NCBI GenBank assembly: GCA_030752795.1
Contig: JASMDM010000081.1
Location: forward strand, 32,118-96,117
Direction of reading: 5' to 3'
DNA from: SAR202 cluster bacterium
GTDB taxonomy: Bacteria; Chloroflexota; Dehalococcoidia; Lucifugimonadales; UBA1123
DNA: 64,000 nucleotides
The translations under genes and the position numbers were made by a program. The first letter of the stretch is position 1. Each line of letters opens with the position of its first letter. Shown piece by piece: positions 1 to 64,000 of the stretch. The notes below the pieces were generated by a model. It was given only the letters and a program-made list of their open reading frames with translations, was not told the origin of the DNA and searched no databases.

Positions 1-319
1 GTCGCCGATTATTGCGCTGATTCAGGAGCTCCCGGTCGTGTACACACTCACCGTCGGCGCCCACGCGCTGGCAATGCCCTTCAAGCAGGTGCTAGCGAAG
101 ACCATGGCGGGCGCGAACAGGGCAGGCGCGTTTACCGCTATCCTGGTCGCGGCGATCCCCCTTCAGTTGGCCGGGATGCCGATGGCGTTATGGGCGTTGA
201 TCGCGGGCACGGCCGTTGTCACGCTGAGCTCTGAGCGAGCAAGGCGACACTGGCGCAACGTTTGGGCGATCATCGCAACGACGGTAGATCGTGCCGAACC
301 AACGCATGATGCGCAATGA
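1..319 (+). CDS. C-terminal fragment of a multi-TM permease (BenE/xanthine-permease-like), truncated by window start
   Basis: Frame 2 is open from base 2: SPIIALIQELPVVYTLTVGAHALAMPFKQVL...GMPMALWALIAGTAVV; hydrophobic, followed by a basic tail. Confidence 0.4.
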   Translation, partial: SPIIALIQELPVVYTLTVGAHALAMPFKQVLAKTMAGANRAGAFTAILVAAIPLQLAGMPMALWALIAGTAVVTLSSERARRHWRNVWAIIATTVDRAEPTHDAQ

Positions 320-329
320 CGGTTGTTCG

Positions 330-1045
330 CTACGCCCGCCGCAGATGCTCCATCTCGACGGCGAACCAGAGCGCCAAAGCGCCGGTGCGTTCGTCACGGC
401 CGAATTCGGCTGCGCGGTCGAGGTAGGCTCGCAGATCGGGTTGCGGTCCTGTGCTTGTGCATCCGTCGACAAGTCCACCGTCCAGCGATATTCGCTCCGC
501 GACGCCGCGCCACGCCAGATCTAAAAATGGCGGGTGCCGCTCGTCGAGCCACCCGCGTCTTAGGCCGCGAGCCACCGCGAACCCGAACATCGTGGTCGCC
601 GTGTGCTCTTGGTACGAGCCGGGCACGTCCAACACCTCCATCAGCATGCCCGACGAGCGCTGGTACGCGGCCAACGCGTCGAGATGCCGGATGTGGATCG
701 CGATGAGCTTGTCCCTGTCGGGGTGATTTTCCGGCACATATGACGGTGCTTCGGCTACCCTAGGGCCGCGAACGTGTTGCGGCGTCCCCAGAAGTACGGG
801 ACAGACCGAGCATGCCAGAACAACCCGTTCGACTGCTGGATCCCCGCGTCCAGAAGGAACTTCGTCAGAATGTCGATGTACGCGATGTCCCCGGTCACAC
901 CGTACGCCCGACCCAAGATCATCGCGGCGAAGAACATGTCCTCGATCCGATAGTCGGGATCGCACGGCGCCGGCGGGTTTTCGCCCTCGATGATTCGGAA
1001 CCTGTCGGCAGTTTCGATCAGCACGTTGGCGTACCGGGCATCGCC
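330..1045 (-). pseudogene. GH88/GH105-like (unsaturated glycuronyl hydrolase family) remnant, 5'-truncated and frameshifted
   Basis: Two frames read as one protein: STGDARYANVLIETADRF...NGLFWHARSVPYFWGRRNTFAAL (ORF 755..1024) then AEAPSYVPENHPDRDKLIAIHIRHLDALAAYQ...GLVDGCTSTGPQPDLRAYLDRAAEFGRDERTGALALWFAVEME (ORF 330..1190); frame change near 755-775. Confidence 0.55.
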
Positions 1046-1083
1046 AGTCGAATACCGTATTTGTGGGTGGAGGAGGAAACGTC

Positions 1084-2211
1084 ATGGTCGAAGGAACGGA
1101 AATTCGTAAGGGCGACGTGATGGTGATGGTCGGGACGCGCAAGGGCGCGTTCCTGTTGAGTGGCGACGGATCCCGAGACCGGTGGCGCATATCGGGTCCT
1201 CACTGCGCGGACGGCGACGTCTTCCACATGACGTACGACCCCAGGAACGGCGCGCTCTTGGCGGCCGTGAACAACGTCTTCTGGGGCAGTCAGGTGCAGA
1301 TCGGTACGGATCTGGGAGCAACCTGGACGGCGTCTGAGGGCAATCCGAAGATCTCCGACGGAAGCGAACTGGCCCTGGGTCGAATCTGGCACATTGAACC
1401 CGGCAGAGCTAACGAACCGGGCGTGCTCTACCTCGGCGCCGAACCAGCGTCTCTGTTTCGAAGCCACGACTGGGGCGCCAACTGGGAGCAGTTCAGCAGC
1501 CTGACACGCCACCCATCGCGCGACCGGTGGGAGGAAGGGAACGGCGGTCTGTGCCTCCACAGCATCGTGCTCGACCGATCGTCGAAACAACGGATGTGGG
1601 TCGGGATCTCGGCGGCCGGTACGTTCCGCACCGACGACGGCGGCGAAACCTGAGAGCCGAAGAACCTGGGTGTGCGCGCCGATTTCCTCCCCGAGACGTT
1701 CCCCGAGTTCGGCCAATGTCCGCACAAGATGCTGTCTCATCCGGCGCATCCTGAGGTCCTCTATCAGCAGAACCACTGCGGCGTCTTCCGCAGCGACGAA
1801 GCCGGCGACAATTGGCGCGACGTGACCGAAGGCTTGCCGTCCCGATTCGGCTTCGTTCTTGGCGTGCATTCGCAAGACCCGGACACGATCTTCGTGATGC
1901 CAGAGGATTCGGCTCAAGGCGATCAGATCGGCGGCAACAAGCGGTATGTCACGGACGCCAGCATGCGCATCTACCGCAGCAAGAATGGCGGCGGCGACTG
2001 GGAGCCGCTGACCAACGACCTCCCTCCAGAGCACGCTTACTTGCACACGATGCGCGAAGGCATGGCGACGGACGATCTCGACTCGTGCGGCGTCTACGTT
2101 GGCACGACTTCCGGCGAAATCTTCAACAGCCGCGACGCCGGAGATAGCTGGCAATCGATGGTTCGCCACCTGCCGCCAATCAACTCCGTCGAGGGCGCCA
2201 CGGTGGTGTGA
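1084..2211 (+). pseudogene. YCF48/sialidase-like beta-propeller protein interrupted by in-frame TGA (1651-1653)
   Basis: RBS ggaggagga then ATG 1084; repeated [DG]xGxxW motifs; ORFs 1063..1653 and 1672..2211 are in the same frame, separated only by TGA. Confidence 0.7.
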
Positions 2212-2624
2212 CGTTGCGTCGTCAGTCGACGCTGATGTTGGTCAACCGACTAGGTTGTCCGCGGACAGCCTCGCTATTCTGGGAGCTTGTCGGATGGTTG
2301 GCCGGGCACCGGCCAGAACGCCTTCCCGAGATGGAACGAATGTTGCACCCGTCCAACCTGGCATTGGCGCCCAGGGCTGCCAGTCTGGAACGGTCGGACA
2401 TGCTTTGTGTCAACAAAGCAGGGGTGCCGGGACGAAGGCCATGCCGGGGTTTGGGGTGTCCCCAAAGTAACCTCTCGGGCGGGCGGGAGGGACAGAACAA
2501 CCCGCGAAATGGGCTATCAATCGAGCACAGATTCTTCGGTGAGTCGAAACGCCCGGCAACGATTTCTTCACGGGGTTTCGATGTGGAAAGACGCCGTGAG
2601 TTCCGACCACTTAGTCAGAGCAGA

Positions 2625-4427
2625 TCACCGGCGGCCAAATTCGCGCTCCAACTGCCCCGTCGTCATGTGGATCATCGTCGGGCGGCCGTGGGGGCAGGTG
2701 TTCGGCTGAACACACGCTTCCAGGCGCCGGACGAGGCCCGTCATCTCTTCGTGGACCAGCGTCTTGCCCGCTCGTATGGCCGAGTGGCACGCGATGGAGT
2801 ACGCCGCACGCTCCTCCCACGTCTCGAAGCCGCCGCCGTCCGCCATGAGCTCAAGGATGTCGACGAACGCCTGAGCAGGGTCGGAAGCCCCCAGCAGTAC
2901 CGGCACGCCTCGCACCAGGTAGGCGTCGCCCCCGAACGGCTCGACGAGAAAGCCTAGCGACGCGACGGCTTTGGCTTGCGTGCGAACCAGGTTGTGCAGC
3001 TCCGGATTCACCTCGACGACGATGGGTTCCAGCAGCGTCTGTACGTCGGGCTCACCGGACATGGCCTCGGCTTTGACTTGCTCGAATATGACTCGTTCGT
3101 GTGCCGCGTGCTGATCGATCAGGTACATCCCGTCGGGACCCTCGGCGACGATGTACGTGCTCTGCACTTGGCCCAGCACGCGCAAGACAGGCAGTGTGTT
3201 TCGCGGAACCACGGGCTCCTGTGGGATGTCCGGCACGGGAGATTCGTTTTGCCTGCCGGTTGGCGCGTCGGGCCATCCAATGGGCGGCGATGCCATACCT
3301 GCGCTGGGCCTCTCTTGCCTGAGGAACGGCGGCGCGGGCCAGAACGAGCCGGAGGCGGTCGAGCTCGACGACGGTTGCGTGTGAGCTTGGCCCTGTCTGA
3401 CGCCACGAACTTCCGGCACCGGAGCGTGGGCGATCAACGCTCGCCGCACGGCTTGTTGAACCGTGGCGAAAATCTGCCCTTCTTGCCGAAACCGCACCTC
3501 GGTCTTCGACGGGTGTGCGTTGACGTCCACCTCGCCGGGCGGCACGTCGATGTTAATCACGGCCAGCGGGAACCTGCGTTCGGCCATGAAGCCGTGGTAT
3601 GCCTGGTCGACGGCGACCCCGAGCGCTCGGTTTTGAATCCAGCGTCTGTTGACAAAGAAACTGACATAGGAGCGGTTGGCTCTGGACATCGATGGATCGC
3701 CGGTGAGTCCCCGGGCGGTCGACTGGCTGTCGTCATCGGCTTCTTCGGGCGACATCTCAAGCATCGCCTGCGCGGTCTTGAGCCCGTACACGGCAGCCAC
3801 GGCCTCTCGGAGTGAGCCAGAACCTGGACTGGCGAACCGCTTTCCGCGATCGAGATCAAGTTCGAAGGCCACCTCGGGATATGCCAGGGCGTATCGAGTC
3901 ACGACGGTTTGGATGCGAGAGGTTTCCGCTCCTGCCGATCGGAGGAACTTTTGGCGTGCTGGGAAGTTTCGAAAAAGGCCTGACACACCGATCGTCGTCC
4001 CGGTCGGTGCGCCGGTGGCTTCAAGGCGAACGACGCTTCCGTCGCTAACGTCGATGCGTGTGCCGGACTCCTCGTCTTGAGCTCGGGTCGACAGCGTGAC
4101 TCGTGACACAGAGGCGATGCTGGGGAGTGCTTCGCCGCGGAATCCGAGCGTGGTTATCGCGTCCAAGTCCTCGGCGCGCGTCACTTTGCTAGTGGCGAAT
4201 CGTTCGAATGCTAACTCGACCTGATCCGAAGGTATGCCCGAGCCGTTGTCGGACACCCGAATCAGTTCGACGCCACCGCCTCGTACTTCAATCGAGATGC
4301 GGGTGGCGCCGGCGTCAAGGGCGTTCTCGAGCAACTCTTTTGTCGCCGATGCGGGACGCTCGATGACCTCGCCTGCAGCGATCTTCGACGCTACGTCCGG
4401 GCGCAGGAGACGGATGGCGCCGGTCAT
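2625..4427 (-). CDS. mutL: DNA mismatch repair protein MutL
   Basis: IRLLRPDVASKIAAGEVIERPASATKELLENALDAGAT, GFRGEALPSIASV; C-terminal ACHSAIRAGK...CPHGRPTMI. Confidence 0.97.
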   Translation of the reverse strand: MTGAIRLLRPDVASKIAAGEVIERPASATKELLENALDAGATRISIEVRGGGVELIRVSDNGSGIPSDQVELAFERFATSKVTRAEDLDAITTLGFRGEALPSIASVSRVTLSTRAQDEESGTRIDVSDGSVVRLEATGAPTGTTIGVSGLFRNFPARQKFLRSAGAETSRIQTVVTRYALAYPEVAFELDLDRGKRFASPGSGSLREAVAAVYGLKTAQAMLEMSPEEADDDSQSTARGLTGDPSMSRANRSYVSFFVNRRWIQNRALGVAVDQAYHGFMAERRFPLAVINIDVPPGEVDVNAHPSKTEVRFRQEGQIFATVQQAVRRALIAHAPVPEVRGVRQGQAHTQPSSSSTASGSFWPAPPFLRQERPSAGMASPPIGWPDAPTGRQNESPVPDIPQEPVVPRNTLPVLRVLGQVQSTYIVAEGPDGMYLIDQHAAHERVIFEQVKAEAMSGEPDVQTLLEPIVVEVNPELHNLVRTQAKAVASLGFLVEPFGGDAYLVRGVPVLLGASDPAQAFVDILELMADGGGFETWEERAAYSIACHSAIRAGKTLVHEEMTGLVRRLEACVQPNTCPHGRPTMIHMTTGQLEREFGRR

Positions 4428-4870
4428 CCTCCGGCGGGACGTGTGGCCGTGGCTGCTCGATACCCAACACGGCCGGATTCGCCGGTCTCAGCAAACTCGG
4501 TGATGATGTTGTAAATGCGGTCCATCTGATCGTCAGAGTCCGACTTGAAGAAGTACGGCGACACCAAGATGCCGCCGAAGACGTCGACGATCTCAGGATA
4601 GTCGTCGATCACGAAATCCGGCCACAGCGGCACTTTCATCTCTTCGAGGCCAGCCACGAAATCCTGGATCGGTTTCTGGTAGATCCCCGTGACAAAACTC
4701 TCCAGGTCGTGCTTTTTGACTTCCCATTTTCGCAGTCCGACGCCTGACCAGATGAAAAGGTTGTGCCCGTCGTTTACCAATCGTTCAAAAGTTTCGCGGG
4801 TCCTGGGCCGCAGGCTGCCGTCCACTGCCAGAATCGTGTAATCGACATCGAAAAATACGTTGAGCCCCAA
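4424..4870 (-). CDS. HAD-like hydrolase
   Basis: MGLNVFFDVDYTILAVDGSLRPRTRETFERLVNDGHNLFIWSG; ATGA overlap with mutL start. Confidence 0.7.
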   Translation of the reverse strand: MGLNVFFDVDYTILAVDGSLRPRTRETFERLVNDGHNLFIWSGVGLRKWEVKKHDLESFVTGIYQKPIQDFVAGLEEMKVPLWPDFVIDDYPEIVDVFGGILVSPYFFKSDSDDQMDRIYNIITEFAETGESGRVGYRAATATRPAGG

Positions 4871-4958
4871 TATGCAATCCTCTTCCCAAAGCTAATCGGC
4901 CGGTTGAGCCAGCCCTCGCCAATGATACCATCACCGATCCGCACGAACCGAGGCTGGT

Positions 4959-6611
4959 TTACAACGCCGCGGCGTGGCCGTCCGAGCGTGGATCCGATCC
5001 CGCCGTTTTGACGCCGGTTTGCTGGTCGATCACGATCAACTTCGCCGAGCCGCCGTGACCCAAGGCCGCTTTGACATCTACTTTGTGGCCTTTCGCTCGC
5101 AGCTTCTCGACCTCAATCACGGACATCCCGGGGTCGAGCTCGACTCGCGGCGCGTCGTCGATCGACGCAGGGTCCGAGCCTGGAGTGCTAACCCAGCGAG
5201 GCGCTTCGACCGCCTGCTGAGCGTCCATGCCGTGGTCGATGACGTTGCTGATCACCTGGACGTTCCACGGGATCTGACGATCGCCGCCGGGCGTGCCGCC
5301 GACGAGCACCGGTTCGTCGTCCTTGAAAACCATGTACGCGTTGAGGGTGTGCATTGTGCGCTTGCCGCCTTCGATGACGTTCGGGTGTCCGTCGACGAGC
5401 GAGAAGCCACGTCCGGCGCGATTGTTGAGCAGCACACCGGTGCTGCCCGCGACGAATCCGCAGCCGAATCCCATCGACAAGCTGTGGATGAACGACGCCG
5501 CGTTGCCGTCTTTGTCGACGACGCAGAAGTAGCTGGTGTTGTCGTCGCCCGGTATCGGCGCGGCCAGAGGGCCGGGTTCGTGGACCGTCGTTGCGTTCGG
5601 CTCGATGAGATTGCGACGCTGCTCCGCGAACGACTTCGAGATGATCTCGTCGAGCGGATTCGCGATGAAATCAGGGTCGCCCATGTATCGGTTTCGATCG
5701 GCGAAAGCCAGGTTTTTCGCCTCGAGCATCGCGTGAACCGCCTCGGCGCTGTAGAAACCCATCCCCGTCAGGTCGAAGCCTTCAAGGATATTGAGCATTT
5801 GCAGGATCAGGTGCCCCTGTGACGGCGGCGCGGTCTCGTACACGGTGTGGCCGCGGTACGTCGTCGATATCGGAGGCTCGTACCAGGTCGTCTCGTGTGC
5901 CGCGAACTCCGCTTCGGTGTACAGCCCGCCGCCGGCCTGAATCGCTCGGACCATCTCCTTGGCCGTCTCCCCCCGGTAGAACTCATCGACACCGCCGTCG
6001 GCAACGCGCCGCAGAGTCCGAGCCAGGTTCTTCTGCAAGAGCACGTCGCCGGCCTGGAACGCAGCGCCGTTCTTCGTGAAGATGGCGGCCGAGTCCGCGA
6101 ACTTGTTCAGCTTGTCGTTCAGTGCCGCGAAGCCGTTGGCGCTCTTCTCCGACAGAGCGTAGCCGTCTTCCGCGTAGCCGATCGCGGGCTCCAGGAGCTT
6201 GGCCAACGGCAACGTGCCCAGACGGTCGAGGATCGTGACCCAGCCGTGCACCTCGCCCGGAATCGCTGCCGCAATCGGACCGTCGAGCGGCATCTTGTCG
6301 AGTCCTTGCCTGACGAAGTAATCGCGATTCGCCGCCAACGGCGCCTTGCCGCTGCCGTTCATGCCGTAGACGCGCCCGGTCTTGGCTTCGTACATGATGA
6401 CGAATGGCTCGCCGCCCAGACCGCAACCCGCCGGAACCGTGACCGCCTCAGCCGCCGCGGTGGCGATCGCCGCGTCGAACGCGTTGCCGCCGTCGGCCAG
6501 AACGCGCAAGCCCGCAGAGGCCGCCAGCGGCGAGATCGACACAACCACGCCGCCTTTGGTGTAGACCGTGCTTCTGCCCGTGTTGACCTGCGACGCCGAA
6601 TCCATCACCAT
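4959..6611 (-). CDS. ggt: gamma-glutamyltransferase family protein
   Basis: GGVVVSISPLAASAGLRVLADGGNAFDAAIATAAA...; nucleophile region GDDNTSYFCVVDKDGNAASFIHS. Confidence 0.92.
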   Translation of the reverse strand: MVMDSASQVNTGRSTVYTKGGVVVSISPLAASAGLRVLADGGNAFDAAIATAAAEAVTVPAGCGLGGEPFVIMYEAKTGRVYGMNGSGKAPLAANRDYFVRQGLDKMPLDGPIAAAIPGEVHGWVTILDRLGTLPLAKLLEPAIGYAEDGYALSEKSANGFAALNDKLNKFADSAAIFTKNGAAFQAGDVLLQKNLARTLRRVADGGVDEFYRGETAKEMVRAIQAGGGLYTEAEFAAHETTWYEPPISTTYRGHTVYETAPPSQGHLILQMLNILEGFDLTGMGFYSAEAVHAMLEAKNLAFADRNRYMGDPDFIANPLDEIISKSFAEQRRNLIEPNATTVHEPGPLAAPIPGDDNTSYFCVVDKDGNAASFIHSLSMGFGCGFVAGSTGVLLNNRAGRGFSLVDGHPNVIEGGKRTMHTLNAYMVFKDDEPVLVGGTPGGDRQIPWNVQVISNVIDHGMDAQQAVEAPRWVSTPGSDPASIDDAPRVELDPGMSVIEVEKLRAKGHKVDVKAALGHGGSAKLIVIDQQTGVKTAGSDPRSDGHAAAL

Positions 6612-6747
6612 ATTAGTACCCCTCCGATCCGTATGCTGGCGTACATCTGCGCACATGCTAGCATCACAGTCAAGCCGGGCCGGAATATCGATCGAAACGA
6701 AACCGGTCCGCATCGCGAAACGTACAAATCGTCAAGGAGGCCAAACC

Positions 6748-7386
6748 TTGATTGGCTTGAAGTTTGCTGCGGTCGCAATCGCAACATTGATGCTCATCGC
6801 CGCTTGTAGCGACCTCCAGGCGGAAGCGGACGAGCACTACGACCTCGGCGTCGCACACCAGGAAGCCGACGAACTGGAAGAGGCAATCACCGAGTTCACG
6901 GAAGTGATTCGCCTCGAGCCGGACCGGTACGAGGCCCACTACAACCGCGGGATCGTCAACGCCAATTCAGGGAACCTACGAACCGCGATCGACGATTTCG
7001 ACAGGGCTCTCGAACTCAAGCCGGATTACGCCGACGCGATGCATAATCGAGGCTTGACCTGGGGCAACTTGGGCCAGGAATGGCGGGCGATAGCCGACTT
7101 CGAGGCGGCGACGACGCAGGACCCGGCGCTGACCGAGGCACACGTGGCCAAAGGCGCGACGCTGATAAACCTGAGTCAGTTCGCGCAAGCCCTCGAAAGT
7201 CTAGACCGCGCGATCCTGCTGGACCCAAACCGACCCGGCGCCTTCGCCCTTCGAGCCGTCGCTCACGCCATCGTGGCCGACGACGAGTCGGCGGATTCCG
7301 ACATTGCCAGAGCCGTCGAGCTCGGTTTCAGCGCGACAGCTCTGCAAGGCGACGTCGACCGTGTCAGGGAGGCGCGCGGCAACTAG
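6748..7386 (+). CDS. TPR-repeat lipoprotein
   Basis: RBS aaggagg, TTG start at 6748, lipobox LIAAC, tandem TPRs (ALELKPDYADAMHNRGLTWGNLG). Confidence 0.75.
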   Translation: MIGLKFAAVAIATLMLIAACSDLQAEADEHYDLGVAHQEADELEEAITEFTEVIRLEPDRYEAHYNRGIVNANSGNLRTAIDDFDRALELKPDYADAMHNRGLTWGNLGQEWRAIADFEAATTQDPALTEAHVAKGATLINLSQFAQALESLDRAILLDPNRPGAFALRAVAHAIVADDESADSDIARAVELGFSATALQGDVDRVREARGN

Positions 7387-7524
7387 CCATCGCCGTATCT
7401 GACCGATCCCACGATTCGAAGCTTTCGCGTTCGGGTCGAACACGGTATCCTAAGCCCTGGAATCGCATCGGTCCCGAAACCGGCCGTTCGCCCCTCGCAT
7501 CCGCGATCTTCGGAGGAGAACCCC

Positions 7525-8493
7525 TTGACCCAGACGCCTACGATTCACGACGTTATCCAGGCACGAAAACGCATCACCGGCTACGTCACGCGCACGCCGT
7601 TGCACCGATACATCGCCCTCGAGAAGCTTCTGGGCGCGTCCGAAGTGCACGTCAAGCACGAGAACCACCAACGCCTCGGAGCGTTCAAGATGCGAGGCGG
7701 CATCAACCTGCTGTCCCAGCTTTCACCGATGGAGCTCAGCCGGGGCGTCTCGACGGCATCCAGCGGGAACCACGGCCAGTCGATAGCGTATGCCGCGTCG
7801 GTCTTCGGAGCGATAGCCGTCGTCGGCGTGCCGGAGGGCGCGAATCCCGGCAAGGTGGAATCGATGCGCAATCTTGGCGCGGAGGTCATACACCACGGCG
7901 CGTTCTACGACGAGACCCGTGCGTACATGGACCGGCTATCGCGCGAGGAAGGCTACCGATACATCGACGCCGTCAACGAGTCGCAACTCGTCGCCGGAGT
8001 CGGGACGTACACCCTCGAGATCATGGAAGACTTGCCCGACGTCGACGTCATCATCGTGCCCGTCGGCGGGGGCAGCGGCGCGTGCGGCGCGTGCATCGTC
8101 GCCAAGTCCGTCAACCCGAACGTGCAGGTCATCGGCGTGCAAGCCGAGCAAGCCCCTGCGGTGTTCCTCTCCTGGCAGGAAGGCAAGGTCGTGCAAGCGC
8201 CAATGCGGTCGAAGGCCGAGGGCCTCGCCACCGGCACCGGCTTCGACCTCACGCTCGGCATCCTCCGCGAACACCTCGACGACTTCATCCTAGTAACCGA
8301 TGACGAGATGGACCAGGCGATCGTCCACCACCTCCGGATGACACACAACCTCACCGAGCACGCCGGCGCGGCGTCGCTGGCCGGCGCCGTCAAGATGAAA
8401 GACCGCCTCGAAGGCAAGAAAGTCGCCCTCATCATGAGCGGCGGCAACGTATCGCTCGAACACCTGAAAGCGGCACTCGACAAATACGGATAG
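7525..8493 (+). CDS. threonine/serine dehydratase-like PLP enzyme
   Basis: PLP lysine motif RLGAFKMRGG, SSGNHGQSIAYAA, glycine loop PVGGGSGACG. Confidence 0.92.
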   Translation: MTQTPTIHDVIQARKRITGYVTRTPLHRYIALEKLLGASEVHVKHENHQRLGAFKMRGGINLLSQLSPMELSRGVSTASSGNHGQSIAYAASVFGAIAVVGVPEGANPGKVESMRNLGAEVIHHGAFYDETRAYMDRLSREEGYRYIDAVNESQLVAGVGTYTLEIMEDLPDVDVIIVPVGGGSGACGACIVAKSVNPNVQVIGVQAEQAPAVFLSWQEGKVVQAPMRSKAEGLATGTGFDLTLGILREHLDDFILVTDDEMDQAIVHHLRMTHNLTEHAGAASLAGAVKMKDRLEGKKVALIMSGGNVSLEHLKAALDKYG

Positions 8494-8883
8494 GCGTTGC
8501 TGATCGCGTCGTCTTCCGATCAATCGGAAGCCTGCCATAGGGCCGCAGTCGGTGGATCAACGAGCCCGGACAAAACCCGGACCTAGATACTTCGAGCTTT
8601 ACGGAATTGGAGTGGAGCGAAACCGCGTCGAAATGGAGTCCAGGGGCAGAGCCCCAGCGGGTTCTAGGGTGTCCCTAGGGTTCATACAGTCCTAAAATAC
8701 CTTCGGGGGCGGGTGGGACAGATCTACCTTCATAACAAGACCCCTTAGGCGTACCTCTGGACCGCCGGTAATTCTCCTGCGAAGAGCACCGCTTTACCGA
8801 ACTGATTCACTGTCCGCAACGCGGGCATATCCATGATAACGAAGAGCCAGGTTGTTGACCCCGAGTACAAAAGGAGCCACGAC

Positions 8884-9540
8884 ATGACCAACCAACCGAT
8901 CTCCGACGACGCCCCCGGTGCGATCCTCTTCCCCGAGTACGACACGCTCTACGAACTCATCGCCTCCGAAGTCCGAGGTCTGACCGACGAACAGCTCGAC
9001 TTCTCGTCCGACCAGTGGGGATGGGCCGAGTGGAGCATCCGCATCCAACTCAGCCACATGTCGTCGCTCATCTACCGCTGGCTGATCTCGCGCTGGGGCC
9101 ACACCCTGTTCCCGAACGACGAACACAGAATCGACGATGTCGGCGACCTCAACCACCCCGACTTCGACCGACGCATGAACGACAACAAGTACCACGACCT
9201 GCCGATCATCCTCGAAAAGCTGGAGCAAGGCATCGACCTAGCCCGCCGAGTCCTCGCCGACCGAACTGTCGGCTTCCTGCGCTCGCACTTTTACGTCCAG
9301 GACCAGGGCCCGCACTGGGATCTGATGCTGAAAGCCCACCCGACTGGAATCACCCCCACCGGCGAGCCCGGCAAAGGCGACATGCTCCTCGAAGCCACGA
9401 TGCGCCACATCTACTTCGAAGAGATAACCCACCTCTTCAACATCCAACGCCTCAAGCGAGCGCAGTCGCTCCCAACTCCCGCCGATCTCCCCCGCGTCGG
9501 CTACTGGGCGCTCGAGGGGTGGGACGTCAGCGAGGCGTAG
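8884..9540 (+). CDS. DinB superfamily protein
   Basis: LYELIASEVRGLTDEQLDF...WAEWSIRIQLSHM; conserved H positions in a DinB-like four-helix pattern. Confidence 0.65.
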   Translation: MTNQPISDDAPGAILFPEYDTLYELIASEVRGLTDEQLDFSSDQWGWAEWSIRIQLSHMSSLIYRWLISRWGHTLFPNDEHRIDDVGDLNHPDFDRRMNDNKYHDLPIILEKLEQGIDLARRVLADRTVGFLRSHFYVQDQGPHWDLMLKAHPTGITPTGEPGKGDMLLEATMRHIYFEEITHLFNIQRLKRAQSLPTPADLPRVGYWALEGWDVSEA

Positions 9541-9864
9541 GGGGGACGGGCGCTCGTCCGGTGCCGTAGCTACCTTGCCAGCGATTCTCTTGGAATGACG
9601 GCTCTGCGTCCATCTCAAATGCAAGACCCATCGCGGTCATTTCGCCAGAAACCCGATGTTGTGCACCACCCCGAAAGCACGACCTAAATCGATGCCCAAG
9701 GCACTTTTTGACTCGGTGCTATGACGTCCCGTCTGGGCGACGGCGGCTGGAAACCTACGATGTGCATTTGCAGGTTCAATGCCTCAGATTGATGGTCGAA
9801 CCTGGGCGACGGATCGAGCGTCGTCTTCAAGATTACTCGGAATCTGATTGACCGGCATCACGGC

Positions 9865-10266
9865 GTGAACTCCCAACATCGAGGTGCGTTTGTGACAGTC
9901 GTAATAGTGTTCGTGAGCTTCGAGTTCGAACGCGATTCTCATTTGAAAAACAGTCTCATTGGGCAGGCGCGTGAACACCAAGAACTGTTGTCGATCCAAG
10001 ACACTTCGTTACCAGGGGCTTATCACACCACGGTTTGGGTCGGGAAGGCGCGAGAAGCGATCCGAAGAAGCGATTTCGTAATCGTATTGATCGGGCAAGA
10101 CACACAGAATGCCCCAGGGGTGCTTGAGGAGGTGAAAATCGCCACAAACCTCAAGAAGCCGGTGATCCAGATTAGGCCTAAGGGACCGAGGTATGGCGGC
10201 GTAGATGGCCCTGGTGACATCCATGCTTGGAAATGGAAAACAATTCGGAGATTGCCAGGCGGCTGA
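9865..10266 (+). CDS. TIR-like (DUF1863/ThsB-like) protein
   Basis: VFVSFEFERDSHLKNSLIGQAREHQELLSIQDTSLPGAYHTTVWVGKAREAIRRSDFVIVLIGQDTQNAPGVLEEVKIATNLKKPVIQI. Confidence 0.75.
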   Translation: MNSQHRGAFVTVVIVFVSFEFERDSHLKNSLIGQAREHQELLSIQDTSLPGAYHTTVWVGKAREAIRRSDFVIVLIGQDTQNAPGVLEEVKIATNLKKPVIQIRPKGPRYGGVDGPGDIHAWKWKTIRRLPGG

Positions 10267-10399
10267 CCGAGCCTGTCAGTTGGCTAGTCCGCAATCCGAC
10301 GGTGAACGCCGTATTACAGGAGTTCTGTTCCCGTCACACTCGCTTTTCGCGACCTAAACATACCCGCGGACATTGATCTGTGGGACTGGGTCCGCCCCT

Positions 10400-11536
10400 T
10401 TACCACCCCACCGACCCCTCGAGCCGTTGGCGCACCTCTTCGGGCGTTGTGCGGATGCGTTGGCGGACGGGGGAGTCGTCGATGCGGTTGGCGGTTGTGG
10501 CGGCTTCGGCGAGGAGCTCGACGCCGCCTAGGAAGTCGGTGAGCGCGATGGTTTCGGCTCCGACGTCGCCGTCCGGGTCGGGGATCGATGTTGTCGCGTT
10601 GTGGTGGTTGACCAGCGGGAAGGCGAGGCCGGTCGCGCGGTAGCCGAAGACGGCGAAGGCAGTGCCCTCACATGAGCCGCCGCTCATCAGTCGGCGCTGG
10701 AATCTGAACTCGGGGTCGCGTTCGCGGATCGTGTCAACGGCAACGGCCAGGATTTGCTCAGCCTCGGCGTCGAACGTGTACATCGCGTCGCCGGTGCGGA
10801 TGACAGGGCCGTCGCCCTGTGCGACGCCCTGGATCACCGGGCTGGACTCGATGGACACGACCAGCGTGTCCATGGGCAGCGTACGGGCTTCGGCCAGCAG
10901 CCTTGCTCCGAACAGTCCGCCTTCCTCGGCTCTTGTGAACACCGCGTATAGGTCGGCTTCGACTCCGTCATGAACGAGCCGTTCGAGCGCTGCGGCCGTG
11001 GCGGCGCACCCGGCGAGGTCGTCGAGGGCGCGCATCTTGATGTAGTCGCCGTCGAGCTCGAAGTCCGGCAGGTCGAACACGATGGGCAGGCAGGGCTCGA
11101 CCGAAACGTCGTCGCTGACTTCGAGCAGCGTCAGACGCTCGGACGCGTCCTCGGACAATGGCGTTTCGGGCGGTACGAGCTCACCCTTCGCGCGGCTCCC
11201 GTCCGGCAGCAAGACCTGCACCGGCACGCGCTTTCGGAGAGATGCCGCGGGCACGCCGCCGAGTGCCCGAACTACGATCTGGCCGTCGCGGACCTCCGCG
11301 ATCTCGTAGCCGGGGTGGTCCATGTGCGCCACGTACGCCGTAGGTGGACGGTCGTCGCCCGCACCGTTTACGTAGTGAGCGATCACGTTGCCGAACGAGT
11401 CGACCTGCACAACGACGCCCAGGTCGCGCGCGAATTGGGCCAAGTACTTCGCCGGGCCACCCTCGTGGAACGGCGCGGCGGGTTTTCGACCGAGCTCCTC
11501 CAGAATCTCGAGCGCTCGACGTCCGTGATCGTTCAT
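10400..11536 (-). CDS. M42-like / M20-like metallo-aminopeptidase
   Basis: VDSFGNVIAHYVNG..PTAYVAHMDHPGYEI, KMRALDDLAGCAATAAALE, FTRAEEGGLFGARLL. Confidence 0.85.
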   Translation of the reverse strand: MNDHGRRALEILEELGRKPAAPFHEGGPAKYLAQFARDLGVVVQVDSFGNVIAHYVNGAGDDRPPTAYVAHMDHPGYEIAEVRDGQIVVRALGGVPAASLRKRVPVQVLLPDGSRAKGELVPPETPLSEDASERLTLLEVSDDVSVEPCLPIVFDLPDFELDGDYIKMRALDDLAGCAATAAALERLVHDGVEADLYAVFTRAEEGGLFGARLLAEARTLPMDTLVVSIESSPVIQGVAQGDGPVIRTGDAMYTFDAEAEQILAVAVDTIRERDPEFRFQRRLMSGGSCEGTAFAVFGYRATGLAFPLVNHHNATTSIPDPDGDVGAETIALTDFLGGVELLAEAATTANRIDDSPVRQRIRTTPEEVRQRLEGSVGW

Positions 11537-11979
11537 GGCCGATCTCCTTGCTGGTTTACGAGTGCGGGAAGCGTACCAGCGAGGACGGGCGCAGGCAAGC
11601 GGGAGCGGCGGGCGGCGGGTAGCGCTCAGCAGTCAGCCTTCAGCGGTCAGCGGGATTGTCGGCATCGAGGTGGTTCGACAGTTCCCGAGAAAGCCGGGAT
11701 CCTGATGCGTCGGGACTTCCAAGTAGCAGCGCCTCATTTCGCCATCCTGAGCCACAGCGAAGGACCTGGTTGTATGCGAAAATTGTCTCCCTGCGGGGAC
11801 CGAGATTCTTCGTCCTTCCGCACGCGGAAGGATCAGAATGGCGACACTTCAAGCGCCGTTTCTACCTCATGCGTTGTCCGTTACGCGGACATGATCCCGA
11901 TTGCATCGGGACTCAATACGAACGGACTGGGGCGGGCGGATCGAGCGAGCTGACGATTGTTTCGCTTTGTCGCGACCAG

Positions 11980-12513
11980 CTACGGGTTCACTTTGAAGGT
12001 CACTTTTGTCACCGTGCCGTTGTCGGTAACGAAGGTGATCCGGTCGTAGGTGTTGGCGACAATGGCCTGGGATGGTTTCGCGATGATGACCATCTCTTCG
12101 CCGGGGTTGAACACGCCCGGTTCGATGATCTCGGCCGTCGACGAAGCGGCGTCCAGGTAGAGCCCTTCGATGGCCCAGGTGCTGGTTGCCGGAGGCGTGG
12201 TTGAGCTGTACGTGAGATAGAGTACGTCGATGCCTGGGCTTTCCTGGATTTCGAAAATCAGGTCCCAGTCTTCGAACATCGCCAGGGGTTCCTCACCGTC
12301 GTTGGAGAGCGTTACCTGGGCGGTCGAGCTCGCGGTCACCTCGAGTCCGAACGGTCCCGAGACTATCGTGTCCGCTTTCATTTCGGTCTTCTTCTGCTGT
12401 CCCAACCACTCCTCGGAGATGTCGCCGAAAGTTGACAGCAGCGAGTCGCCAACGGTGAGAACCACCGATAGCATGATTCCCATACTTTTCAGAAAAGCAG
12501 CGACTACGTGCAC
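11980..12513 (-). CDS. single-TM protein with Ig-like domain; possible archaellum ArlF/ArlG-like (tentative)
   Basis: Short hydrophobic N-terminus (GIMLSVVLTVGDSLLSTFGDISEEWLGQQ) then VTLSNDGEEPLAMFEDWDLIFEI...VFNPGEEMVIIAKPSQAIVANTYDRITFVTDNGTVTKVTF. Confidence 0.4.
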   Translation of the reverse strand: MHVVAAFLKSMGIMLSVVLTVGDSLLSTFGDISEEWLGQQKKTEMKADTIVSGPFGLEVTASSTAQVTLSNDGEEPLAMFEDWDLIFEIQESPGIDVLYLTYSSTTPPATSTWAIEGLYLDAASSTAEIIEPGVFNPGEEMVIIAKPSQAIVANTYDRITFVTDNGTVTKVTFKVNP

Positions 12514-12942
12514 TTCAGACCGTCCGAGTGATTACATGTGCGTCCCCATATTGTCGAGACGATTCGCCTATCGCGACACAGGTGTGACCCGTTGTCGATC
12601 AAGGCACAGCCGAGGCCGAATGAAAATCGGGCGAGGCGCTGAAAATCCGGCGCGCCGTCATGACCGCCGTCACGCGACGCAAGCTCAGCTTTCAGGTTGA
12701 CGCCCAACAACCCATACTCCCACACGTTGGCCTCGGCAGTGCCCATCGCCCCTCTTCATTCAAGTTAGCAAACACTCCGACTATTCGGACCGTGGCTGAC
12801 ACCAGTCTGAAGCGTGGGCAGCACGGACTCGATCAGTGTGATGTCCGCCACGGCATCGGGGCCACGAATTCAGCTATCATGTTTGGACAGTCGGTTTCCG
12901 GCCTTCCGTCGTCATCTCGATCTGTCATCTCATGGAGAATCA

Positions 12943-14964
12943 ATGGACCCGGGCGATATCCTTGTTGTTCAGCTCAGCGGCGGTCCCGGATTAGGCCGGC
13001 TCGTCGACATGGACTCGCAGCGCATTCGAATCGCCATCGGCCGGAACCGCGAGGCGCGATTGCCGTTCGCGCGTGTGTTGCTCGAGACCGGCCTGTCGGC
13101 GAGCAGTCACGACGAAGTCGAGAGTTTGACGCGCGAGTCGGAAGCGGTCGCGGCTCGCGTCGATCTCGAGGAGCTCTGGGACATCGTGTGCGACGACGGC
13201 GATTCCATGGCACTCGCGGACATCGCCGAACTCTACTGGAGCACGACGACTCCGGCTCAACTGGTCGGCTTGATGCTGCACCTCTCTCGGGACGATCTGC
13301 GGTTCGCGAAAGACGGCGCCGAGTACGCTCCCCGATCTCGCGACGACGTGGCTGAGCTCGAAGCCCGGAAACTCCGTCGCGAACGCAACCGCGAAGAGGG
13401 TGAGGCGTTGGGCAGCGACCTCGGCGCGGGCAAACTTCCCCCGGACCTGAGCTCACATCAAATCAACCAGCTCGACCAACTCAGGGGTCTTGTCCTGTAC
13501 GGAGACGACTACACGCGAGCCGGCGCCGCGAAGAAGTTCCTCGAATCGTTCGCGGGCAGTGCCAGAGACTCTCAACGCGCAGCGTTCATGGCGCTCACGA
13601 GAGCCGGATACATCAACGAAGATGAGTGCCTCGACCTCGAACGAGCGTCGATTCCGATCGAGTTCGACGAAGCCACGGTGGCCGAAGCTGACGCGATTGC
13701 AGTCGCCCCGCCTCTCGAGGCTCCGCGACGACGTGACCTGACCGGACTTGAAGTCGTCACCATCGACGACAAGGGGACGCGAGATCGCGACGACGGGCTG
13801 TCGATCGAGATCGAATCGAGCGATGCCGGTTCAGCGACGGTGTACAAAATCGGCGTCCACATCACAGACGCGGGCGCGGTGGTTGAGCGCGAGTCGGCTC
13901 TCGATGTCGAGGCCGATCGGCGTATGTCTACCTTGTATCTGCCCGAGCGAACCATCTCGATGCTGCCGCCTTCCGTCAGCGCCGATAAAGGCAGTCTCAA
14001 CCCAGGACAGCAACGCGCCGCACTGAGCGTGATGGCACAGCTGGACTCAGAAGGCGAAATCCTGGACTGGGAGGTTGTGCCGTCGGTGGTCGAAAGCCGG
14101 GCGGCGCTCCCTTACGAGGAGGTCGACGCGGCGCTTACGAATGCTGATGCTCCGATGCACGAATCGCTGACGGTGCTGGAGACCCTCTCGCGGGCAATGC
14201 GCACGAGGCGAGAAGCGGCGGGCGCACTGAATCTCGAGCGGGACGAGCTGTCGATCAAGGTGTCCGATGACGGAGACGTGTCGGTCCGGGTTGTTGCGCG
14301 GGCGGCGCCGGCGCGGAGCATGGTCGCCGAGTACATGATCCTGTGCAACTCGCTGTTGGCGGAGTTTTGCAAGAAGAACGAATTGCCCGCGCCATATCGA
14401 TCGCAAAAGGCGCCGGACGTTCGGGACGTGATCGCGCAAACGCCCGAAGGCCCGTTGCGCTGGTATCAGATCGTGCGCAAGATGGCGCCGGCCACGATCA
14501 ACACCGAGCCGGGGGCGCATGGCGGCTTGGGCGTGTCCGCGTACATCCAAGCGTCATCGCCGTTGCGGCGCTATCCGGATCTCGTGGTCCAGCGGCAGAT
14601 CTCGCACTTTTTGGCGACGGGTGAACATCTCTACGACGAGGAAGCCATCGCGTCGGTGGCACAGCGCGCGGACGTGCAGATCCGTGAGCTCGGGCGCTTG
14701 GAGGAGCAGCGACGGACGTACTGGCTGCTCAAGTACCTCGACCGCCAAAGGCAAGAACTCGAAGAGATGGGCGAGGAAAGCCTATTCGACGCTGTCGTGC
14801 TCGAGAACGCCCCAAACCGAGCCGGTTCGCTTGAGCTGAACGACTATCCGTTCAGGGTCCGCGCCGCGTTGCCCAGCACCGCCGAACCCGGCAGTACGGT
14901 GACTCTCAGGCTGCATGGCGTCGATCTGTGGCGCCGAGTCGGCCAGTTCGTGGTGGCGCAGTAA
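12943..14964 (+). CDS. RNase II/RNB domain ribonuclease
   Basis: VTIDDKGTRDRDDGLSIEIE catalytic Asp cluster; RRYPDLVVQRQISHFL; ATG 12943. Confidence 0.93.
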   Translation: MDPGDILVVQLSGGPGLGRLVDMDSQRIRIAIGRNREARLPFARVLLETGLSASSHDEVESLTRESEAVAARVDLEELWDIVCDDGDSMALADIAELYWSTTTPAQLVGLMLHLSRDDLRFAKDGAEYAPRSRDDVAELEARKLRRERNREEGEALGSDLGAGKLPPDLSSHQINQLDQLRGLVLYGDDYTRAGAAKKFLESFAGSARDSQRAAFMALTRAGYINEDECLDLERASIPIEFDEATVAEADAIAVAPPLEAPRRRDLTGLEVVTIDDKGTRDRDDGLSIEIESSDAGSATVYKIGVHITDAGAVVERESALDVEADRRMSTLYLPERTISMLPPSVSADKGSLNPGQQRAALSVMAQLDSEGEILDWEVVPSVVESRAALPYEEVDAALTNADAPMHESLTVLETLSRAMRTRREAAGALNLERDELSIKVSDDGDVSVRVVARAAPARSMVAEYMILCNSLLAEFCKKNELPAPYRSQKAPDVRDVIAQTPEGPLRWYQIVRKMAPATINTEPGAHGGLGVSAYIQASSPLRRYPDLVVQRQISHFLATGEHLYDEEAIASVAQRADVQIRELGRLEEQRRTYWLLKYLDRQRQELEEMGEESLFDAVVLENAPNRAGSLELNDYPFRVRAALPSTAEPGSTVTLRLHGVDLWRRVGQFVVAQ

Positions 14965-14977
14965 GTCACGAATGGCT

Positions 14978-15000
14978 TGGTCCTTCCGGCGGAAGGACCA
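14978..15000. repeat. hairpin repeat TGGTCCTTCC-ggc-GGAAGGACCA
   Basis: Perfect 10-bp inverted repeat just after the RNB gene stop. Confidence 0.7.
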
Positions 15001-15216
15001 GAGCACCGGCTTATGCCCGGTGGTGGCCTTGGCGTTAGGCTCAGCCTGGGCGGGGAAGCTTGGCCGTAATGGTCATCAACCAAATATGTTGTGCCTAACG
15101 CTCCTCGCGATGCTGGGCATCCGTCCATGGTGAGCCACGCACCCATCCGTTCGCCCTGAACAACATCATGTCCGACGATCGGACAAAGTATGAGGCAGCA
15201 ACGACGCCTCAACATA

Positions 15217-15249
15217 ATGTCATTCTGAGGCCGCACCCGAAGAATCTGG
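15217..15249. repeat. dispersed repeat atgtcattctgaggccgcacccgaagaatctgg, copy 1
   Basis: 31/33 identical to 29793..29825. Confidence 0.8.
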
Positions 15250-15438
15250 GGCCCCGCAGGCATTCAATTTTGACGCTGTTACTTGGAAGCTTGTCGAAGG
15301 GCCGCCCACACGCAAGTGTCACGTGATCCGTTACGGTCATTAACCCGATGTGCAGCTCAACGTTTCTTAACATGCCGGGTGGTCTGGAGAAAAGAGTCGT
15401 TTGGGTTGCTCAGGCAACAAGCCTTGTTCGGCGACCAG

Positions 15439-15468
15439 ATTCTGATCCTTCCCCGGAAGGATCAGAAT
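15439..15468. repeat. hairpin ATTCTGATCCTT-ccccgg-AAGGATCAGAAT
   Basis: Perfect 12-bp inverted repeat, followed by gacactttttgg. Confidence 0.8.
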
Positions 15469-15599
15469 GACACTTTTTGGGCAATGCCACTGATTTTGTT
15501 ATCGTCATAGCGGCCAGAGCAACGGCGACGGAGGCCGGTGGCCTGGGTCTTTAGGCCCAGCCTGGACTGAGAAGCTTGGCCGTTTACACCGAGCCCTCC

Positions 15600-17709
15600 T
15601 CAGCGCCGCCCAACGTGCCCGAGTCGCCGACTGCGCTGGATCGCCGTCGCGAATGCGATCGCCATAGCCACCCACGCGGCGGCCAGGCCGATTGCGGAAA
15701 GCGACGGCACCGGCTCCGGTCCAGGCGCCGGCGCTAGGCTTGGGCCCGCGATTGGTCCGTTGACGCGCCCCGACCCGAACGTGTTGTCCGGACCCGACGC
15801 GCCCAGGTCGATGGTCGTGTCGACGATTGCCGATCTGCGCGTCGCTCGGTCTGCGGCCGGGTCGTCGCCCTGCTCGCCCGACATCAGGTCCGGCCTGATT
15901 TCGAGGAGCAGCGCTGCGAGAGCTGCGACGTGGGGCGCGGCGGCTGACGTGCCGAAGAAACTGGACGAGAAACCCCCCGAGCCGGTCACCGATACGCCGT
16001 CCGCCGCGGACACGTCAGGTTTCATCACGCCGTTGTTGGTCGGTCCACGGCTGGAGAACAACTCGATCGAATCGAATCCTGGGTCGGAAGCGCTGATCGC
16101 TCCGACCGAAACCACCCCGCCGCCGGCGTCGCCTTGAGCGGGCACGCTGCTGCCAAGCGTGTTGAAATTCATCGTCGTGCCGTCGGTGCACGACACGCCG
16201 CCAAAGACGAACAACTCGATGGTCTTCGGGCTGGCCAGATTCGCTGAGTTCTGGACGTAGATGTAGTAAGTTCGATTGGCCCCAGTTGTGTTCGTGAACG
16301 CAACCATTTCAAACGGGTCCGGCGTGACGCCTGGATTGTCCGAAATGCTGGAGGCCACAACGGAACCGGCCAAGGGGTCATACACGAACAAGTCGTAGTC
16401 GTTGGCCGCGGCGCCGAACGTGTCGTCCCAGCTCAAAAACACCGCCGCGGTTTGTCCGCCGAAGAGAACCATAAAGTTCGCGACACTGGAAGTCCCATCC
16501 AAGCACGCGGTGGTGTCAGCGGTCGGTTGAAATAGGTGTAGATTCCCACTGAAACCGACAGTTGGCGCCCCGGCGATCCCGGAATCAGCGTACGGCCCTT
16601 GGTAGTGACGACGAGCATGATTGCCGACCGATGTGTAGTAGCCTCGAATCGGATTTGATGCGCGATTGAGCTCGGTCGCCGTGTTAACCGATATCGAGCT
16701 CGATTGGTCGTACGCGAGGCCGAACCAGGCGATGTCATCGATGACGATGTCGCTGATTGCGGCCAGGTAATCGACAGCCGCCATGAACTCAAGGTCGGTC
16801 GCGAAGTTGGCAAAGCGGAGGTTTGCGTCTGGCGCGATGTCGTGCACGATCTCCAGCATCGCGGTCCCTTCGGCTCCTTTGCTCCCGTTGGACAGTCCGG
16901 CTTCCAGGTCGCCGTCGGCGCGGAACGACACGGCCGTAACGCCTCCGGTGGTCGAGATCAGCTTGTCGCCGCCGTCTCGATTCAACGCCGATGCAGGGAG
17001 ATTACCGGAAGCCAACGCGTCGGTGATGCCGAAGATGCCGTCCGATATCAGGCCAACCGCAACACCGGCGCCGGTGACGGAATATGTGTTGCGAAGGTCG
17101 TTGAACTGTAGCGCCGCGTCGCCCTCGGTGGGTCTCGATCCGGCGTTCGTGCGCCCATAGTTCGGCAGCCGCACGGAGGCAAGACCACAGCCCGTTTACG
17201 TCCGCAAGCCGGTCAACGGAGACCGTCAGCTGCACCAACTCACCCGACACGTTTTCGAGTTCGATCTGCGCGCCCAACGACTCCAAGTCGGCGATCGCGG
17301 TTGATCCGGGTTGAGCCAGGCGCACGTATAACTGAGCGCGACCGGCGTCGTCCATCCGCAACAATCCGCCGTCCAGCAGCGCCTGGACCCGCACATCACC
17401 AGGAGGTATGCCAGCAAACGATGCAGCGCGGCCTCGGCGCATCCGGGCGCCGTATTCAGCGAGGAGCGCGACGTTCGAGGAGAATTTCGCGTGTTTGACG
17501 GGCGTCGTCAGTGTGGGCGATGTTGTCGTAGCGAACTGGGCCTGGACCGGGGCGCCGGTCCATCCGGGCGAGACGCCAAACCAGGCGGATAATGCGACCG
17601 CCGTGCTGACAGCGGCCGCCACGAAAGAACCACCGAGTATTCGACGACGATTGCCAACTGGAATTTCCACTCTCCCACAAACGCGACCGATGTCGCGCAC
17701 GATGTTCAA
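15600..17709 (-). pseudogene. S8 (subtilisin-like) secreted peptidase, frameshifted between prodomain and catalytic domain
   Basis: Catalytic GVAVGLISDG...GNHARRHYQGPY...FFGTSAAAPHVAALAALL in ORF 15600..17174; signal/prodomain in overlapping ORF 17002..17709 in another frame; C-terminal VPSLS-TM-RSRR. Confidence 0.75.
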
Positions 17710-17911
17710 GCATCGATTTTACCGCACAACCCTGCCGTCGGAAAGCGCGACTGGCGTCATTTTGCGTGCTCGCATCGCGATCCCGAGATAACGAGCCGCG
17801 TATCTACGGATGGCTGCGAATGTGTGGACACGAATCAAGGCTTTGGATATAATGAAGTCGGTGCCCGAGCCCGCGAATGCAGGCAGTTTCAGACGCGTTC
17901 ACGGCCATCGT

Positions 17912-17999
17912 GCCGAGGTGGTGGAATTGGTAGACACGCAGCGTTGAGGGCGCTGTGGCCGAATAGGCTGTAGGAGTTCGAGTCTCCTCCTCGGCACCA
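17912..17999 (+). tRNA. tRNA-Leu (GAG), CCA encoded
   Basis: Acceptor GCCGAGG/CCTCGGC, anticodon stem-loop CAGCG-TTGAGGG-CGCTG, variable arm, TTCGAGT. Confidence 0.96.
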
Positions 18000-18030
18000 A
18001 CCATCGCTCATTCTGTAGGCAGAATTATGT

Positions 18031-18107
18031 GGCGACGTAGCCAAGCGGTCTAAGGCGGAGGTCTGCAAAACCTCTATTCGGCGGTTCGAATCCGCCCGTC
18101 GCCTCCA
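18031..18107 (+). tRNA. tRNA-Cys (GCA), CCA encoded
   Basis: Acceptor GGCGACG/CGTCGCC, anticodon stem-loop GAGGT-CTGCAAA-ACCTC, discriminator U. Confidence 0.96.
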
Positions 18108-18128
18108 TCTTCCGGTTTCACGAAAAGA

Positions 18129-18154
18129 CCTCCGAGATCACCTCGGGGGTTTTT
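18129..18154 (+). terminator. Rho-independent terminator after the tRNA pair
   Basis: CCTCCGAG-atcac-CTCGGGGG-TTTTT. Confidence 0.75.
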
Positions 18155-18208
18155 GTATTTACGAGATTCGGCGATGCCGTTCCGTCACCGATTCCGAAGG
18201 ATTTCGTC

Positions 18209-18373
18209 ATGAAACCTAATTTGCCGTTGATTGCGCTGATATTCGGGTTGGGTATCGCGCTAGGCGGCCTGATTCGGCTGCTCAGAAGCGACGACCTCGC
18301 CCTCCCGATATTCCTGATGGCGTCAGGCGTGTTTTGCGCGGTTGCGGCTTACGGTGCGCTCGAGCGTCGCTAA
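18209..18373 (+). CDS. small membrane protein (54 aa)
   Basis: MKPNLPLIALIFGLGIALGGLIRLLRSDDLALPIFLMASGVFCAVAAYGALERR; gaagga upstream; two predicted TM stretches. Confidence 0.5.
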   Translation: MKPNLPLIALIFGLGIALGGLIRLLRSDDLALPIFLMASGVFCAVAAYGALERR

Positions 18374-18763
18374 AATGGCAGACAATTTAGGCGCGACGGA
18401 ATTTCGGCGCCAAGTCCCAGACACGCCCGTAGACGTCAACCACTCGCAGTGAGTCCCCTCTCGCCCGAACCCCTGTGACATCGCAGGAGGCTTCAACGGC
18501 GCCCCACCAGCGTTTCTTTTTCGAAAGTATCAATTTTGATCGAGTGCCTAGACTTGAAGCAGTTGCCACCGGAGCCGAAACTGGACAACACGGTCCGGTC
18601 GTGCCACGCACAGGACGGTGTTGGGAGTCTGTCGTCCTTTAATACGGCGGCGCCGGAGGTTGTATACGGCCCCTGCCTGGGAGATAATTGCTGCCCACCA
18701 GGATGAGAGGACCTCGATTCAACCTCGCCGATTCACCTCGATTTGAGCCGGGAGCTGAACGAT

Positions 18764-19978
18764 ATGCGACTGGTATTGACGAACGCCAACCTGATCGACT
18801 GCGTCGATCCCGGAGTCCGAACGGAGTGCAGCGTCTCCGTGGAGGACGGCCGCATCGTCGAGGTTCACGACGATGGCCGCTCTCCGCCCCTCGACGAATC
18901 GAATGTCGTCGATCTGGACGGAGGTTACCTGCTGCCAGGCCTGTGGGACGCCCACGTTCACCTTGAGCATCCACGGACGCCCGACGCCAATGTTGCTGAG
19001 TTGACGGTCCAATACGCGTACAACGCGGCCCGGGGACTTACCGAGGCGGGCGTGGTCGGTCTACGGACCGGAGGCACTCCGGCTTTCATAGACGTGGCGC
19101 TCAGAGACGCCTTCAACTCGGGGCAGCACGTCGGGCCCAGGATCTTCGCTGGCGGCTGGTTCCTGACTACCACGGCTGGTCATTTCCTAGCGTCGGGCGC
19201 GGCCCTGGAAGTCGACGGCGCCGATGGGTTCGTTAGCGCCGTACGGGATCAGATCCGCTCGGGCGTCGATCACATCAAGCTCAACCTCACCGGTGGAGTC
19301 ATGGGTCCTTCGTGGGACCGGCACTGGCACTCCTTCTTCCTGCCCGAAGAGCTGGAAGCCGCCTTCGCCATCGCGAGCCAGCGTGGGTATCCGGTCATGG
19401 CGCACGCGGCCAGCCCACAGGCGGTGAAGGATGCACTGAGGTTAGGCGCCCACTCGGTCGAACACGGCTACATCATGGACGACGAGTGCATCGAGCTCTT
19501 CCTCGAGAAGGACGCCTGGTACGTTCCGACCCTCGGGATCACGCACCTCACTCGCGACCAGGCCACGACGTCGTGGGAGCAGGAATGGGCTGAAGAGCGA
19601 GACCTTCCGTCCGATCTCGCTGAGAGAGCCGACGCGGCCACCGACGAACATCGCAAGTGGTTCCGGCGTGCCCTGGACTCTGGGGTGAAGATGGCTCTGG
19701 GATCCGACCTGCGGCCGCCGAGCCAGGCGGTGAACCTGGAGATGGGGTTGTGGGTGAAGGACGGGGCGAGCACGTGGCAGACCCTCGTTGCCGCCACCAG
19801 GAGCGCCGCCGAGTTATGCGGCGCCGGCGACGACCTGGGCACGGTCGAGGCGGGCAAGCTGGCGGACCTGATCGTCGTCCGAGACAACCCGCTCGACGAC
19901 ATCGAAAACCTGCGGAAGCTGGATTTTGTGTTCAAAGAAGGCCGGCTTGTGGCTGACCACAGGGAGGAGGCAAAATGA
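18764..19978 (+). CDS. amidohydrolase (imidazolonepropionase/Xaa-Pro dipeptidase-like)
   Basis: LLPGLWDAHVHLEH, GAHSVEHGYI, ALGSDLRPPSQAV, GKLADLIVVRDNPLDDI. Confidence 0.9.
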   Translation: MRLVLTNANLIDCVDPGVRTECSVSVEDGRIVEVHDDGRSPPLDESNVVDLDGGYLLPGLWDAHVHLEHPRTPDANVAELTVQYAYNAARGLTEAGVVGLRTGGTPAFIDVALRDAFNSGQHVGPRIFAGGWFLTTTAGHFLASGAALEVDGADGFVSAVRDQIRSGVDHIKLNLTGGVMGPSWDRHWHSFFLPEELEAAFAIASQRGYPVMAHAASPQAVKDALRLGAHSVEHGYIMDDECIELFLEKDAWYVPTLGITHLTRDQATTSWEQEWAEERDLPSDLAERADAATDEHRKWFRRALDSGVKMALGSDLRPPSQAVNLEMGLWVKDGASTWQTLVAATRSAAELCGAGDDLGTVEAGKLADLIVVRDNPLDDIENLRKLDFVFKEGRLVADHREEAK

Positions 19979-21198
19979 GGCTGCTCCTTCGAAACTGCTC
20001 GATCATAGACGCCAACGAGCCGGCGCCGCGCGAGAACGCCCACGTCATTGTGGAGGACGGGTCCATCGTCGAGGTTGGCGCCGGTGGAGCCGCGAGCGCC
20101 GATGAAACCATCGACCTCGGCGGGTCCTTCCTTCTGCCGGGTCTGTGGGACGTGCACACCCACCTCAAGTCGGGCACTTGGTCCGGCATGCCGTCCTATG
20201 AGAGCCCGGCCGAAGATGTACTGACCAATGGCCGCAACGCCATGGACGCCCTCGAGGCCGGCGTGACCTCGATGCGCGTCGTGGGCGTCCAGGGATGGGC
20301 GGATGTCGCGTGGAGAGAGGCGTTTGCGTCGGGACGGTTCGCCGGTCCACGCCTGTTCTGTTGCGGCACAATCCTGAGCCCGACGGCTGGCCATGGCGCG
20401 TCTCTCTTGCGTGTTTCCTCCGGATTAGCTGGAGACCTCGACGGCCCCGAGGCCTTCGTGAAGGCCGTTCGCACCAACATCAAAAACGGCGTCGACCAGA
20501 CGAAGCTGCTAACCACCGGCGGCATCATGGGCGCCGGCCACGACGTGATGTCGGCGGGCATGATGCTCAAGGAGGAGATCGAGGCGGCCGCCCGCATCTC
20601 CATCCAGCGAGGCTTGCCGGTGGCTGCGCACGCCACGAACCCCGAGGGCGTCAAATGGTGCGTGGGCGCGGGCGCCCACAGCATCGAACACGGCTACATC
20701 CTCGACGAAGAGGCGGTGCGACTTATGGCAGAGCGTGGGACGTATTACGTTCCGACGTTGGCCCTCAGCCATCTCACCGCCGACCAGGCCGGCACTCCGC
20801 ACGAGCGGGCCTACTGCGAGCGCAATCGACTCCCGGACGCCTTCCGCGAGCGCGCCAACCACTTCGCGCCGGTCCACGAGAAATCGCTCAGCATGGCTCT
20901 GGAAGCGGGCATCAACATCGCGTCGGGCTCCGACCAGGGGCCGCCCCGCGACGCCGCGTTGCTCGAAATCGAGCTTCTGGCCCGCTGCGGCCTCGGCGCC
21001 CATGGCGCCATCGTCGCCGCCACCAAGCACGCCGCCGAGGTCTGCCTGGCGGGCGACCGCCTGGGGACCGTTGAGCCGGGCAAACAGGCGGACCTTATCG
21101 CGGTCCGCGACAATCCCCTCGACGACATCAGCAACCTCCGCACCCTCAAGCTGGTCCTGAAAGAAGGCCGAGTCGTCGTCGACTACCGAGGAGATTAG
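19975..21198 (+). CDS. amidohydrolase, tandem paralogue of preceding gene
   Basis: LLPGLWDVHTHLKS, GAHSIEHGYILDEEAV, GKQADLIAVRDNPLDDI; ATGA overlap with the preceding gene. Confidence 0.9.
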   Translation: MRLLLRNCSIIDANEPAPRENAHVIVEDGSIVEVGAGGAASADETIDLGGSFLLPGLWDVHTHLKSGTWSGMPSYESPAEDVLTNGRNAMDALEAGVTSMRVVGVQGWADVAWREAFASGRFAGPRLFCCGTILSPTAGHGASLLRVSSGLAGDLDGPEAFVKAVRTNIKNGVDQTKLLTTGGIMGAGHDVMSAGMMLKEEIEAAARISIQRGLPVAAHATNPEGVKWCVGAGAHSIEHGYILDEEAVRLMAERGTYYVPTLALSHLTADQAGTPHERAYCERNRLPDAFRERANHFAPVHEKSLSMALEAGINIASGSDQGPPRDAALLEIELLARCGLGAHGAIVAATKHAAEVCLAGDRLGTVEPGKQADLIAVRDNPLDDISNLRTLKLVLKEGRVVVDYRGD

Positions 21199-21424
21199 GC
21201 AGAGTAGGCGGCGCGATGGACATCACGCCTTCGCCTGGGAGCTCAGCGAAGGGATCGCGGCCGGTAGTTCGACAATCCCGCTACGAGACCGGAGTCCGAT
21301 TCAACGCGAAGTTCAAGTGCAGACTCGTTGGCTGGCAGCCTTTGGGACCTCTTCGAGGCGCCAGGCGCGAAGCCTACGCTGAGCGAATTCCCACCCAATG
21401 ACGGCCCGGTCGATGCGTGCGCCT

Positions 21425-22057
21425 CTATCGTTCCGCCTTGATTTTGTCCAGCTCTTCTTCCAGAACCTCGGCGTCGTACCCGAGTTCCAGCGCTCGATCG
21501 GCGTCGCTCTGGGACTCCCCGTCCTGACCCAGTTCGGCGAACGCCATCGCTCGCACCGCGTAGGCCGGAGCAAATTGAGGGTCGAGGCGAATCGCCTCGT
21601 TGAGATCGTCGATTGCGTCCTGGGTTCGGCCGAGTTCACCGTAGACGCTTGCTCGGTTCGCGTATGCGATCGTGAACGTAGCGTCGAGGCGAATCGCAGC
21701 ATCGAAGTCCTCGATGGCGTTGTCGTATTGACCGACGCTGTCGAGCACGCTGCCGCGGCTTGCAAACGCTCGGGCGTCCGCGGGATTGAGACTGATGGCT
21801 TTGTCGAGGTCGTCGATGGCGTCGTAATACTGGCGAATATTCGCGTACGACACGCCCCTGTTGCGGTAAGCTTCCGCGTGCGACGGGTCTATGGCGAGGG
21901 CTCGGCTGTACCGGGTAACGGCAGTTCTGAAGTGGCCTTGTCCTTGCGCAGTCACGCCTGCGAAATAGTGCTCGTCGGCGTCGCTCAAGTTCCCGCAAGC
22001 AGCCGCCAGCACGGCTGCAAGAACGAACACTATCGCCGGAATTGACTTCTTACCCAT
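21425..22057 (-). CDS. TPR-repeat lipoprotein
   Basis: MGKKSIPAIVFVLAAVLAAAC lipobox; repeats YDAIDDLDKAISLNPADARAFASRGSVLDSVGQYDNAIEDFDAAIRL. Confidence 0.8.
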   Translation of the reverse strand: MGKKSIPAIVFVLAAVLAAACGNLSDADEHYFAGVTAQGQGHFRTAVTRYSRALAIDPSHAEAYRNRGVSYANIRQYYDAIDDLDKAISLNPADARAFASRGSVLDSVGQYDNAIEDFDAAIRLDATFTIAYANRASVYGELGRTQDAIDDLNEAIRLDPQFAPAYAVRAMAFAELGQDGESQSDADRALELGYDAEVLEEELDKIKAER

Positions 22058-22410
22058 ACTCCGCTCATTAACACCTTGTCCACCATCCACGGTTCGGCGG
22101 CGCCGATGACGGCCACGCTAAGATTCGAGGCGCGGTCCATGTTGTTACGTCCATTATCTCCCGAAACGCCCGTCCAGGTGTTAGCGTTGGCGACTTGCAC
22201 GGCGTCGGCACGAAATTTGCGTGCCAGACAAGTTGTCGGAGCATCAAGCGTGAAGCGAAAACTGCAATCAGTTGGCGTGATGTCCGGAACGAAGGTTGCT
22301 GCCCACGGCGGACTTCGCCGAACAGACGGCGACAGGGCGACGTTGCCGACACTCCTGAAGGGCGCCGGTTTCGTCTGCGCCGTGATGTCCGCGATCGCGC
22401 TTGAGCGGGC

Positions 22411-22917
22411 CTAGCGCTCCACGAAGAAGACGTGATTGCAAGCCTCGTCGCCGTTCATCAGCACCTCCGTCCTCGTGAAACCGAGCGCCGGATTGTGCGC
22501 TTTGACGTTGGGCTCGTCGGTCGCGCAGAACGCGAAGCCCAGCTCCGGTTCGCCGAGCTCGCGATAGATCTCAGCCCACAGGCACCCGAAGAAGAGGTAT
22601 CCGATTCGGTCCGGCTCGTCGGTGATGCGCTCCCAACGATGCGAGCCCACGCAGCCACGCTCCAAGTCCGTGATGAACTCCTGCAGGTCCGAAACGGGAT
22701 CGCCGACGTTCTGCCTGGGAGTGGCCGGCGGACTGGCGACCATCTCGCGCATCACGTCCCGCGCCTCGGAACCGAACCGCTCTTCCATCGCGTGCAGAAG
22801 CCGCACCGCGACCTGGGCAGACCCGGTCATCTTCCGCTTCAGCAGTTCGAGGATGATCTCCTGGCTCTCGTCGCTGATCGGCTCCGGCAGTATCTCGTTC
22901 AGGTTACCCGGCATCAT
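22411..22917 (-). CDS. L-2-amino-thiazoline-4-carboxylate hydrolase-like protein
   Basis: RIGYLFFGCLWAEIYRELGEPELGFAFCATDEPNVKAHNPALGFTRTEVLMNGDEACNHVFF. Confidence 0.7.
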   Translation of the reverse strand: MMPGNLNEILPEPISDESQEIILELLKRKMTGSAQVAVRLLHAMEERFGSEARDVMREMVASPPATPRQNVGDPVSDLQEFITDLERGCVGSHRWERITDEPDRIGYLFFGCLWAEIYRELGEPELGFAFCATDEPNVKAHNPALGFTRTEVLMNGDEACNHVFFVER

Positions 22918-23205
22918 CGGCCTCCCTTGGTGGCTCGTGCGTGGACATTCGCCCCACGAATTCTATTGGAAGGTTGTCGGTTGCGCCAGCCGGGGAGTGG
23001 TCAAGCTCAGCCGGTCCGCGACTATGGCTCCGGATTCGTTTACGAAACGCGGCTTGTGGCGGTCCTTCGACAAGTCCCGACAACGCCAGGATCCCGATGA
23101 GTCGGGACACATGACGAACGGTTTGTAGCGAATCGCTCGCCGTTCTTGCCGAGAGCATCCGCCATCTGACAGAATGCGACGCATGCAGCCAATCGGAGGA
23201 AACAG

Positions 23206-23781
23206 ATGACGAAAATCGTACAGACGGAGCTCGAAAGCTATTACTATCACTACCCTGCTGGCGCGACGATTGTGACGACGCACTCTAACGGCCGGGACAA
23301 CGCGATGGCCGTCGCCTGGCACACCGCCATATCTCGCGACACGCCCATCTATCTCGTTTCGATCTCGCCGAAGCGATTCACGCACAAACTACTGGTCGAG
23401 TCGGGCGAATTCACGGTCAATTTCATGTCGATGGACAGCGGGCCGTTGGTCGGTCAGATTGCCGGTTGCAGCGGCGCCGACATCGACAAGTTCGCCGAGC
23501 TCGGCATCAAAAGCCAGCCCGGCAGCCAGGTCAAGGCGGCCGTGCTCGACGGCGCCCAGGCCGCGTATGAGTGCAAGGTCGTCGGCCAGCACACGTACGG
23601 CGACCACGACGCGTTTCTGGGCGAGATCGTGGCCGTCCAGTGGGAGCCGTCCGCGTTCAGCTCCGATGCATCGCTGGACCTGGACGCGGTGAAGCCGATC
23701 CTGTACCTCGGCGAGGACTACTACACGTCGACAACGGGAACGGTGGAACACAAGCGAGACCTGCCAGCGCGCACGGTCTGA
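23206..23781 (+). CDS. flavin reductase family protein
   Basis: YPAGATIVTTHSNGRDNAMAVAWHTAISRDTPIYLVSISPKRFTHKLLVESGEFTVNFM. Confidence 0.88.
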   Translation: MTKIVQTELESYYYHYPAGATIVTTHSNGRDNAMAVAWHTAISRDTPIYLVSISPKRFTHKLLVESGEFTVNFMSMDSGPLVGQIAGCSGADIDKFAELGIKSQPGSQVKAAVLDGAQAAYECKVVGQHTYGDHDAFLGEIVAVQWEPSAFSSDASLDLDAVKPILYLGEDYYTSTTGTVEHKRDLPARTV

Positions 23782-24388
23782 CCCGCGGCGGTTCTGCGCC
23801 TCATTTAAATCACCGGCCGAGCAAAGACGGACGGATCGCGTGTCACATGCGGTCCGTCTATCCAATCGGTCTTTGCCTGACCCCACGGTGGGCCCAGCCA
23901 GAGGCCGAAAGTAACCGTTTACTTGAGGTTCATTTGATCTTCAGGACGCCTATTTGAGGACCGTTATGTGTCCTCTGTGAAGCTGGCCCTTTCCTCCCAT
24001 TGCCTCAGCAATCGCTGCAGCCACGCCGTCGATCACTGCTCCTGGATTGAGGTTGTCCGGGTCGGTGGGCGCGGCCTTGAGCGACAGGCTGACCATCTCG
24101 GTCTCTATTGTGCCGGCGCTCGGAGGCAGCGGTTCCACGATGATGTCGAAGAACGAGTCCACGGCGAAATTGACGGCGAAATCAGGATCGCCGAACAGGC
24201 CGACGCCCGCTCCTTTTTTGACAGCGTTTACGGTGGATTCAGCCGACGTTCAGATCGAGGTCGAAAAGCACCTCGGCAGATCGTTCATCGATCACTCGCG
24301 CAAACATCCGCCGCGAGGCAAGCCGCCCCTCAGCGGCTGGGAACGAGAGAAGCTGAGGAGGCAGCGACAGAATGGCACTGCCTAGCGC

Positions 24389-24421
24389 AACGGGAGTTCC
24401 GGACACCGGGACTCCCGTTTT
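24389..24421. terminator. intrinsic terminator-like hairpin
   Basis: AACGGGAGT-tccggacaccggg-ACTCCCGTT-TT. Confidence 0.65.
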
Positions 24422-24459
24422 CGTTGAGTTGAACAGAGGCGGATAGACGGATGCGCGAA

Positions 24460-24978
24460 CTAACCCGGATCGCGACCGAGGACGAGTTGGTAGATATCGA
24501 AATCGCGCTCCGAGAAGCAGACGAAAGTCACCTTGCGGAGCATGCTGCCGGCGGCCAGGAATCGAGCGACTTCGCGAACTGCGATTTCGGCGGCGCGCTC
24601 TTTCGGGAAGCCGAACACGCCGGTGCTGATCGCCGAAAACGCGATCGTCTCGACATCGTTGTCGACGGCGACGGTGAGCGAATTCCGGTAGCATGCCGCG
24701 AGCAGTTCGTCCTCGTTGGATCCACCGCCGCGCCAGATCGGCCCAACAGTGTGGATGACATGCTTCGCCGGCAAGTTGTATCCACGCGAGACCTTGGCTT
24801 CGCCGGTCGGGCACCCGCCCAGCGTCCGGCACTCGGCGAGCAGCTCGGGACCGGCAGCCGCGTGGATGGCGCCGTCGACACCTGCGCCGCCAAGCAGCGA
24901 AGAGTTCGCGGCGTTCACGATCGCATCCACGCGAAGCGTCGTGATGTCGGCGACGATCAGATCGACGCGTTCACGCAT
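24460..24978 (-). CDS. macro-domain (ADP-ribose/O-acetyl-ADP-ribose hydrolase) protein
   Basis: [55 protein letters not shown]. Confidence 0.95.
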
Positions 24979-25760
24979 TACCGCCCACCCGTGACCTCGA
25001 GCACCGCGCCCGTCGTGTAGCTGGCGTCGTCCGAGGCCAGGAACGTCACCGCTTTGGCGACGTCGTCGGGCCTGCCCGCCCGGCCGAGCGGCACGGTACG
25101 GATCATGCGCTCTTGAACGTCTTCGGGCAACTCTTCGTAGCGGTCGTGCACCCTGGCGCCCAGTTCCGTCAGGATGAATCCGGGCATCACGGCGTTGACG
25201 TTGATGCCGTCGGAACCGAGGTCTCGCGCCAGTTGGTACGTGAACCCCAGGATTCCTGACTTTGCCGCGGCGTACGGCAGTCTCACCGCCGTCGTGCCGA
25301 GCTCACCGAAGTTGCCCTTGGCACTGAACGACGAGATGTTCACGATCCGGCCGTATCCGCGCTCTCGCATGTGGGGCACGATGGCCTTGGCGCACATGAA
25401 CGCGCTCTTGAGATTGACGTCGACGGTCGCGCCCCACTGCTCTTCGGTCACATCGGTGATGTCCTGGATGCCCTGGTTGCCGCTGCCGCCGGCGTCGTTG
25501 ACCAATATCTCGACGCTGCCATGCAACTCGATCGCCCTGGCGATCATGCGATCGATGTCAGTCGCGTTCGTGACGTCCGCCTCGATGGCCTCCGCGCGTC
25601 CGCCGTTTTCGCCGATTAGCGCCGCTACCTGTGCGACCTTCTCTCCTTGGATGTCAGCCAGGAGCATCGACGCGCCCTCGGTGGCGAAATCCAGAGCGAT
25701 CGCTCGTCCCAAACCCTGGGTGGCCCCGGTGATGATTGCGGTTTTGCCTTCTAGTCTCAT
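24978..25760 (-). CDS. short-chain dehydrogenase/reductase
   Basis: [48 protein letters not shown] overlap with macro gene. Confidence 0.92.
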
Positions 25761-25845
25761 CTGACGCCTCTCGAATTGCGGGTTGCGTGTGCCGGATATA
25801 ATATCAGCGCGAGCCGCTCTGCACATCCTCTGCCGGGAGATCAGA

Positions 25846-26349
25846 ATGACTTCGGAACAAAACATCGAGAGCGTCGTGGAATCGGCGCTGCAATCTTTGG
25901 GCGTGGAATACGAAAGATTCGAGATCGACTCCGATTTCGCCGACACCGCCGCGTTCTGCGAACGATACGACTTCCCGCTGGAGGGGTGCGGCAACACCAT
26001 CGTGGTCGCCTCGAAGCGCGGCGCGAAGAAGTACTGCGCGTGCATCGTCAAAGGGACGGACAGGCTGGACGTCAACAGGCGAGTCAAAGGCTTGATGGAA
26101 GTGTCCCGCGTTTCGTTCGCTTCAGCCGACGAAACAACCGAGCTCACCGGAATGCTAATCGGCGGCGTCACGCCGTTCGCGCTGCCCGACGACCTGCCGA
26201 TCTACGTCGACCAAAAGATCCTCGACCTCGACTACGTGATCCTGGGCTCGGGCAGCCGGTCCTCGAAGCTGCGCATGGACCCAAGCGAGATGCAGAAGGT
26301 CCCGAACCTGGAGTTCGTCGAGGGGTTGTCCCTGCCGCCGCGCGAGTGA
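25846..26349 (+). CDS. YbaK/EbsC-type aminoacyl-tRNA deacylase-like protein
   Basis: Fold pattern incl. NTIVVASKRGAKKYCACIVKGTDRLDVNRRVKGLM, GGVTPFALPDDLPIYVDQKI. Confidence 0.8.
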   Translation: MTSEQNIESVVESALQSLGVEYERFEIDSDFADTAAFCERYDFPLEGCGNTIVVASKRGAKKYCACIVKGTDRLDVNRRVKGLMEVSRVSFASADETTELTGMLIGGVTPFALPDDLPIYVDQKILDLDYVILGSGSRSSKLRMDPSEMQKVPNLEFVEGLSLPPRE

Positions 26350-26502
26350 CGGGTTGAGCCGTCAGCGACCAGTTGACCAGAACGTATGTTTGTGAAACAC
26401 TGTTGGTGACCAACAACCTTTCGATCTTGCCGCGACAGCAACGCAACGACAACGTCGAATCGATGGCCAAATAAGAGCACCTCGCCACCGAAGGAGTATG
26501 CC

Positions 26503-26769
26503 ATGACTATCCCAGATATGTCCGTTTGTCAGAGTTGCGCAATGACATTGGCCAAGCCCGAGGATCACGGCACGAACGCCGACGGGTCGGCGCACGACGA
26601 GTATTGCACCTACTGCTATCAGCAGAGCGCATTCGTGGCGCCGGATCAGACGATGGAGAGCATGGCGGATTTCATATCCAACATGATCCCCGCTGACGCG
26701 ATCCCGACGGGGTCGGACGCCGCGGCCACGGCTCGTCAGACCCTGGCCGGTCTGAAGCGCTGGCAGTAG
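26503..26769 (+). CDS. zinc-ribbon protein
   Basis: CQSCAMTL...EYCTYCYQQSAF. Confidence 0.75.
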   Translation: MTIPDMSVCQSCAMTLAKPEDHGTNADGSAHDEYCTYCYQQSAFVAPDQTMESMADFISNMIPADAIPTGSDAAATARQTLAGLKRWQ

Positions 26770-26781
26770 CCACCACCGGCG

Positions 26782-27525
26782 TCACCTTCTCGATTCGAAA
26801 CTCGTGGCCACATTGCCGAGGTGCATCGCGTCGTTGAGGCGGACGACGGACCAGCCTCGGTAGTCGAAAATGAATCGGCCGATGGACGTGTTGTCGATCG
26901 CCATCCGGTAGAGGAACGCGTCGCCGAATCCGAGGATGTACTGGTACAGGCATCGGAGCGCGTTGCCGTGTCCGACGATCGCCACCGTCATCGATGTCGG
27001 AGTGGCAGTTAGCTCTTCGTTGTAGATGAGTTCGTCCTCCAGCCAGTTGGTGAACCGCCGTCGCACCTGACGCATGGACTCGCCCTGCGGACCAACGAAA
27101 TCGGGGCCTTTCGTCGCCATTCGCGTCACTGTTTCGGGCGTCATGACCTCTTCCCTGGGCACACCCCGCCAACCGGGTATCTGCTGTTCCATGATCGCCT
27201 CGATCTTCGGGAAATTGCGGCCGCCCTCACCCATCGCTTCCAACATGGTTTCGGCGGTCGAGATCGCGCGCGACATCGTGGAGCTGTAGATTCGATCGAA
27301 CTTCACGCCTTCTTCCTTCATACGGACACCGAGAGCCTTGGCCTGCTCGAATCCCTTATCGGTCAACGGAGCGTCCCAGTTGACGCCCGCGACGAATCGA
27401 GGGTCGGCGTTCGAAGCCGATTCGCCGTGCCGGATGAAGTAGAAATCGCACCTGAAGTCTTTGTGGATCAACGCTCGCTCCTTGGTGTTCGGCTGCCGGA
27501 CCAACATAGCACAGCGTCGTATCAA
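26782..27525 (-). CDS. histidine phosphatase (phosphoglycerate mutase-like)
   Basis: CDFYFIRHGESASNADPRF; IVGHGNALRCLYQYILG. Confidence 0.92.
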   Translation of the reverse strand: MIRRCAMLVRQPNTKERALIHKDFRCDFYFIRHGESASNADPRFVAGVNWDAPLTDKGFEQAKALGVRMKEEGVKFDRIYSSTMSRAISTAETMLEAMGEGGRNFPKIEAIMEQQIPGWRGVPREEVMTPETVTRMATKGPDFVGPQGESMRQVRRRFTNWLEDELIYNEELTATPTSMTVAIVGHGNALRCLYQYILGFGDAFLYRMAIDNTSIGRFIFDYRGWSVVRLNDAMHLGNVATSFESRR

Positions 27526-27680
27526 GCGGCGCGTCGGCGGCGATTTTCGCGGCGCGTCAAACCGATCTTTTCATATCGGTGTGCATGAGGTATATTGGCG
27601 CCATGCATGAGACGAATCTCGCGCTAACGTAATAATTCAGCCGCGTTGTAGCGCTGAAACGAAATCACTGGAGGTGACGA

Positions 27681-28604
27681 ATGGGCAACCGTCTTGATGG
27701 CAAAGTGGCGGTAGTCACGGGCGCCGGGCGAGGCGTGGGACGAGGCGTGGCCCTGCTCTTGGCGGAAGAGGGCGCAAAAGTGGTCGTGAACGACCTCGGG
27801 TGCGAAGTCGACGGCACCGGCGCATCCCACGATCCGGCTGACGCCGTTGTGGCCGAAATCCAAGCACGAGGCGGCCAGGCGGTCGCCAACTACGACGACG
27901 TCGCTCTCATGGACGGCGGCGAGAACGTAATCAAGCAGGCCAACGACACGTACGGCCGACTAGATGCGCTGGTCAACAGCGCTGGAATCACTCGGGATCG
28001 CATGATCTACCAGATGTCCCCGAGCGACTGGGACAAGGTGGTCCGCAACAACACGAAGAGCGTATTCACCACCAGCAAGTTCGCCGCCATCCTGTTCCGA
28101 CAACAGCGAAGCGGACGAATCGTGAACATGACCTCCGACGCCGGACTCGGCGACATGGGTCGCTCCGCATTCGCAGCGGCCTCCGAGGGCATCATCGGCG
28201 TCACGCGCACCGTGGGCCGAGACCTGGGCAGGTACGGCGTAACATGCAACGCGATCTCCCCGATGGTCGAGACCAGGCTATCCCCCGGCACCGTCGAAGA
28301 GCACCGAGTCGCAGCGGCGCCCGGACCCAGCCGCGACGAACGCGCCGGAATCGGCGAATCCCCCGCCTTGGGCGAATGGGAAGGCGCCGGCTGGCCCGAC
28401 GACCCCGAGAACGTCGCGCCCCTGGCCGTTTACCTGTGCACCGACGCATCCCCGAATGTCAACTGCACCGTCTTCGGAGTGCGCGGAGGAAGCATCTTCC
28501 TGTATTCGCACCCCGCCGTCGAGCGGTCTGTCCTGAAGTGGGGCAACTTCAACATGGAAGAGATGGACGTGCTGATTCCGAAAATGCTCGGCGATGGCTT
28601 CTAG
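27681..28604 (+). CDS. SDR family oxidoreductase
   Basis: GKVAVVTGAGRGVGRGVALLLAEEGAKVVVNDLG. Confidence 0.92.
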   Translation: MGNRLDGKVAVVTGAGRGVGRGVALLLAEEGAKVVVNDLGCEVDGTGASHDPADAVVAEIQARGGQAVANYDDVALMDGGENVIKQANDTYGRLDALVNSAGITRDRMIYQMSPSDWDKVVRNNTKSVFTTSKFAAILFRQQRSGRIVNMTSDAGLGDMGRSAFAAASEGIIGVTRTVGRDLGRYGVTCNAISPMVETRLSPGTVEEHRVAAAPGPSRDERAGIGESPALGEWEGAGWPDDPENVAPLAVYLCTDASPNVNCTVFGVRGGSIFLYSHPAVERSVLKWGNFNMEEMDVLIPKMLGDGF

Positions 28605-28683
28605 TCGTCTACCGAAATTAACCACGGGCGCCTGCAGCATTTACCGCCACAGGGCCCAGGCGCCACAAGTGAGGTAAAAGTTC

Positions 28684-29628
28684 ATGGGTAATCGAATGGA
28701 AGGCAGAGTCGTCATCGTAACCGGCGCAGGCCGCGGAATCGGAGCCGAAGTCGCCAAGTGGATGGCAGCGGACGGAGCGTCGGTCGTGGTTAACGACCTG
28801 GGCGGCGCGGTCGACGGTGAGGGCGACGACCAGTCGCCAGCGGAACAGATAGTGCAGGCGATCCGCGGCGCCGGCGGAACGGCCGTTGCGAACTTTGACT
28901 CGGTGGCCGAATACGAGACCGCTGGTCGCATCGTTCAGACGGCAATCGACAACTACGGCAGGCTTGACGCTGTGTGCCACGTCGCGGGAATCCTCCGGGA
29001 CCGCATGGTGTTCAACATGACCGAGGCTGAGTGGGATGCGGTGCTGCAGGTTCACCTCTACGGCGCGTTCAACATGGTCCGCCACGCGGTCCCGCGCATG
29101 ATCCGACAGCAATACGGCCGAATCGTGCTGTTCTCGTCGGGTTCGGGTTTGGGTTCGTCCGGACAGACCAACTACTCGGCGGCCAAAGAAGGCATGGTCG
29201 GATTCGCGCGATCCCTGGCCAAGGATCTGGCGTCGCACGGCATCACGGTGAATGCAGTCTATCCAGGCGGCGCGACTCGCATGACCGCGACGGTTCCGCA
29301 GTCGACTCGCGACCTGCGAGGCTCGACGCAAGTTCCCCAGGCTCCGGTCATGCAGGCCCAGGGCGCTCCGATTCAGGGCCCGCCCGAGGCCAGCGACCCG
29401 GCAAACAACGCACCTAAGACCGTGTACCTTTGCACCGAAGCTGCCGGCAACATCACCGGACAGGTCGTTGGTGTCAGCGGGTGGCAAGTGACGCTCTACG
29501 GGCCACGCCACGTGACCAAGAGCATCCACAAGAACGGCCGCTGGACGCTGGACGAGCTCGACCAACTCATCCCGATCTCGCTGGCGAACGGATTGACCAA
29601 CCCTGTGCCCCCGGCAGCGCCGAGGTAA
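28684..29628 (+). CDS. SDR family oxidoreductase, paralogue of upstream gene
   Basis: GRVVIVTGAGRGIGAEVAKWMAADGASVVVNDLGGAVDGEG; YSAAKEGMVGFARSLAKDL. Confidence 0.92.
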   Translation: MGNRMEGRVVIVTGAGRGIGAEVAKWMAADGASVVVNDLGGAVDGEGDDQSPAEQIVQAIRGAGGTAVANFDSVAEYETAGRIVQTAIDNYGRLDAVCHVAGILRDRMVFNMTEAEWDAVLQVHLYGAFNMVRHAVPRMIRQQYGRIVLFSSGSGLGSSGQTNYSAAKEGMVGFARSLAKDLASHGITVNAVYPGGATRMTATVPQSTRDLRGSTQVPQAPVMQAQGAPIQGPPEASDPANNAPKTVYLCTEAAGNITGQVVGVSGWQVTLYGPRHVTKSIHKNGRWTLDELDQLIPISLANGLTNPVPPAAPR

Positions 29629-29792
29629 CTGGCGAACCGAAGACGCGACGGTCGAATGAAGAACAGGCCTCGGCTCACGAGTCGGGGCCTGTGTGCGTAT
29701 CGACTCGGCGCGACGGCGGTACGTGGTCGCGCGGTGACAAAGCGGGCTCGGCCGTTTTGGCGATCAACAAAATAAGTGGCGGCTAGCAAAGT

Positions 29793-29825
29793 ATGTCATT
29801 CAGAGGCCGCAGCCGAAGAATCTGG
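29793..29825. repeat. dispersed repeat atgtcattcagaggccgcagccgaagaatctgg, copy 2
   Basis: 31/33 identical to 15217..15249. Confidence 0.8.
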
Positions 29826-30022
29826 TCGCTGAACAGTCACTGTTGCCAGCAGATCTGCGAAGGCTTCTCAATCTGCGAAAGACTCTGCGTCGAGGGAAGC
29901 GTTAAGCACAGTCTATTTAGTTGATGACCATCACGGCCAAGCTGACAGGTCGCCTGGGGAATCTGTCTCAACGTCGATACGGGACCGGATTGAAACTGCG
30001 CGATCATAATCGGAGGACACTT

Positions 30023-30958
30023 ATGAGAATTGCCGTCATGGGCGCTGGCGGAGTCGGCGGCTACTTCGGAGGGCTGCTGGCCAAGGCCGGTCAGGACGTG
30101 ACGTTCATCGCCCGAGGCCCGCACCTTGAGGCGATCAAAGCCAACGGTCTCGCGGTAACCTCGGAACTTTCCGGAAACTTCACCGTCGAAGGCGCCGCCA
30201 CGGACGACACGGCCTCGGTCGGGCCCGTCGACTTGGTCCTCTACACGGTGAAGATGTACCACAACGCCGAGGCGATTCCCGCGGTGCGTCCGATGATCGG
30301 CCCCGAGACCGTCGTACTCACGCTCCAGAACGGTGTCGACAACGGGCATTTGTTGGCGGCGGATCTGGGCGCCAATCATGTGATGGTGGGCACGGCTGTG
30401 GTTCTGGCCGGAATCGAGAAACCCGGACTCGTCGTCCAGCGCGGGCAAGTCGGCAGCATCACGTTCGGCGAGATGTCGGGCGGCATCAAAAGCCGAGGTC
30501 AGACGCTCCTTGACGTCTTCCAAACGGCGTCATGGAAAGTCGAACTCTCCGACAACGCGATGCGCGCTTTGTGGCGCAAGTTCGTGTACCTCACCGGCTC
30601 GGCCAGCGTCAACGCCGCTACTCAGATTACGTACGGCGAGATGCGCGCGATCCCCGAAACGCGAGAACTGATCAAGACCGCGTGGCGTGAGATCGTCGCC
30701 GTCGCGCATGCGAGCGGGGCCGACCCGGGCGACGACGTGCTCGACTGGTGCGAGTCCTCACTCGACGCGTTCCCGGCTCAAGGGCGAACAAGCCTCGCGA
30801 ACGACTTTCAGGCCGGACGCCCCGTAGAAATCGAAGGTTTGACGGGAGCGGTGGTCAGACTCGGTCGCGAACACAACGTTCCGACGCCGGTGCACACGAC
30901 CGTGTACGCTCTACTCAAACCGGCTGCCCTCAAGATCGTCGGAGAATCTCCGGGCTGA
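30023..30958 (+). CDS. 2-dehydropantoate 2-reductase family (ketopantoate reductase)
   Basis: [43 protein letters not shown]. Confidence 0.9.
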
Positions 30959-30998
30959 ACACGGAACGGCGAACACCGGTTGCATCGCGGGAGTTGAG

Positions 30999-33182
30999 AT
31001 TCTGCTAACCGACCTTCTCAAGAAGCACTTTGGCTACGACAGCTTCCTTCCTCAGCAGGAAGAAGTCGTAGCGAGCGTTGTGGCAAGTCACGACACGTTG
31101 GTTCTCAGGCCGACCGGCGGCGGCAAGTCACTGTGCTACCAGCTCCCCGCGCTCGCGTTGGACGGCATGACGCTAGTCGTATCTCCGCTGATCGCGCTGA
31201 TGAAAGACCAGGTCGACGCGCTGCTGGGCAACGGCATTCAGGCAGCTTACATCAACAGCACGCTGTCGCAAATCGAGATGAGCGACGTTCAGCGTCGAGC
31301 GTTCAACGGCGAGTTGAAGATTCTCTACGCTGCTCCCGAGAGATTGGCGCTGTCGACATTTCGACGGTTCCTGCAATCGGTGACCTTGAGCCTGATCGCG
31401 GTCGACGAGGCCCACTGCATCTCCGAGTGGGGTCACGAGTTTCGCCCGGACTATCGCATGCTGAGCTCCTTGAGGACGGCGTTCCCGGACGTGCCGGTCG
31501 TCGCGCTCACGGCTACGGCCACGGAACGGGTGCGGCAGGACATTCTCGACCAACTCAAGCTGCGCGAGCCGAACGTGTTCGTCGCGAGCCTGAATCGACC
31601 CAACCTGACGTACGCGGTGCACACCAAGACCAACCAGTACCGCCGATTGACCGCCTATCTGCGCAAGCACTCCGACCGGTCGGCGATCATCTATCGGACG
31701 ACCCGCCGAGGCACTGAAGAGCTGGCAGGCATGCTGAACTCGGACGGCTTCAACGCGGTCGCCTATCATGCCGGCTTGGAAGACGACCGGGCGGCGATCC
31801 AAGACCGATTTATCGGCGACCACGTTCTGATTGTCGTGGCGACGGTTGCGTTCGGCATGGGAATCGACAAGCCGGACATACGCCTGGTGGTTCACTACGA
31901 TCTTCCGTCGTCTATCGAGCAGTACTATCAAGAGACCGGACGCGCCGGTCGAGACGGTTTGCCGTCCGATTGCGTGCTGTTCTATTCCCCCGGAGATCGC
32001 GGGACCCAAGAGTACTTCATCAGCCAGATGGAGAGCGAATCAGAGCGCGAAGGCGCACGCCGGCGCCTCGACACGCTGGTCGCGTACGCGGAGCTGTCCA
32101 CGTGCAGGCGAGCACGCCTCCTGGACTATTTCGGCGAAGAGCTGGACGGTGATTGCGGCGGGTGCGACGTTTGCGTGTCCGTGGACGTCGAACGCTTCGA
32201 CGCCACGGTGATCGCGCAAAAGATTCTGTCGGCCGTGATCCGCACGGGAGAACGATTCGGCGCCAGCTATGTTGCCAGAGTGTTGCGCGGCGGCAAAACG
32301 AAGCAGATCCTTGAGTTCGGGCATGACCACCTGTCCGTGTACAACATCGTCGAGGACTACTCCGATACGCAGATTCGCGAAATCATCTCGATGTTGGTCG
32401 GGCAAGGATTGCTCTTGAACAGCGGCCATTTTCCGACGCTGTCTGTGACCGAACAGGGTCGATCTGCGCTCAAACCGGATGCCGAAGTAATGTTGCCCGT
32501 GCTCGAGACCGCCGAACCGGAAACGGCTTTCGGCTCGACCGGGACCGAATACGACACGTCGCTTTTCGAGAAGCTGCGAAACTTGCGGGTGAAACTCGCT
32601 CGAGACCGCGTGGTCCCGCCATACGTGATCTTCGGCGACGTGCCGTTGCAGCAGATGGCGCGATACTATCCGCAGTCCGAGGAGACGTTTCTTCAGATCT
32701 CCGGCGTCGGCGAGGTCAAATTGCACCTCCTTGGCGCCGCGTTTTTAAACGCGATCAGAGACCATGCCCGACTCCACGGCCACGAGGACCTGCTCGCAGG
32801 TACGACTGCAGGCCCCGCGAGATCGAAGCGCGGATCACGTTCACGACGTGGCGAATCCGATCCGATCAGCGATTCGGTCCGGCAGACGCGGGCGCTGCTT
32901 CTCGATCGATTACCGCTCGACGAGATCGCTCAGTCGCGCGGAATGACCACGCGAACGATCGTCGGCCACGTGGCGCGACTGATCGAGTCCGGCGATGTGG
33001 AGTCGGCCACATACCTTACGCCGTCCGGAGCCAGGCTGGCCCGAATGCAAGAGGCGTTCCGCGTCCACGGTTACGCTTCACTGCGAACCGTTCGAGATTT
33101 CGTCGGAGACAGCTACTCATACGACGAGATCACCATCGCGAGGGCCTACCTGAGGGCAACGAACCCGGATCCGTCGCCGTGA
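30999..33182 (+). CDS. recQ: RecQ-family ATP-dependent DNA helicase
   Basis: Q-motif [14 protein letters not shown], Walker A PTGGGKS, DEAH, zinc [28 protein letters not shown] region; 5' end uncertain (no canonical start before the Q-motif). Confidence 0.93.
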
Positions 33183-33404
33183 GGCTTCCCGGTCGCATCG
33201 CCGCCGCATTGCTGACAAAACGTCGCCGTCTCAGTCCTAGCCGCGTCTTCTTCAGTCCCTGATGTCCCTTCGGTCCCTTGCGACCGCACAGCCGCCAACG
33301 GCATCACCGAGCGTCTCTCAATTGGCGGAACGACCGCGCGTGCGAGATAATGGAGCCTGTGTCCTTGACCATGCTTTGACCAAGTCACTTTGAAGGAGTG
33401 CTAG

Positions 33405-35087
33405 ATGGAGAACCCGTCGCAACAAGCCGGAGCAGGCTCAGCGCCCGCTTCGGTCCCTCGCGATGACGATTTCGTTCAGCTTCCGCGTCGCACCGTGGTC
33501 CTCACGATGGCCGGAGTCATGCTGGCGATGTTCCTTGCCTCGTTGGATCAGACCGTCGTCGGCACGGCCATGCCTCGGATCATCGCGGATCTGGGCGGCT
33601 TCGATCGGTTCACATGGGTGACGACAGCGTACCTCGTAGCCTCAACGACCATCGTGCCCGTCGTCGGGCGGATGACCGACATGTACGGGCGCAAGAAATT
33701 CTACATCGTCGGCATAGCCGTCTTCGTCGTTGGATCGGTAGTGGCGGGGCAGAGTCAGACGATGGACCAGCTCATCCTTTCGCGCGGACTGCAGGGTCTC
33801 GGTGGCGGGACGATCATGGCAATCTCGTTCGTGTCGATTGCCGACCTGTTTCCGCCGGAAGAACGCGGCAAATTCCAGGGACTGATGGCCGGAGTGTTCG
33901 GCTTGTCGTCGGTCCTCGGCCCGACGCTCGGAGGATTCATTACCGACAACCTGTCTTGGAACTGGGTCTTCTTTATTAACGTGCCGATCGCTGTTCCCAT
34001 CATCGTCCTTTTCTTCAAGTTCTTTCCCGACACCAGGCGCGCCGGATCGGAGAACGATCGTCAGTTGGACTACACTGGCATGGCATCGCTGGTCTTGGCT
34101 GTGGTGCCGTTGCTTCTCGGGCTGTCGTGGGGCGGCGTGCAGTACGAGTGGGGGTCGGTGCAGGTCGTCGGCGCGCTGGTTTTCGGCGGCGTCATGACGG
34201 TCGTTTTCGTGGTCGTCGAGTCGAGGACTGCTGCTCCGATCATGCCGCTCACGATCTACCGCAATCGCATGGTCTCGGTCTCGTTGATCGCGATATTTCT
34301 GACCGGATTCGGAATGTTCGGCGCAATCATATTCATTCCGCTGTTCTTCCAGGGCGTGCTAGGCGCTTCGGCCACATCGAGCGGGAGCTTCTTGACACCA
34401 ATGATGATGGGAGTCGTCTTCGGAGCAGCGATATCCGGGCAGCTTCTGTCCAGAATGGGCGGACGATACAGGATTCAGGCTTTGATCGGCATATCGATCA
34501 TGACCACCGGGATGTATCTGATCGGGAGCATGGACGAGACCACCAGCTTCGGGACCGCGGTGGGTTTCCTGATCGTGATGGGGTTTGGCCTTGGCACGAC
34601 GTTCCCGGTGTTCACCCTAGCGGTTCAAAATTCGGTGTCGTTTAGCGTCATGGGCATCGCTACGTCGGCGACACAGTTCTACCGCTCGATCGGCGGAATG
34701 TTGGGGCTGGCGGTGCTCGGAGCCGTGATGGCCAACAGGTTTGCGTCGCGGCTCGCGGAGTCGATCACGGATGAGCTCGCCCAAGCGGTGCCTCAGGCTC
34801 AGCTAGAAGCGTTGCAGGCGAATCCGCAGGCTCTCGTTAATCCCGAAGCATTGGCGTCGCTTCGCGGCGGTTTCGAGCAGGCTGGTCCGGAAGGAGCGGT
34901 GATGGCCGATCAATTGGTCGCTGTATTAAAAGCCGCGCTGGCGGAGGCGATCGGAGACGTGTTCATGATCAGTGTCGTAGTTGTGGCAAGCGCGTTCGTC
35001 GCAACGCTGTTTCTGCAAGGACCCCGAAAGTCTACCGATGAACCGTCGCGGGTTCGGCCTGCGCCGGTTCCGACCGATGGAGATTAA
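33405..35087 (+). CDS. MFS transporter, DHA2 (EmrB/QacA-type) drug:H+ antiporter
   Basis: LASLDQTVVGTAMPRIIADLGG; GRMTDMYGRKKFY; 14-TM-like hydropathy. Confidence 0.95.
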   Translation: MENPSQQAGAGSAPASVPRDDDFVQLPRRTVVLTMAGVMLAMFLASLDQTVVGTAMPRIIADLGGFDRFTWVTTAYLVASTTIVPVVGRMTDMYGRKKFYIVGIAVFVVGSVVAGQSQTMDQLILSRGLQGLGGGTIMAISFVSIADLFPPEERGKFQGLMAGVFGLSSVLGPTLGGFITDNLSWNWVFFINVPIAVPIIVLFFKFFPDTRRAGSENDRQLDYTGMASLVLAVVPLLLGLSWGGVQYEWGSVQVVGALVFGGVMTVVFVVVESRTAAPIMPLTIYRNRMVSVSLIAIFLTGFGMFGAIIFIPLFFQGVLGASATSSGSFLTPMMMGVVFGAAISGQLLSRMGGRYRIQALIGISIMTTGMYLIGSMDETTSFGTAVGFLIVMGFGLGTTFPVFTLAVQNSVSFSVMGIATSATQFYRSIGGMLGLAVLGAVMANRFASRLAESITDELAQAVPQAQLEALQANPQALVNPEALASLRGGFEQAGPEGAVMADQLVAVLKAALAEAIGDVFMISVVVVASAFVATLFLQGPRKSTDEPSRVRPAPVPTDGD

Positions 35088-35102
35088 GGCCGCCGCTGGC
35101 TG

Positions 35103-36164
35103 TTACTTCAAGACGCAGATGGCGTAAACCTGCATGCTCCAGTCGATGCCTTCCGGTCCCACCGCCTTGACCCGCCAAGCGGTGCCGTCGAGCAACGGCA
35201 GACTGAATTTGACGAACACGTCGTCGCGGTACACGGCGAAGCCACCCCCCAGGACGATGCTGCCCGTGGCGCATGGAATTTCGATGGGCAGTTCCGCTGC
35301 CTGAGTTTCGATGTTTTGAGTGATGATCACGTGGTCTCCCACGCCACCGCCGGGTCCGACCGGCCCGAGCGCTCCGGCTGGTCCGGCCGGTCCGGTTGGT
35401 CCGGTTGGCCCGGCGACTTCGGTTGGCCCGGCATCGCCCTTGTCGCCTTTCGGTCCGCCCGGATCTCCCTCCGGACCTATTGGTCCGGCAGGCCCTGCGG
35501 GTCCGGTAGGCCCGAAAGGTCCCACGACACCTTGGATTCCTTGAATGCCCTGCGGTCCCTCAGGTCCCGCGACGCCTGCTGGCCTGGGCGGTCCGTCTGG
35601 CCCGTCGGGCCCGGGTGGACCGAGGACGCCCCGGTCTCCGAACGCGCCGGTTTCGCCTGTGGCGCCTTGGAGGCCTTGAGCTCCGCGGTCTCCGTCGACG
35701 CCCGGCAACCTAAGTTCAACGGGGTCGCCTTTCGCCCCGGCAGGACCTGGTGGTCCCTCCGGACCGGTATCTCCTTGAGGACCTTGAGCGCCTTGTGCGC
35801 CGGCGGATTCGCCGGGCGCTGGCGCCGGAGCAGGCTGTTCGGAATCGGCAGGTTGCTCGGCGTCCGGGGATTGCTCGTCACTCGCGGCCGGTTCGCCTTC
35901 GCCGCCGCCTTCTTCGGCAACCTGTTCGCCTTCGGCTGAACTGGCTTCGGCTGTGTCGGCTGCTGGTTCTGCATTCAGAAACGGAATCTTTTCGCACGCC
36001 AGCGTCAGGAAGAGTAAGCTGACGAGCAGAAAGAGGTACACCACCCTCGCGCGCTTTATGATCGGACGGCGCTTGCGGAAGCTAGAATCGAGCGCATCTT
36101 CGCGAATCGACTCGACGGATGAGCGATGCTGTTGTTCTTCGGATGCCTCGTGTCGGACTGTCAT
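35103..36164 (-). CDS. collagen-like (Gly-X-Y) lipoprotein
   Basis: Lipobox LLFLTLAC; acidic linker; long GXY tract [21 protein letters not shown]...; C-terminal globular domain. Confidence 0.85.
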
Positions 36165-36368
36165 ATCAAAAGTATGCGAGATTTCCACGGTCGCCAACGG
36201 GCTTGTTCCCAACATGTGTTTGATGCAGGCCACGGTCTTTGGGATAGCATGGACACTGTACTTGCCACTTTCTACAATATCCACGGACGATAATTTACGG
36301 CGACCGATCGACGGCTTACTAAGGTATATGGTCATCGACCGCGACCACTAAACAGCGGAGACGACGGT

Positions 36369-36968
36369 ATGAAACTGAGCGGGAAGAAACTGGGCGGTAT
36401 CGGAGGCGTATCGGTTCTCGCGGTGCTGTTCGTCGGATTGATGGCGATAGGCCTGACGAACAAAGAGGGTCCGACGGGGCGGAGCGGCATCACCAGGGTG
36501 GGTAAGCCGGCCGAGACGTTCTCCATGCCGTTGATCGGCGGAGGCACGTTCGACGCTTCGCAACATCTGGGGAAACCCATGGTGCTGAATTTCTGGGCTT
36601 CGTGGTGCCCGCCGTGTCGGCAAGAATCTCCAGGACTCGAGCGAACTTGGCGAGCGTTTGAGGACACCGAAATCGTTTTCGTTGGCGTCGACATCCAGGA
36701 CGAAGAAGACATCGCCCAAGCCTACGTTAACGAGTTCGGCCTGACATTCCCGAACGGCCGCGACCCCGACGGAACGATAACCGTGGACTACGGCGTCATC
36801 GGCCTGCCGGTCACGTTCTTCGTGAGCGCCGAAGGCGTCGTCGAAGGGCGCTGGGTTGGCGCGATCTCCGAGAGCAAGCTCGTCGACTGGGTCGAGGCGC
36901 TCCTCGAAGGCATGACGCCGTCGAGCGGCCCCGAAGGTGAGACTCCTGGCGGCTTCCAGAAGTTCTAG
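36369..36968 (+). CDS. TlpA/ResA-like thioredoxin-fold protein
   Basis: N-terminal TM; VLNFWASWCPPCRQESPGLERTW; GLPVTFFVSAEG. Confidence 0.93.
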   Translation: MKLSGKKLGGIGGVSVLAVLFVGLMAIGLTNKEGPTGRSGITRVGKPAETFSMPLIGGGTFDASQHLGKPMVLNFWASWCPPCRQESPGLERTWRAFEDTEIVFVGVDIQDEEDIAQAYVNEFGLTFPNGRDPDGTITVDYGVIGLPVTFFVSAEGVVEGRWVGAISESKLVDWVEALLEGMTPSSGPEGETPGGFQKF

Positions 36969-36988
36969 GACGCACGCCAGCCGGCGGC

Positions 36989-38626
36989 TTACGGATACCG
37001 CGAGAAGTCGAAGCCTTCCTTGACGATGCACTCGACCAGCGCGGGCGAGCCGGTCTTGGTGATCTCGATCGCTTGGGTTAGCGAAGGGACGATCTCGTCG
37101 GGTTTCTCGACGCGGACCGCCCATCCGCCCAAGGCCTCGGCCACCGCTCGGTAGTCGCCGCCCTGATACACGGAGCCATACTTCTCGATCGCCATCGGCA
37201 TCGTGTCCCGCTCGATGGCCATTGCGCCGTTGTTGAACACGATTGTCAGGATGCCGATGTTGTTCCGGGCAGCGGTCTCGAGGTCCATTCCGACCATGCC
37301 GATGGCGGCGTCGCCCATGATGTTGATGCAAAGTTTATCCGGCTCGGCCAGCTTCGCGCCCATCGTGATGCCAAGCCCGTAACCGAGTTGCGTCGATTTG
37401 CCCCAGCCCATGTAAGAACGGGGCGCGACGCTCTCCCAAAAAGGCGTGAGCTGGTCGCGCGGGCTTCCGGCGTCGTGAGTGATGATCGTGTTCGGCCGGT
37501 CCACGAGACGCATCAGGTCCCAGATGATTCGGTACTGGTTCATCGGCGTCTCGTTGGATGTGAACTGCGGCATCCACTCGTCCAGCCATTCCTTCTTGAC
37601 CGCCTGGACAGCGGCGGCGGTTGCATCGTCGTTGAGATTGCCGACGCCGCTTGTTCGGGAATTGATCTCAGCGATCAACGCCAGAAGCGTGAGCTTGGCG
37701 TCGCCGATAAGCGCCATGTCGGCGGCATAGTCTTTGTGTACGTCCATCGGGTCGTTGGTCGAGTGGATGATGACCTTGCCCGCTGGGATGGCCTTCGCGT
37801 AGTTGGATCGAGCGAAGCTGCATCCGATTCCGAACACGACATCTGCCTGGGCAAGGAACACGGAGATCGGCTTTGTCGTGGAGACCGCCGACGCTCCGAG
37901 AGACAGCGGGTGATTTTCAGGGAAGCCGCTTTTGCCTGCCATTGTCGTCATCACCGGCACCTGCAGCAACTCCGCGAGCTGCTCGAGTTCGGCCGTCGCT
38001 TCTGCGTACATCACACCCTGGCCCGCGTGGATCACGAGGTTCTTGGCGTTCAGCAGCGCCGTTGCGACCTCGCTGACCTCTTGAGAATCGGGCGCTGACC
38101 GGTTAGAAGTCACGGGACTGTATTCCAAGGCTCCGGGATACTCGGCTGCTCCGACATCGGTGGGCATTTCGACGAGCACCGGTCCACCCTTTCCGGTCCG
38201 AAGGTGGTAGAACGCGCGGCGCATGAGCTCGGGCACGCGTTCGATCCGGTTGACCTGCGCGGCCCATTTGGTTACGCGCTCGTAGTGAGGAACGGCGAAG
38301 AAGTTCGGGTCGACGCCCAGACGATCTGTCGCTGAACCGCCGGGAAGCAACAACACCGGAACGTTGTCGCCGAAGGCTTGGATCGCGCCCGGCAACGAGT
38401 TCTCGGAGCCCGGTCCCTGCTGCATCGAAAACACGCCCAGGCGCTTGCCGTTGGTCGTGCGACTGATGCCGTCCGCGATCGCGGCACCGATACGCTCCTG
38501 ACGGCACACGATCGGCCTGATGTTTAGCCGCGCGACAGCGTCGATCAGCGGCTGGCTCGGGAACGCCGCCAGAAACTCGGTTCCCTCTCGTTTTAGTATC
38601 TCGGCAACTGCTTGGACGCCGTTCAT
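36989..38626 (-). CDS. thiamine-pyrophosphate enzyme (acetolactate synthase-like)
   Basis: MNGVQAVAEILKREGTEFLAAFPSQPLIDAV...QERIGAAIADGISR; TPP motif MGDAAIGMVGMDLETAARNNIGILTIVFNN. Confidence 0.9.
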   Translation of the reverse strand: MNGVQAVAEILKREGTEFLAAFPSQPLIDAVARLNIRPIVCRQERIGAAIADGISRTTNGKRLGVFSMQQGPGSENSLPGAIQAFGDNVPVLLLPGGSATDRLGVDPNFFAVPHYERVTKWAAQVNRIERVPELMRRAFYHLRTGKGGPVLVEMPTDVGAAEYPGALEYSPVTSNRSAPDSQEVSEVATALLNAKNLVIHAGQGVMYAEATAELEQLAELLQVPVMTTMAGKSGFPENHPLSLGASAVSTTKPISVFLAQADVVFGIGCSFARSNYAKAIPAGKVIIHSTNDPMDVHKDYAADMALIGDAKLTLLALIAEINSRTSGVGNLNDDATAAAVQAVKKEWLDEWMPQFTSNETPMNQYRIIWDLMRLVDRPNTIITHDAGSPRDQLTPFWESVAPRSYMGWGKSTQLGYGLGITMGAKLAEPDKLCINIMGDAAIGMVGMDLETAARNNIGILTIVFNNGAMAIERDTMPMAIEKYGSVYQGGDYRAVAEALGGWAVRVEKPDEIVPSLTQAIEITKTGSPALVECIVKEGFDFSRYP

Positions 38627-38800
38627 GCTGGTTTCTCCTTTGTTCATGCGCCAGATGACTGTTCGGGTGACGAGAGCGTCGTCGTCGATCACTCTTGTCC
38701 GTTCGTCCTGAGGCCGTCGAAGGATCTTGGTGGGACAGGTTTCGCCGACCGCGAGCGGCCCCTCGAGAATGCTCCCGCGTCCCGCCGGTATCTCGGGACG

Positions 38801-38830
38801 GGTGGTTCGACAGGCTCACGACGAACGTAG
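38801..38830. repeat. dispersed repeat gtggttcgacaggctcacgacgaacgtag, copy 1
   Basis: 28/29 identical to 60191..60219; antisense reads TFVVSLSNH. Confidence 0.85.
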
Positions 38831-38976
38831 AATCAATCCCGCCGCGAACGTGACATCGACGAGCAACGTGTGCAGCCCATCGCACGACAGGCTCGCCACG
38901 CACGATGTATCAACGACTTCGTTCGCGCCGAGCCTGTCTCCGGTTACGTAGTTGCCGCTTGCGTTGCGGCACTAGC

Positions 38977-40611
38977 CTAGAAGCGCGACCTCTTCGACTC
39001 GAAGCCCGCGTTGACATCGATCAACACCGTCTTGCCGTCGGCGTTGAGCTTCTGCGCTTCGACGAGGGCAGGGCCCATCTCGTCGGGGGTCTTCACGATG
39101 AGACCGGTCGCGCCCATCGCCTCGGCCATGTCGGCGTAATTGCCGGTCATGTTGGTCACGCCGAAGCGCTCCTGCGCGGCCTCGTAGCCCGACGGGTAGG
39201 TCGCCATGCCCGCGTTGTTGAGCACCACGGTCGTGATCGGCGCCCCGATGCGAGCCGACACTTCGATGTCGATCGATGAGTGGCCGAACGCGGCATCGCC
39301 CATGAAGTTCAGGCAGAACTTGTCAGGGTTCGCGATTTTGGTTCCGATCATCAGAGGAATGCCGAATCCGAGGTGCGTGGTCTTGCCCCAGCCCACGTAG
39401 CCGCCCGGTTTGGTGGCATGGTAGAAGGGGATGATCGTGTCCCTGGGCGTGCCGGCGTCATGCGTGACGACGCTGTTGGCTTTGTCCAGGTTCGTGTCGA
39501 TCTCGTGAATGACCCTGTAATGGTTCAGCGGATTCTCGTCGGAGGTCAGAAGAGGGGTCCAATCGGCCATCCACTTCGTGCGCAGCTCAGCGATTCGCGC
39601 CGCGGCGTCAGTCGTCCTGCCGCCTTCGCCGATGGCGGCTTTGACCTCGTCGAGGAGCATCTGGATTGTGACTTTGACATCGCCGGGCAGACCGACTTCG
39701 ACCGACTCATCCTTGTTGATTTCGTCGATGTTCTCGGTGTTGTGAATGATGGTCTTCCCCGGAGGAATGGCCTGTCCGTAGTTGGTCTTGGTCAGGCTGG
39801 TGCCCAGCCCTAGCAGTACGTCGCTCTCCCGAAGCCAGGTGCTGGCGGGGAGGGTAGTGGCACCGCTGCCCGCGCCCAACGACAGCTCATGATCCTCTGG
39901 GAATGCGCTCTTGCCCTGCATCGTCGTGTACACGGGCACGCCGGTCAGTTCGGCTAGCTCCTTGAGCTCGGCGCAGGCGCCGCCGAAGATGACCCCGCCG
40001 CCGACCCAGATCACCGGGTTTTTGGCCGCGAGGAAGATCTTCACGGCGTCTTTGACATCCGAGAGCGACGGCGAGACGATAGTTCGCTTGGCTGGCTTGT
40101 AATTTTCGATGACCGAATCCGGAACTTCGGCGCCGGCGATGTCGCCGGGCGTCTCGACGGTCATGGGGCCGCCGCTGCCGTTGCGCATGCCGTGGAACGC
40201 TCGTCGCAACACCGCTCCGATTTGGCCGGAGGCCATGATGGGCTCCGCGTGTTTCGAGATGGGGCTGTACACGTCGGAAACCAAGAAGCTTGGCCGTACG
40301 TTGCGGCTGGCGAGTGGCGATCCGCCCGGAAGCAGCAGGATTGGGATGTTGTCCGCGTACGCCTGGGCGATGCCGCCCATCGCGTTTTCGGCGCCGGTCC
40401 CGCCCTGTGTGATGGTCACGCCGAATTTCGTGCGTCCGCTGGTTCGGCTATAGCCGTCGGCGGCCATGATCGCGCCGCGCTCGGTTCGAAACATGTCCAG
40501 TCGGATGCCCTCGTTGGCGACCGCTTCGATGAGAGGGTTAGAGGGGAAGCATGAAACCCATTCAACGCCCTCGAGTTTAAGAATCTTCGCTATGGCTTGG
40601 TTACCGTTCAA
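38977..40611 (-). CDS. thiamine-pyrophosphate enzyme (acetolactate synthase-like), paralogue
   Basis: MNGNQAIAKILKLEGVEWVSCFPSNPLIEAV...; MGDAAFGHSSIDIEVSARIGAPITTVVLNNAG. Confidence 0.9.
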   Translation of the reverse strand: MNGNQAIAKILKLEGVEWVSCFPSNPLIEAVANEGIRLDMFRTERGAIMAADGYSRTSGRTKFGVTITQGGTGAENAMGGIAQAYADNIPILLLPGGSPLASRNVRPSFLVSDVYSPISKHAEPIMASGQIGAVLRRAFHGMRNGSGGPMTVETPGDIAGAEVPDSVIENYKPAKRTIVSPSLSDVKDAVKIFLAAKNPVIWVGGGVIFGGACAELKELAELTGVPVYTTMQGKSAFPEDHELSLGAGSGATTLPASTWLRESDVLLGLGTSLTKTNYGQAIPPGKTIIHNTENIDEINKDESVEVGLPGDVKVTIQMLLDEVKAAIGEGGRTTDAAARIAELRTKWMADWTPLLTSDENPLNHYRVIHEIDTNLDKANSVVTHDAGTPRDTIIPFYHATKPGGYVGWGKTTHLGFGIPLMIGTKIANPDKFCLNFMGDAAFGHSSIDIEVSARIGAPITTVVLNNAGMATYPSGYEAAQERFGVTNMTGNYADMAEAMGATGLIVKTPDEMGPALVEAQKLNADGKTVLIDVNAGFESKRSRF

Positions 40612-40766
40612 CCTAGTCTCCTTTCATGTCGTAGGCGTCATCCGTGCGCCTGCAAAAGTTCCGAGGGATTTGGGAGCTCCATTTTCCACTCAGAGCGTAG
40701 GATACTCCATCGATATAGGGCGGGCAACCTTACAATCGGGGCTCGATCGGACGGTATTTGCCTCGA

Positions 40767-41906
40767 CTATCCCAGGTACTGCCGATAGACCCGACCCGCC
40801 TTTATCGTGGCTACGTGTCCGAGGCGTCGGGCGCCCTCCACCGACACGCCCTTGGAGTCGGTGAACGCAAACTTCCCGTCCGCGAGCCGCGCGACGACGG
40901 CATCGCCTTCCGCGCCCGGTTTCAGCGTGCCCAGGCTGCCGCTGTCACCGATGATCTCGGCCGTGGCGGACGTGCTGAGACGGATCACCTCGTCAAGCGA
41001 CATCCCCAGGTGCAGGAATTTCGACAGCGTTTCGAGTTGGTTGTGCACGGGCCCTTCGATGTTGTGAACATGGAGGTCGCTGCTGATGTTGCTAGGCATG
41101 AATCCTTGAGACAAGGCCTTCTCCGCCACGTCGAAAGAGAAGCTGCACGCGCCGTGGCCGATGTCGAACACGACGCCTCGATTCTGCGCCTCGACGATGC
41201 CGGGCAAAATGCGTCCTGAGTCGTCCAGGATCCCGTGATCGTTGCCATGGTAGGCGTGAGTAACCACGTCGCCGGGCCGGAGCATCGAGACGAGGTTCTC
41301 CATCGGCGTGCGAGTGTTCCCAACGTGGATCATCACGAAGGAGTCGAGCGCCTCAGCAGCCTCGATGGCCCGCTCGAGCGCGGCTACATCGTGGTCCGCG
41401 GCCAGCGGTCTGCTGACCCGGACCTTGATCCCGAGAATGCGGTCGCGATTCAGCTTTCCGGCCGCAACCGCCTCTTCGACGTCTGCCCAGCGCAGATCCT
41501 CGAGCTCACCGATCTTGGGCGAGATCATGCCCATCGACGAGATGTTCAGGAGAGCGAACAATCGGGTCGTGGACTGCTCGATCACGTACCGGCGAAACGC
41601 CGGGAACGTCTACGCTCCGGCGGAACCGGCGTCGACCGCGGTTGTGACGCCTTGTGCGACCTGAGTCGAGTCGGCGTCGATGCCGTAGTGGCCCACGCCC
41701 CAGTACACGTGGACGTGGAGATCCACCAGACCCGGAGCGACGATAAGGCCGGACGCGTCGAGCACCTCGTTGGCCATGCCGTCCGAGATGCTGAGCTCGG
41801 CCGCGGCGACTTCGCCGTTTGCGAACGCGACGTCTCGTCGGGCGTCCAACGATTGTGACGGGTCCACTACCGTGCCGTTTTTGACCAGAAGATCGTATTT
41901 GGCCAT
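40767..41906 (-). pseudogene. amidohydrolase/dihydroorotase-like deacetylase with in-frame TAG at 41610-41612
   Basis: [19 protein letters not shown]...[14 protein letters not shown]...[39 protein letters not shown]...; same frame on both sides. Confidence 0.8.
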
Positions 41907-42385
41907 TGCGCTTCTCCTGCAAAGGTGTTTGGGGGCGGATCGCGGGATGCTCGGCTTCGCCAGGCATTGTACCTCCCACACATATTCGGTTGTCCTGACC
42001 GCCGAGCCGGATATCGCACGAATCCGACTAGGTGACGATGGCGGCGGGCGCAACCCGGCAATATGAGCTCACCTTCGGCAGTCGCATCGACCCCGATTAA
42101 GGCCTCGGCTCGTCGCGTGATCGGCGCGCATCCTGTACGCTCGATTCGCTTCCGTGGTACATTAGCGTCAGCCCTCCACAATTTCGCAGCCGGTCCGCGA
42201 CATGTTCCGCGGACCGCCAGGGATCATTTTCGAGCGTGCACGGCGTGGCTACGCTTTACTTGACCGCTCGGAGGTTCGCAAAGGCCGACTACGTCAAAGC
42301 GCTGAGTGCGGATGGAGAGGCTTACCGGTTCAGGCAACGGCCGAGGGCGACAGCGCCGTCCCGGTCCAGTGAGAAAGAAGAGTTT

Positions 42386-44134
42386 ATGGCAATTGATGCC
42401 AAGGTCATGCCGGAGCAGCGACTTCGGGCACTCACGGAGTGTATCAAGAACAAAGGATTCGCCCGCATCCTGGAGACCCACAGCGGTCTGAGCGGCATCG
42501 TCGCGGAGAACGCTGCGATCGAACATGAGGGAAGCAGGTTGGAGTTCGACGGCTTCTGGGAAAGCAGTCTAACCGACTCCGCCACGAAAGGCTTTCCTGA
42601 CGCCTCCATCGTGGGCAACGACTCTCGCGTGCACACGATCGACGAGATACTCAACGTCACCAGCAAGCCCATCGTCGTCGACGGCGACACGGGCGGTGAC
42701 CCGGCGCAGTTTCGATATCTGGTCAGGCACCTGGAACGCCTGGGCGTATCCGCAGTCATCATCGAAGATAAGGTGTACCCAAAGCGGAACAGCCTGGACG
42801 CGTCCGCGAGTCAGTCACTGGAAGACCCCGAAGTGTTCGCCAACAAGATTCGAGCCGGAAGAGAAGTCCGGGCAACAGAGGAATTCATGGTGATCGCCCG
42901 CCTGGAGAGCCTGATCGCGGGCGTAGGTCTCCAGGACGCGCTTGAGAGGGCAGAACAGTACATCGTGGCTGGCGCTGACGGCATCATGATTCACACCAGC
43001 AAACGCGATCCGGAAGAGATTCTTGAGTTCGCAAAAGCGTACGAACCTCTTTGCGCCAGGCTGGGGAGGCGCCCCGTTCTGGTAAGCGTCCCGACGACGT
43101 ACAACTCGATTTCCGACACCGAGCTCGTCGCCAACGGGTTCAACGTCATCATCCACGCCAACCACATGCTGAGGGCGTCGCACAAGGCGATGAAAGAGAT
43201 TGCTCAAACGATTCTCGAGAGCAACAGGAGCCTGGAAGCTGACCCGTTGATCACGTCCACCGCCGAGATCTTCGCCACGGTTGGATTCGATCTTGTCACC
43301 GAGCGAGACAGGGAGACGTCTCAGGTCCAGCGCCTTAGCGCGATCATTCCCGCGGCAGGTAAGGACGCGGCGTTCCCGGATGCGCCAAAGTCACTGATTC
43401 CAATCGCCGGCCGGCCGGTCATCGATTACCAGTTGGAGGCCATCAGCAAAGCCGGCATGAACCAGATCGTGGTGGTCAGAGGCCACGAAGGCCTGCAGTT
43501 CGACACCAGGCCGACTGACGAAAAGATCACATTCTGCGAGAATCCGAACTACGAAGACACCTTCGACCTTTTCTCGCTGTTCCAAGCTGACAAGTACATG
43601 CAACGGGGATTCGTACTCATCTACTCGGACATCCTGTTCGATCAAGATATCCTTCAGAGGCTCATCGACACCGACGAGGATATCGTCCTAGCGCTGGACG
43701 GCTCATATCAATACCACAGGCATGAAATCGAAAAACGTCTGGACCTTGCGGTAAGCGCGAACAGGCGCGAGTCGCATCATCGGAGCCTACAGCCACCGGC
43801 GCTGATGGAGATCGCCCGACTAGGCAAGAACATCGACCGAGAAGCGGCGGAATTCGAATTCGTTGGTTTGGCCTACTTCTCCGAACGCGGCGCCGAGGCG
43901 TTGCGCCGAGCGTACTACGAGTGCCAACGAACGGCGGCCGGGCCGTTTCACGAGGCCGCGTTGTTCAAGATGGCGTCCATAACCGATTTGTTGCAGGAAC
44001 TGATAAATCGAGATGTCGCAGTCCACGGACTCGAAATCCATAAGGGATGGCTGGAAATTCATAACCAAAAGGATGTCGCGGTCGCCGAGAGGGAGGTACT
44101 GTCTTTGGTGTCCGCCGAATCCGCCGCGGACTGA
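42386..44134 (+). CDS. aepX: phosphoenolpyruvate mutase fused to nucleotidyltransferase (PntC/MobA-like) domain
   Basis: PepM signature EDKVYPKRNS, metal-site region DGDTGGDPAQF; C-terminal LSAIIPAAGKDAAFPDAPKSLIPIAGRPVIDYQLEAI...KGWLEIHNQKDVAVAE; ATG 42386 after gagaaagaagag. Confidence 0.93.
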   Translation: MAIDAKVMPEQRLRALTECIKNKGFARILETHSGLSGIVAENAAIEHEGSRLEFDGFWESSLTDSATKGFPDASIVGNDSRVHTIDEILNVTSKPIVVDGDTGGDPAQFRYLVRHLERLGVSAVIIEDKVYPKRNSLDASASQSLEDPEVFANKIRAGREVRATEEFMVIARLESLIAGVGLQDALERAEQYIVAGADGIMIHTSKRDPEEILEFAKAYEPLCARLGRRPVLVSVPTTYNSISDTELVANGFNVIIHANHMLRASHKAMKEIAQTILESNRSLEADPLITSTAEIFATVGFDLVTERDRETSQVQRLSAIIPAAGKDAAFPDAPKSLIPIAGRPVIDYQLEAISKAGMNQIVVVRGHEGLQFDTRPTDEKITFCENPNYEDTFDLFSLFQADKYMQRGFVLIYSDILFDQDILQRLIDTDEDIVLALDGSYQYHRHEIEKRLDLAVSANRRESHHRSLQPPALMEIARLGKNIDREAAEFEFVGLAYFSERGAEALRRAYYECQRTAAGPFHEAALFKMASITDLLQELINRDVAVHGLEIHKGWLEIHNQKDVAVAEREVLSLVSAESAAD

Positions 44135-44182
44135 AGGGCGCCGCAACATTCATCGATACAAACACCATGATGTGGAGGCAAA

Positions 44183-44677
44183 ATGGATGCCCAAACCTTT
44201 TGGGAGGCCTTGAAAGGCCGTGGATTCACCTTTTTCGCTGGCGTGCCCGATTCCACCTTCGGTTCAGCTTACAAGACGATGATGACAGACCCCGACATTC
44301 GCTACGTTCCAGCGGTGCGCGAAGACGTTGCGCTGGGTGTGGCTAGCGCCGCCTACTTCACCGGGCGACGCGCCGGTGTAATCATGCAAAATTCCGGAGT
44401 CGGCAACGTCGTCAACCCGTTGACTTCGTTCAGCCTGATGTACAAGATACCGGTGCTGCTTATCGTCGGTTGGCGCGGCTACGGCGGACCACCCAACGAT
44501 GCACCGGAGCACTGGATCATGGGCGCAAAATCGCCGGAGTTCTTCGATCTGCTGGAGATGCCCCACGAAACGCTTGAGCCGGACAACCTCGAATCCGCTC
44601 TCGATCGACTCATCGCGGCCATGGACGAGGGCTCGACCCCGGGAGCGTTGCTGGTGCGTGCAGGGGTGATCGAATGA
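44183..44677 (+). CDS. aepY: phosphonopyruvate decarboxylase alpha subunit (N-terminal TPP PYR-like domain)
   Basis: GRGFTFFAGVPDSTFGSAYKTM...REDVALGVASAAYFTGRRAGVIMQNSGVGNVVNPLTSF. Confidence 0.88.
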   Translation: MDAQTFWEALKGRGFTFFAGVPDSTFGSAYKTMMTDPDIRYVPAVREDVALGVASAAYFTGRRAGVIMQNSGVGNVVNPLTSFSLMYKIPVLLIVGWRGYGGPPNDAPEHWIMGAKSPEFFDLLEMPHETLEPDNLESALDRLIAAMDEGSTPGALLVRAGVIE

Positions 44678-45258
44678 TAGATCGATACCAGGCCATCCAA
44701 CAGATCCTCAAGCGCGTGAAACCTGACGACCTCGTTCTGAGCACCACCGGGATGATCTCCCGCGAGGTGTTCACGGCAGACGATCGCACCGCGAACTTCT
44801 ACATGATCGGCTCAATGGGACTTTTGTCCTCGTTCGGGCTGGGCTTGGCGTTGCTCTCTCCCGAGCAAAAAGTGTACGTGCTCGAGGGCGACGGAAGCGC
44901 CTTGATGAGCTTGGGCACGTTGCCGCTTATCGCCACGGAGCATCCGGCAAATCTGGTTCACATCATCCTGGACAACGAGGCGTACGAATCGACAGGCGCT
45001 CAGCCGTCGATTAGCTCCAACGTCGAGCTCGCCGATCTCGGCCGAGCGGCGGGCTATCCGCATGTGACCCGAGTGGACGACATCGAAGCCCTGGAGGGTG
45101 CGATTTCGGAGTGCCAAGGCGACAGCGGCCCCTACTTGGTCGTGGTCAAGTCGGGCATCGCTCCGGTCGAAGGCATCGGACGCGTCTCCCATTCGCCCAC
45201 CGAGATACGGGACCGCTTCAAATCCTCCGTGCTGAAGGAGAACGAGGCGCAGTGCTAA
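44674..45258 (+). CDS. aepY: phosphonopyruvate decarboxylase beta subunit (TPP-binding domain)
   Basis: STTGMISREVFTADDRTANFYMIGSMGLLSSFGLGLAL...VLEGDGSALMSLGTL; ATGA overlap with the alpha subunit. Confidence 0.88.
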   Translation: MIDRYQAIQQILKRVKPDDLVLSTTGMISREVFTADDRTANFYMIGSMGLLSSFGLGLALLSPEQKVYVLEGDGSALMSLGTLPLIATEHPANLVHIILDNEAYESTGAQPSISSNVELADLGRAAGYPHVTRVDDIEALEGAISECQGDSGPYLVVVKSGIAPVEGIGRVSHSPTEIRDRFKSSVLKENEAQC

Positions 45259-46322
45259 TACTCTCACCAGGTCCAGCCAACATAACCGATGGGGTCCGTG
45301 CGGCGCTGACTCAACCGGACATCGGTCATCGGGACTCGGAGTTCCGCGCGATTCTTCGGGACGTCCGAGCCATGCTGCTTGAGGCATGTGGTGTGTCGTC
45401 CGGGTATAGATGCGCTGTCATGACCGGATCAGGGACCACCGGCATCGAGAGCTCGTTGACGGCGATGAAGGGTGTTACGAATGGAATCTTGATACTCGCA
45501 AACGGCTCCTATGGCGAGAGGGCCGCGAAAGTCGCATCGGTTTTCGACCTCCCGCACGAGACCATGAACTTCGGTTGGACCGGCCAACTGGACCTCGACG
45601 AGATCGACGCCAAATGCCGCAGCACCGACGCTGACACGGTCTATCTGATTCACCACGAGACAACGACCGGCGTCCTGAACCCATTGAAGGAGATCGCGGC
45701 TATCGGGAAGCGGCACAACAAGTGGGTGATGGTCGACGCGGTCAGCAGCGTGTGCGGCGAAGAGCTCGACATGGCCGGCTGGGGCGTTGACCTGATCATG
45801 GGCTCGGCCAACAAGTGCATTCGCGGCGTCCCGGGCGCGGGCTTCGTCGTCGTCAACGAGCAGTTGGCCAGCGTGATGCAAGATCGACGACAGGCAACGT
45901 TCGTAACCGACCTTGTCTCGCACCTGGAGCAAGAAGAAAAAGGGGAAACGCCGTTCACTCCGGCAGTCCAGGTCTTTGCCGCGTTGCGAGTGGCCCTAGA
46001 GGAACTGCTGGAAGAGGGCGTCGAAAACCGGATCGCGCATTACGAACGCATAGCCACAGCACTGAGAGACGGCCTCGCCGAACTCGGTTTGGAACTCCTC
46101 CTCCCTCGGGAGTGGTACTCCAACACCATGACTTCGATCAACATGCCGGAAGGCTTCACGTACGACCGCCTGCACGACGAGCTGAAGGATCAGGGCTATC
46201 TCATCTACAACGCCCAGGGTTCATTCCAGGAGAAGATGTTCCGCCTCGGGACCGTCGGTGTGATGACCGAAGATGATATCCGAGGATTCCTGAACGCGCT
46301 GGGCAGTGTGCTCGCGAAATGA
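45252..46322 (+). CDS. 2-aminoethylphosphonate--pyruvate transaminase
   Basis: LILSPGPANITDGVRAALTQPDIGHRDSEFRAIL; PLP Lys motif MGSANKCIRGVPGAGFVV; GTG 45252 overlaps the upstream stop. Confidence 0.92.
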   Translation: MLILSPGPANITDGVRAALTQPDIGHRDSEFRAILRDVRAMLLEACGVSSGYRCAVMTGSGTTGIESSLTAMKGVTNGILILANGSYGERAAKVASVFDLPHETMNFGWTGQLDLDEIDAKCRSTDADTVYLIHHETTTGVLNPLKEIAAIGKRHNKWVMVDAVSSVCGEELDMAGWGVDLIMGSANKCIRGVPGAGFVVVNEQLASVMQDRRQATFVTDLVSHLEQEEKGETPFTPAVQVFAALRVALEELLEEGVENRIAHYERIATALRDGLAELGLELLLPREWYSNTMTSINMPEGFTYDRLHDELKDQGYLIYNAQGSFQEKMFRLGTVGVMTEDDIRGFLNALGSVLAK

Positions 46323-47050
46323 TGGCGATCATTCTGGTGGCGGGAGTGGGACGCCGGTTGCGCGGCCAGACTAATGAGCCGAAGTGTCTCTTGAGCATCG
46401 GCGGCCGGTCGCTCATCCATCGATACCTGGACATCCTGGCCGAACCCGACAGCGGTGTCGCAAAAGTCGGAATGGTCGTCGGATATAAGGGCGATCTCAT
46501 CGTGAGTCACGTGCAGGAACATGCATTCGGCGGCGCGGTCGCCTATGCCACGAATCCGGACTACGAAAAGGGAAGTGCACTGTCGCTTCTGACCGCGTAC
46601 GAAAACTTCGAGATCGACGGCGACATGATGCTCATGGACGGCGACGTCTACTTCGAGCCGGATGTTCTGCATCGGCTGCTAGCGTCGGCGAACGCCAACA
46701 GCATGCTTGTCGATCCTTCTTCGGTGAACACCGGCGAAGAGATCATGATGGGCGTCATCGATGAACGCGTCGCCGCCGTGGGGCGAGGCATGGAAGGCGC
46801 TTTCGACGTCCATGGCGAATGGATCGGATTTATGAAGACGGACACAGATGGGACCCGAGAATTCCTGAGCGCGGTGAATAGGTTAGTCCAAGAACAGGGA
46901 GACGGCGTCGGCTATGAAGACGCCATCCAAGGTGTCTGTGCCGCTGTTGCCATGGGGTATGAGCTAGTCGACGACCTGAGATGGACCGAGATCGACACCC
47001 CTGAGGATGTCGCCAAAGCAGTGTCACTCGCGGAGCAGGCCTCCGTTTGA
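46319..47050 (+). CDS. sugar-phosphate/AEP-type nucleotidyltransferase
   Basis: MMAIILVAGVGRRLRGQTNEPKCLLSIGGRSLIHRYLDIL; MLMDGDVYFEPD; WTEIDTPEDVAKA; ATGA overlap. Confidence 0.88.
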   Translation: MMAIILVAGVGRRLRGQTNEPKCLLSIGGRSLIHRYLDILAEPDSGVAKVGMVVGYKGDLIVSHVQEHAFGGAVAYATNPDYEKGSALSLLTAYENFEIDGDMMLMDGDVYFEPDVLHRLLASANANSMLVDPSSVNTGEEIMMGVIDERVAAVGRGMEGAFDVHGEWIGFMKTDTDGTREFLSAVNRLVQEQGDGVGYEDAIQGVCAAVAMGYELVDDLRWTEIDTPEDVAKAVSLAEQASV

Positions 47051-47371
47051 GCCTTGCCGCGATGGAACGGCTGGCTGCATGATCGCCATGCATCGGAATA
47101 CGCTTCGCGAATCGATGGTGAGCTTGGTCGTGTTCGCAACATCGCCCTCCAGCCGATCACGGGCGGCTCTTCCGGAGAATTGCTCGCTAGGCCGAATTGT
47201 GCTGTTGAAGTCTTCCCGAGATCTCGGTCGGCGGCGAGAATCGAAGACGGTGTTGTGTACGCCCGAATGACTAAGTCGAAGCTGTCACCCAGATCCGTTG
47301 ACTCCCTTCAAGGGCGCACGGAGCACACCGAAAACCTATAGATAAATCGAAACAGTACTGCGGAGGAACAT

Positions 47372-48097
47372 TTGACAATCTACGACGCGATTGGCAGTGC
47401 CTATGATCTTGTGTACCCCGACACGGCCGAGAAAGTGCCTTTTGTCACAAAGCTTCTGAGAACATATGGTAAACATTCGGTTCTTGAATTAGGGATCGGG
47501 ACGGGGCTTTTTGCCGTGCCATTGCATGAGGCTGGATTTGACATGGAGGGACTGGAGATCAGTCAGGTGATGATTGACGTTGTTGGCCAGAGAGCGCCCA
47601 GACTCAAGATTCATAAAGGGGACATGCGAAACTACACGATAAATAGGCGATATGATGCTATTCTCGCCCTGAGCTCGGTCCTCGTTTTCGTAAACAGCGA
47701 ACGAGAGATTCAACAATGCCTGGAACGTTGCTACCAGCATTTGGAATCGAAAGGGATCCTCTTGTTGGAGTTGCCAAATCACTCGGTTGAGATTGGTCTG
47801 AGCAACAATAACCAAGAGGTGTATCATAACGCGGATCAAAGCATGATTGTCGTGATCCAAAGCGCGGTTGAAGGTCATGATTGGAACGAGACATGGCACG
47901 TGTTCAGGCGCGATGGAACAGCGTTTAACCATGAGAAAACGGTCTGCCAGGAATACCTCTATTCACCCACCTCACTGGCCGCTCAGCTTGAAGGAGTCGG
48001 CTTTAAGATCGTCGAGACTCATGGCGATTTGTTGGGGAGCCCTTTTGACGAATCGAACTCCTGGAGGCGGGTCCTCATTTGTGAAAAAAGAGATTGA
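47372..48097 (+). CDS. class I SAM-dependent methyltransferase
   Basis: YDLVYPDTAEKVPFVTKLL...SVLELGIGTGLFAVPLHEAGFDMEGLEIS; TTG start after cggagga. Confidence 0.85.
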   Translation: MTIYDAIGSAYDLVYPDTAEKVPFVTKLLRTYGKHSVLELGIGTGLFAVPLHEAGFDMEGLEISQVMIDVVGQRAPRLKIHKGDMRNYTINRRYDAILALSSVLVFVNSEREIQQCLERCYQHLESKGILLLELPNHSVEIGLSNNNQEVYHNADQSMIVVIQSAVEGHDWNETWHVFRRDGTAFNHEKTVCQEYLYSPTSLAAQLEGVGFKIVETHGDLLGSPFDESNSWRRVLICEKRD

Positions 48098-48373
48098 CGG
48101 CTGAAAACCCGATTCCGAGCCTGGGCGGGCGACCCGTAATAATATGATCTGATGAGAACAACGATCCCAGATCCTGTTCTGGGCCAAGCAAGATCTCGAC
48201 AAGTCGGAATCTGGCACGGCATTGGAAATGGGTCCCAAGAACCAAGGCCGATGAACGGGCAAGAAACTTCTCAACGCGTTCGAGATGGTTGCTGTTTCGT
48301 GCCATGCTTTGGGGCGCCAGCCCGTTGCTAAGAATGTTCGTCGATCCGGCCGATAGTAGATTTAGGGGGATAA

Positions 48374-49255
48374 ATGGTTTCTGAAAACGGATCAGATGAG
48401 GCAGCACTGCTGAAATCGTTCGAAAACCTACAAAGCCTTGACCCGACAGGGGCCAAACTGAGGCTGAAAGAAGCCAAGGCAGTCATGGATGGATTCGGGA
48501 TTCCGTTTTGGCTTCGGCAGGGCACCTGTCTTGGCGCCGTCAGGGACAACGACTTCATCCCATGGGACGATGACATCGACCTGGGCTGCGTGATCGGCCT
48601 GAACGGATTCACGGAAGACCAGATCGACCCCATAGTCGACGGCTTCCGAGAACGGGGATATTTCGTTGAAGTGGAATACTCCGACCGCGAAATCTCCGCT
48701 TGCATGATAAAGAATTCGATTCGAACAGACCTGACATTCTTTCACATCATCGACGACGCAATATTCCATTTTCCGATGATCTGGATGCCCGCTCGATTGT
48801 TCGCCGACCTCAAACAGATCGAGTTTATGGGCGATAGCTATTTTGTGCCGAACCCGCCCGAAGAGTACCTGGGAACAAAGTACGGCCCGAACTGGACAAC
48901 CCCGAAACAAGACGGATACGAACTAGACGTTTTCGCGCAGATAGCGAAAGCGCCAGCCGCAATTCTCGAGACCGCTCCTGGGCATCCGCAGACCAAAATT
49001 CAGATTCTTGATCTGCATAACGAAATCGTCGCAGACGCTGAAGTGTCGATTGTCGGCGTGGATGACGCTCGCACCGACGGCGATGGCCGCGTGGAGTTCA
49101 ATCTGCCGTTCAAAGACTTCTACGCCGTGGTCATCCGTCATGGGGACCACGAAGAAATTCTATATCAAGAAATATTCACACCCGGGAAGACCTACGTCTA
49201 CACACCCGACCCCGCCAGGCCCAGCGGGCGGTACATCGCGATGCGCGAAGAGTGA
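48374..49255 (+). CDS. LicD-family phosphotransferase with additional C-terminal beta domain
   Basis: FWLRQGTCLGAVRDNDFIPWDDDIDLGCVIG; PPEEYLGTKYGPNWTTP; C-terminal VEFNLPFKDFYAVVIRHGDHEE extension. Confidence 0.88.
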   Translation: MVSENGSDEAALLKSFENLQSLDPTGAKLRLKEAKAVMDGFGIPFWLRQGTCLGAVRDNDFIPWDDDIDLGCVIGLNGFTEDQIDPIVDGFRERGYFVEVEYSDREISACMIKNSIRTDLTFFHIIDDAIFHFPMIWMPARLFADLKQIEFMGDSYFVPNPPEEYLGTKYGPNWTTPKQDGYELDVFAQIAKAPAAILETAPGHPQTKIQILDLHNEIVADAEVSIVGVDDARTDGDGRVEFNLPFKDFYAVVIRHGDHEEILYQEIFTPGKTYVYTPDPARPSGRYIAMREE

Positions 49256-49502
49256 GCTCGGTGTCGAGCTAAGCCCAAGCAAGGCTGACGCCGGCTTGAC
49301 AACCGAACGCCGCTCGTGAGTCGATGCCGTCTCTCGTTCACGTCCTCGACCAAAAACTGTGATCCGTCGTCCCGACTGCCTCTTCGTTTTCGTCGGATCG
49401 GGTGGGAGGGAATCGCAACGGAATGCGGTCACACAGCAACATCCTCGAAGAGTCGCCGTGACGCTGTGCTATCATCGGGCGAAACTCGACGGCAGGTGAA
49501 CG

Positions 49503-50885
49503 ATGGCGACGATCATCAAGGACACGACGATGGTGACCGGCGGAGCAGAACGGACCGTGCTCTACGACACTTCGCTGGCCGTGGACGGCGGGAAGATCGT
49601 CGCGATCGGACCGTCCGCGCGGATCGAGGCCGGTCTTCCGGGCGCGGAAGTCATCGACGGTCGCGGCAAGGCGATCTTCCCCGGGTTGATCAACTGTCAC
49701 ACGCACATGCTGGCGACAGCGGACCGCGGCATCCTCGAGGATTTCGGGTTTCCGACCACGTTGCGGTTCCCGACGACCGGGCGCGGATTGCTCAGCGTCG
49801 AAGAACGCAACGTCTTCGCACTATTGGCGTCCGCCGAGGCGATTCGGAACGGAAACACCTGCCTGCTCGAGATATCGAACAACACCACCGACTATGCGGA
49901 GAGCCTGGCATCGACCGGACTCAGGTTCGGACTGACCGAGAACATCAACGACTTTGACGACGCCGAAGCGCGCCGAGGCAGTTATCGCTTCCTGGACGAG
50001 AAACGCGAGGCGGGGCTCCAGCGCAACAGTGATCTCATCGAAGCCTGGGACGGGAAAGCCGACGGCCGAATAATGGGGTTCGCGGCGGCACATGCTCCGG
50101 AGAACTGCTCGCCAGAGCTGCTTCGACAGGTTCGCGAAATGGCCGAGCGCCACGACGTCGGCTACACGATCCATCTGTCGCAGAGCAACATCGAGATCGA
50201 AGCCGTCATGCGCACGCGCGGCGTGCGTCCAACACAGTATCTGTTCGCAAACGACTTCCTTGACGAGCGCCTCATCGTCGCTCACTGCCGGTACGTCGAC
50301 GACTCCGAGATCGCGCTGCTCGGTCAGGCCGGAGCGGCCGTGTCCAACAACTCCGCCATCGCTGCCAGGCGAGGATCCGCTGCCCCCGTGAAGGAACTCA
50401 TTGCCGCAGGGTGCACGATAGGCATGGGCTCGGACAACATGGCCGAGGACATGGTCGAAGTGATGCGAGCCGGCCTATTCCACGAGCGTGTTCGACGCAA
50501 TGACGAGTTGGACCCACAGCCCGAAGACGTCCTCGAGTGGGCCACCATGGGCGGGGCGAGAGCCCTCCGCATCGCCGATCGCGTCGGCTCACTGGAGATC
50601 GGCAAGCAAGCCGATCTGTTCATTGTCGATCTTAGGCGCGCCCACCTCGTGCCGACGCTCCGAATCGTGTCCGCGTTCGTCCACAACGGCCAGCAACCGG
50701 ACATCACCGATGTGATGGTGGACGGCCAATGGCTGATGCGCGACTTGAAGCTAACGACCATCGACGAAGAACAGGTGATCGCCGCCGCCGAACAAGCCGG
50801 TCACGCCGCCTGGCGCAGACTCGTCGACGAAAACCCCAACGTCCCGTTCCCGATCCGGCTCCCGCCAGGGCCACGTTTCGGCTAA
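49503..50885 (+). CDS. amidohydrolase (TrzN/AtzA/S-adenosylhomocysteine deaminase-like)
   Basis: FPGLINCHTHMLATADRGIL, YTIHLSQS, IVAHCRYVDDSEI, GMGSDNMAEDM. Confidence 0.9.
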   Translation: MATIIKDTTMVTGGAERTVLYDTSLAVDGGKIVAIGPSARIEAGLPGAEVIDGRGKAIFPGLINCHTHMLATADRGILEDFGFPTTLRFPTTGRGLLSVEERNVFALLASAEAIRNGNTCLLEISNNTTDYAESLASTGLRFGLTENINDFDDAEARRGSYRFLDEKREAGLQRNSDLIEAWDGKADGRIMGFAAAHAPENCSPELLRQVREMAERHDVGYTIHLSQSNIEIEAVMRTRGVRPTQYLFANDFLDERLIVAHCRYVDDSEIALLGQAGAAVSNNSAIAARRGSAAPVKELIAAGCTIGMGSDNMAEDMVEVMRAGLFHERVRRNDELDPQPEDVLEWATMGGARALRIADRVGSLEIGKQADLFIVDLRRAHLVPTLRIVSAFVHNGQQPDITDVMVDGQWLMRDLKLTTIDEEQVIAAAEQAGHAAWRRLVDENPNVPFPIRLPPGPRFG

Positions 50886-51185
50886 GGATGGCGGCGCCTG
50901 CGCATCGACCTTCGGAGTCGACGTCAATTGCGCTCCAGTGGATATTCTGATCCTTTCTAGGAGGGGGAAAATCTAGTCTAACGAAGCTCGCCTCTTCGCC
51001 AGCTAGGTGACGCAACCGCCTAGCTAGAGGACAACTACGCGGGCCGGGCGGCGCTGGGATGGACCGAACCACTTGTTGGTCCAACACGCCAGGCCACCGA
51101 CCAACGCCCAATCCGCGCGTCATGTTCAAAACATCCGCTTGAACTCACGCGGCGTCAGGCCTACAATCGTGCCCAGAGCCCCCGT

Positions 51186-53223
51186 ATGAAGGCGATTGGC
51201 AGGAGTTCACGAACATGGCGTACGAAGGCGGTCAGGTCGATCGAGGAGGCCGCCCGCGAAGGCGCAACGGAACTCGACCTTGAAGGGCATGGCTTGACAG
51301 AGTTGCCCTCGGAGATTGCATCCTTAACCGAACTCGAGACTCTAAACCTGAACGGAAATCAACTGACGGAGTTGCCCTCGGAGATTGCGGCCCTCACATA
51401 CCTCCGTACTCTGGACCTATCGAGAAATCAACTGACAGCTTTGCCGTCGGAGATCGCAGCCTTCACCAATCTCTGGATTCTGAGCCTGTCAAACAATCAA
51501 CCGACGGCATTGCCGTCGGAGATTGCAGCCCTCACCAACCTCCAGCATCTGGACCGGGATCGAAACCCGTTGATCTTCCCGCCACCGGCGATCGTCGAGC
51601 AGGGGCTGGGGGCAATCCACTCTTACCTCCACGAACAACAAGCCTCTGGGGGCCGCAGTGGGTCTCAAAGATACTTGTTGTAGGAGAGGGTGGAGTAGGC
51701 AAAACGTCCCTACTTTACGCGCTGCGGGGCGAACCGGTGTCTGAGCTAGAGGTGTCCACCCTCGGGATTGAAATCTCTCACGCAACCAATGATCTTGATC
51801 CGAGGGAAGTGCGGCCCTTCGAGGTGACGCACCCGACGGAACCAAGCGTCACGATGCAGCTCAATACCTGGGATTTCGGAGGACAGGACATTTACCATGC
51901 AACGCACCAGTTCTTCCTCACCGAACGCTCCCTGTTTGTGCTGGTGTGGAACGCCCGTTATGGGTACGAGCAGGGTAAGCTCTACGACTGGCTGGACACT
52001 ATCCAGGCCAAAGCGCCGAAGTCGCCCGTGCTGGTTGGTAGCGACCCATATCGATGAACGTCCCGTGGATATTCCGTTCGAGGACATTCAGCGGCGGTAC
52101 CCGCAGGTGGTGAGCCAACACCGTGGAGTCAGTAGCATCCAAGGCACGGGTATCGACGATCTGCGCGAAGCTATCACGGCCGTTGCCGCAGAGCTCCCGT
52201 TGATGGGCGAGTCCTGGCCTGAAAGCTGGCTGGCCGCGGCAGACGCCCTGCAGAAGCATGAAAGCCAATACGTCACGCCAGAAGTCATGCGTCAGACGAT
52301 GATCGACAAAGGCGTTAAACCGGAGGACACAGGAATCCTGGCCCGATGGCTCCATGACCTCGGTGACATTCTGTATTTCCAGGACGACGAGTACCTGGAC
52401 GATGTGGTGATGCTGAACGCGGACTGGGTCACCGACCACGTGTACCGAGTGCTGGATCACGGAGAGATCGACGAACGAGGGATATTCACTCGGGACCACA
52501 TGAATGACATCTGGCGCGACCTGGACCCCGGCGTCCGCGGACTGTTCCTGCGGTTGATGGAGCAGTTCGACCTGTCTTACAGGGCGTTTGCGAATCGGGA
52601 CATCAGCATTGTCGTCGAGAAGCTGTCCTCAGACCCGCCGAGCCACTTCGCGGATGTGTAGGCATACGACGCGGGAACTCTGGCCTGCAACCGCGCAGCT
52701 TTCCATGATCTTCGACCTCAAGACAACGTTGCCAGCAGGCATCCCCACCCGGTTCATCGCCAGGCAGCACCGCTTCACCACCGATACCCACTGGAAACTC
52801 GGCGCCGTGCTGGCCGACGGCGCGGAACGCAAGCACATCGCACTGGTCCGGGCGCTTCCTCAGGAACGACAGGTGCGTCTCACCATGCGTGGTCCGAACC
52901 CGCACAACTTCTTCACCCTTCTTCGAGACGGCGTAGAAGTGACGTTGCAAAGATTCCCTGGCTTGGATGTTCGACGGTGGTTGCCGTGTCCAGGTCACGA
53001 CGGCAACCCGTGTGATTATCTCTTCGAGTACGACCGTATCCTGAGGGCCATCGAACATGGCACTGAGGTCACCGCGGTCCAATGTCAGGAGACTTTTGAG
53101 GACGTTTCGGTGGGTGAACTCCTTTATGGACTCCACTGGATAACCAATGACCGAGTCATCACGCGGATCGACGAACTGGCAGACCAGATCCGAGCTGAAT
53201 TCGCCTCCGCACAAAAACCATGA
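51186..53223 (+). pseudogene. Roco-family protein (LRR-Roc GTPase-COR) split by several frameshifts
   Basis: LRRs LTELPSEIAALTYLRTLDLSRNQ; P-loop GEGGVGKTSLLYAL; WDFGGQ; COR-like NADWVTDHVYRVLD; frames 0/2/0/1 across 51186..53223. Confidence 0.8.
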
Positions 53224-53840
53224 CGGAGGAATTCGATGACGTGCGCGCCCTTCTCCAACGCGAGTTCGCCAACTCCTATCGGCGAGACCAGGCGGTGCTG
53301 GATACCACGTGTCCCAATGTGTTTACCCTGGAGCCTGTTGGCAGAAGCCAGTGGCGTAAGCGGATTCAAGGCGAGCGGATGACGTTGCATCTTTACTATC
53401 AGGAGCCGGGAGTGTGGCACCCGACCGTGGACGGTGGACGCTCTGAGATCGATCGTCCCGCCGAGTGGCTTGGGGTGGTGGCGCCCCACGTTCAACGGCT
53501 TGTGACGGCATTGAAGTACACGGCGCCCGTGATCGGTCCGTGGCTCGGTGTTGCAACACCGGACTTTCAGAACATGTTCAAGAATCAGCTCGATCTGATG
53601 AAGGAACTGGTCAACAAACTCCCGGAAGTCGAGGGTCGCCCGGAGCGTGATTTTCGCGATTACTCGGACAAGTCCCACGATCCGCGCGACCCGATTGCAG
53701 GGTCAGCCCTGCGGGCTTTGCGACGATTTCTGGATGACAGTGACCCCGCCCATGGTTGGGGCGGTCTGAGCCGAACGATAACCCTTGAGGGCCACATCCT
53801 CTGGCTTTGCGATTACCACATGCGACAGTATCGGGACTGA
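53220..53840 (+). CDS. protein/domain that continues the Roco locus (ATGA-coupled)
   Basis: MTEEFDDVRALLQREFANSYRRDQAVLD...; begins in the 4-bp overlap with the preceding ORF stop. Confidence 0.55.
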   Translation: MTEEFDDVRALLQREFANSYRRDQAVLDTTCPNVFTLEPVGRSQWRKRIQGERMTLHLYYQEPGVWHPTVDGGRSEIDRPAEWLGVVAPHVQRLVTALKYTAPVIGPWLGVATPDFQNMFKNQLDLMKELVNKLPEVEGRPERDFRDYSDKSHDPRDPIAGSALRALRRFLDDSDPAHGWGGLSRTITLEGHILWLCDYHMRQYRD

Positions 53841-54199
53841 TCGAAGGGACGGCCGACGCCAGACATACTCCAGTTTGGTCGAAAACAATGCCGCCCGCCG
53901 CAGATACCACCGACTGTCAACGTCTAGTCCCGAAGGTGCGCCCGCGGGTTGGGGTTGCCCCGACGACACGGCCCCAAACGCTCCTGGCCGCTGGGCAAAC
54001 CAGGCTCCGCTGCTGCCGCGGTGACCGAGATACCGGATCGAGCGAAGAAGGCCACATATCCGTCCGCGCCATGTATCGAAAGGCTCCGCAAGGCTTCGAA
54101 CTTGACACCTGCTTCACCGGCCATAGAATTGGGTCCTGACATCTCTACAACGCAACGTGTGGTCACAGCAGTGACCGACTAGCCGAGGAAGGGGACCAA

Positions 54200-55366
54200 A
54201 TGACCGATCCGAAGATTACGAAGATAGAAGAGGTCGTGTTCGAGCACGCGCTCCAGGACATGGGTACCGACTACAACGGTTTCAACCAGGTGTACGAAAA
54301 AGGAAGCGTTCTCAATTCGCGGCACTGCGTCGTGCGGTTCCACACCGACACGGGCGTCACGGGCGTGTATCCGGCAGGTCCCGCCGATCGCACCAAGCAC
54401 GGGCTGGGCATGATGGCCAACTATCTACTCGGCAAGAACCCTTTCTCCCGCGAGAAGATATACAACGATCTCAAACGCGGGCTCCGGCACACGGACCGAA
54501 CGGCGATCAGCATCGTGGACGTCGCCCTGTGGGACTTCGCGGGCAAAGTCTACGGCGTCCCGATCCATCAGCTTCTCGGCGGCTGGCGAAAGACGATCCC
54601 CGCCTACGCGTCGACATACCACGGCGACGAGAACGGCGGCCTGAGCACGCCTGAGCAGTTCGCGGACTTCGCCGAGCAGTGTTACGACATCGGATATCGC
54701 GCGTTCAAGATACACGGCCGGGGAAACGCTCCGATCTCGCGTGAAGTGGCCAACGTGCTCGAGGCGGGCCGACGAGTCGGGGACAAGATGGATCTGATGA
54801 TCGACCCGGCCTGCGAATACAACACGTGGATCGACGCTCTTCGCGTCGGCAAGGCTTGCGACGAAGCGGGATTCCTGTGGCTGGAGGACGCGTACAAAGA
54901 CGGCGGCGTGTCGATGTTCGGGAACCAGCGGTTGCGAGAGAAGATCAAGACGCCGATCCTTCAGACGGAGCACGTCTTCGGACTCGAAGGTCACGTGGAC
55001 TTTATCGTCAACGGCGGCACGGACCTGGTGAGAGTTGGCGTCTACGAGGACGGCGGCATCACCGGCGCCATGAAAGTGGCGCATGCCGCGGAAGGTTTCG
55101 GTCTCGACGTCGAGTTCCACGGCGGCGGCTTGCCGCACAGGCACTGCATCGCCGCGGTCCGTAACACCAACTACTACGAGCTCGGCCTGCTCAACCCGAA
55201 AGTCTCCGGCACGAAGCCGCCGATCTATCCGCCCGAGTTCACCGACGAGCTCGAGGGCGTTGACTCGATCGGCCACGTAGTGGTTCCGGATGGCCCCGGC
55301 CTGGGAGTTGAGATCGACTGGGACTACATCAACGCCCACCACGTCGAGACGGTGGCGTACGAGTAG
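54200..55366 (+). CDS. enolase-superfamily (mandelate racemase/muconate lactonizing-like) enzyme
   Basis: AISIVDVALWDFAGKVYGVPIHQLLGG, RAFKIHGRG, MIDPACEYNTW, LWLEDAYKD. Confidence 0.92.
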   Translation: MTDPKITKIEEVVFEHALQDMGTDYNGFNQVYEKGSVLNSRHCVVRFHTDTGVTGVYPAGPADRTKHGLGMMANYLLGKNPFSREKIYNDLKRGLRHTDRTAISIVDVALWDFAGKVYGVPIHQLLGGWRKTIPAYASTYHGDENGGLSTPEQFADFAEQCYDIGYRAFKIHGRGNAPISREVANVLEAGRRVGDKMDLMIDPACEYNTWIDALRVGKACDEAGFLWLEDAYKDGGVSMFGNQRLREKIKTPILQTEHVFGLEGHVDFIVNGGTDLVRVGVYEDGGITGAMKVAHAAEGFGLDVEFHGGGLPHRHCIAAVRNTNYYELGLLNPKVSGTKPPIYPPEFTDELEGVDSIGHVVVPDGPGLGVEIDWDYINAHHVETVAYE

Positions 55367-55411
55367 GCGTATTTTGTCTGCCTCGGACGGCGAATCGGTA
55401 TCGGAGCAACG

Positions 55412-55978
55412 GTGAGCCCAGTCGACCAATCGCGCGATTTTCCACCGCTCGACACGGAGAGACTCACCCTAAGAAACCTAACCCTCGATGATATCGACTT
55501 CGCCTTCAGACACTTCGGCGACCCTGATGTTCATCGGTATCTTCTGGACGATGATCCCGTCACAAGTCGTGATCAAGCCGAAGAGATCGTCAAGTTCTAT
55601 CTACAACCGGGCGGCAAGTCGTACAATCGCTGGGCGATCGAGCGGAAAGCCGGCGGCGTCTTGATGGGCACTTGCGGGTACCATAACTGGAACAAGAGAG
55701 ATTCTCGAGCGGAGATCGGCTACGACTTGAGCCCGGAATACTGGGGCCAAGGCTACATGACCGAAGCCCTCCGTGAAGAGCTTCGCCACGGTTTCGAGGG
55801 AATGGGATTGAACAGAATCCAGGCCGTAGTCCACCCTGATAACAGCAGGTCAATTAGCCTGTTCGAGAAATTCGGGTTCGGGAAGGATGGATTGCTGCGG
55901 CAGTATCACTATTCGACCGGCGAGCACCACGACCACCTGCTGTACGCGCTGTTGAGGCAAGATTTGACTGCGCAATAG
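55412..55978 (+). CDS. GNAT N-acetyltransferase (RimJ/RimL-like)
   Basis: TERLTLRNLTLDDIDFAFRHF, EIGYDLSPEYWGQGYMTEALRE, VHPDNSRSISLFEKFGF. Confidence 0.93.
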   Translation: MSPVDQSRDFPPLDTERLTLRNLTLDDIDFAFRHFGDPDVHRYLLDDDPVTSRDQAEEIVKFYLQPGGKSYNRWAIERKAGGVLMGTCGYHNWNKRDSRAEIGYDLSPEYWGQGYMTEALREELRHGFEGMGLNRIQAVVHPDNSRSISLFEKFGFGKDGLLRQYHYSTGEHHDHLLYALLRQDLTAQ

Positions 55979-56164
55979 CGCCCAAGGGCGCTCCTGTCGT
56001 ATCGCCGCTGTATCGACTCGGAACCGGACACAATCCGCAGCCGACGCGACGGGAGCGTGGTCAGCTTTCCCGGACCCGGTTGCGGCTAGAAACCGGCGCC
56101 GTATGCCCCCCGATGTCCCAGACTTCTGTACCATAGGCGCCAGTATCACGTACCGAGAGAATCG

Positions 56165-58594
56165 ATGCCTCGACCACAGTGGATTTACGGGCGCCATCCC
56201 CCTGCGTGCACTTGCGCCGCATGCGTTAGGCGTCGTCTGGAACGCGTTACCCGACCTTGGCCAGCAGAAGGTCACCGAGTCGAGCATGCCAGGAACTGGA
56301 GACAACCACGATCTCAGAAGGCGGGGCGCGTGGTTCGGCGTTTGCTGTTTGGCCTGCTGCGGTCGGCAATCATTGTCGCGGTTGTTCTCACGGTTGGCTT
56401 GGTCGCCTTTCACTGGAATAACGGCGCGCCGTTCGAAACCAGTTAGCAGATGGCGTTCAACGACTATCGCGTCGCTGCAGGATGCACTGACGATTACAAT
56501 GCAGTTCTCGACTTTGTAAGCCGGTCAGTATTCGACACGACGGTGGGCGAGTTAGCCGCGGTTCGTGGTGATGGTTGGGTTCAGGAAGTCTGCGACGGAA
56601 CAAAGGCAGTAACTACTGTATCGCCGCCGCCGCTTTCGGGCGCCGCGCCAAGTACACTCCCTGAACCGACAGCGGCTAATCGTACACCCACGCAACCGCC
56701 AAATGATCGACCTGACTCCGCGGAAGATTCGACCACGAAGACCGTCGCAATCCCACCATCAGTCACCAGGCCAGCGAACCCGACCACCCCGGCGCTGTCG
56801 TTGACCATCTCAGCAACATCTCCTCCAAAACCCTTTGCGGCACTCCAAGACACTGTCGCGCCCCTGAGACAGATGGCTCTGGATACCATCAATGAGCGGC
56901 GACGCCAACTGGGTGTTGCTCCCATGAAACTCGGGAACAGCGTGGCGGCAGAGTTGCACGCCGATCAATCGCTCGCCAATCTGGAGTTACTCGATGTCAC
57001 CGAGAGAGAGCTCTCTCCGGAGATGCTCTATGCCGCGACCGGAGGTAGAGGATACATTCGCTGGAGTGGGCGGATAAGTGGCTATTGGGATGAATCGTCG
57101 ATAATCGACTGCGGGTCACGACTGGTGATCTGTGAGTCGGTCGTCCCAGATAAAGCAGTGAGTTCGTACTTGAACCGGGGCATAGTTGAAGACCTCGCCG
57201 ACGGACGGGAAGGTCTTGTTTCGCCAGAATGGAGTAAGCTGCACCTGGGAATCGCCTATACCGAGCTGACGATTGTCATCGTGGAGTACATTGAACGTCA
57301 AGGACTGGACTATATTCGGGAGCCCACCATCGGTGGCGGTTTCCTAAGCCTGGAGGTTAGGCCGAAGTCTAAACAGAATGTTGAGGTGGTCCAAGTGTTC
57401 CAGCATCGTCTGTCAGCGGACAATTCGAGCCAAACCGGCGAGAGCAAGACAAAAGTGCTTTCAATCTTCGAGTCGCCGCGGTCAGGTTACAGCGTCGTGC
57501 TCTCGAGCGACATTTCTGTTGTTGCTGACTACTGGGCTGACGACGGTGAATCAATCCAATTGGCGGTCGCATTGGAAGGGCGGCTTCCGGGCCTCGGCAC
57601 ATATGAGTTCGTCATTTGGACCGAACAGGAAGTTCCGGCTAGCCAGTATTTCATTCGCGTGGACGACCCGAAAGTCCTGTTGAAAGACTTAACTGACCGC
57701 CCGTTCGAAACGCCAGAGCGCCCGTCCATGGAAAGCCTCAGGCTCTTGGCACTGGACCTGATTAACATAGATCGCGAAAGATACGGGGCGCCACCGGTGA
57801 CGCTCGGAACGAACGACTCAGCCCAGCTGCATGCTGAGGACGCGCTCAAAGCCGGCTACTTGGTCGGTCATTGGACGGCCGACGGTCGCAAGCCGTACAT
57901 GCTCTACCGATTGGCGGGAGGGACAGGCACGGTTGCCGAGAACGCTGCGGGGAGCGGCCTCCCGCCAGGGGCGTGCGAGGAGCCGAGAGTCGTGTGCGGG
58001 CTCGTCGATCCCGTTGCGAAGATCACGGAGCCCCAATGGGCCATGATGTACGACGACGGCGATTCGGACTGGGGCCATCGAGACACGATCATCAGCCCTA
58101 ACTACGACACCGCAAATATTGGGATAGCCTCCAATGATCATCGCCTGGCTTTCTACCAACACTTCGAGTACAACGGGTCGACCCACGTTGAGGAGCCCGT
58201 GCTCGATGGCGATCTGCTCCGGTTGCGTCCTCGGCCCCTCGCTGGGCACGGCATCGGTCACATCGCCATGTACTATGACCCACCTCCAACACCCAAGTCA
58301 CCAGCCGAAATCGACCTCTTGACCAGCTATTGCACAGGCGGTGGTTTCACGGATGATTGCGACGATGTTGGCCCAATCGCAGTTGTACTGAAGCCGCCAA
58401 CATCGGGGTCATATTACTCCAGCCTCGATCCCGAAGATATCGTGGCCTTAACGTGGAACGAGCGGAGCGACGGCAGCATCGACATCGAGGCCGACCTGCA
58501 CTCGCTGGTTGACAGGCCCGGCGTTTACGTAATAATCGTCCAGTCGTCACTCGACGATCGACGAATACTGAGTGGATATTCCGTCTTCAGATAG
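56165..58594 (+). pseudogene. CxC-x2-C/TM protein continuing into a tandem CAP (SCP/PR1)-domain protein, split by in-frame TAG (56444-56446)
   Basis: ORFs 56165..56446 and 56450..58594 are in the same frame separated by TAG CAG; CAP-like MALDTINERRRQLGVAPMKLGNSVAAELHADQS and LALDLINIDRERYGAPPVTLGTNDSAQLHAEDAL. Confidence 0.65.
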
Positions 58595-58681
58595 CCCTCT
58601 TACGTGGAGGGTTTGCGGTCACCGCGTTGGCCGAAAAACGAAACAGCAATCCGGTCGAATTTTACCTAAGGAGAGCATCGA

Positions 58682-60085
58682 GTGGACAAACCCAACATCA
58701 TCATCATCTTCTGCGACGACCTAGGTTACGGCGACATCGGATGCTTCGGGTCGGAAGTCAACCGCACACCGGTTTTGGACCGCATGGCCGAGGAAGGCAT
58801 TCGGTTCACGGACTTCTACGTCCCGTCGCCAGTGTGCTCGCCCTCGAGAGCAGGGTTGATGACCGGCTGCTACCCAAAGCGAGTCGGGCTGGACTCCGGA
58901 TACGACTTTTCGGTGCTGCTGCCAGCCGATCCGATCGGACTGCACCCCGACGAGATCACCATCGCGGACGTGCTCAAGTCGGCCGGATATGCCACCAAGA
59001 TGCTTGGCAAGTGGCACCTGGGCGATCAATCGGGATTCCTTCCCACCGATCACGGCTTCGATTCGTATTTCGGGCTGCCTTACAGCAACGACCACTACGC
59101 GGGACGACCGGCAGAGAAGCGGACGCACCTGCCCGAGCGATTCAGCCAGCATCGATTCAACCCGATGCCGCTGATGCGGGACGATCAAGTTGCCGAGCTC
59201 GAACCGGACCAGACGTTCCTGACGAAGCGATACACCGAAGAAGCCGTCTCGTTCATCCGAGAGAACAAAGATCAACCGTTCTTCGTGTACTTCGCTCACC
59301 TGTACGTACATACGCCGCTCTTCCCGCCGAAGGAGTTCCTAGACAAGGCTGAGAACGGACCGTACGGCGCCGAAGTCGAGTGCATCGATTGGAGCGCGGG
59401 CGTCATCCTGGACACCCTCAAAGAGTTGGGCATCGACGACAACACGCTGGTGATTTTCACATCCGACAACGGATCCACCGCCCGGATGGGCGGCAGCAAC
59501 GCCCCGCTGCGCGGCACGAAGGCAACGACGTGGGAAGGCGGGATGCGGGAGCCGTGCATCATGCGCTGGCCCGCGGCAATACCGGCAGGCGGCGTCAGCC
59601 ATGAGGTTGTCAGCTCGATGGACTTCCTGCCGACCATGGCTAAACTCGCGGGCGTCGATGCCCCGGACGACCGGGTCATCGACGGTCACGACATCCGCCC
59701 GTTGATGTTTGGCGAGGACAACGCGCGCAGCCCGTACGACGCCTTCTTCTACTACGGAACCAGAAACCACGAACTGCAAGCTGTCCGCTCCGGTAAGTGG
59801 AAGCTGCACCTGATCGCGAACGAGCTCTACGACCTCGAATCCGACATCGGTGAGCAGCACGACGTATTCGCGAGGCGGCCCGATGTCGTCATCAGACTGG
59901 CTGCGCTAGCCGACGCGTGCCGTTACGATCTTGGCGACGCTTGCACCGGCATCGAAGGCGCCAACACGCGTCCGGTCGGTCGCGTCGACAATCCGAGGCC
60001 GCTAACCAACCTCGACGAGATGTCGACCAACGTCCGTGCCCTGTACGACATCGACGACACGGTCGGAATCGACTACGCGCGGTGA
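58682..60085 (+). CDS. sulfatase
   Basis: KPNIIIIFCDDLGYGDIGCFGSE; formylglycine motif CSPSRAGLMTG; KWHLG. Confidence 0.96.
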   Translation: MDKPNIIIIFCDDLGYGDIGCFGSEVNRTPVLDRMAEEGIRFTDFYVPSPVCSPSRAGLMTGCYPKRVGLDSGYDFSVLLPADPIGLHPDEITIADVLKSAGYATKMLGKWHLGDQSGFLPTDHGFDSYFGLPYSNDHYAGRPAEKRTHLPERFSQHRFNPMPLMRDDQVAELEPDQTFLTKRYTEEAVSFIRENKDQPFFVYFAHLYVHTPLFPPKEFLDKAENGPYGAEVECIDWSAGVILDTLKELGIDDNTLVIFTSDNGSTARMGGSNAPLRGTKATTWEGGMREPCIMRWPAAIPAGGVSHEVVSSMDFLPTMAKLAGVDAPDDRVIDGHDIRPLMFGEDNARSPYDAFFYYGTRNHELQAVRSGKWKLHLIANELYDLESDIGEQHDVFARRPDVVIRLAALADACRYDLGDACTGIEGANTRPVGRVDNPRPLTNLDEMSTNVRALYDIDDTVGIDYAR

Positions 60086-60190
60086 GGGCCGGATAAGGTA
60101 GGCTCAAGTCCAAACCCGAGATGCTGCCGCCTCCCCGTGTTCGGAGTCGCCGGGTTGCCGAATCACGACGGCGGAATGTCAATGGTCGAA

Positions 60191-60219
60191 GTGGTTCGAC
60201 AGGCTCACCACGAACGTAG
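60191..60219. repeat. dispersed repeat gtggttcgacaggctcaccacgaacgtag, copy 2
   Basis: 28/29 identical to 38802..38830. Confidence 0.85.
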
Positions 60220-60259
60220 CAGTACTGCCGTCGCGAACACCGGCCGAAAGAGGCCCTTC

Positions 60260-61012
60260 GTGGGCGAACCCATTCGAGTCGTGCACTACCTGAACCAGTT
60301 CGTCGGCGGGATCGGCGGCGAGGAGCGTGCCAACGTCCCGGTACACCTGCGCGAAGGGCCGGTCGGTCCGGGTCGGGCATTGCAACGGCACCTGGGCGAC
60401 GCCGCGACCGTCGTGGCGACGATTGTCGCCGGCGACAACCACGTCATCGAGGAGACGGAGACCGCGTCGGACGCAATGCGCGAGGCGTTGCGGGAGTGGC
60501 AGCCGTCGGTTGTCGTGGCGGGGCCGGCTTTCGATGCAGGGCGTTACGGCATGGGGTGCGGCATCGTGTCGGGGCTGTGCGCCGAGCTCGGCACACCGTC
60601 GGTGACCGCGATGCATCCCGACAACTCTGGCATCGTCGTCCACGGCAAGGGCATGGTCGTCGTGCCAACCGGCGTCGACGCGTCGGAGATGCAATCGATC
60701 CTCGGCAGGGTCGCGCCGTTGGCGATCAAGCTGGGCTCGGGCGGCGAGCTCGGACCAGCGGACGTCGACGGCTATCTGCCGCGAGGGTATCGGCGGCTCG
60801 TCGAGCGCGAGAAATCGGGCGCGCCCAGGGCGCTCGACATGCTCGCCGCTTACGTCCACGGCAGGCCGTTCACGACCGAGATTCCGGTTCGCGCGTACGA
60901 CGACGCCCCCGACTCGCACTACGCCGCAAAACCCCCCATCCACGGCCGCTACGGCACCCGACACTTCTCCGACATCTTCGGCTACGGGTTGCAGTCAGCC
61001 GATTCGTATTGA
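60260..61012 (+). CDS. GrdB-like (glycine/sarcosine/betaine reductase component B family) protein
   Basis: IRVVHYLNQFVGGIGGEERANVPVHLREGPVGPG...PAFDAGRYGMGCGIVSGLCAELGTPSVTAMHPDNSG; GTG after aaagagg. Confidence 0.8.
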   Translation: MGEPIRVVHYLNQFVGGIGGEERANVPVHLREGPVGPGRALQRHLGDAATVVATIVAGDNHVIEETETASDAMREALREWQPSVVVAGPAFDAGRYGMGCGIVSGLCAELGTPSVTAMHPDNSGIVVHGKGMVVVPTGVDASEMQSILGRVAPLAIKLGSGGELGPADVDGYLPRGYRRLVEREKSGAPRALDMLAAYVHGRPFTTEIPVRAYDDAPDSHYAAKPPIHGRYGTRHFSDIFGYGLQSADSY

Positions 61013-61167
61013 GTGGCGTTGCCTGGGTGGGTCTGAATCGCGAGAGAGGTTATCCCGCAGCGCAGCTAATCGTCGAGCCGCTAGCCCGAACGGCAAAATA
61101 CGCACCGTAGTTCCCGCCCCACGGCGTCAGTGATCATGAAGTCTCGAGGTGGCGTGGGTCTGCTGGA

Positions 61168-61463
61168 TCACTGACGCGTCAGCGCCCACTTACGGGCCAT
61201 TGACGTCATCGGTTCAACGTGAACGGGCCAATCGTGGAGCGTCGCGTGGTCGAAGTCAGCGCCGTTGGGCCACACCAGCGTATGAACCTCCGCGTCGATC
61301 TTCACTCGATCGAACATCGACAGATCTCGTAGAGAACCGCAGACCTCGCCCTCCAGAACCGGTGAAAATCTATGACCTGCGTTGTGCCATCGTCGAAACC
61401 TACCCGTAGCGTATGAGGACCGGCGCCCTCGAACGAGGTCACGCGATGAATCGGATGTGTCAT
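61168..61463 (-). pseudogene. DUF2442 protein with a frameshift
   Basis: Frame 1 MTHPIHRVTSFEGAGPHTLRVGFDDGTTQVIDF; frame 2 PVLEGEVCGSLRDLSMFDRVKIDAEVHTLVWPNGADFDHATLHDWPVHVEP. Confidence 0.7.
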
Positions 61464-61617
61464 TTCACGACCTCCTCACCTGAGCGGTTCGATGCCCGAA
61501 GGACGACGCCCATCTTGCAGCCGCTCCCAATTGGCCAGCCCGGGTTCTAACACCCGCGTCGTGATTGATTGCCGCAGCCGACCCTCGCCTCGTCCCCCGC
61601 CGTCGACCGAGTCGTCG

Positions 61618-61757
61618 GCACGTACCACGACGGCCCCGACTCGCACTACGCCGCCAAACCCGCCATCCATGGCCGCTACGGCACCCGCCACTTCTCCGAT
61701 ATCTTCGGGTACGGGATCCAGTCGGCCGATTCGTATTGAGGGGCGTTGCCTGGGCGG
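61618..61757 (+). pseudogene. 3' fragment of a second grdB-like gene (duplicate of 60890..61030)
   Basis: YHDGPDSHYAAKPAIHGRYGTRHFSDIFGYGIQSADSY* vs YDDAPDSHYAAKPPIHGRYGTRHFSDIFGYGLQSADSY*; homology continues past the stop (gggcgttgcctggg). Confidence 0.9.
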
Positions 61758-61860
61758 GAATGATCCGCCGCAGGTTGGCATCTGACTTTCCGGTAGTGCA
61801 TTCTAACGACTTGTGAAGCGAGTAACGCGTCGGTTGTCGCTCGCCTGTCAGTCTGCCAGG

Positions 61861-62742
61861 CTATTCCTCCCGAGGCTTCGAACGCGGGCCGAACGGCTCA
61901 GGCAAGAACGGGCCATCCCGCGCCCGAAGGAACTCTCGTAGGCCGCCTTCGCGTCGGGCGTCGTCCAGCGGTTTGAAGAATTCGACGCTGCGCGACATAT
62001 GAGCCATCGTCTTCAACTCGTTGTTTAGCAGCAGGGCGTTGCGGAACCCCATCATGTTCAGGCCACGCGTTGCCACCTGCAGGTTGATCTTCACGGTTTC
62101 GGGCGCCGTCATGGCTATGCGGTCGACGACCTTGAAGCACGTCTCCAGCAGCTCGTCGTGGGGCACCACTTCAGTGATGAGGCCGATGCGTTCCGCCTCC
62201 TGGGCGTCAAGATGGTCCCCGGTCAGCGCATATCGGAGCGCCTTCTTGTAGCCCGCATTGTGGACCCACAAGAAGTTGGTGTCGGCGCCCATTCGTACCT
62301 CTGGCTGTCCAAACACCGCCTGGTCCGAGGCGAAGGTCATGTGGCAAGCGAGCGAATACCAGGAAGCGCCGGCCAGGCACCAGCCGTTGACCGCCGCGAT
62401 GACGGGTTTGCCCAACTCCCAGATCTGGAGAAGGCAGTCGTTCTCTGTGCGGTTGCGCTCGCGCTGAACGTCGATGGCGCCGGCTATGTTGGTGTCCTCG
62501 GGCAACCCGTAGGGCCACTCGAGTTGTCGCCCTCCGCCGATGTCGTACCCGGAGGAAAATGCCCGCCCGGCCCCGGTGAGCACGACGGCCCGAACCTCGG
62601 GATCGTTTTCGGCCTCCGTGAAGGCGCTCCGCAACTCGGTTTCCATCTCTCTGTTGATGGCGTTCATCACCTCGGGTCGGTTGAGAGTGATCAGCACTCC
62701 CTTTCGCTGCTTCTCGTACAGGATCGTCTCGTAGTCTGGCAC
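61861..62742 (-). CDS. enoyl-CoA hydratase/isomerase family protein
   Basis: VLITLNRPEVMNAINREMETELRSAF, GAGRAFSSGYDIGG, KPVIAAVNGWCLAGASWYSLACHM. Confidence 0.92.
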   Translation of the reverse strand: MPDYETILYEKQRKGVLITLNRPEVMNAINREMETELRSAFTEAENDPEVRAVVLTGAGRAFSSGYDIGGGRQLEWPYGLPEDTNIAGAIDVQRERNRTENDCLLQIWELGKPVIAAVNGWCLAGASWYSLACHMTFASDQAVFGQPEVRMGADTNFLWVHNAGYKKALRYALTGDHLDAQEAERIGLITEVVPHDELLETCFKVVDRIAMTAPETVKINLQVATRGLNMMGFRNALLLNNELKTMAHMSRSVEFFKPLDDARREGGLREFLRARDGPFLPEPFGPRSKPREE

Positions 62743-63375
62743 TGTTGGACCCTCCTCATTCTCGATTGTGGCGGCAGGAGTGGCTTGTCGCACGTCTTCG
62801 GATTCCCCATTTGGACCGCTCTCTGGCATCGAGGGCAACCCAAGCGAGATGGCGACATCGTATGCCGGTTATTCGACCTCGGTCAATCCCAGACATCGCC
62901 AACACCAGATGATTTCATGCGCGGACTGCGCATGCTGTTCCGATCATGGTCATCAAGCGGCCAGCCAAAGATTTGTTGACCTCCTATGATCGGAGCAGGG
63001 TCCGGCAAGACCCACTCATCCTGATTCCACCGACGATGCACGCGAGATGTCGATACGACACGCCCAGGCTTCCGGCGATCCGTTCGATGCTCGGCGGTCA
63101 TTGCGCTGGGCATTCAGACTATCGAGAGCAACCTATTTTAATGCGGATTTTCGAGTCTCAGTGGCTTCCGTTTCAAATGACCTCGGGGCCGTGATACACG
63201 ATGACAAGACGCACGCGGTAGAATGCTTTGAGTTCGAAGGGTAATCTCGTTGCCCTCGATGGATTGGTCACCTTTGAATGCGAAAGAAACCACCGGAGGC
63301 AGGGGGTTCGGACCGGGGAGATAGATAACAAACAGTCTATGAGCATGGGTAACACATGTGGAGAATGGAGGAAAA

Positions 63376-64000
63376 ATGAAGAGACATGTGTTGCCTTGGA
63401 GAACTACCAGTCCAAGAGAAGAGCAGATTCGCTTCATCGGGGAATGGAAAGAAGGCCGTTTGAATTTCACATGGCTGTGCCGAAAGTATGGCATCAGTCG
63501 CAAGACGGGCTACAAGCGAGTGCATCGGTTCCGTGAACACGGTTGGAGAGGCCTCGAGGACCCTAGCCGAGCGCCTAGACATCACCCCAATCAAACTGCA
63601 GAGTCGACCGTTGAGCTGCTCCTGGACGCCCGCCGAACAAATCCCGCCTGGGGACCTAAGAAATTGCTTCCCTGGCTCCAAAAACGGAATCCCGACCTAC
63701 AACATTGGCCGGCTCCGAGCACGGTCGCTCAAATGCTGAAACGTGCAGGTCTGGCTAAGTCTCGCAGGCCCAATAGACGCTCCGCACCATGGCGGACTAC
63801 GGTGTCGTCGGATCACCCCAATGACGTGTGGACAGTGGACTTCAAAGGTTGGTTCCGCGCCCAAGACGGTCAACGTTGCGATCCGCTCACATTGTTGGAC
63901 AGCGCATCACGGTACCTGTTGGTGTGCTCGAATCTTCCAAAACCCACGGGGCCTTACGTCAAAGACTCTCTTGAAGACGCCTTTCGGCAGTTCGGTCTTC
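63376..64000 (+). mobile_element. IS481-like DDE transposase, truncated by window end
   Basis: ATG 63376 after gaatggaggaaaa; open to the end: FIGEWKEGRLNFTWLCRKYGISRKTGYKRVHRFREHGWRGLEDPSRAPRHHPN...HPNDVWTVDFKGWFRAQDGQRCDPLTLLDSASRYLLVCSN. Confidence 0.9.

Follow-up and report, generated by a model that had tools for sequence, protein, structure and literature searches.

The closest described systems are the phosphonyl tailoring (Pnt) clusters of Treponema denticola, Olsenella uli, and Atopobium rimae (Rice et al. 2019, PMC6697681). These clusters combine a PEP mutase (PepM) carrying a fused nucleotidyltransferase, a phosphonopyruvate decarboxylase (Ppd), a 2-aminoethylphosphonate transaminase (AEPT), and a further nucleotidyltransferase, PntC, encoded one or two genes away, with LicD-like or glycosyltransferase genes nearby. 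The same paper reports that the T. denticola enzyme (Tde-PntC; PDB 6PD1/6PD2) was measured to form CMP-AEP, places Glu104 and Glu196 at the amine of 2-aminoethylphosphonate (AEP), and gives <10% activity for each of the mutants R15A, K25A, and K153A. About one-third of the PepM proteins there are PF12804 fusions; in the sections consulted, the paper does not take up the catalytic competence of the fused domain.

Here, we analyzed a 64,000-nucleotide stretch of DNA (the window) from a Dehalococcoidia genome and found a locus with the features of Pnt clusters, namely, PepM with its motif, Ppd and AEPT, a fused and a nearby nucleotidyltransferase, and a LicD gene nearby. We put at roughly 75% the probability that it is a Pnt cluster making AEP, in which a stand-alone nucleotidyltransferase (NT2) activates, the LicD protein most likely transfers, and the fused domain is probably not a working enzyme; the predicted output of the operon is AEP linked to some molecule of the cell surface. 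Clusters of this type, including fused and separate nucleotidyltransferases and LicD, are already known (PMC6697681). What is new, at the level of sequence, is that the fused domain, in this locus as in all the comparable fusions we examined, is without an arginine that is key to catalysis. Relative to the clusters of that paper, this one lies in another phylum, has Ppd split into subunits, has Asp rather than Glu at position 104 of NT2, and includes a lineage-specific methyltransferase.

Gene order and the predicted route to CMP-AEP

Seven uninterrupted open reading frames lie on the forward strand at 42386 to 49255, as the original prediction of seven co-directional genes had it, and a search of each protein against family models returned PEP_mutase, Ppd, AEPT, PF12804, PF13649, and PF04991. 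The first five genes had been read as one operon, and their junctions bear this out: +48 bp between the fusion gene and the N-terminal Ppd subunit, −4 (ATGA) between the two Ppd subunits, −7 (GTG overlapping the stop) before AEPT, and −4 (ATGA) before NT2. The tight block ends there, with the methyltransferase and LicD genes outside it, after gaps of 321 and 276 bp, respectively. Promoter and terminator scans found fewer sites than in shuffled sequence.

The first gene is a fusion of PepM (residues ∼1 to 315) with a nucleotidyltransferase-like domain (∼316 to 582). Its PepM half (42386 to 43330, +; PF13714, E = 3.3e-47) carries EDKVYPKRNS at residues 127 to 136, which fits the EDKXXXXXNS motif of Pnt clusters, and scores 328.3 on TIGR02320, the NCBIfam PEP_mutase equivalog, whose cut-off is 319.55. 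Grouping with hydrolases would have spoken against the predicted pathway; phosphonopyruvate hydrolase, methylisocitrate lyase, and isocitrate lyase are ruled out by far lower scores and by the diagnostic motif. Ppd is split over two genes whose products are complementary on TIGR03297, the N-terminal (alpha) subunit (44183 to 44677, +; PF02776) matching positions 1 to 155 (E = 8e-38) and the C-terminal (beta), TPP-binding subunit (44674 to 45258, +; PF02775) positions 171 to 358 (E = 1e-57). AEPT starts at a GTG (45252 to 46322, +; PF00266), and its best family is TIGR03301 PhnW-AepZ (E = 6.8e-98), at 328 bits, under the cut-off of 360.8; it is 93.5% identical to its counterpart in a sister genome.

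The five-gene block is kept in the sister genome at 72 to 94% identity, and the same gene set was found again in Lokiarchaeota and Proteobacteria. Because dN/dS against the sister is 0.03 to 0.13 (six reading frames, with the fused domain scored apart from PepM), the compared frames are real genes rather than chance ones. Conserved linkage of all seven genes held in part: five are linked in the sister, whose contig ends between NT2 and LicD.

Sequence and comparison thus support the families, motifs, operon, and conservation, and the families, motifs, and conserved synteny agree with the predicted route, which is well supported from them. The PepM half of the fusion would isomerize PEP to phosphonopyruvate, the two-subunit Ppd would remove CO2 to give phosphonoacetaldehyde, AEPT would aminate this to AEP, and NT2 would activate AEP with CTP to CMP-AEP. 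The identity of the product and the CMP-AEP step are what we infer.

Two unequal nucleotidyltransferase domains

The prediction of two nucleotidyltransferases holds in that both are present, one of them being the domain fused to PepM, but they are not equivalent. The fused domain (43331 to 44134, +; PF12804, E = 3.5e-8) has no Arg at the Arg15 position of the PPi loop, GxG(T/S)R, in PAAGKDAAFPDAPKSL. By Tde-PntC numbering, the equivalent of Arg15 is present in 0 of 23 PepM-first fused domains (Chloroflexota, Lokiarchaeota, and Proteobacteria) and in all 17 NT2 sequences, related sequences rather than independent counts, in a motif survey that covered 250 genomes of the order, one contig scan, and plasmid records. 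Also missing from the fused domain is the acidic amine pocket, so that Arg15, Glu104, and Glu196 of Tde-PntC are all without equivalents; the PK lysine, SD, and GWxE are retained, and in most members of one Chloroflexota genus the PK lysine is gone as well. A Nanoarchaeota fusion with the nucleotidyltransferase domain at the N terminus keeps the Arg. On the tree, one or two events suffice for the loss, and the AU test does not reject a single origin (p-AU 0.31). A phage collection yielded no PepM-nucleotidyltransferase fusion, and the eight loci from a scan of viral contigs matched PepM but not the nucleotidyltransferase part.

The fused domain is nonetheless constrained by purifying selection, with a dN/dS of 0.10 in comparison with the sister genome, and its AlphaFold model (pLDDT 86.5) has as its closest solved structure 6PD1, Tde-PntC (TM 0.72, E = 5.8e-15). 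Among solved structures, the same protein is also the one closest to NT2 in sequence (6PD1, E = 8.3e-9, residues 2 to 235), although Tde-PntC is fused to AEPT in T. denticola, whereas NT2 (46319 to 47050, +; PF12804) stands alone. In NT2 the motif VAGVGRRL...PK is intact, and VAGVGRRLRGQTNEPK contains the equivalents of Arg15 and Lys25; the residue preceding the Arg is R, where the consensus GXG(T/S)R has T/S. Aligned to Tde-PntC, its amine-pocket positions read DGD and YE, with Asp at 104 and Glu at 196. Position 104 is acidic in all nine clusters with AEPT and Tyr or His in all six with an alcohol dehydrogenase, a pattern drawn from few independent lineages.

Since the fused domain is without the PPi-loop Arg that Tde-PntC needs, activation is probably done by NT2, which on these residues is probably a CTP:AEP cytidylyltransferase (PntC), and the PepM-fused domain is probably not the working one. 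Because Arg and the acidic pocket are absent yet selection is maintained, the fused domain probably serves in binding, regulation, or scaffolding; it may still have some residual or changed activity, as the catalytic Lys, Asp, and Glu are retained. That both enzymes work, activating different phosphonates or acting in turn, we consider distinctly unlikely. Purifying selection, those three retained positions, the PntC-like fold, and the Arg of the Nanoarchaeota fusion would all suit such a division of labor, for which Fom1 of the fosfomycin pathway, likewise a PepM fused to a nucleotidyltransferase, could be the model. The Fom1 domain, however, is an N-terminal CyTase (PF01467) that activates HEP, whereas the domain here is a C-terminal PF12804. 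The consistent absence of Arg15 from the 23 PepM-first fusions, given the <10% activity left on its replacement by Ala in Tde-PntC (PMC6697681), and the further loss of the lysine in most members of one genus argue against a working fused domain.

LicD transfer and the methyltransferase

The last gene (48374 to 49255, +; PF04991, E = 2.4e-14), 1.3 kb downstream of NT2, encodes a LicD core with an IPWDDDxDL motif. Its best fold match is FKRP, a CDP-ribitol phosphotransferase with the same LicD-type core, including the CMP and CDP-ribitol complexes (E = 6e-9 to 1e-7); unlike FKRP, it has a C-terminal transthyretin-like domain, with a weak match to CarboxypepD_reg. In the sister genome, the orthologue (84%) lies on another contig than the five-gene block and adjoins the same downstream amidohydrolase. 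LicD is a multi-copy family, with two further copies in this genome on contig C97 and paralogues in relatives where no pepM was found. In two of these relatives, G042 and G004, LicD genes adjoin a CTP_transf_like cytidylyltransferase, which is consistent with a cytidylylated donor, and the alcohol-dehydrogenase relatives have a CDP-alcohol phosphatidyltransferase in the place of the transferase. With CMP-AEP as donor, the LicD-family enzyme would most likely place aminoethylphosphonate on a glycan or lipid of the surface, much as CTP activation is followed by LicD-family transfer in the LicC/LicD phosphocholine pathway; unlike that pathway, the cluster has no choline kinase, and its predicted donor is CMP-AEP. 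The LicD transfer step, its acceptor, and whatever part the methyltransferase may play are likewise what we infer.

Between NT2 and LicD lies a SAM methyltransferase gene with a TTG start (47372 to 48097, +; PF13649, E = 5.7e-12), optional and lineage-specific, whose similarity to glycine/sarcosine N-methyltransferase is weak and family-wide. The sister genome yielded no orthologue (best, 28% identity), the DNA of the region has no match in the sister flanks, no informative flanking repeats were found (one 14-nt pair), and the genome holds no second copy. The optional methylation that had been proposed thus keeps its enzyme family, and what ties the gene to the pathway is its position, because it lacks a sister orthologue and sits in an unmatched stretch of DNA.

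Transfer by LicD, as originally predicted, draws support from family, fold, and sister orthologue and is weakened by the paralogues of relatives where no pepM was found. Those paralogues, the C97 copies, the two intergenic gaps, and a sister without the methyltransferase or matching DNA in its region would also fit LicD and methyltransferase acting outside the phosphonate pathway, with LicD adding some other CDP-linked group to a glycan, its downstream place a coincidence, and CMP-AEP going to a transferase encoded at another site in the genome. We regard this as somewhat doubtful, given the 84% orthologue beside the same neighbor, the reported occurrence of LicD-like or glycosyltransferase genes around further Pnt clusters (PMC6697681), and the pairing of LicD with cytidylyltransferases elsewhere. 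Were the methyltransferase instead to act before NT2, the product could be N-methylated AEP, up to the phosphonate analogue of phosphocholine. Its resemblance to an N-methyltransferase would suit this, as would the Asp of NT2, shared with the phosphocholine enzyme LicC, which would give more room than Glu104 of Tde-PntC; the sister NT2 shares this Asp although its assembly yielded no orthologue of the methyltransferase, and the resemblance is one of the whole family, which makes such a product quite improbable. PhnW-type transaminases also serve catabolism, and the NCBIfam models matched include catabolic PhnW, but phosphonate breakdown is a very remote reading of a genuine PepM with its diagnostic motif and a split Ppd in one operon. 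We set it aside because PhnJ is absent from the genome assembly by a search whose control recovers E. coli PhnJ.

Meaning for phosphonate tailoring

With this locus, phosphonate tailoring would extend to a genome from an uncultured Dehalococcoidia lineage, for which no prior report was found in the literature searched. In counts of phosphonate pathways, a fused PF12804 domain has so far been taken as a sign of nucleotidyl activation; if those at the C terminus are without transferase activity, such counts need revision, and one can test for a regulatory or structural role. Tentatively, and at somewhat less than even odds, we suggest that the C-terminal PF12804 domains of PEP mutases are in general selected but catalytically altered rather than working nucleotidyltransferases, for example, sensors of CTP or CMP-phosphonate that control or channel PepM, while a separate enzyme activates. 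Position 104 of that enzyme would then predict amino (acidic) or hydroxy (Tyr/His) phosphonates, and the pocket residue of NT2 may serve as a simple sequence predictor of aminoethyl- versus hydroxyethylphosphonate products.

Conservation of a phosphonate gene cluster

Seven co-directional open reading frames, each intact, occupy positions 42386-49255 of the window, in a draft genome of 116 contigs and 3.5 Mb. The first encodes a fusion of PEP mutase (PepM), which has the EDKVYPKRNS motif and scores above the TIGR02320 cut-off, to a PF12804 nucleotidyltransferase domain (the fused domain). It is followed by phosphonopyruvate decarboxylase (Ppd) split across two genes (PpdA and PpdB), 2-aminoethylphosphonate (AEP) transaminase (AEPT; closest family, TIGR03301), a stand-alone PF12804 nucleotidyltransferase (NT2), a methyltransferase, and LicD. 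Given successive junctions of +48, −4, −7, −4, +321, and +276 bp, the first five genes form a tight operon, as had been proposed, and the final two are separate.

In the closest (sister) genome, the genes from PepM to NT2 occur in the same order at 72 to 94% identity, and dN/dS between the two genomes is 0.03 to 0.13, LicD included. The sister contig ends ∼340 bp past NT2, probably because of a short repeat (L034, 4-150) that also occurs at window positions 11758-11812 and 15146-15269. The sister LicD (84%) lies on another contig, which breaks off ∼200 bp before the gene; downstream of LicD comes the same amidohydrolase as in the window. No methyltransferase orthologue was found in the sister genome (best match, 28%). 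Of the expected seven-gene linkage, the sister thus shows the five-gene block, and its LicD, on the far side of a contig break, may adjoin NT2.

Upstream of the cluster, an amidohydrolase (40767-42053, minus strand) contains an in-frame TAG (41612-41610), reflecting either a pseudogene or an assembly error; no stop interrupts its counterpart in the sister (L034, 5473-6612). Two adjoining TPP-dependent enzymes of the PRK06154 family (36989-40611, minus strand; ∼42% alike) are present in the sister. Leucine-rich-repeat and GTPase-like genes (51186-53840), in the stretch from the amidohydrolase downstream of LicD to position 54200, look inserted or lost, since their flanks are only ∼50 bp apart in the sister (L084).

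Cluster variants and the predicted substrate

Clusters of this kind, including fused and separate nucleotidyltransferases and LicD-like genes, are already known from Rice et al. 2019 (PMC6697681), where the enzymes assayed are Ari1348, Tde1415, and Spn-LicC. Chloroflexi are unmentioned in two marine phosphonate surveys, and phosphonate use is the sole phosphonate topic mentioned in a SAR202 paper. The set of PepM fusion, Ppd, AEPT, and NT2 also occurs in Lokiarchaeota and Gammaproteobacteria, and on Roseomonas, Mycetohabitans, and Cupriavidus plasmids (Ppd lacking annotation in Cupriavidus). In a lokiarchaeal contig (L025), these genes lie between two paralogous genes (7304-8542 and 13940-15175) that, by eye, look like TagB/TagF-type glycerophosphotransferases.

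Five genomes of the same order (G024, G058, G052, G033, and G597) carry the PepM fusion and Ppd, then an iron alcohol dehydrogenase in place of AEPT (Pfam-confirmed in G058 and G024, judged by eye from sequence similarity in the others), together with a second nucleotidyltransferase. A CDP-alcohol phosphatidyltransferase in the clusters of G058, G024, and G033 (Pfam-confirmed for G058 and G033) suggests hydroxyethylphosphonate lipids. In G616-G623, G041, and G095, PepM is a stand-alone protein, accompanied where examined by an AEPT-like aminotransferase and, in several cases, by a methyltransferase after that. In L018 (a contig of G622) and L023, the aminotransferase directly follows PepM with no Ppd between, and no close PpdB relative was found in G622 or G623 (best, 39 to 41% versus 71 to 75% in neighbours), suggesting phosphonoalanine or another decarboxylase.

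In Tde-PntC, the solved Treponema denticola CTP:AEP cytidylyltransferase, Glu104 and Glu196 lie at the amine of AEP (Rice et al., PMC6697681). NT2 position 104 is acidic in 9/9 AEPT clusters and Tyr or His in all 6 alcohol-dehydrogenase clusters, a pattern drawn from few independent lineages; Asp and Glu at positions 104 and 196 of the window NT2 fit an amino-phosphonate substrate.

The predicted LicD model (pLDDT, 85) matches FKRP structures, those in complex with CMP and CDP-ribitol among them, and a CTP_transf_like cytidylyltransferase adjoins LicD in two relatives. Because LicD genes also occur in genomes where a pepM search found nothing, it is from gene position that we infer CMP-AEP as the donor for the window LicD.

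The PepM-fused domain

On Tde-PntC numbering, Arg15 of the PPi loop and Lys25 are present in 17/17 stand-alone NT2 proteins, whereas Arg15 occurs in none of 23 PepM-first fusions (15 from Chloroflexota, 1 from Lokiarchaeota, and 3 gamma-, 1 alpha-, and 3 betaproteobacterial). Lys25 is retained in 17 of these, the other six, from one Chloroflexota genus, having Arg there. No variation occurs at the Asp of the SD/GD motif. Among the fusions, those of Chloroflexota and Lokiarchaeota retain the Glu following the conserved Trp, which is Asp, Gly, or Ser in Proteobacteria. Where the domain is N-terminal, in one protein from Nanoarchaeota, Arg15 and Lys25 are both retained. Activity of the Tde-PntC mutants R15A, K25A, and K153A is <10% of wild type (Rice et al., PMC6697681); no comment on the PPi loop of the fused domain was found in the parts of that paper used here. 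In genus g300 (L103-L108), the fused domain has lost the PK lysine in addition to the PPi-loop Arg, and in one such cluster (L133), a CTP_transf_like (PF01467) gene immediately follows Ppd.

The predicted model of the window fused domain (pLDDT, 86.5) has Tde-PntC as its closest fold (TM, 0.72), so the domain is a genuine relative whose loop has changed. In our tree, the fused domains of PepM-first proteins fall into two groups, with a single origin not rejected (p-AU, 0.31), and from this tree the loss of Arg15 is old. With a dN/dS of 0.10 against the sister, the fused domain has been kept since that loss. The window cluster is real, under selection, and of an already known kind; the new point, open to testing, concerns the PepM-fused domain.
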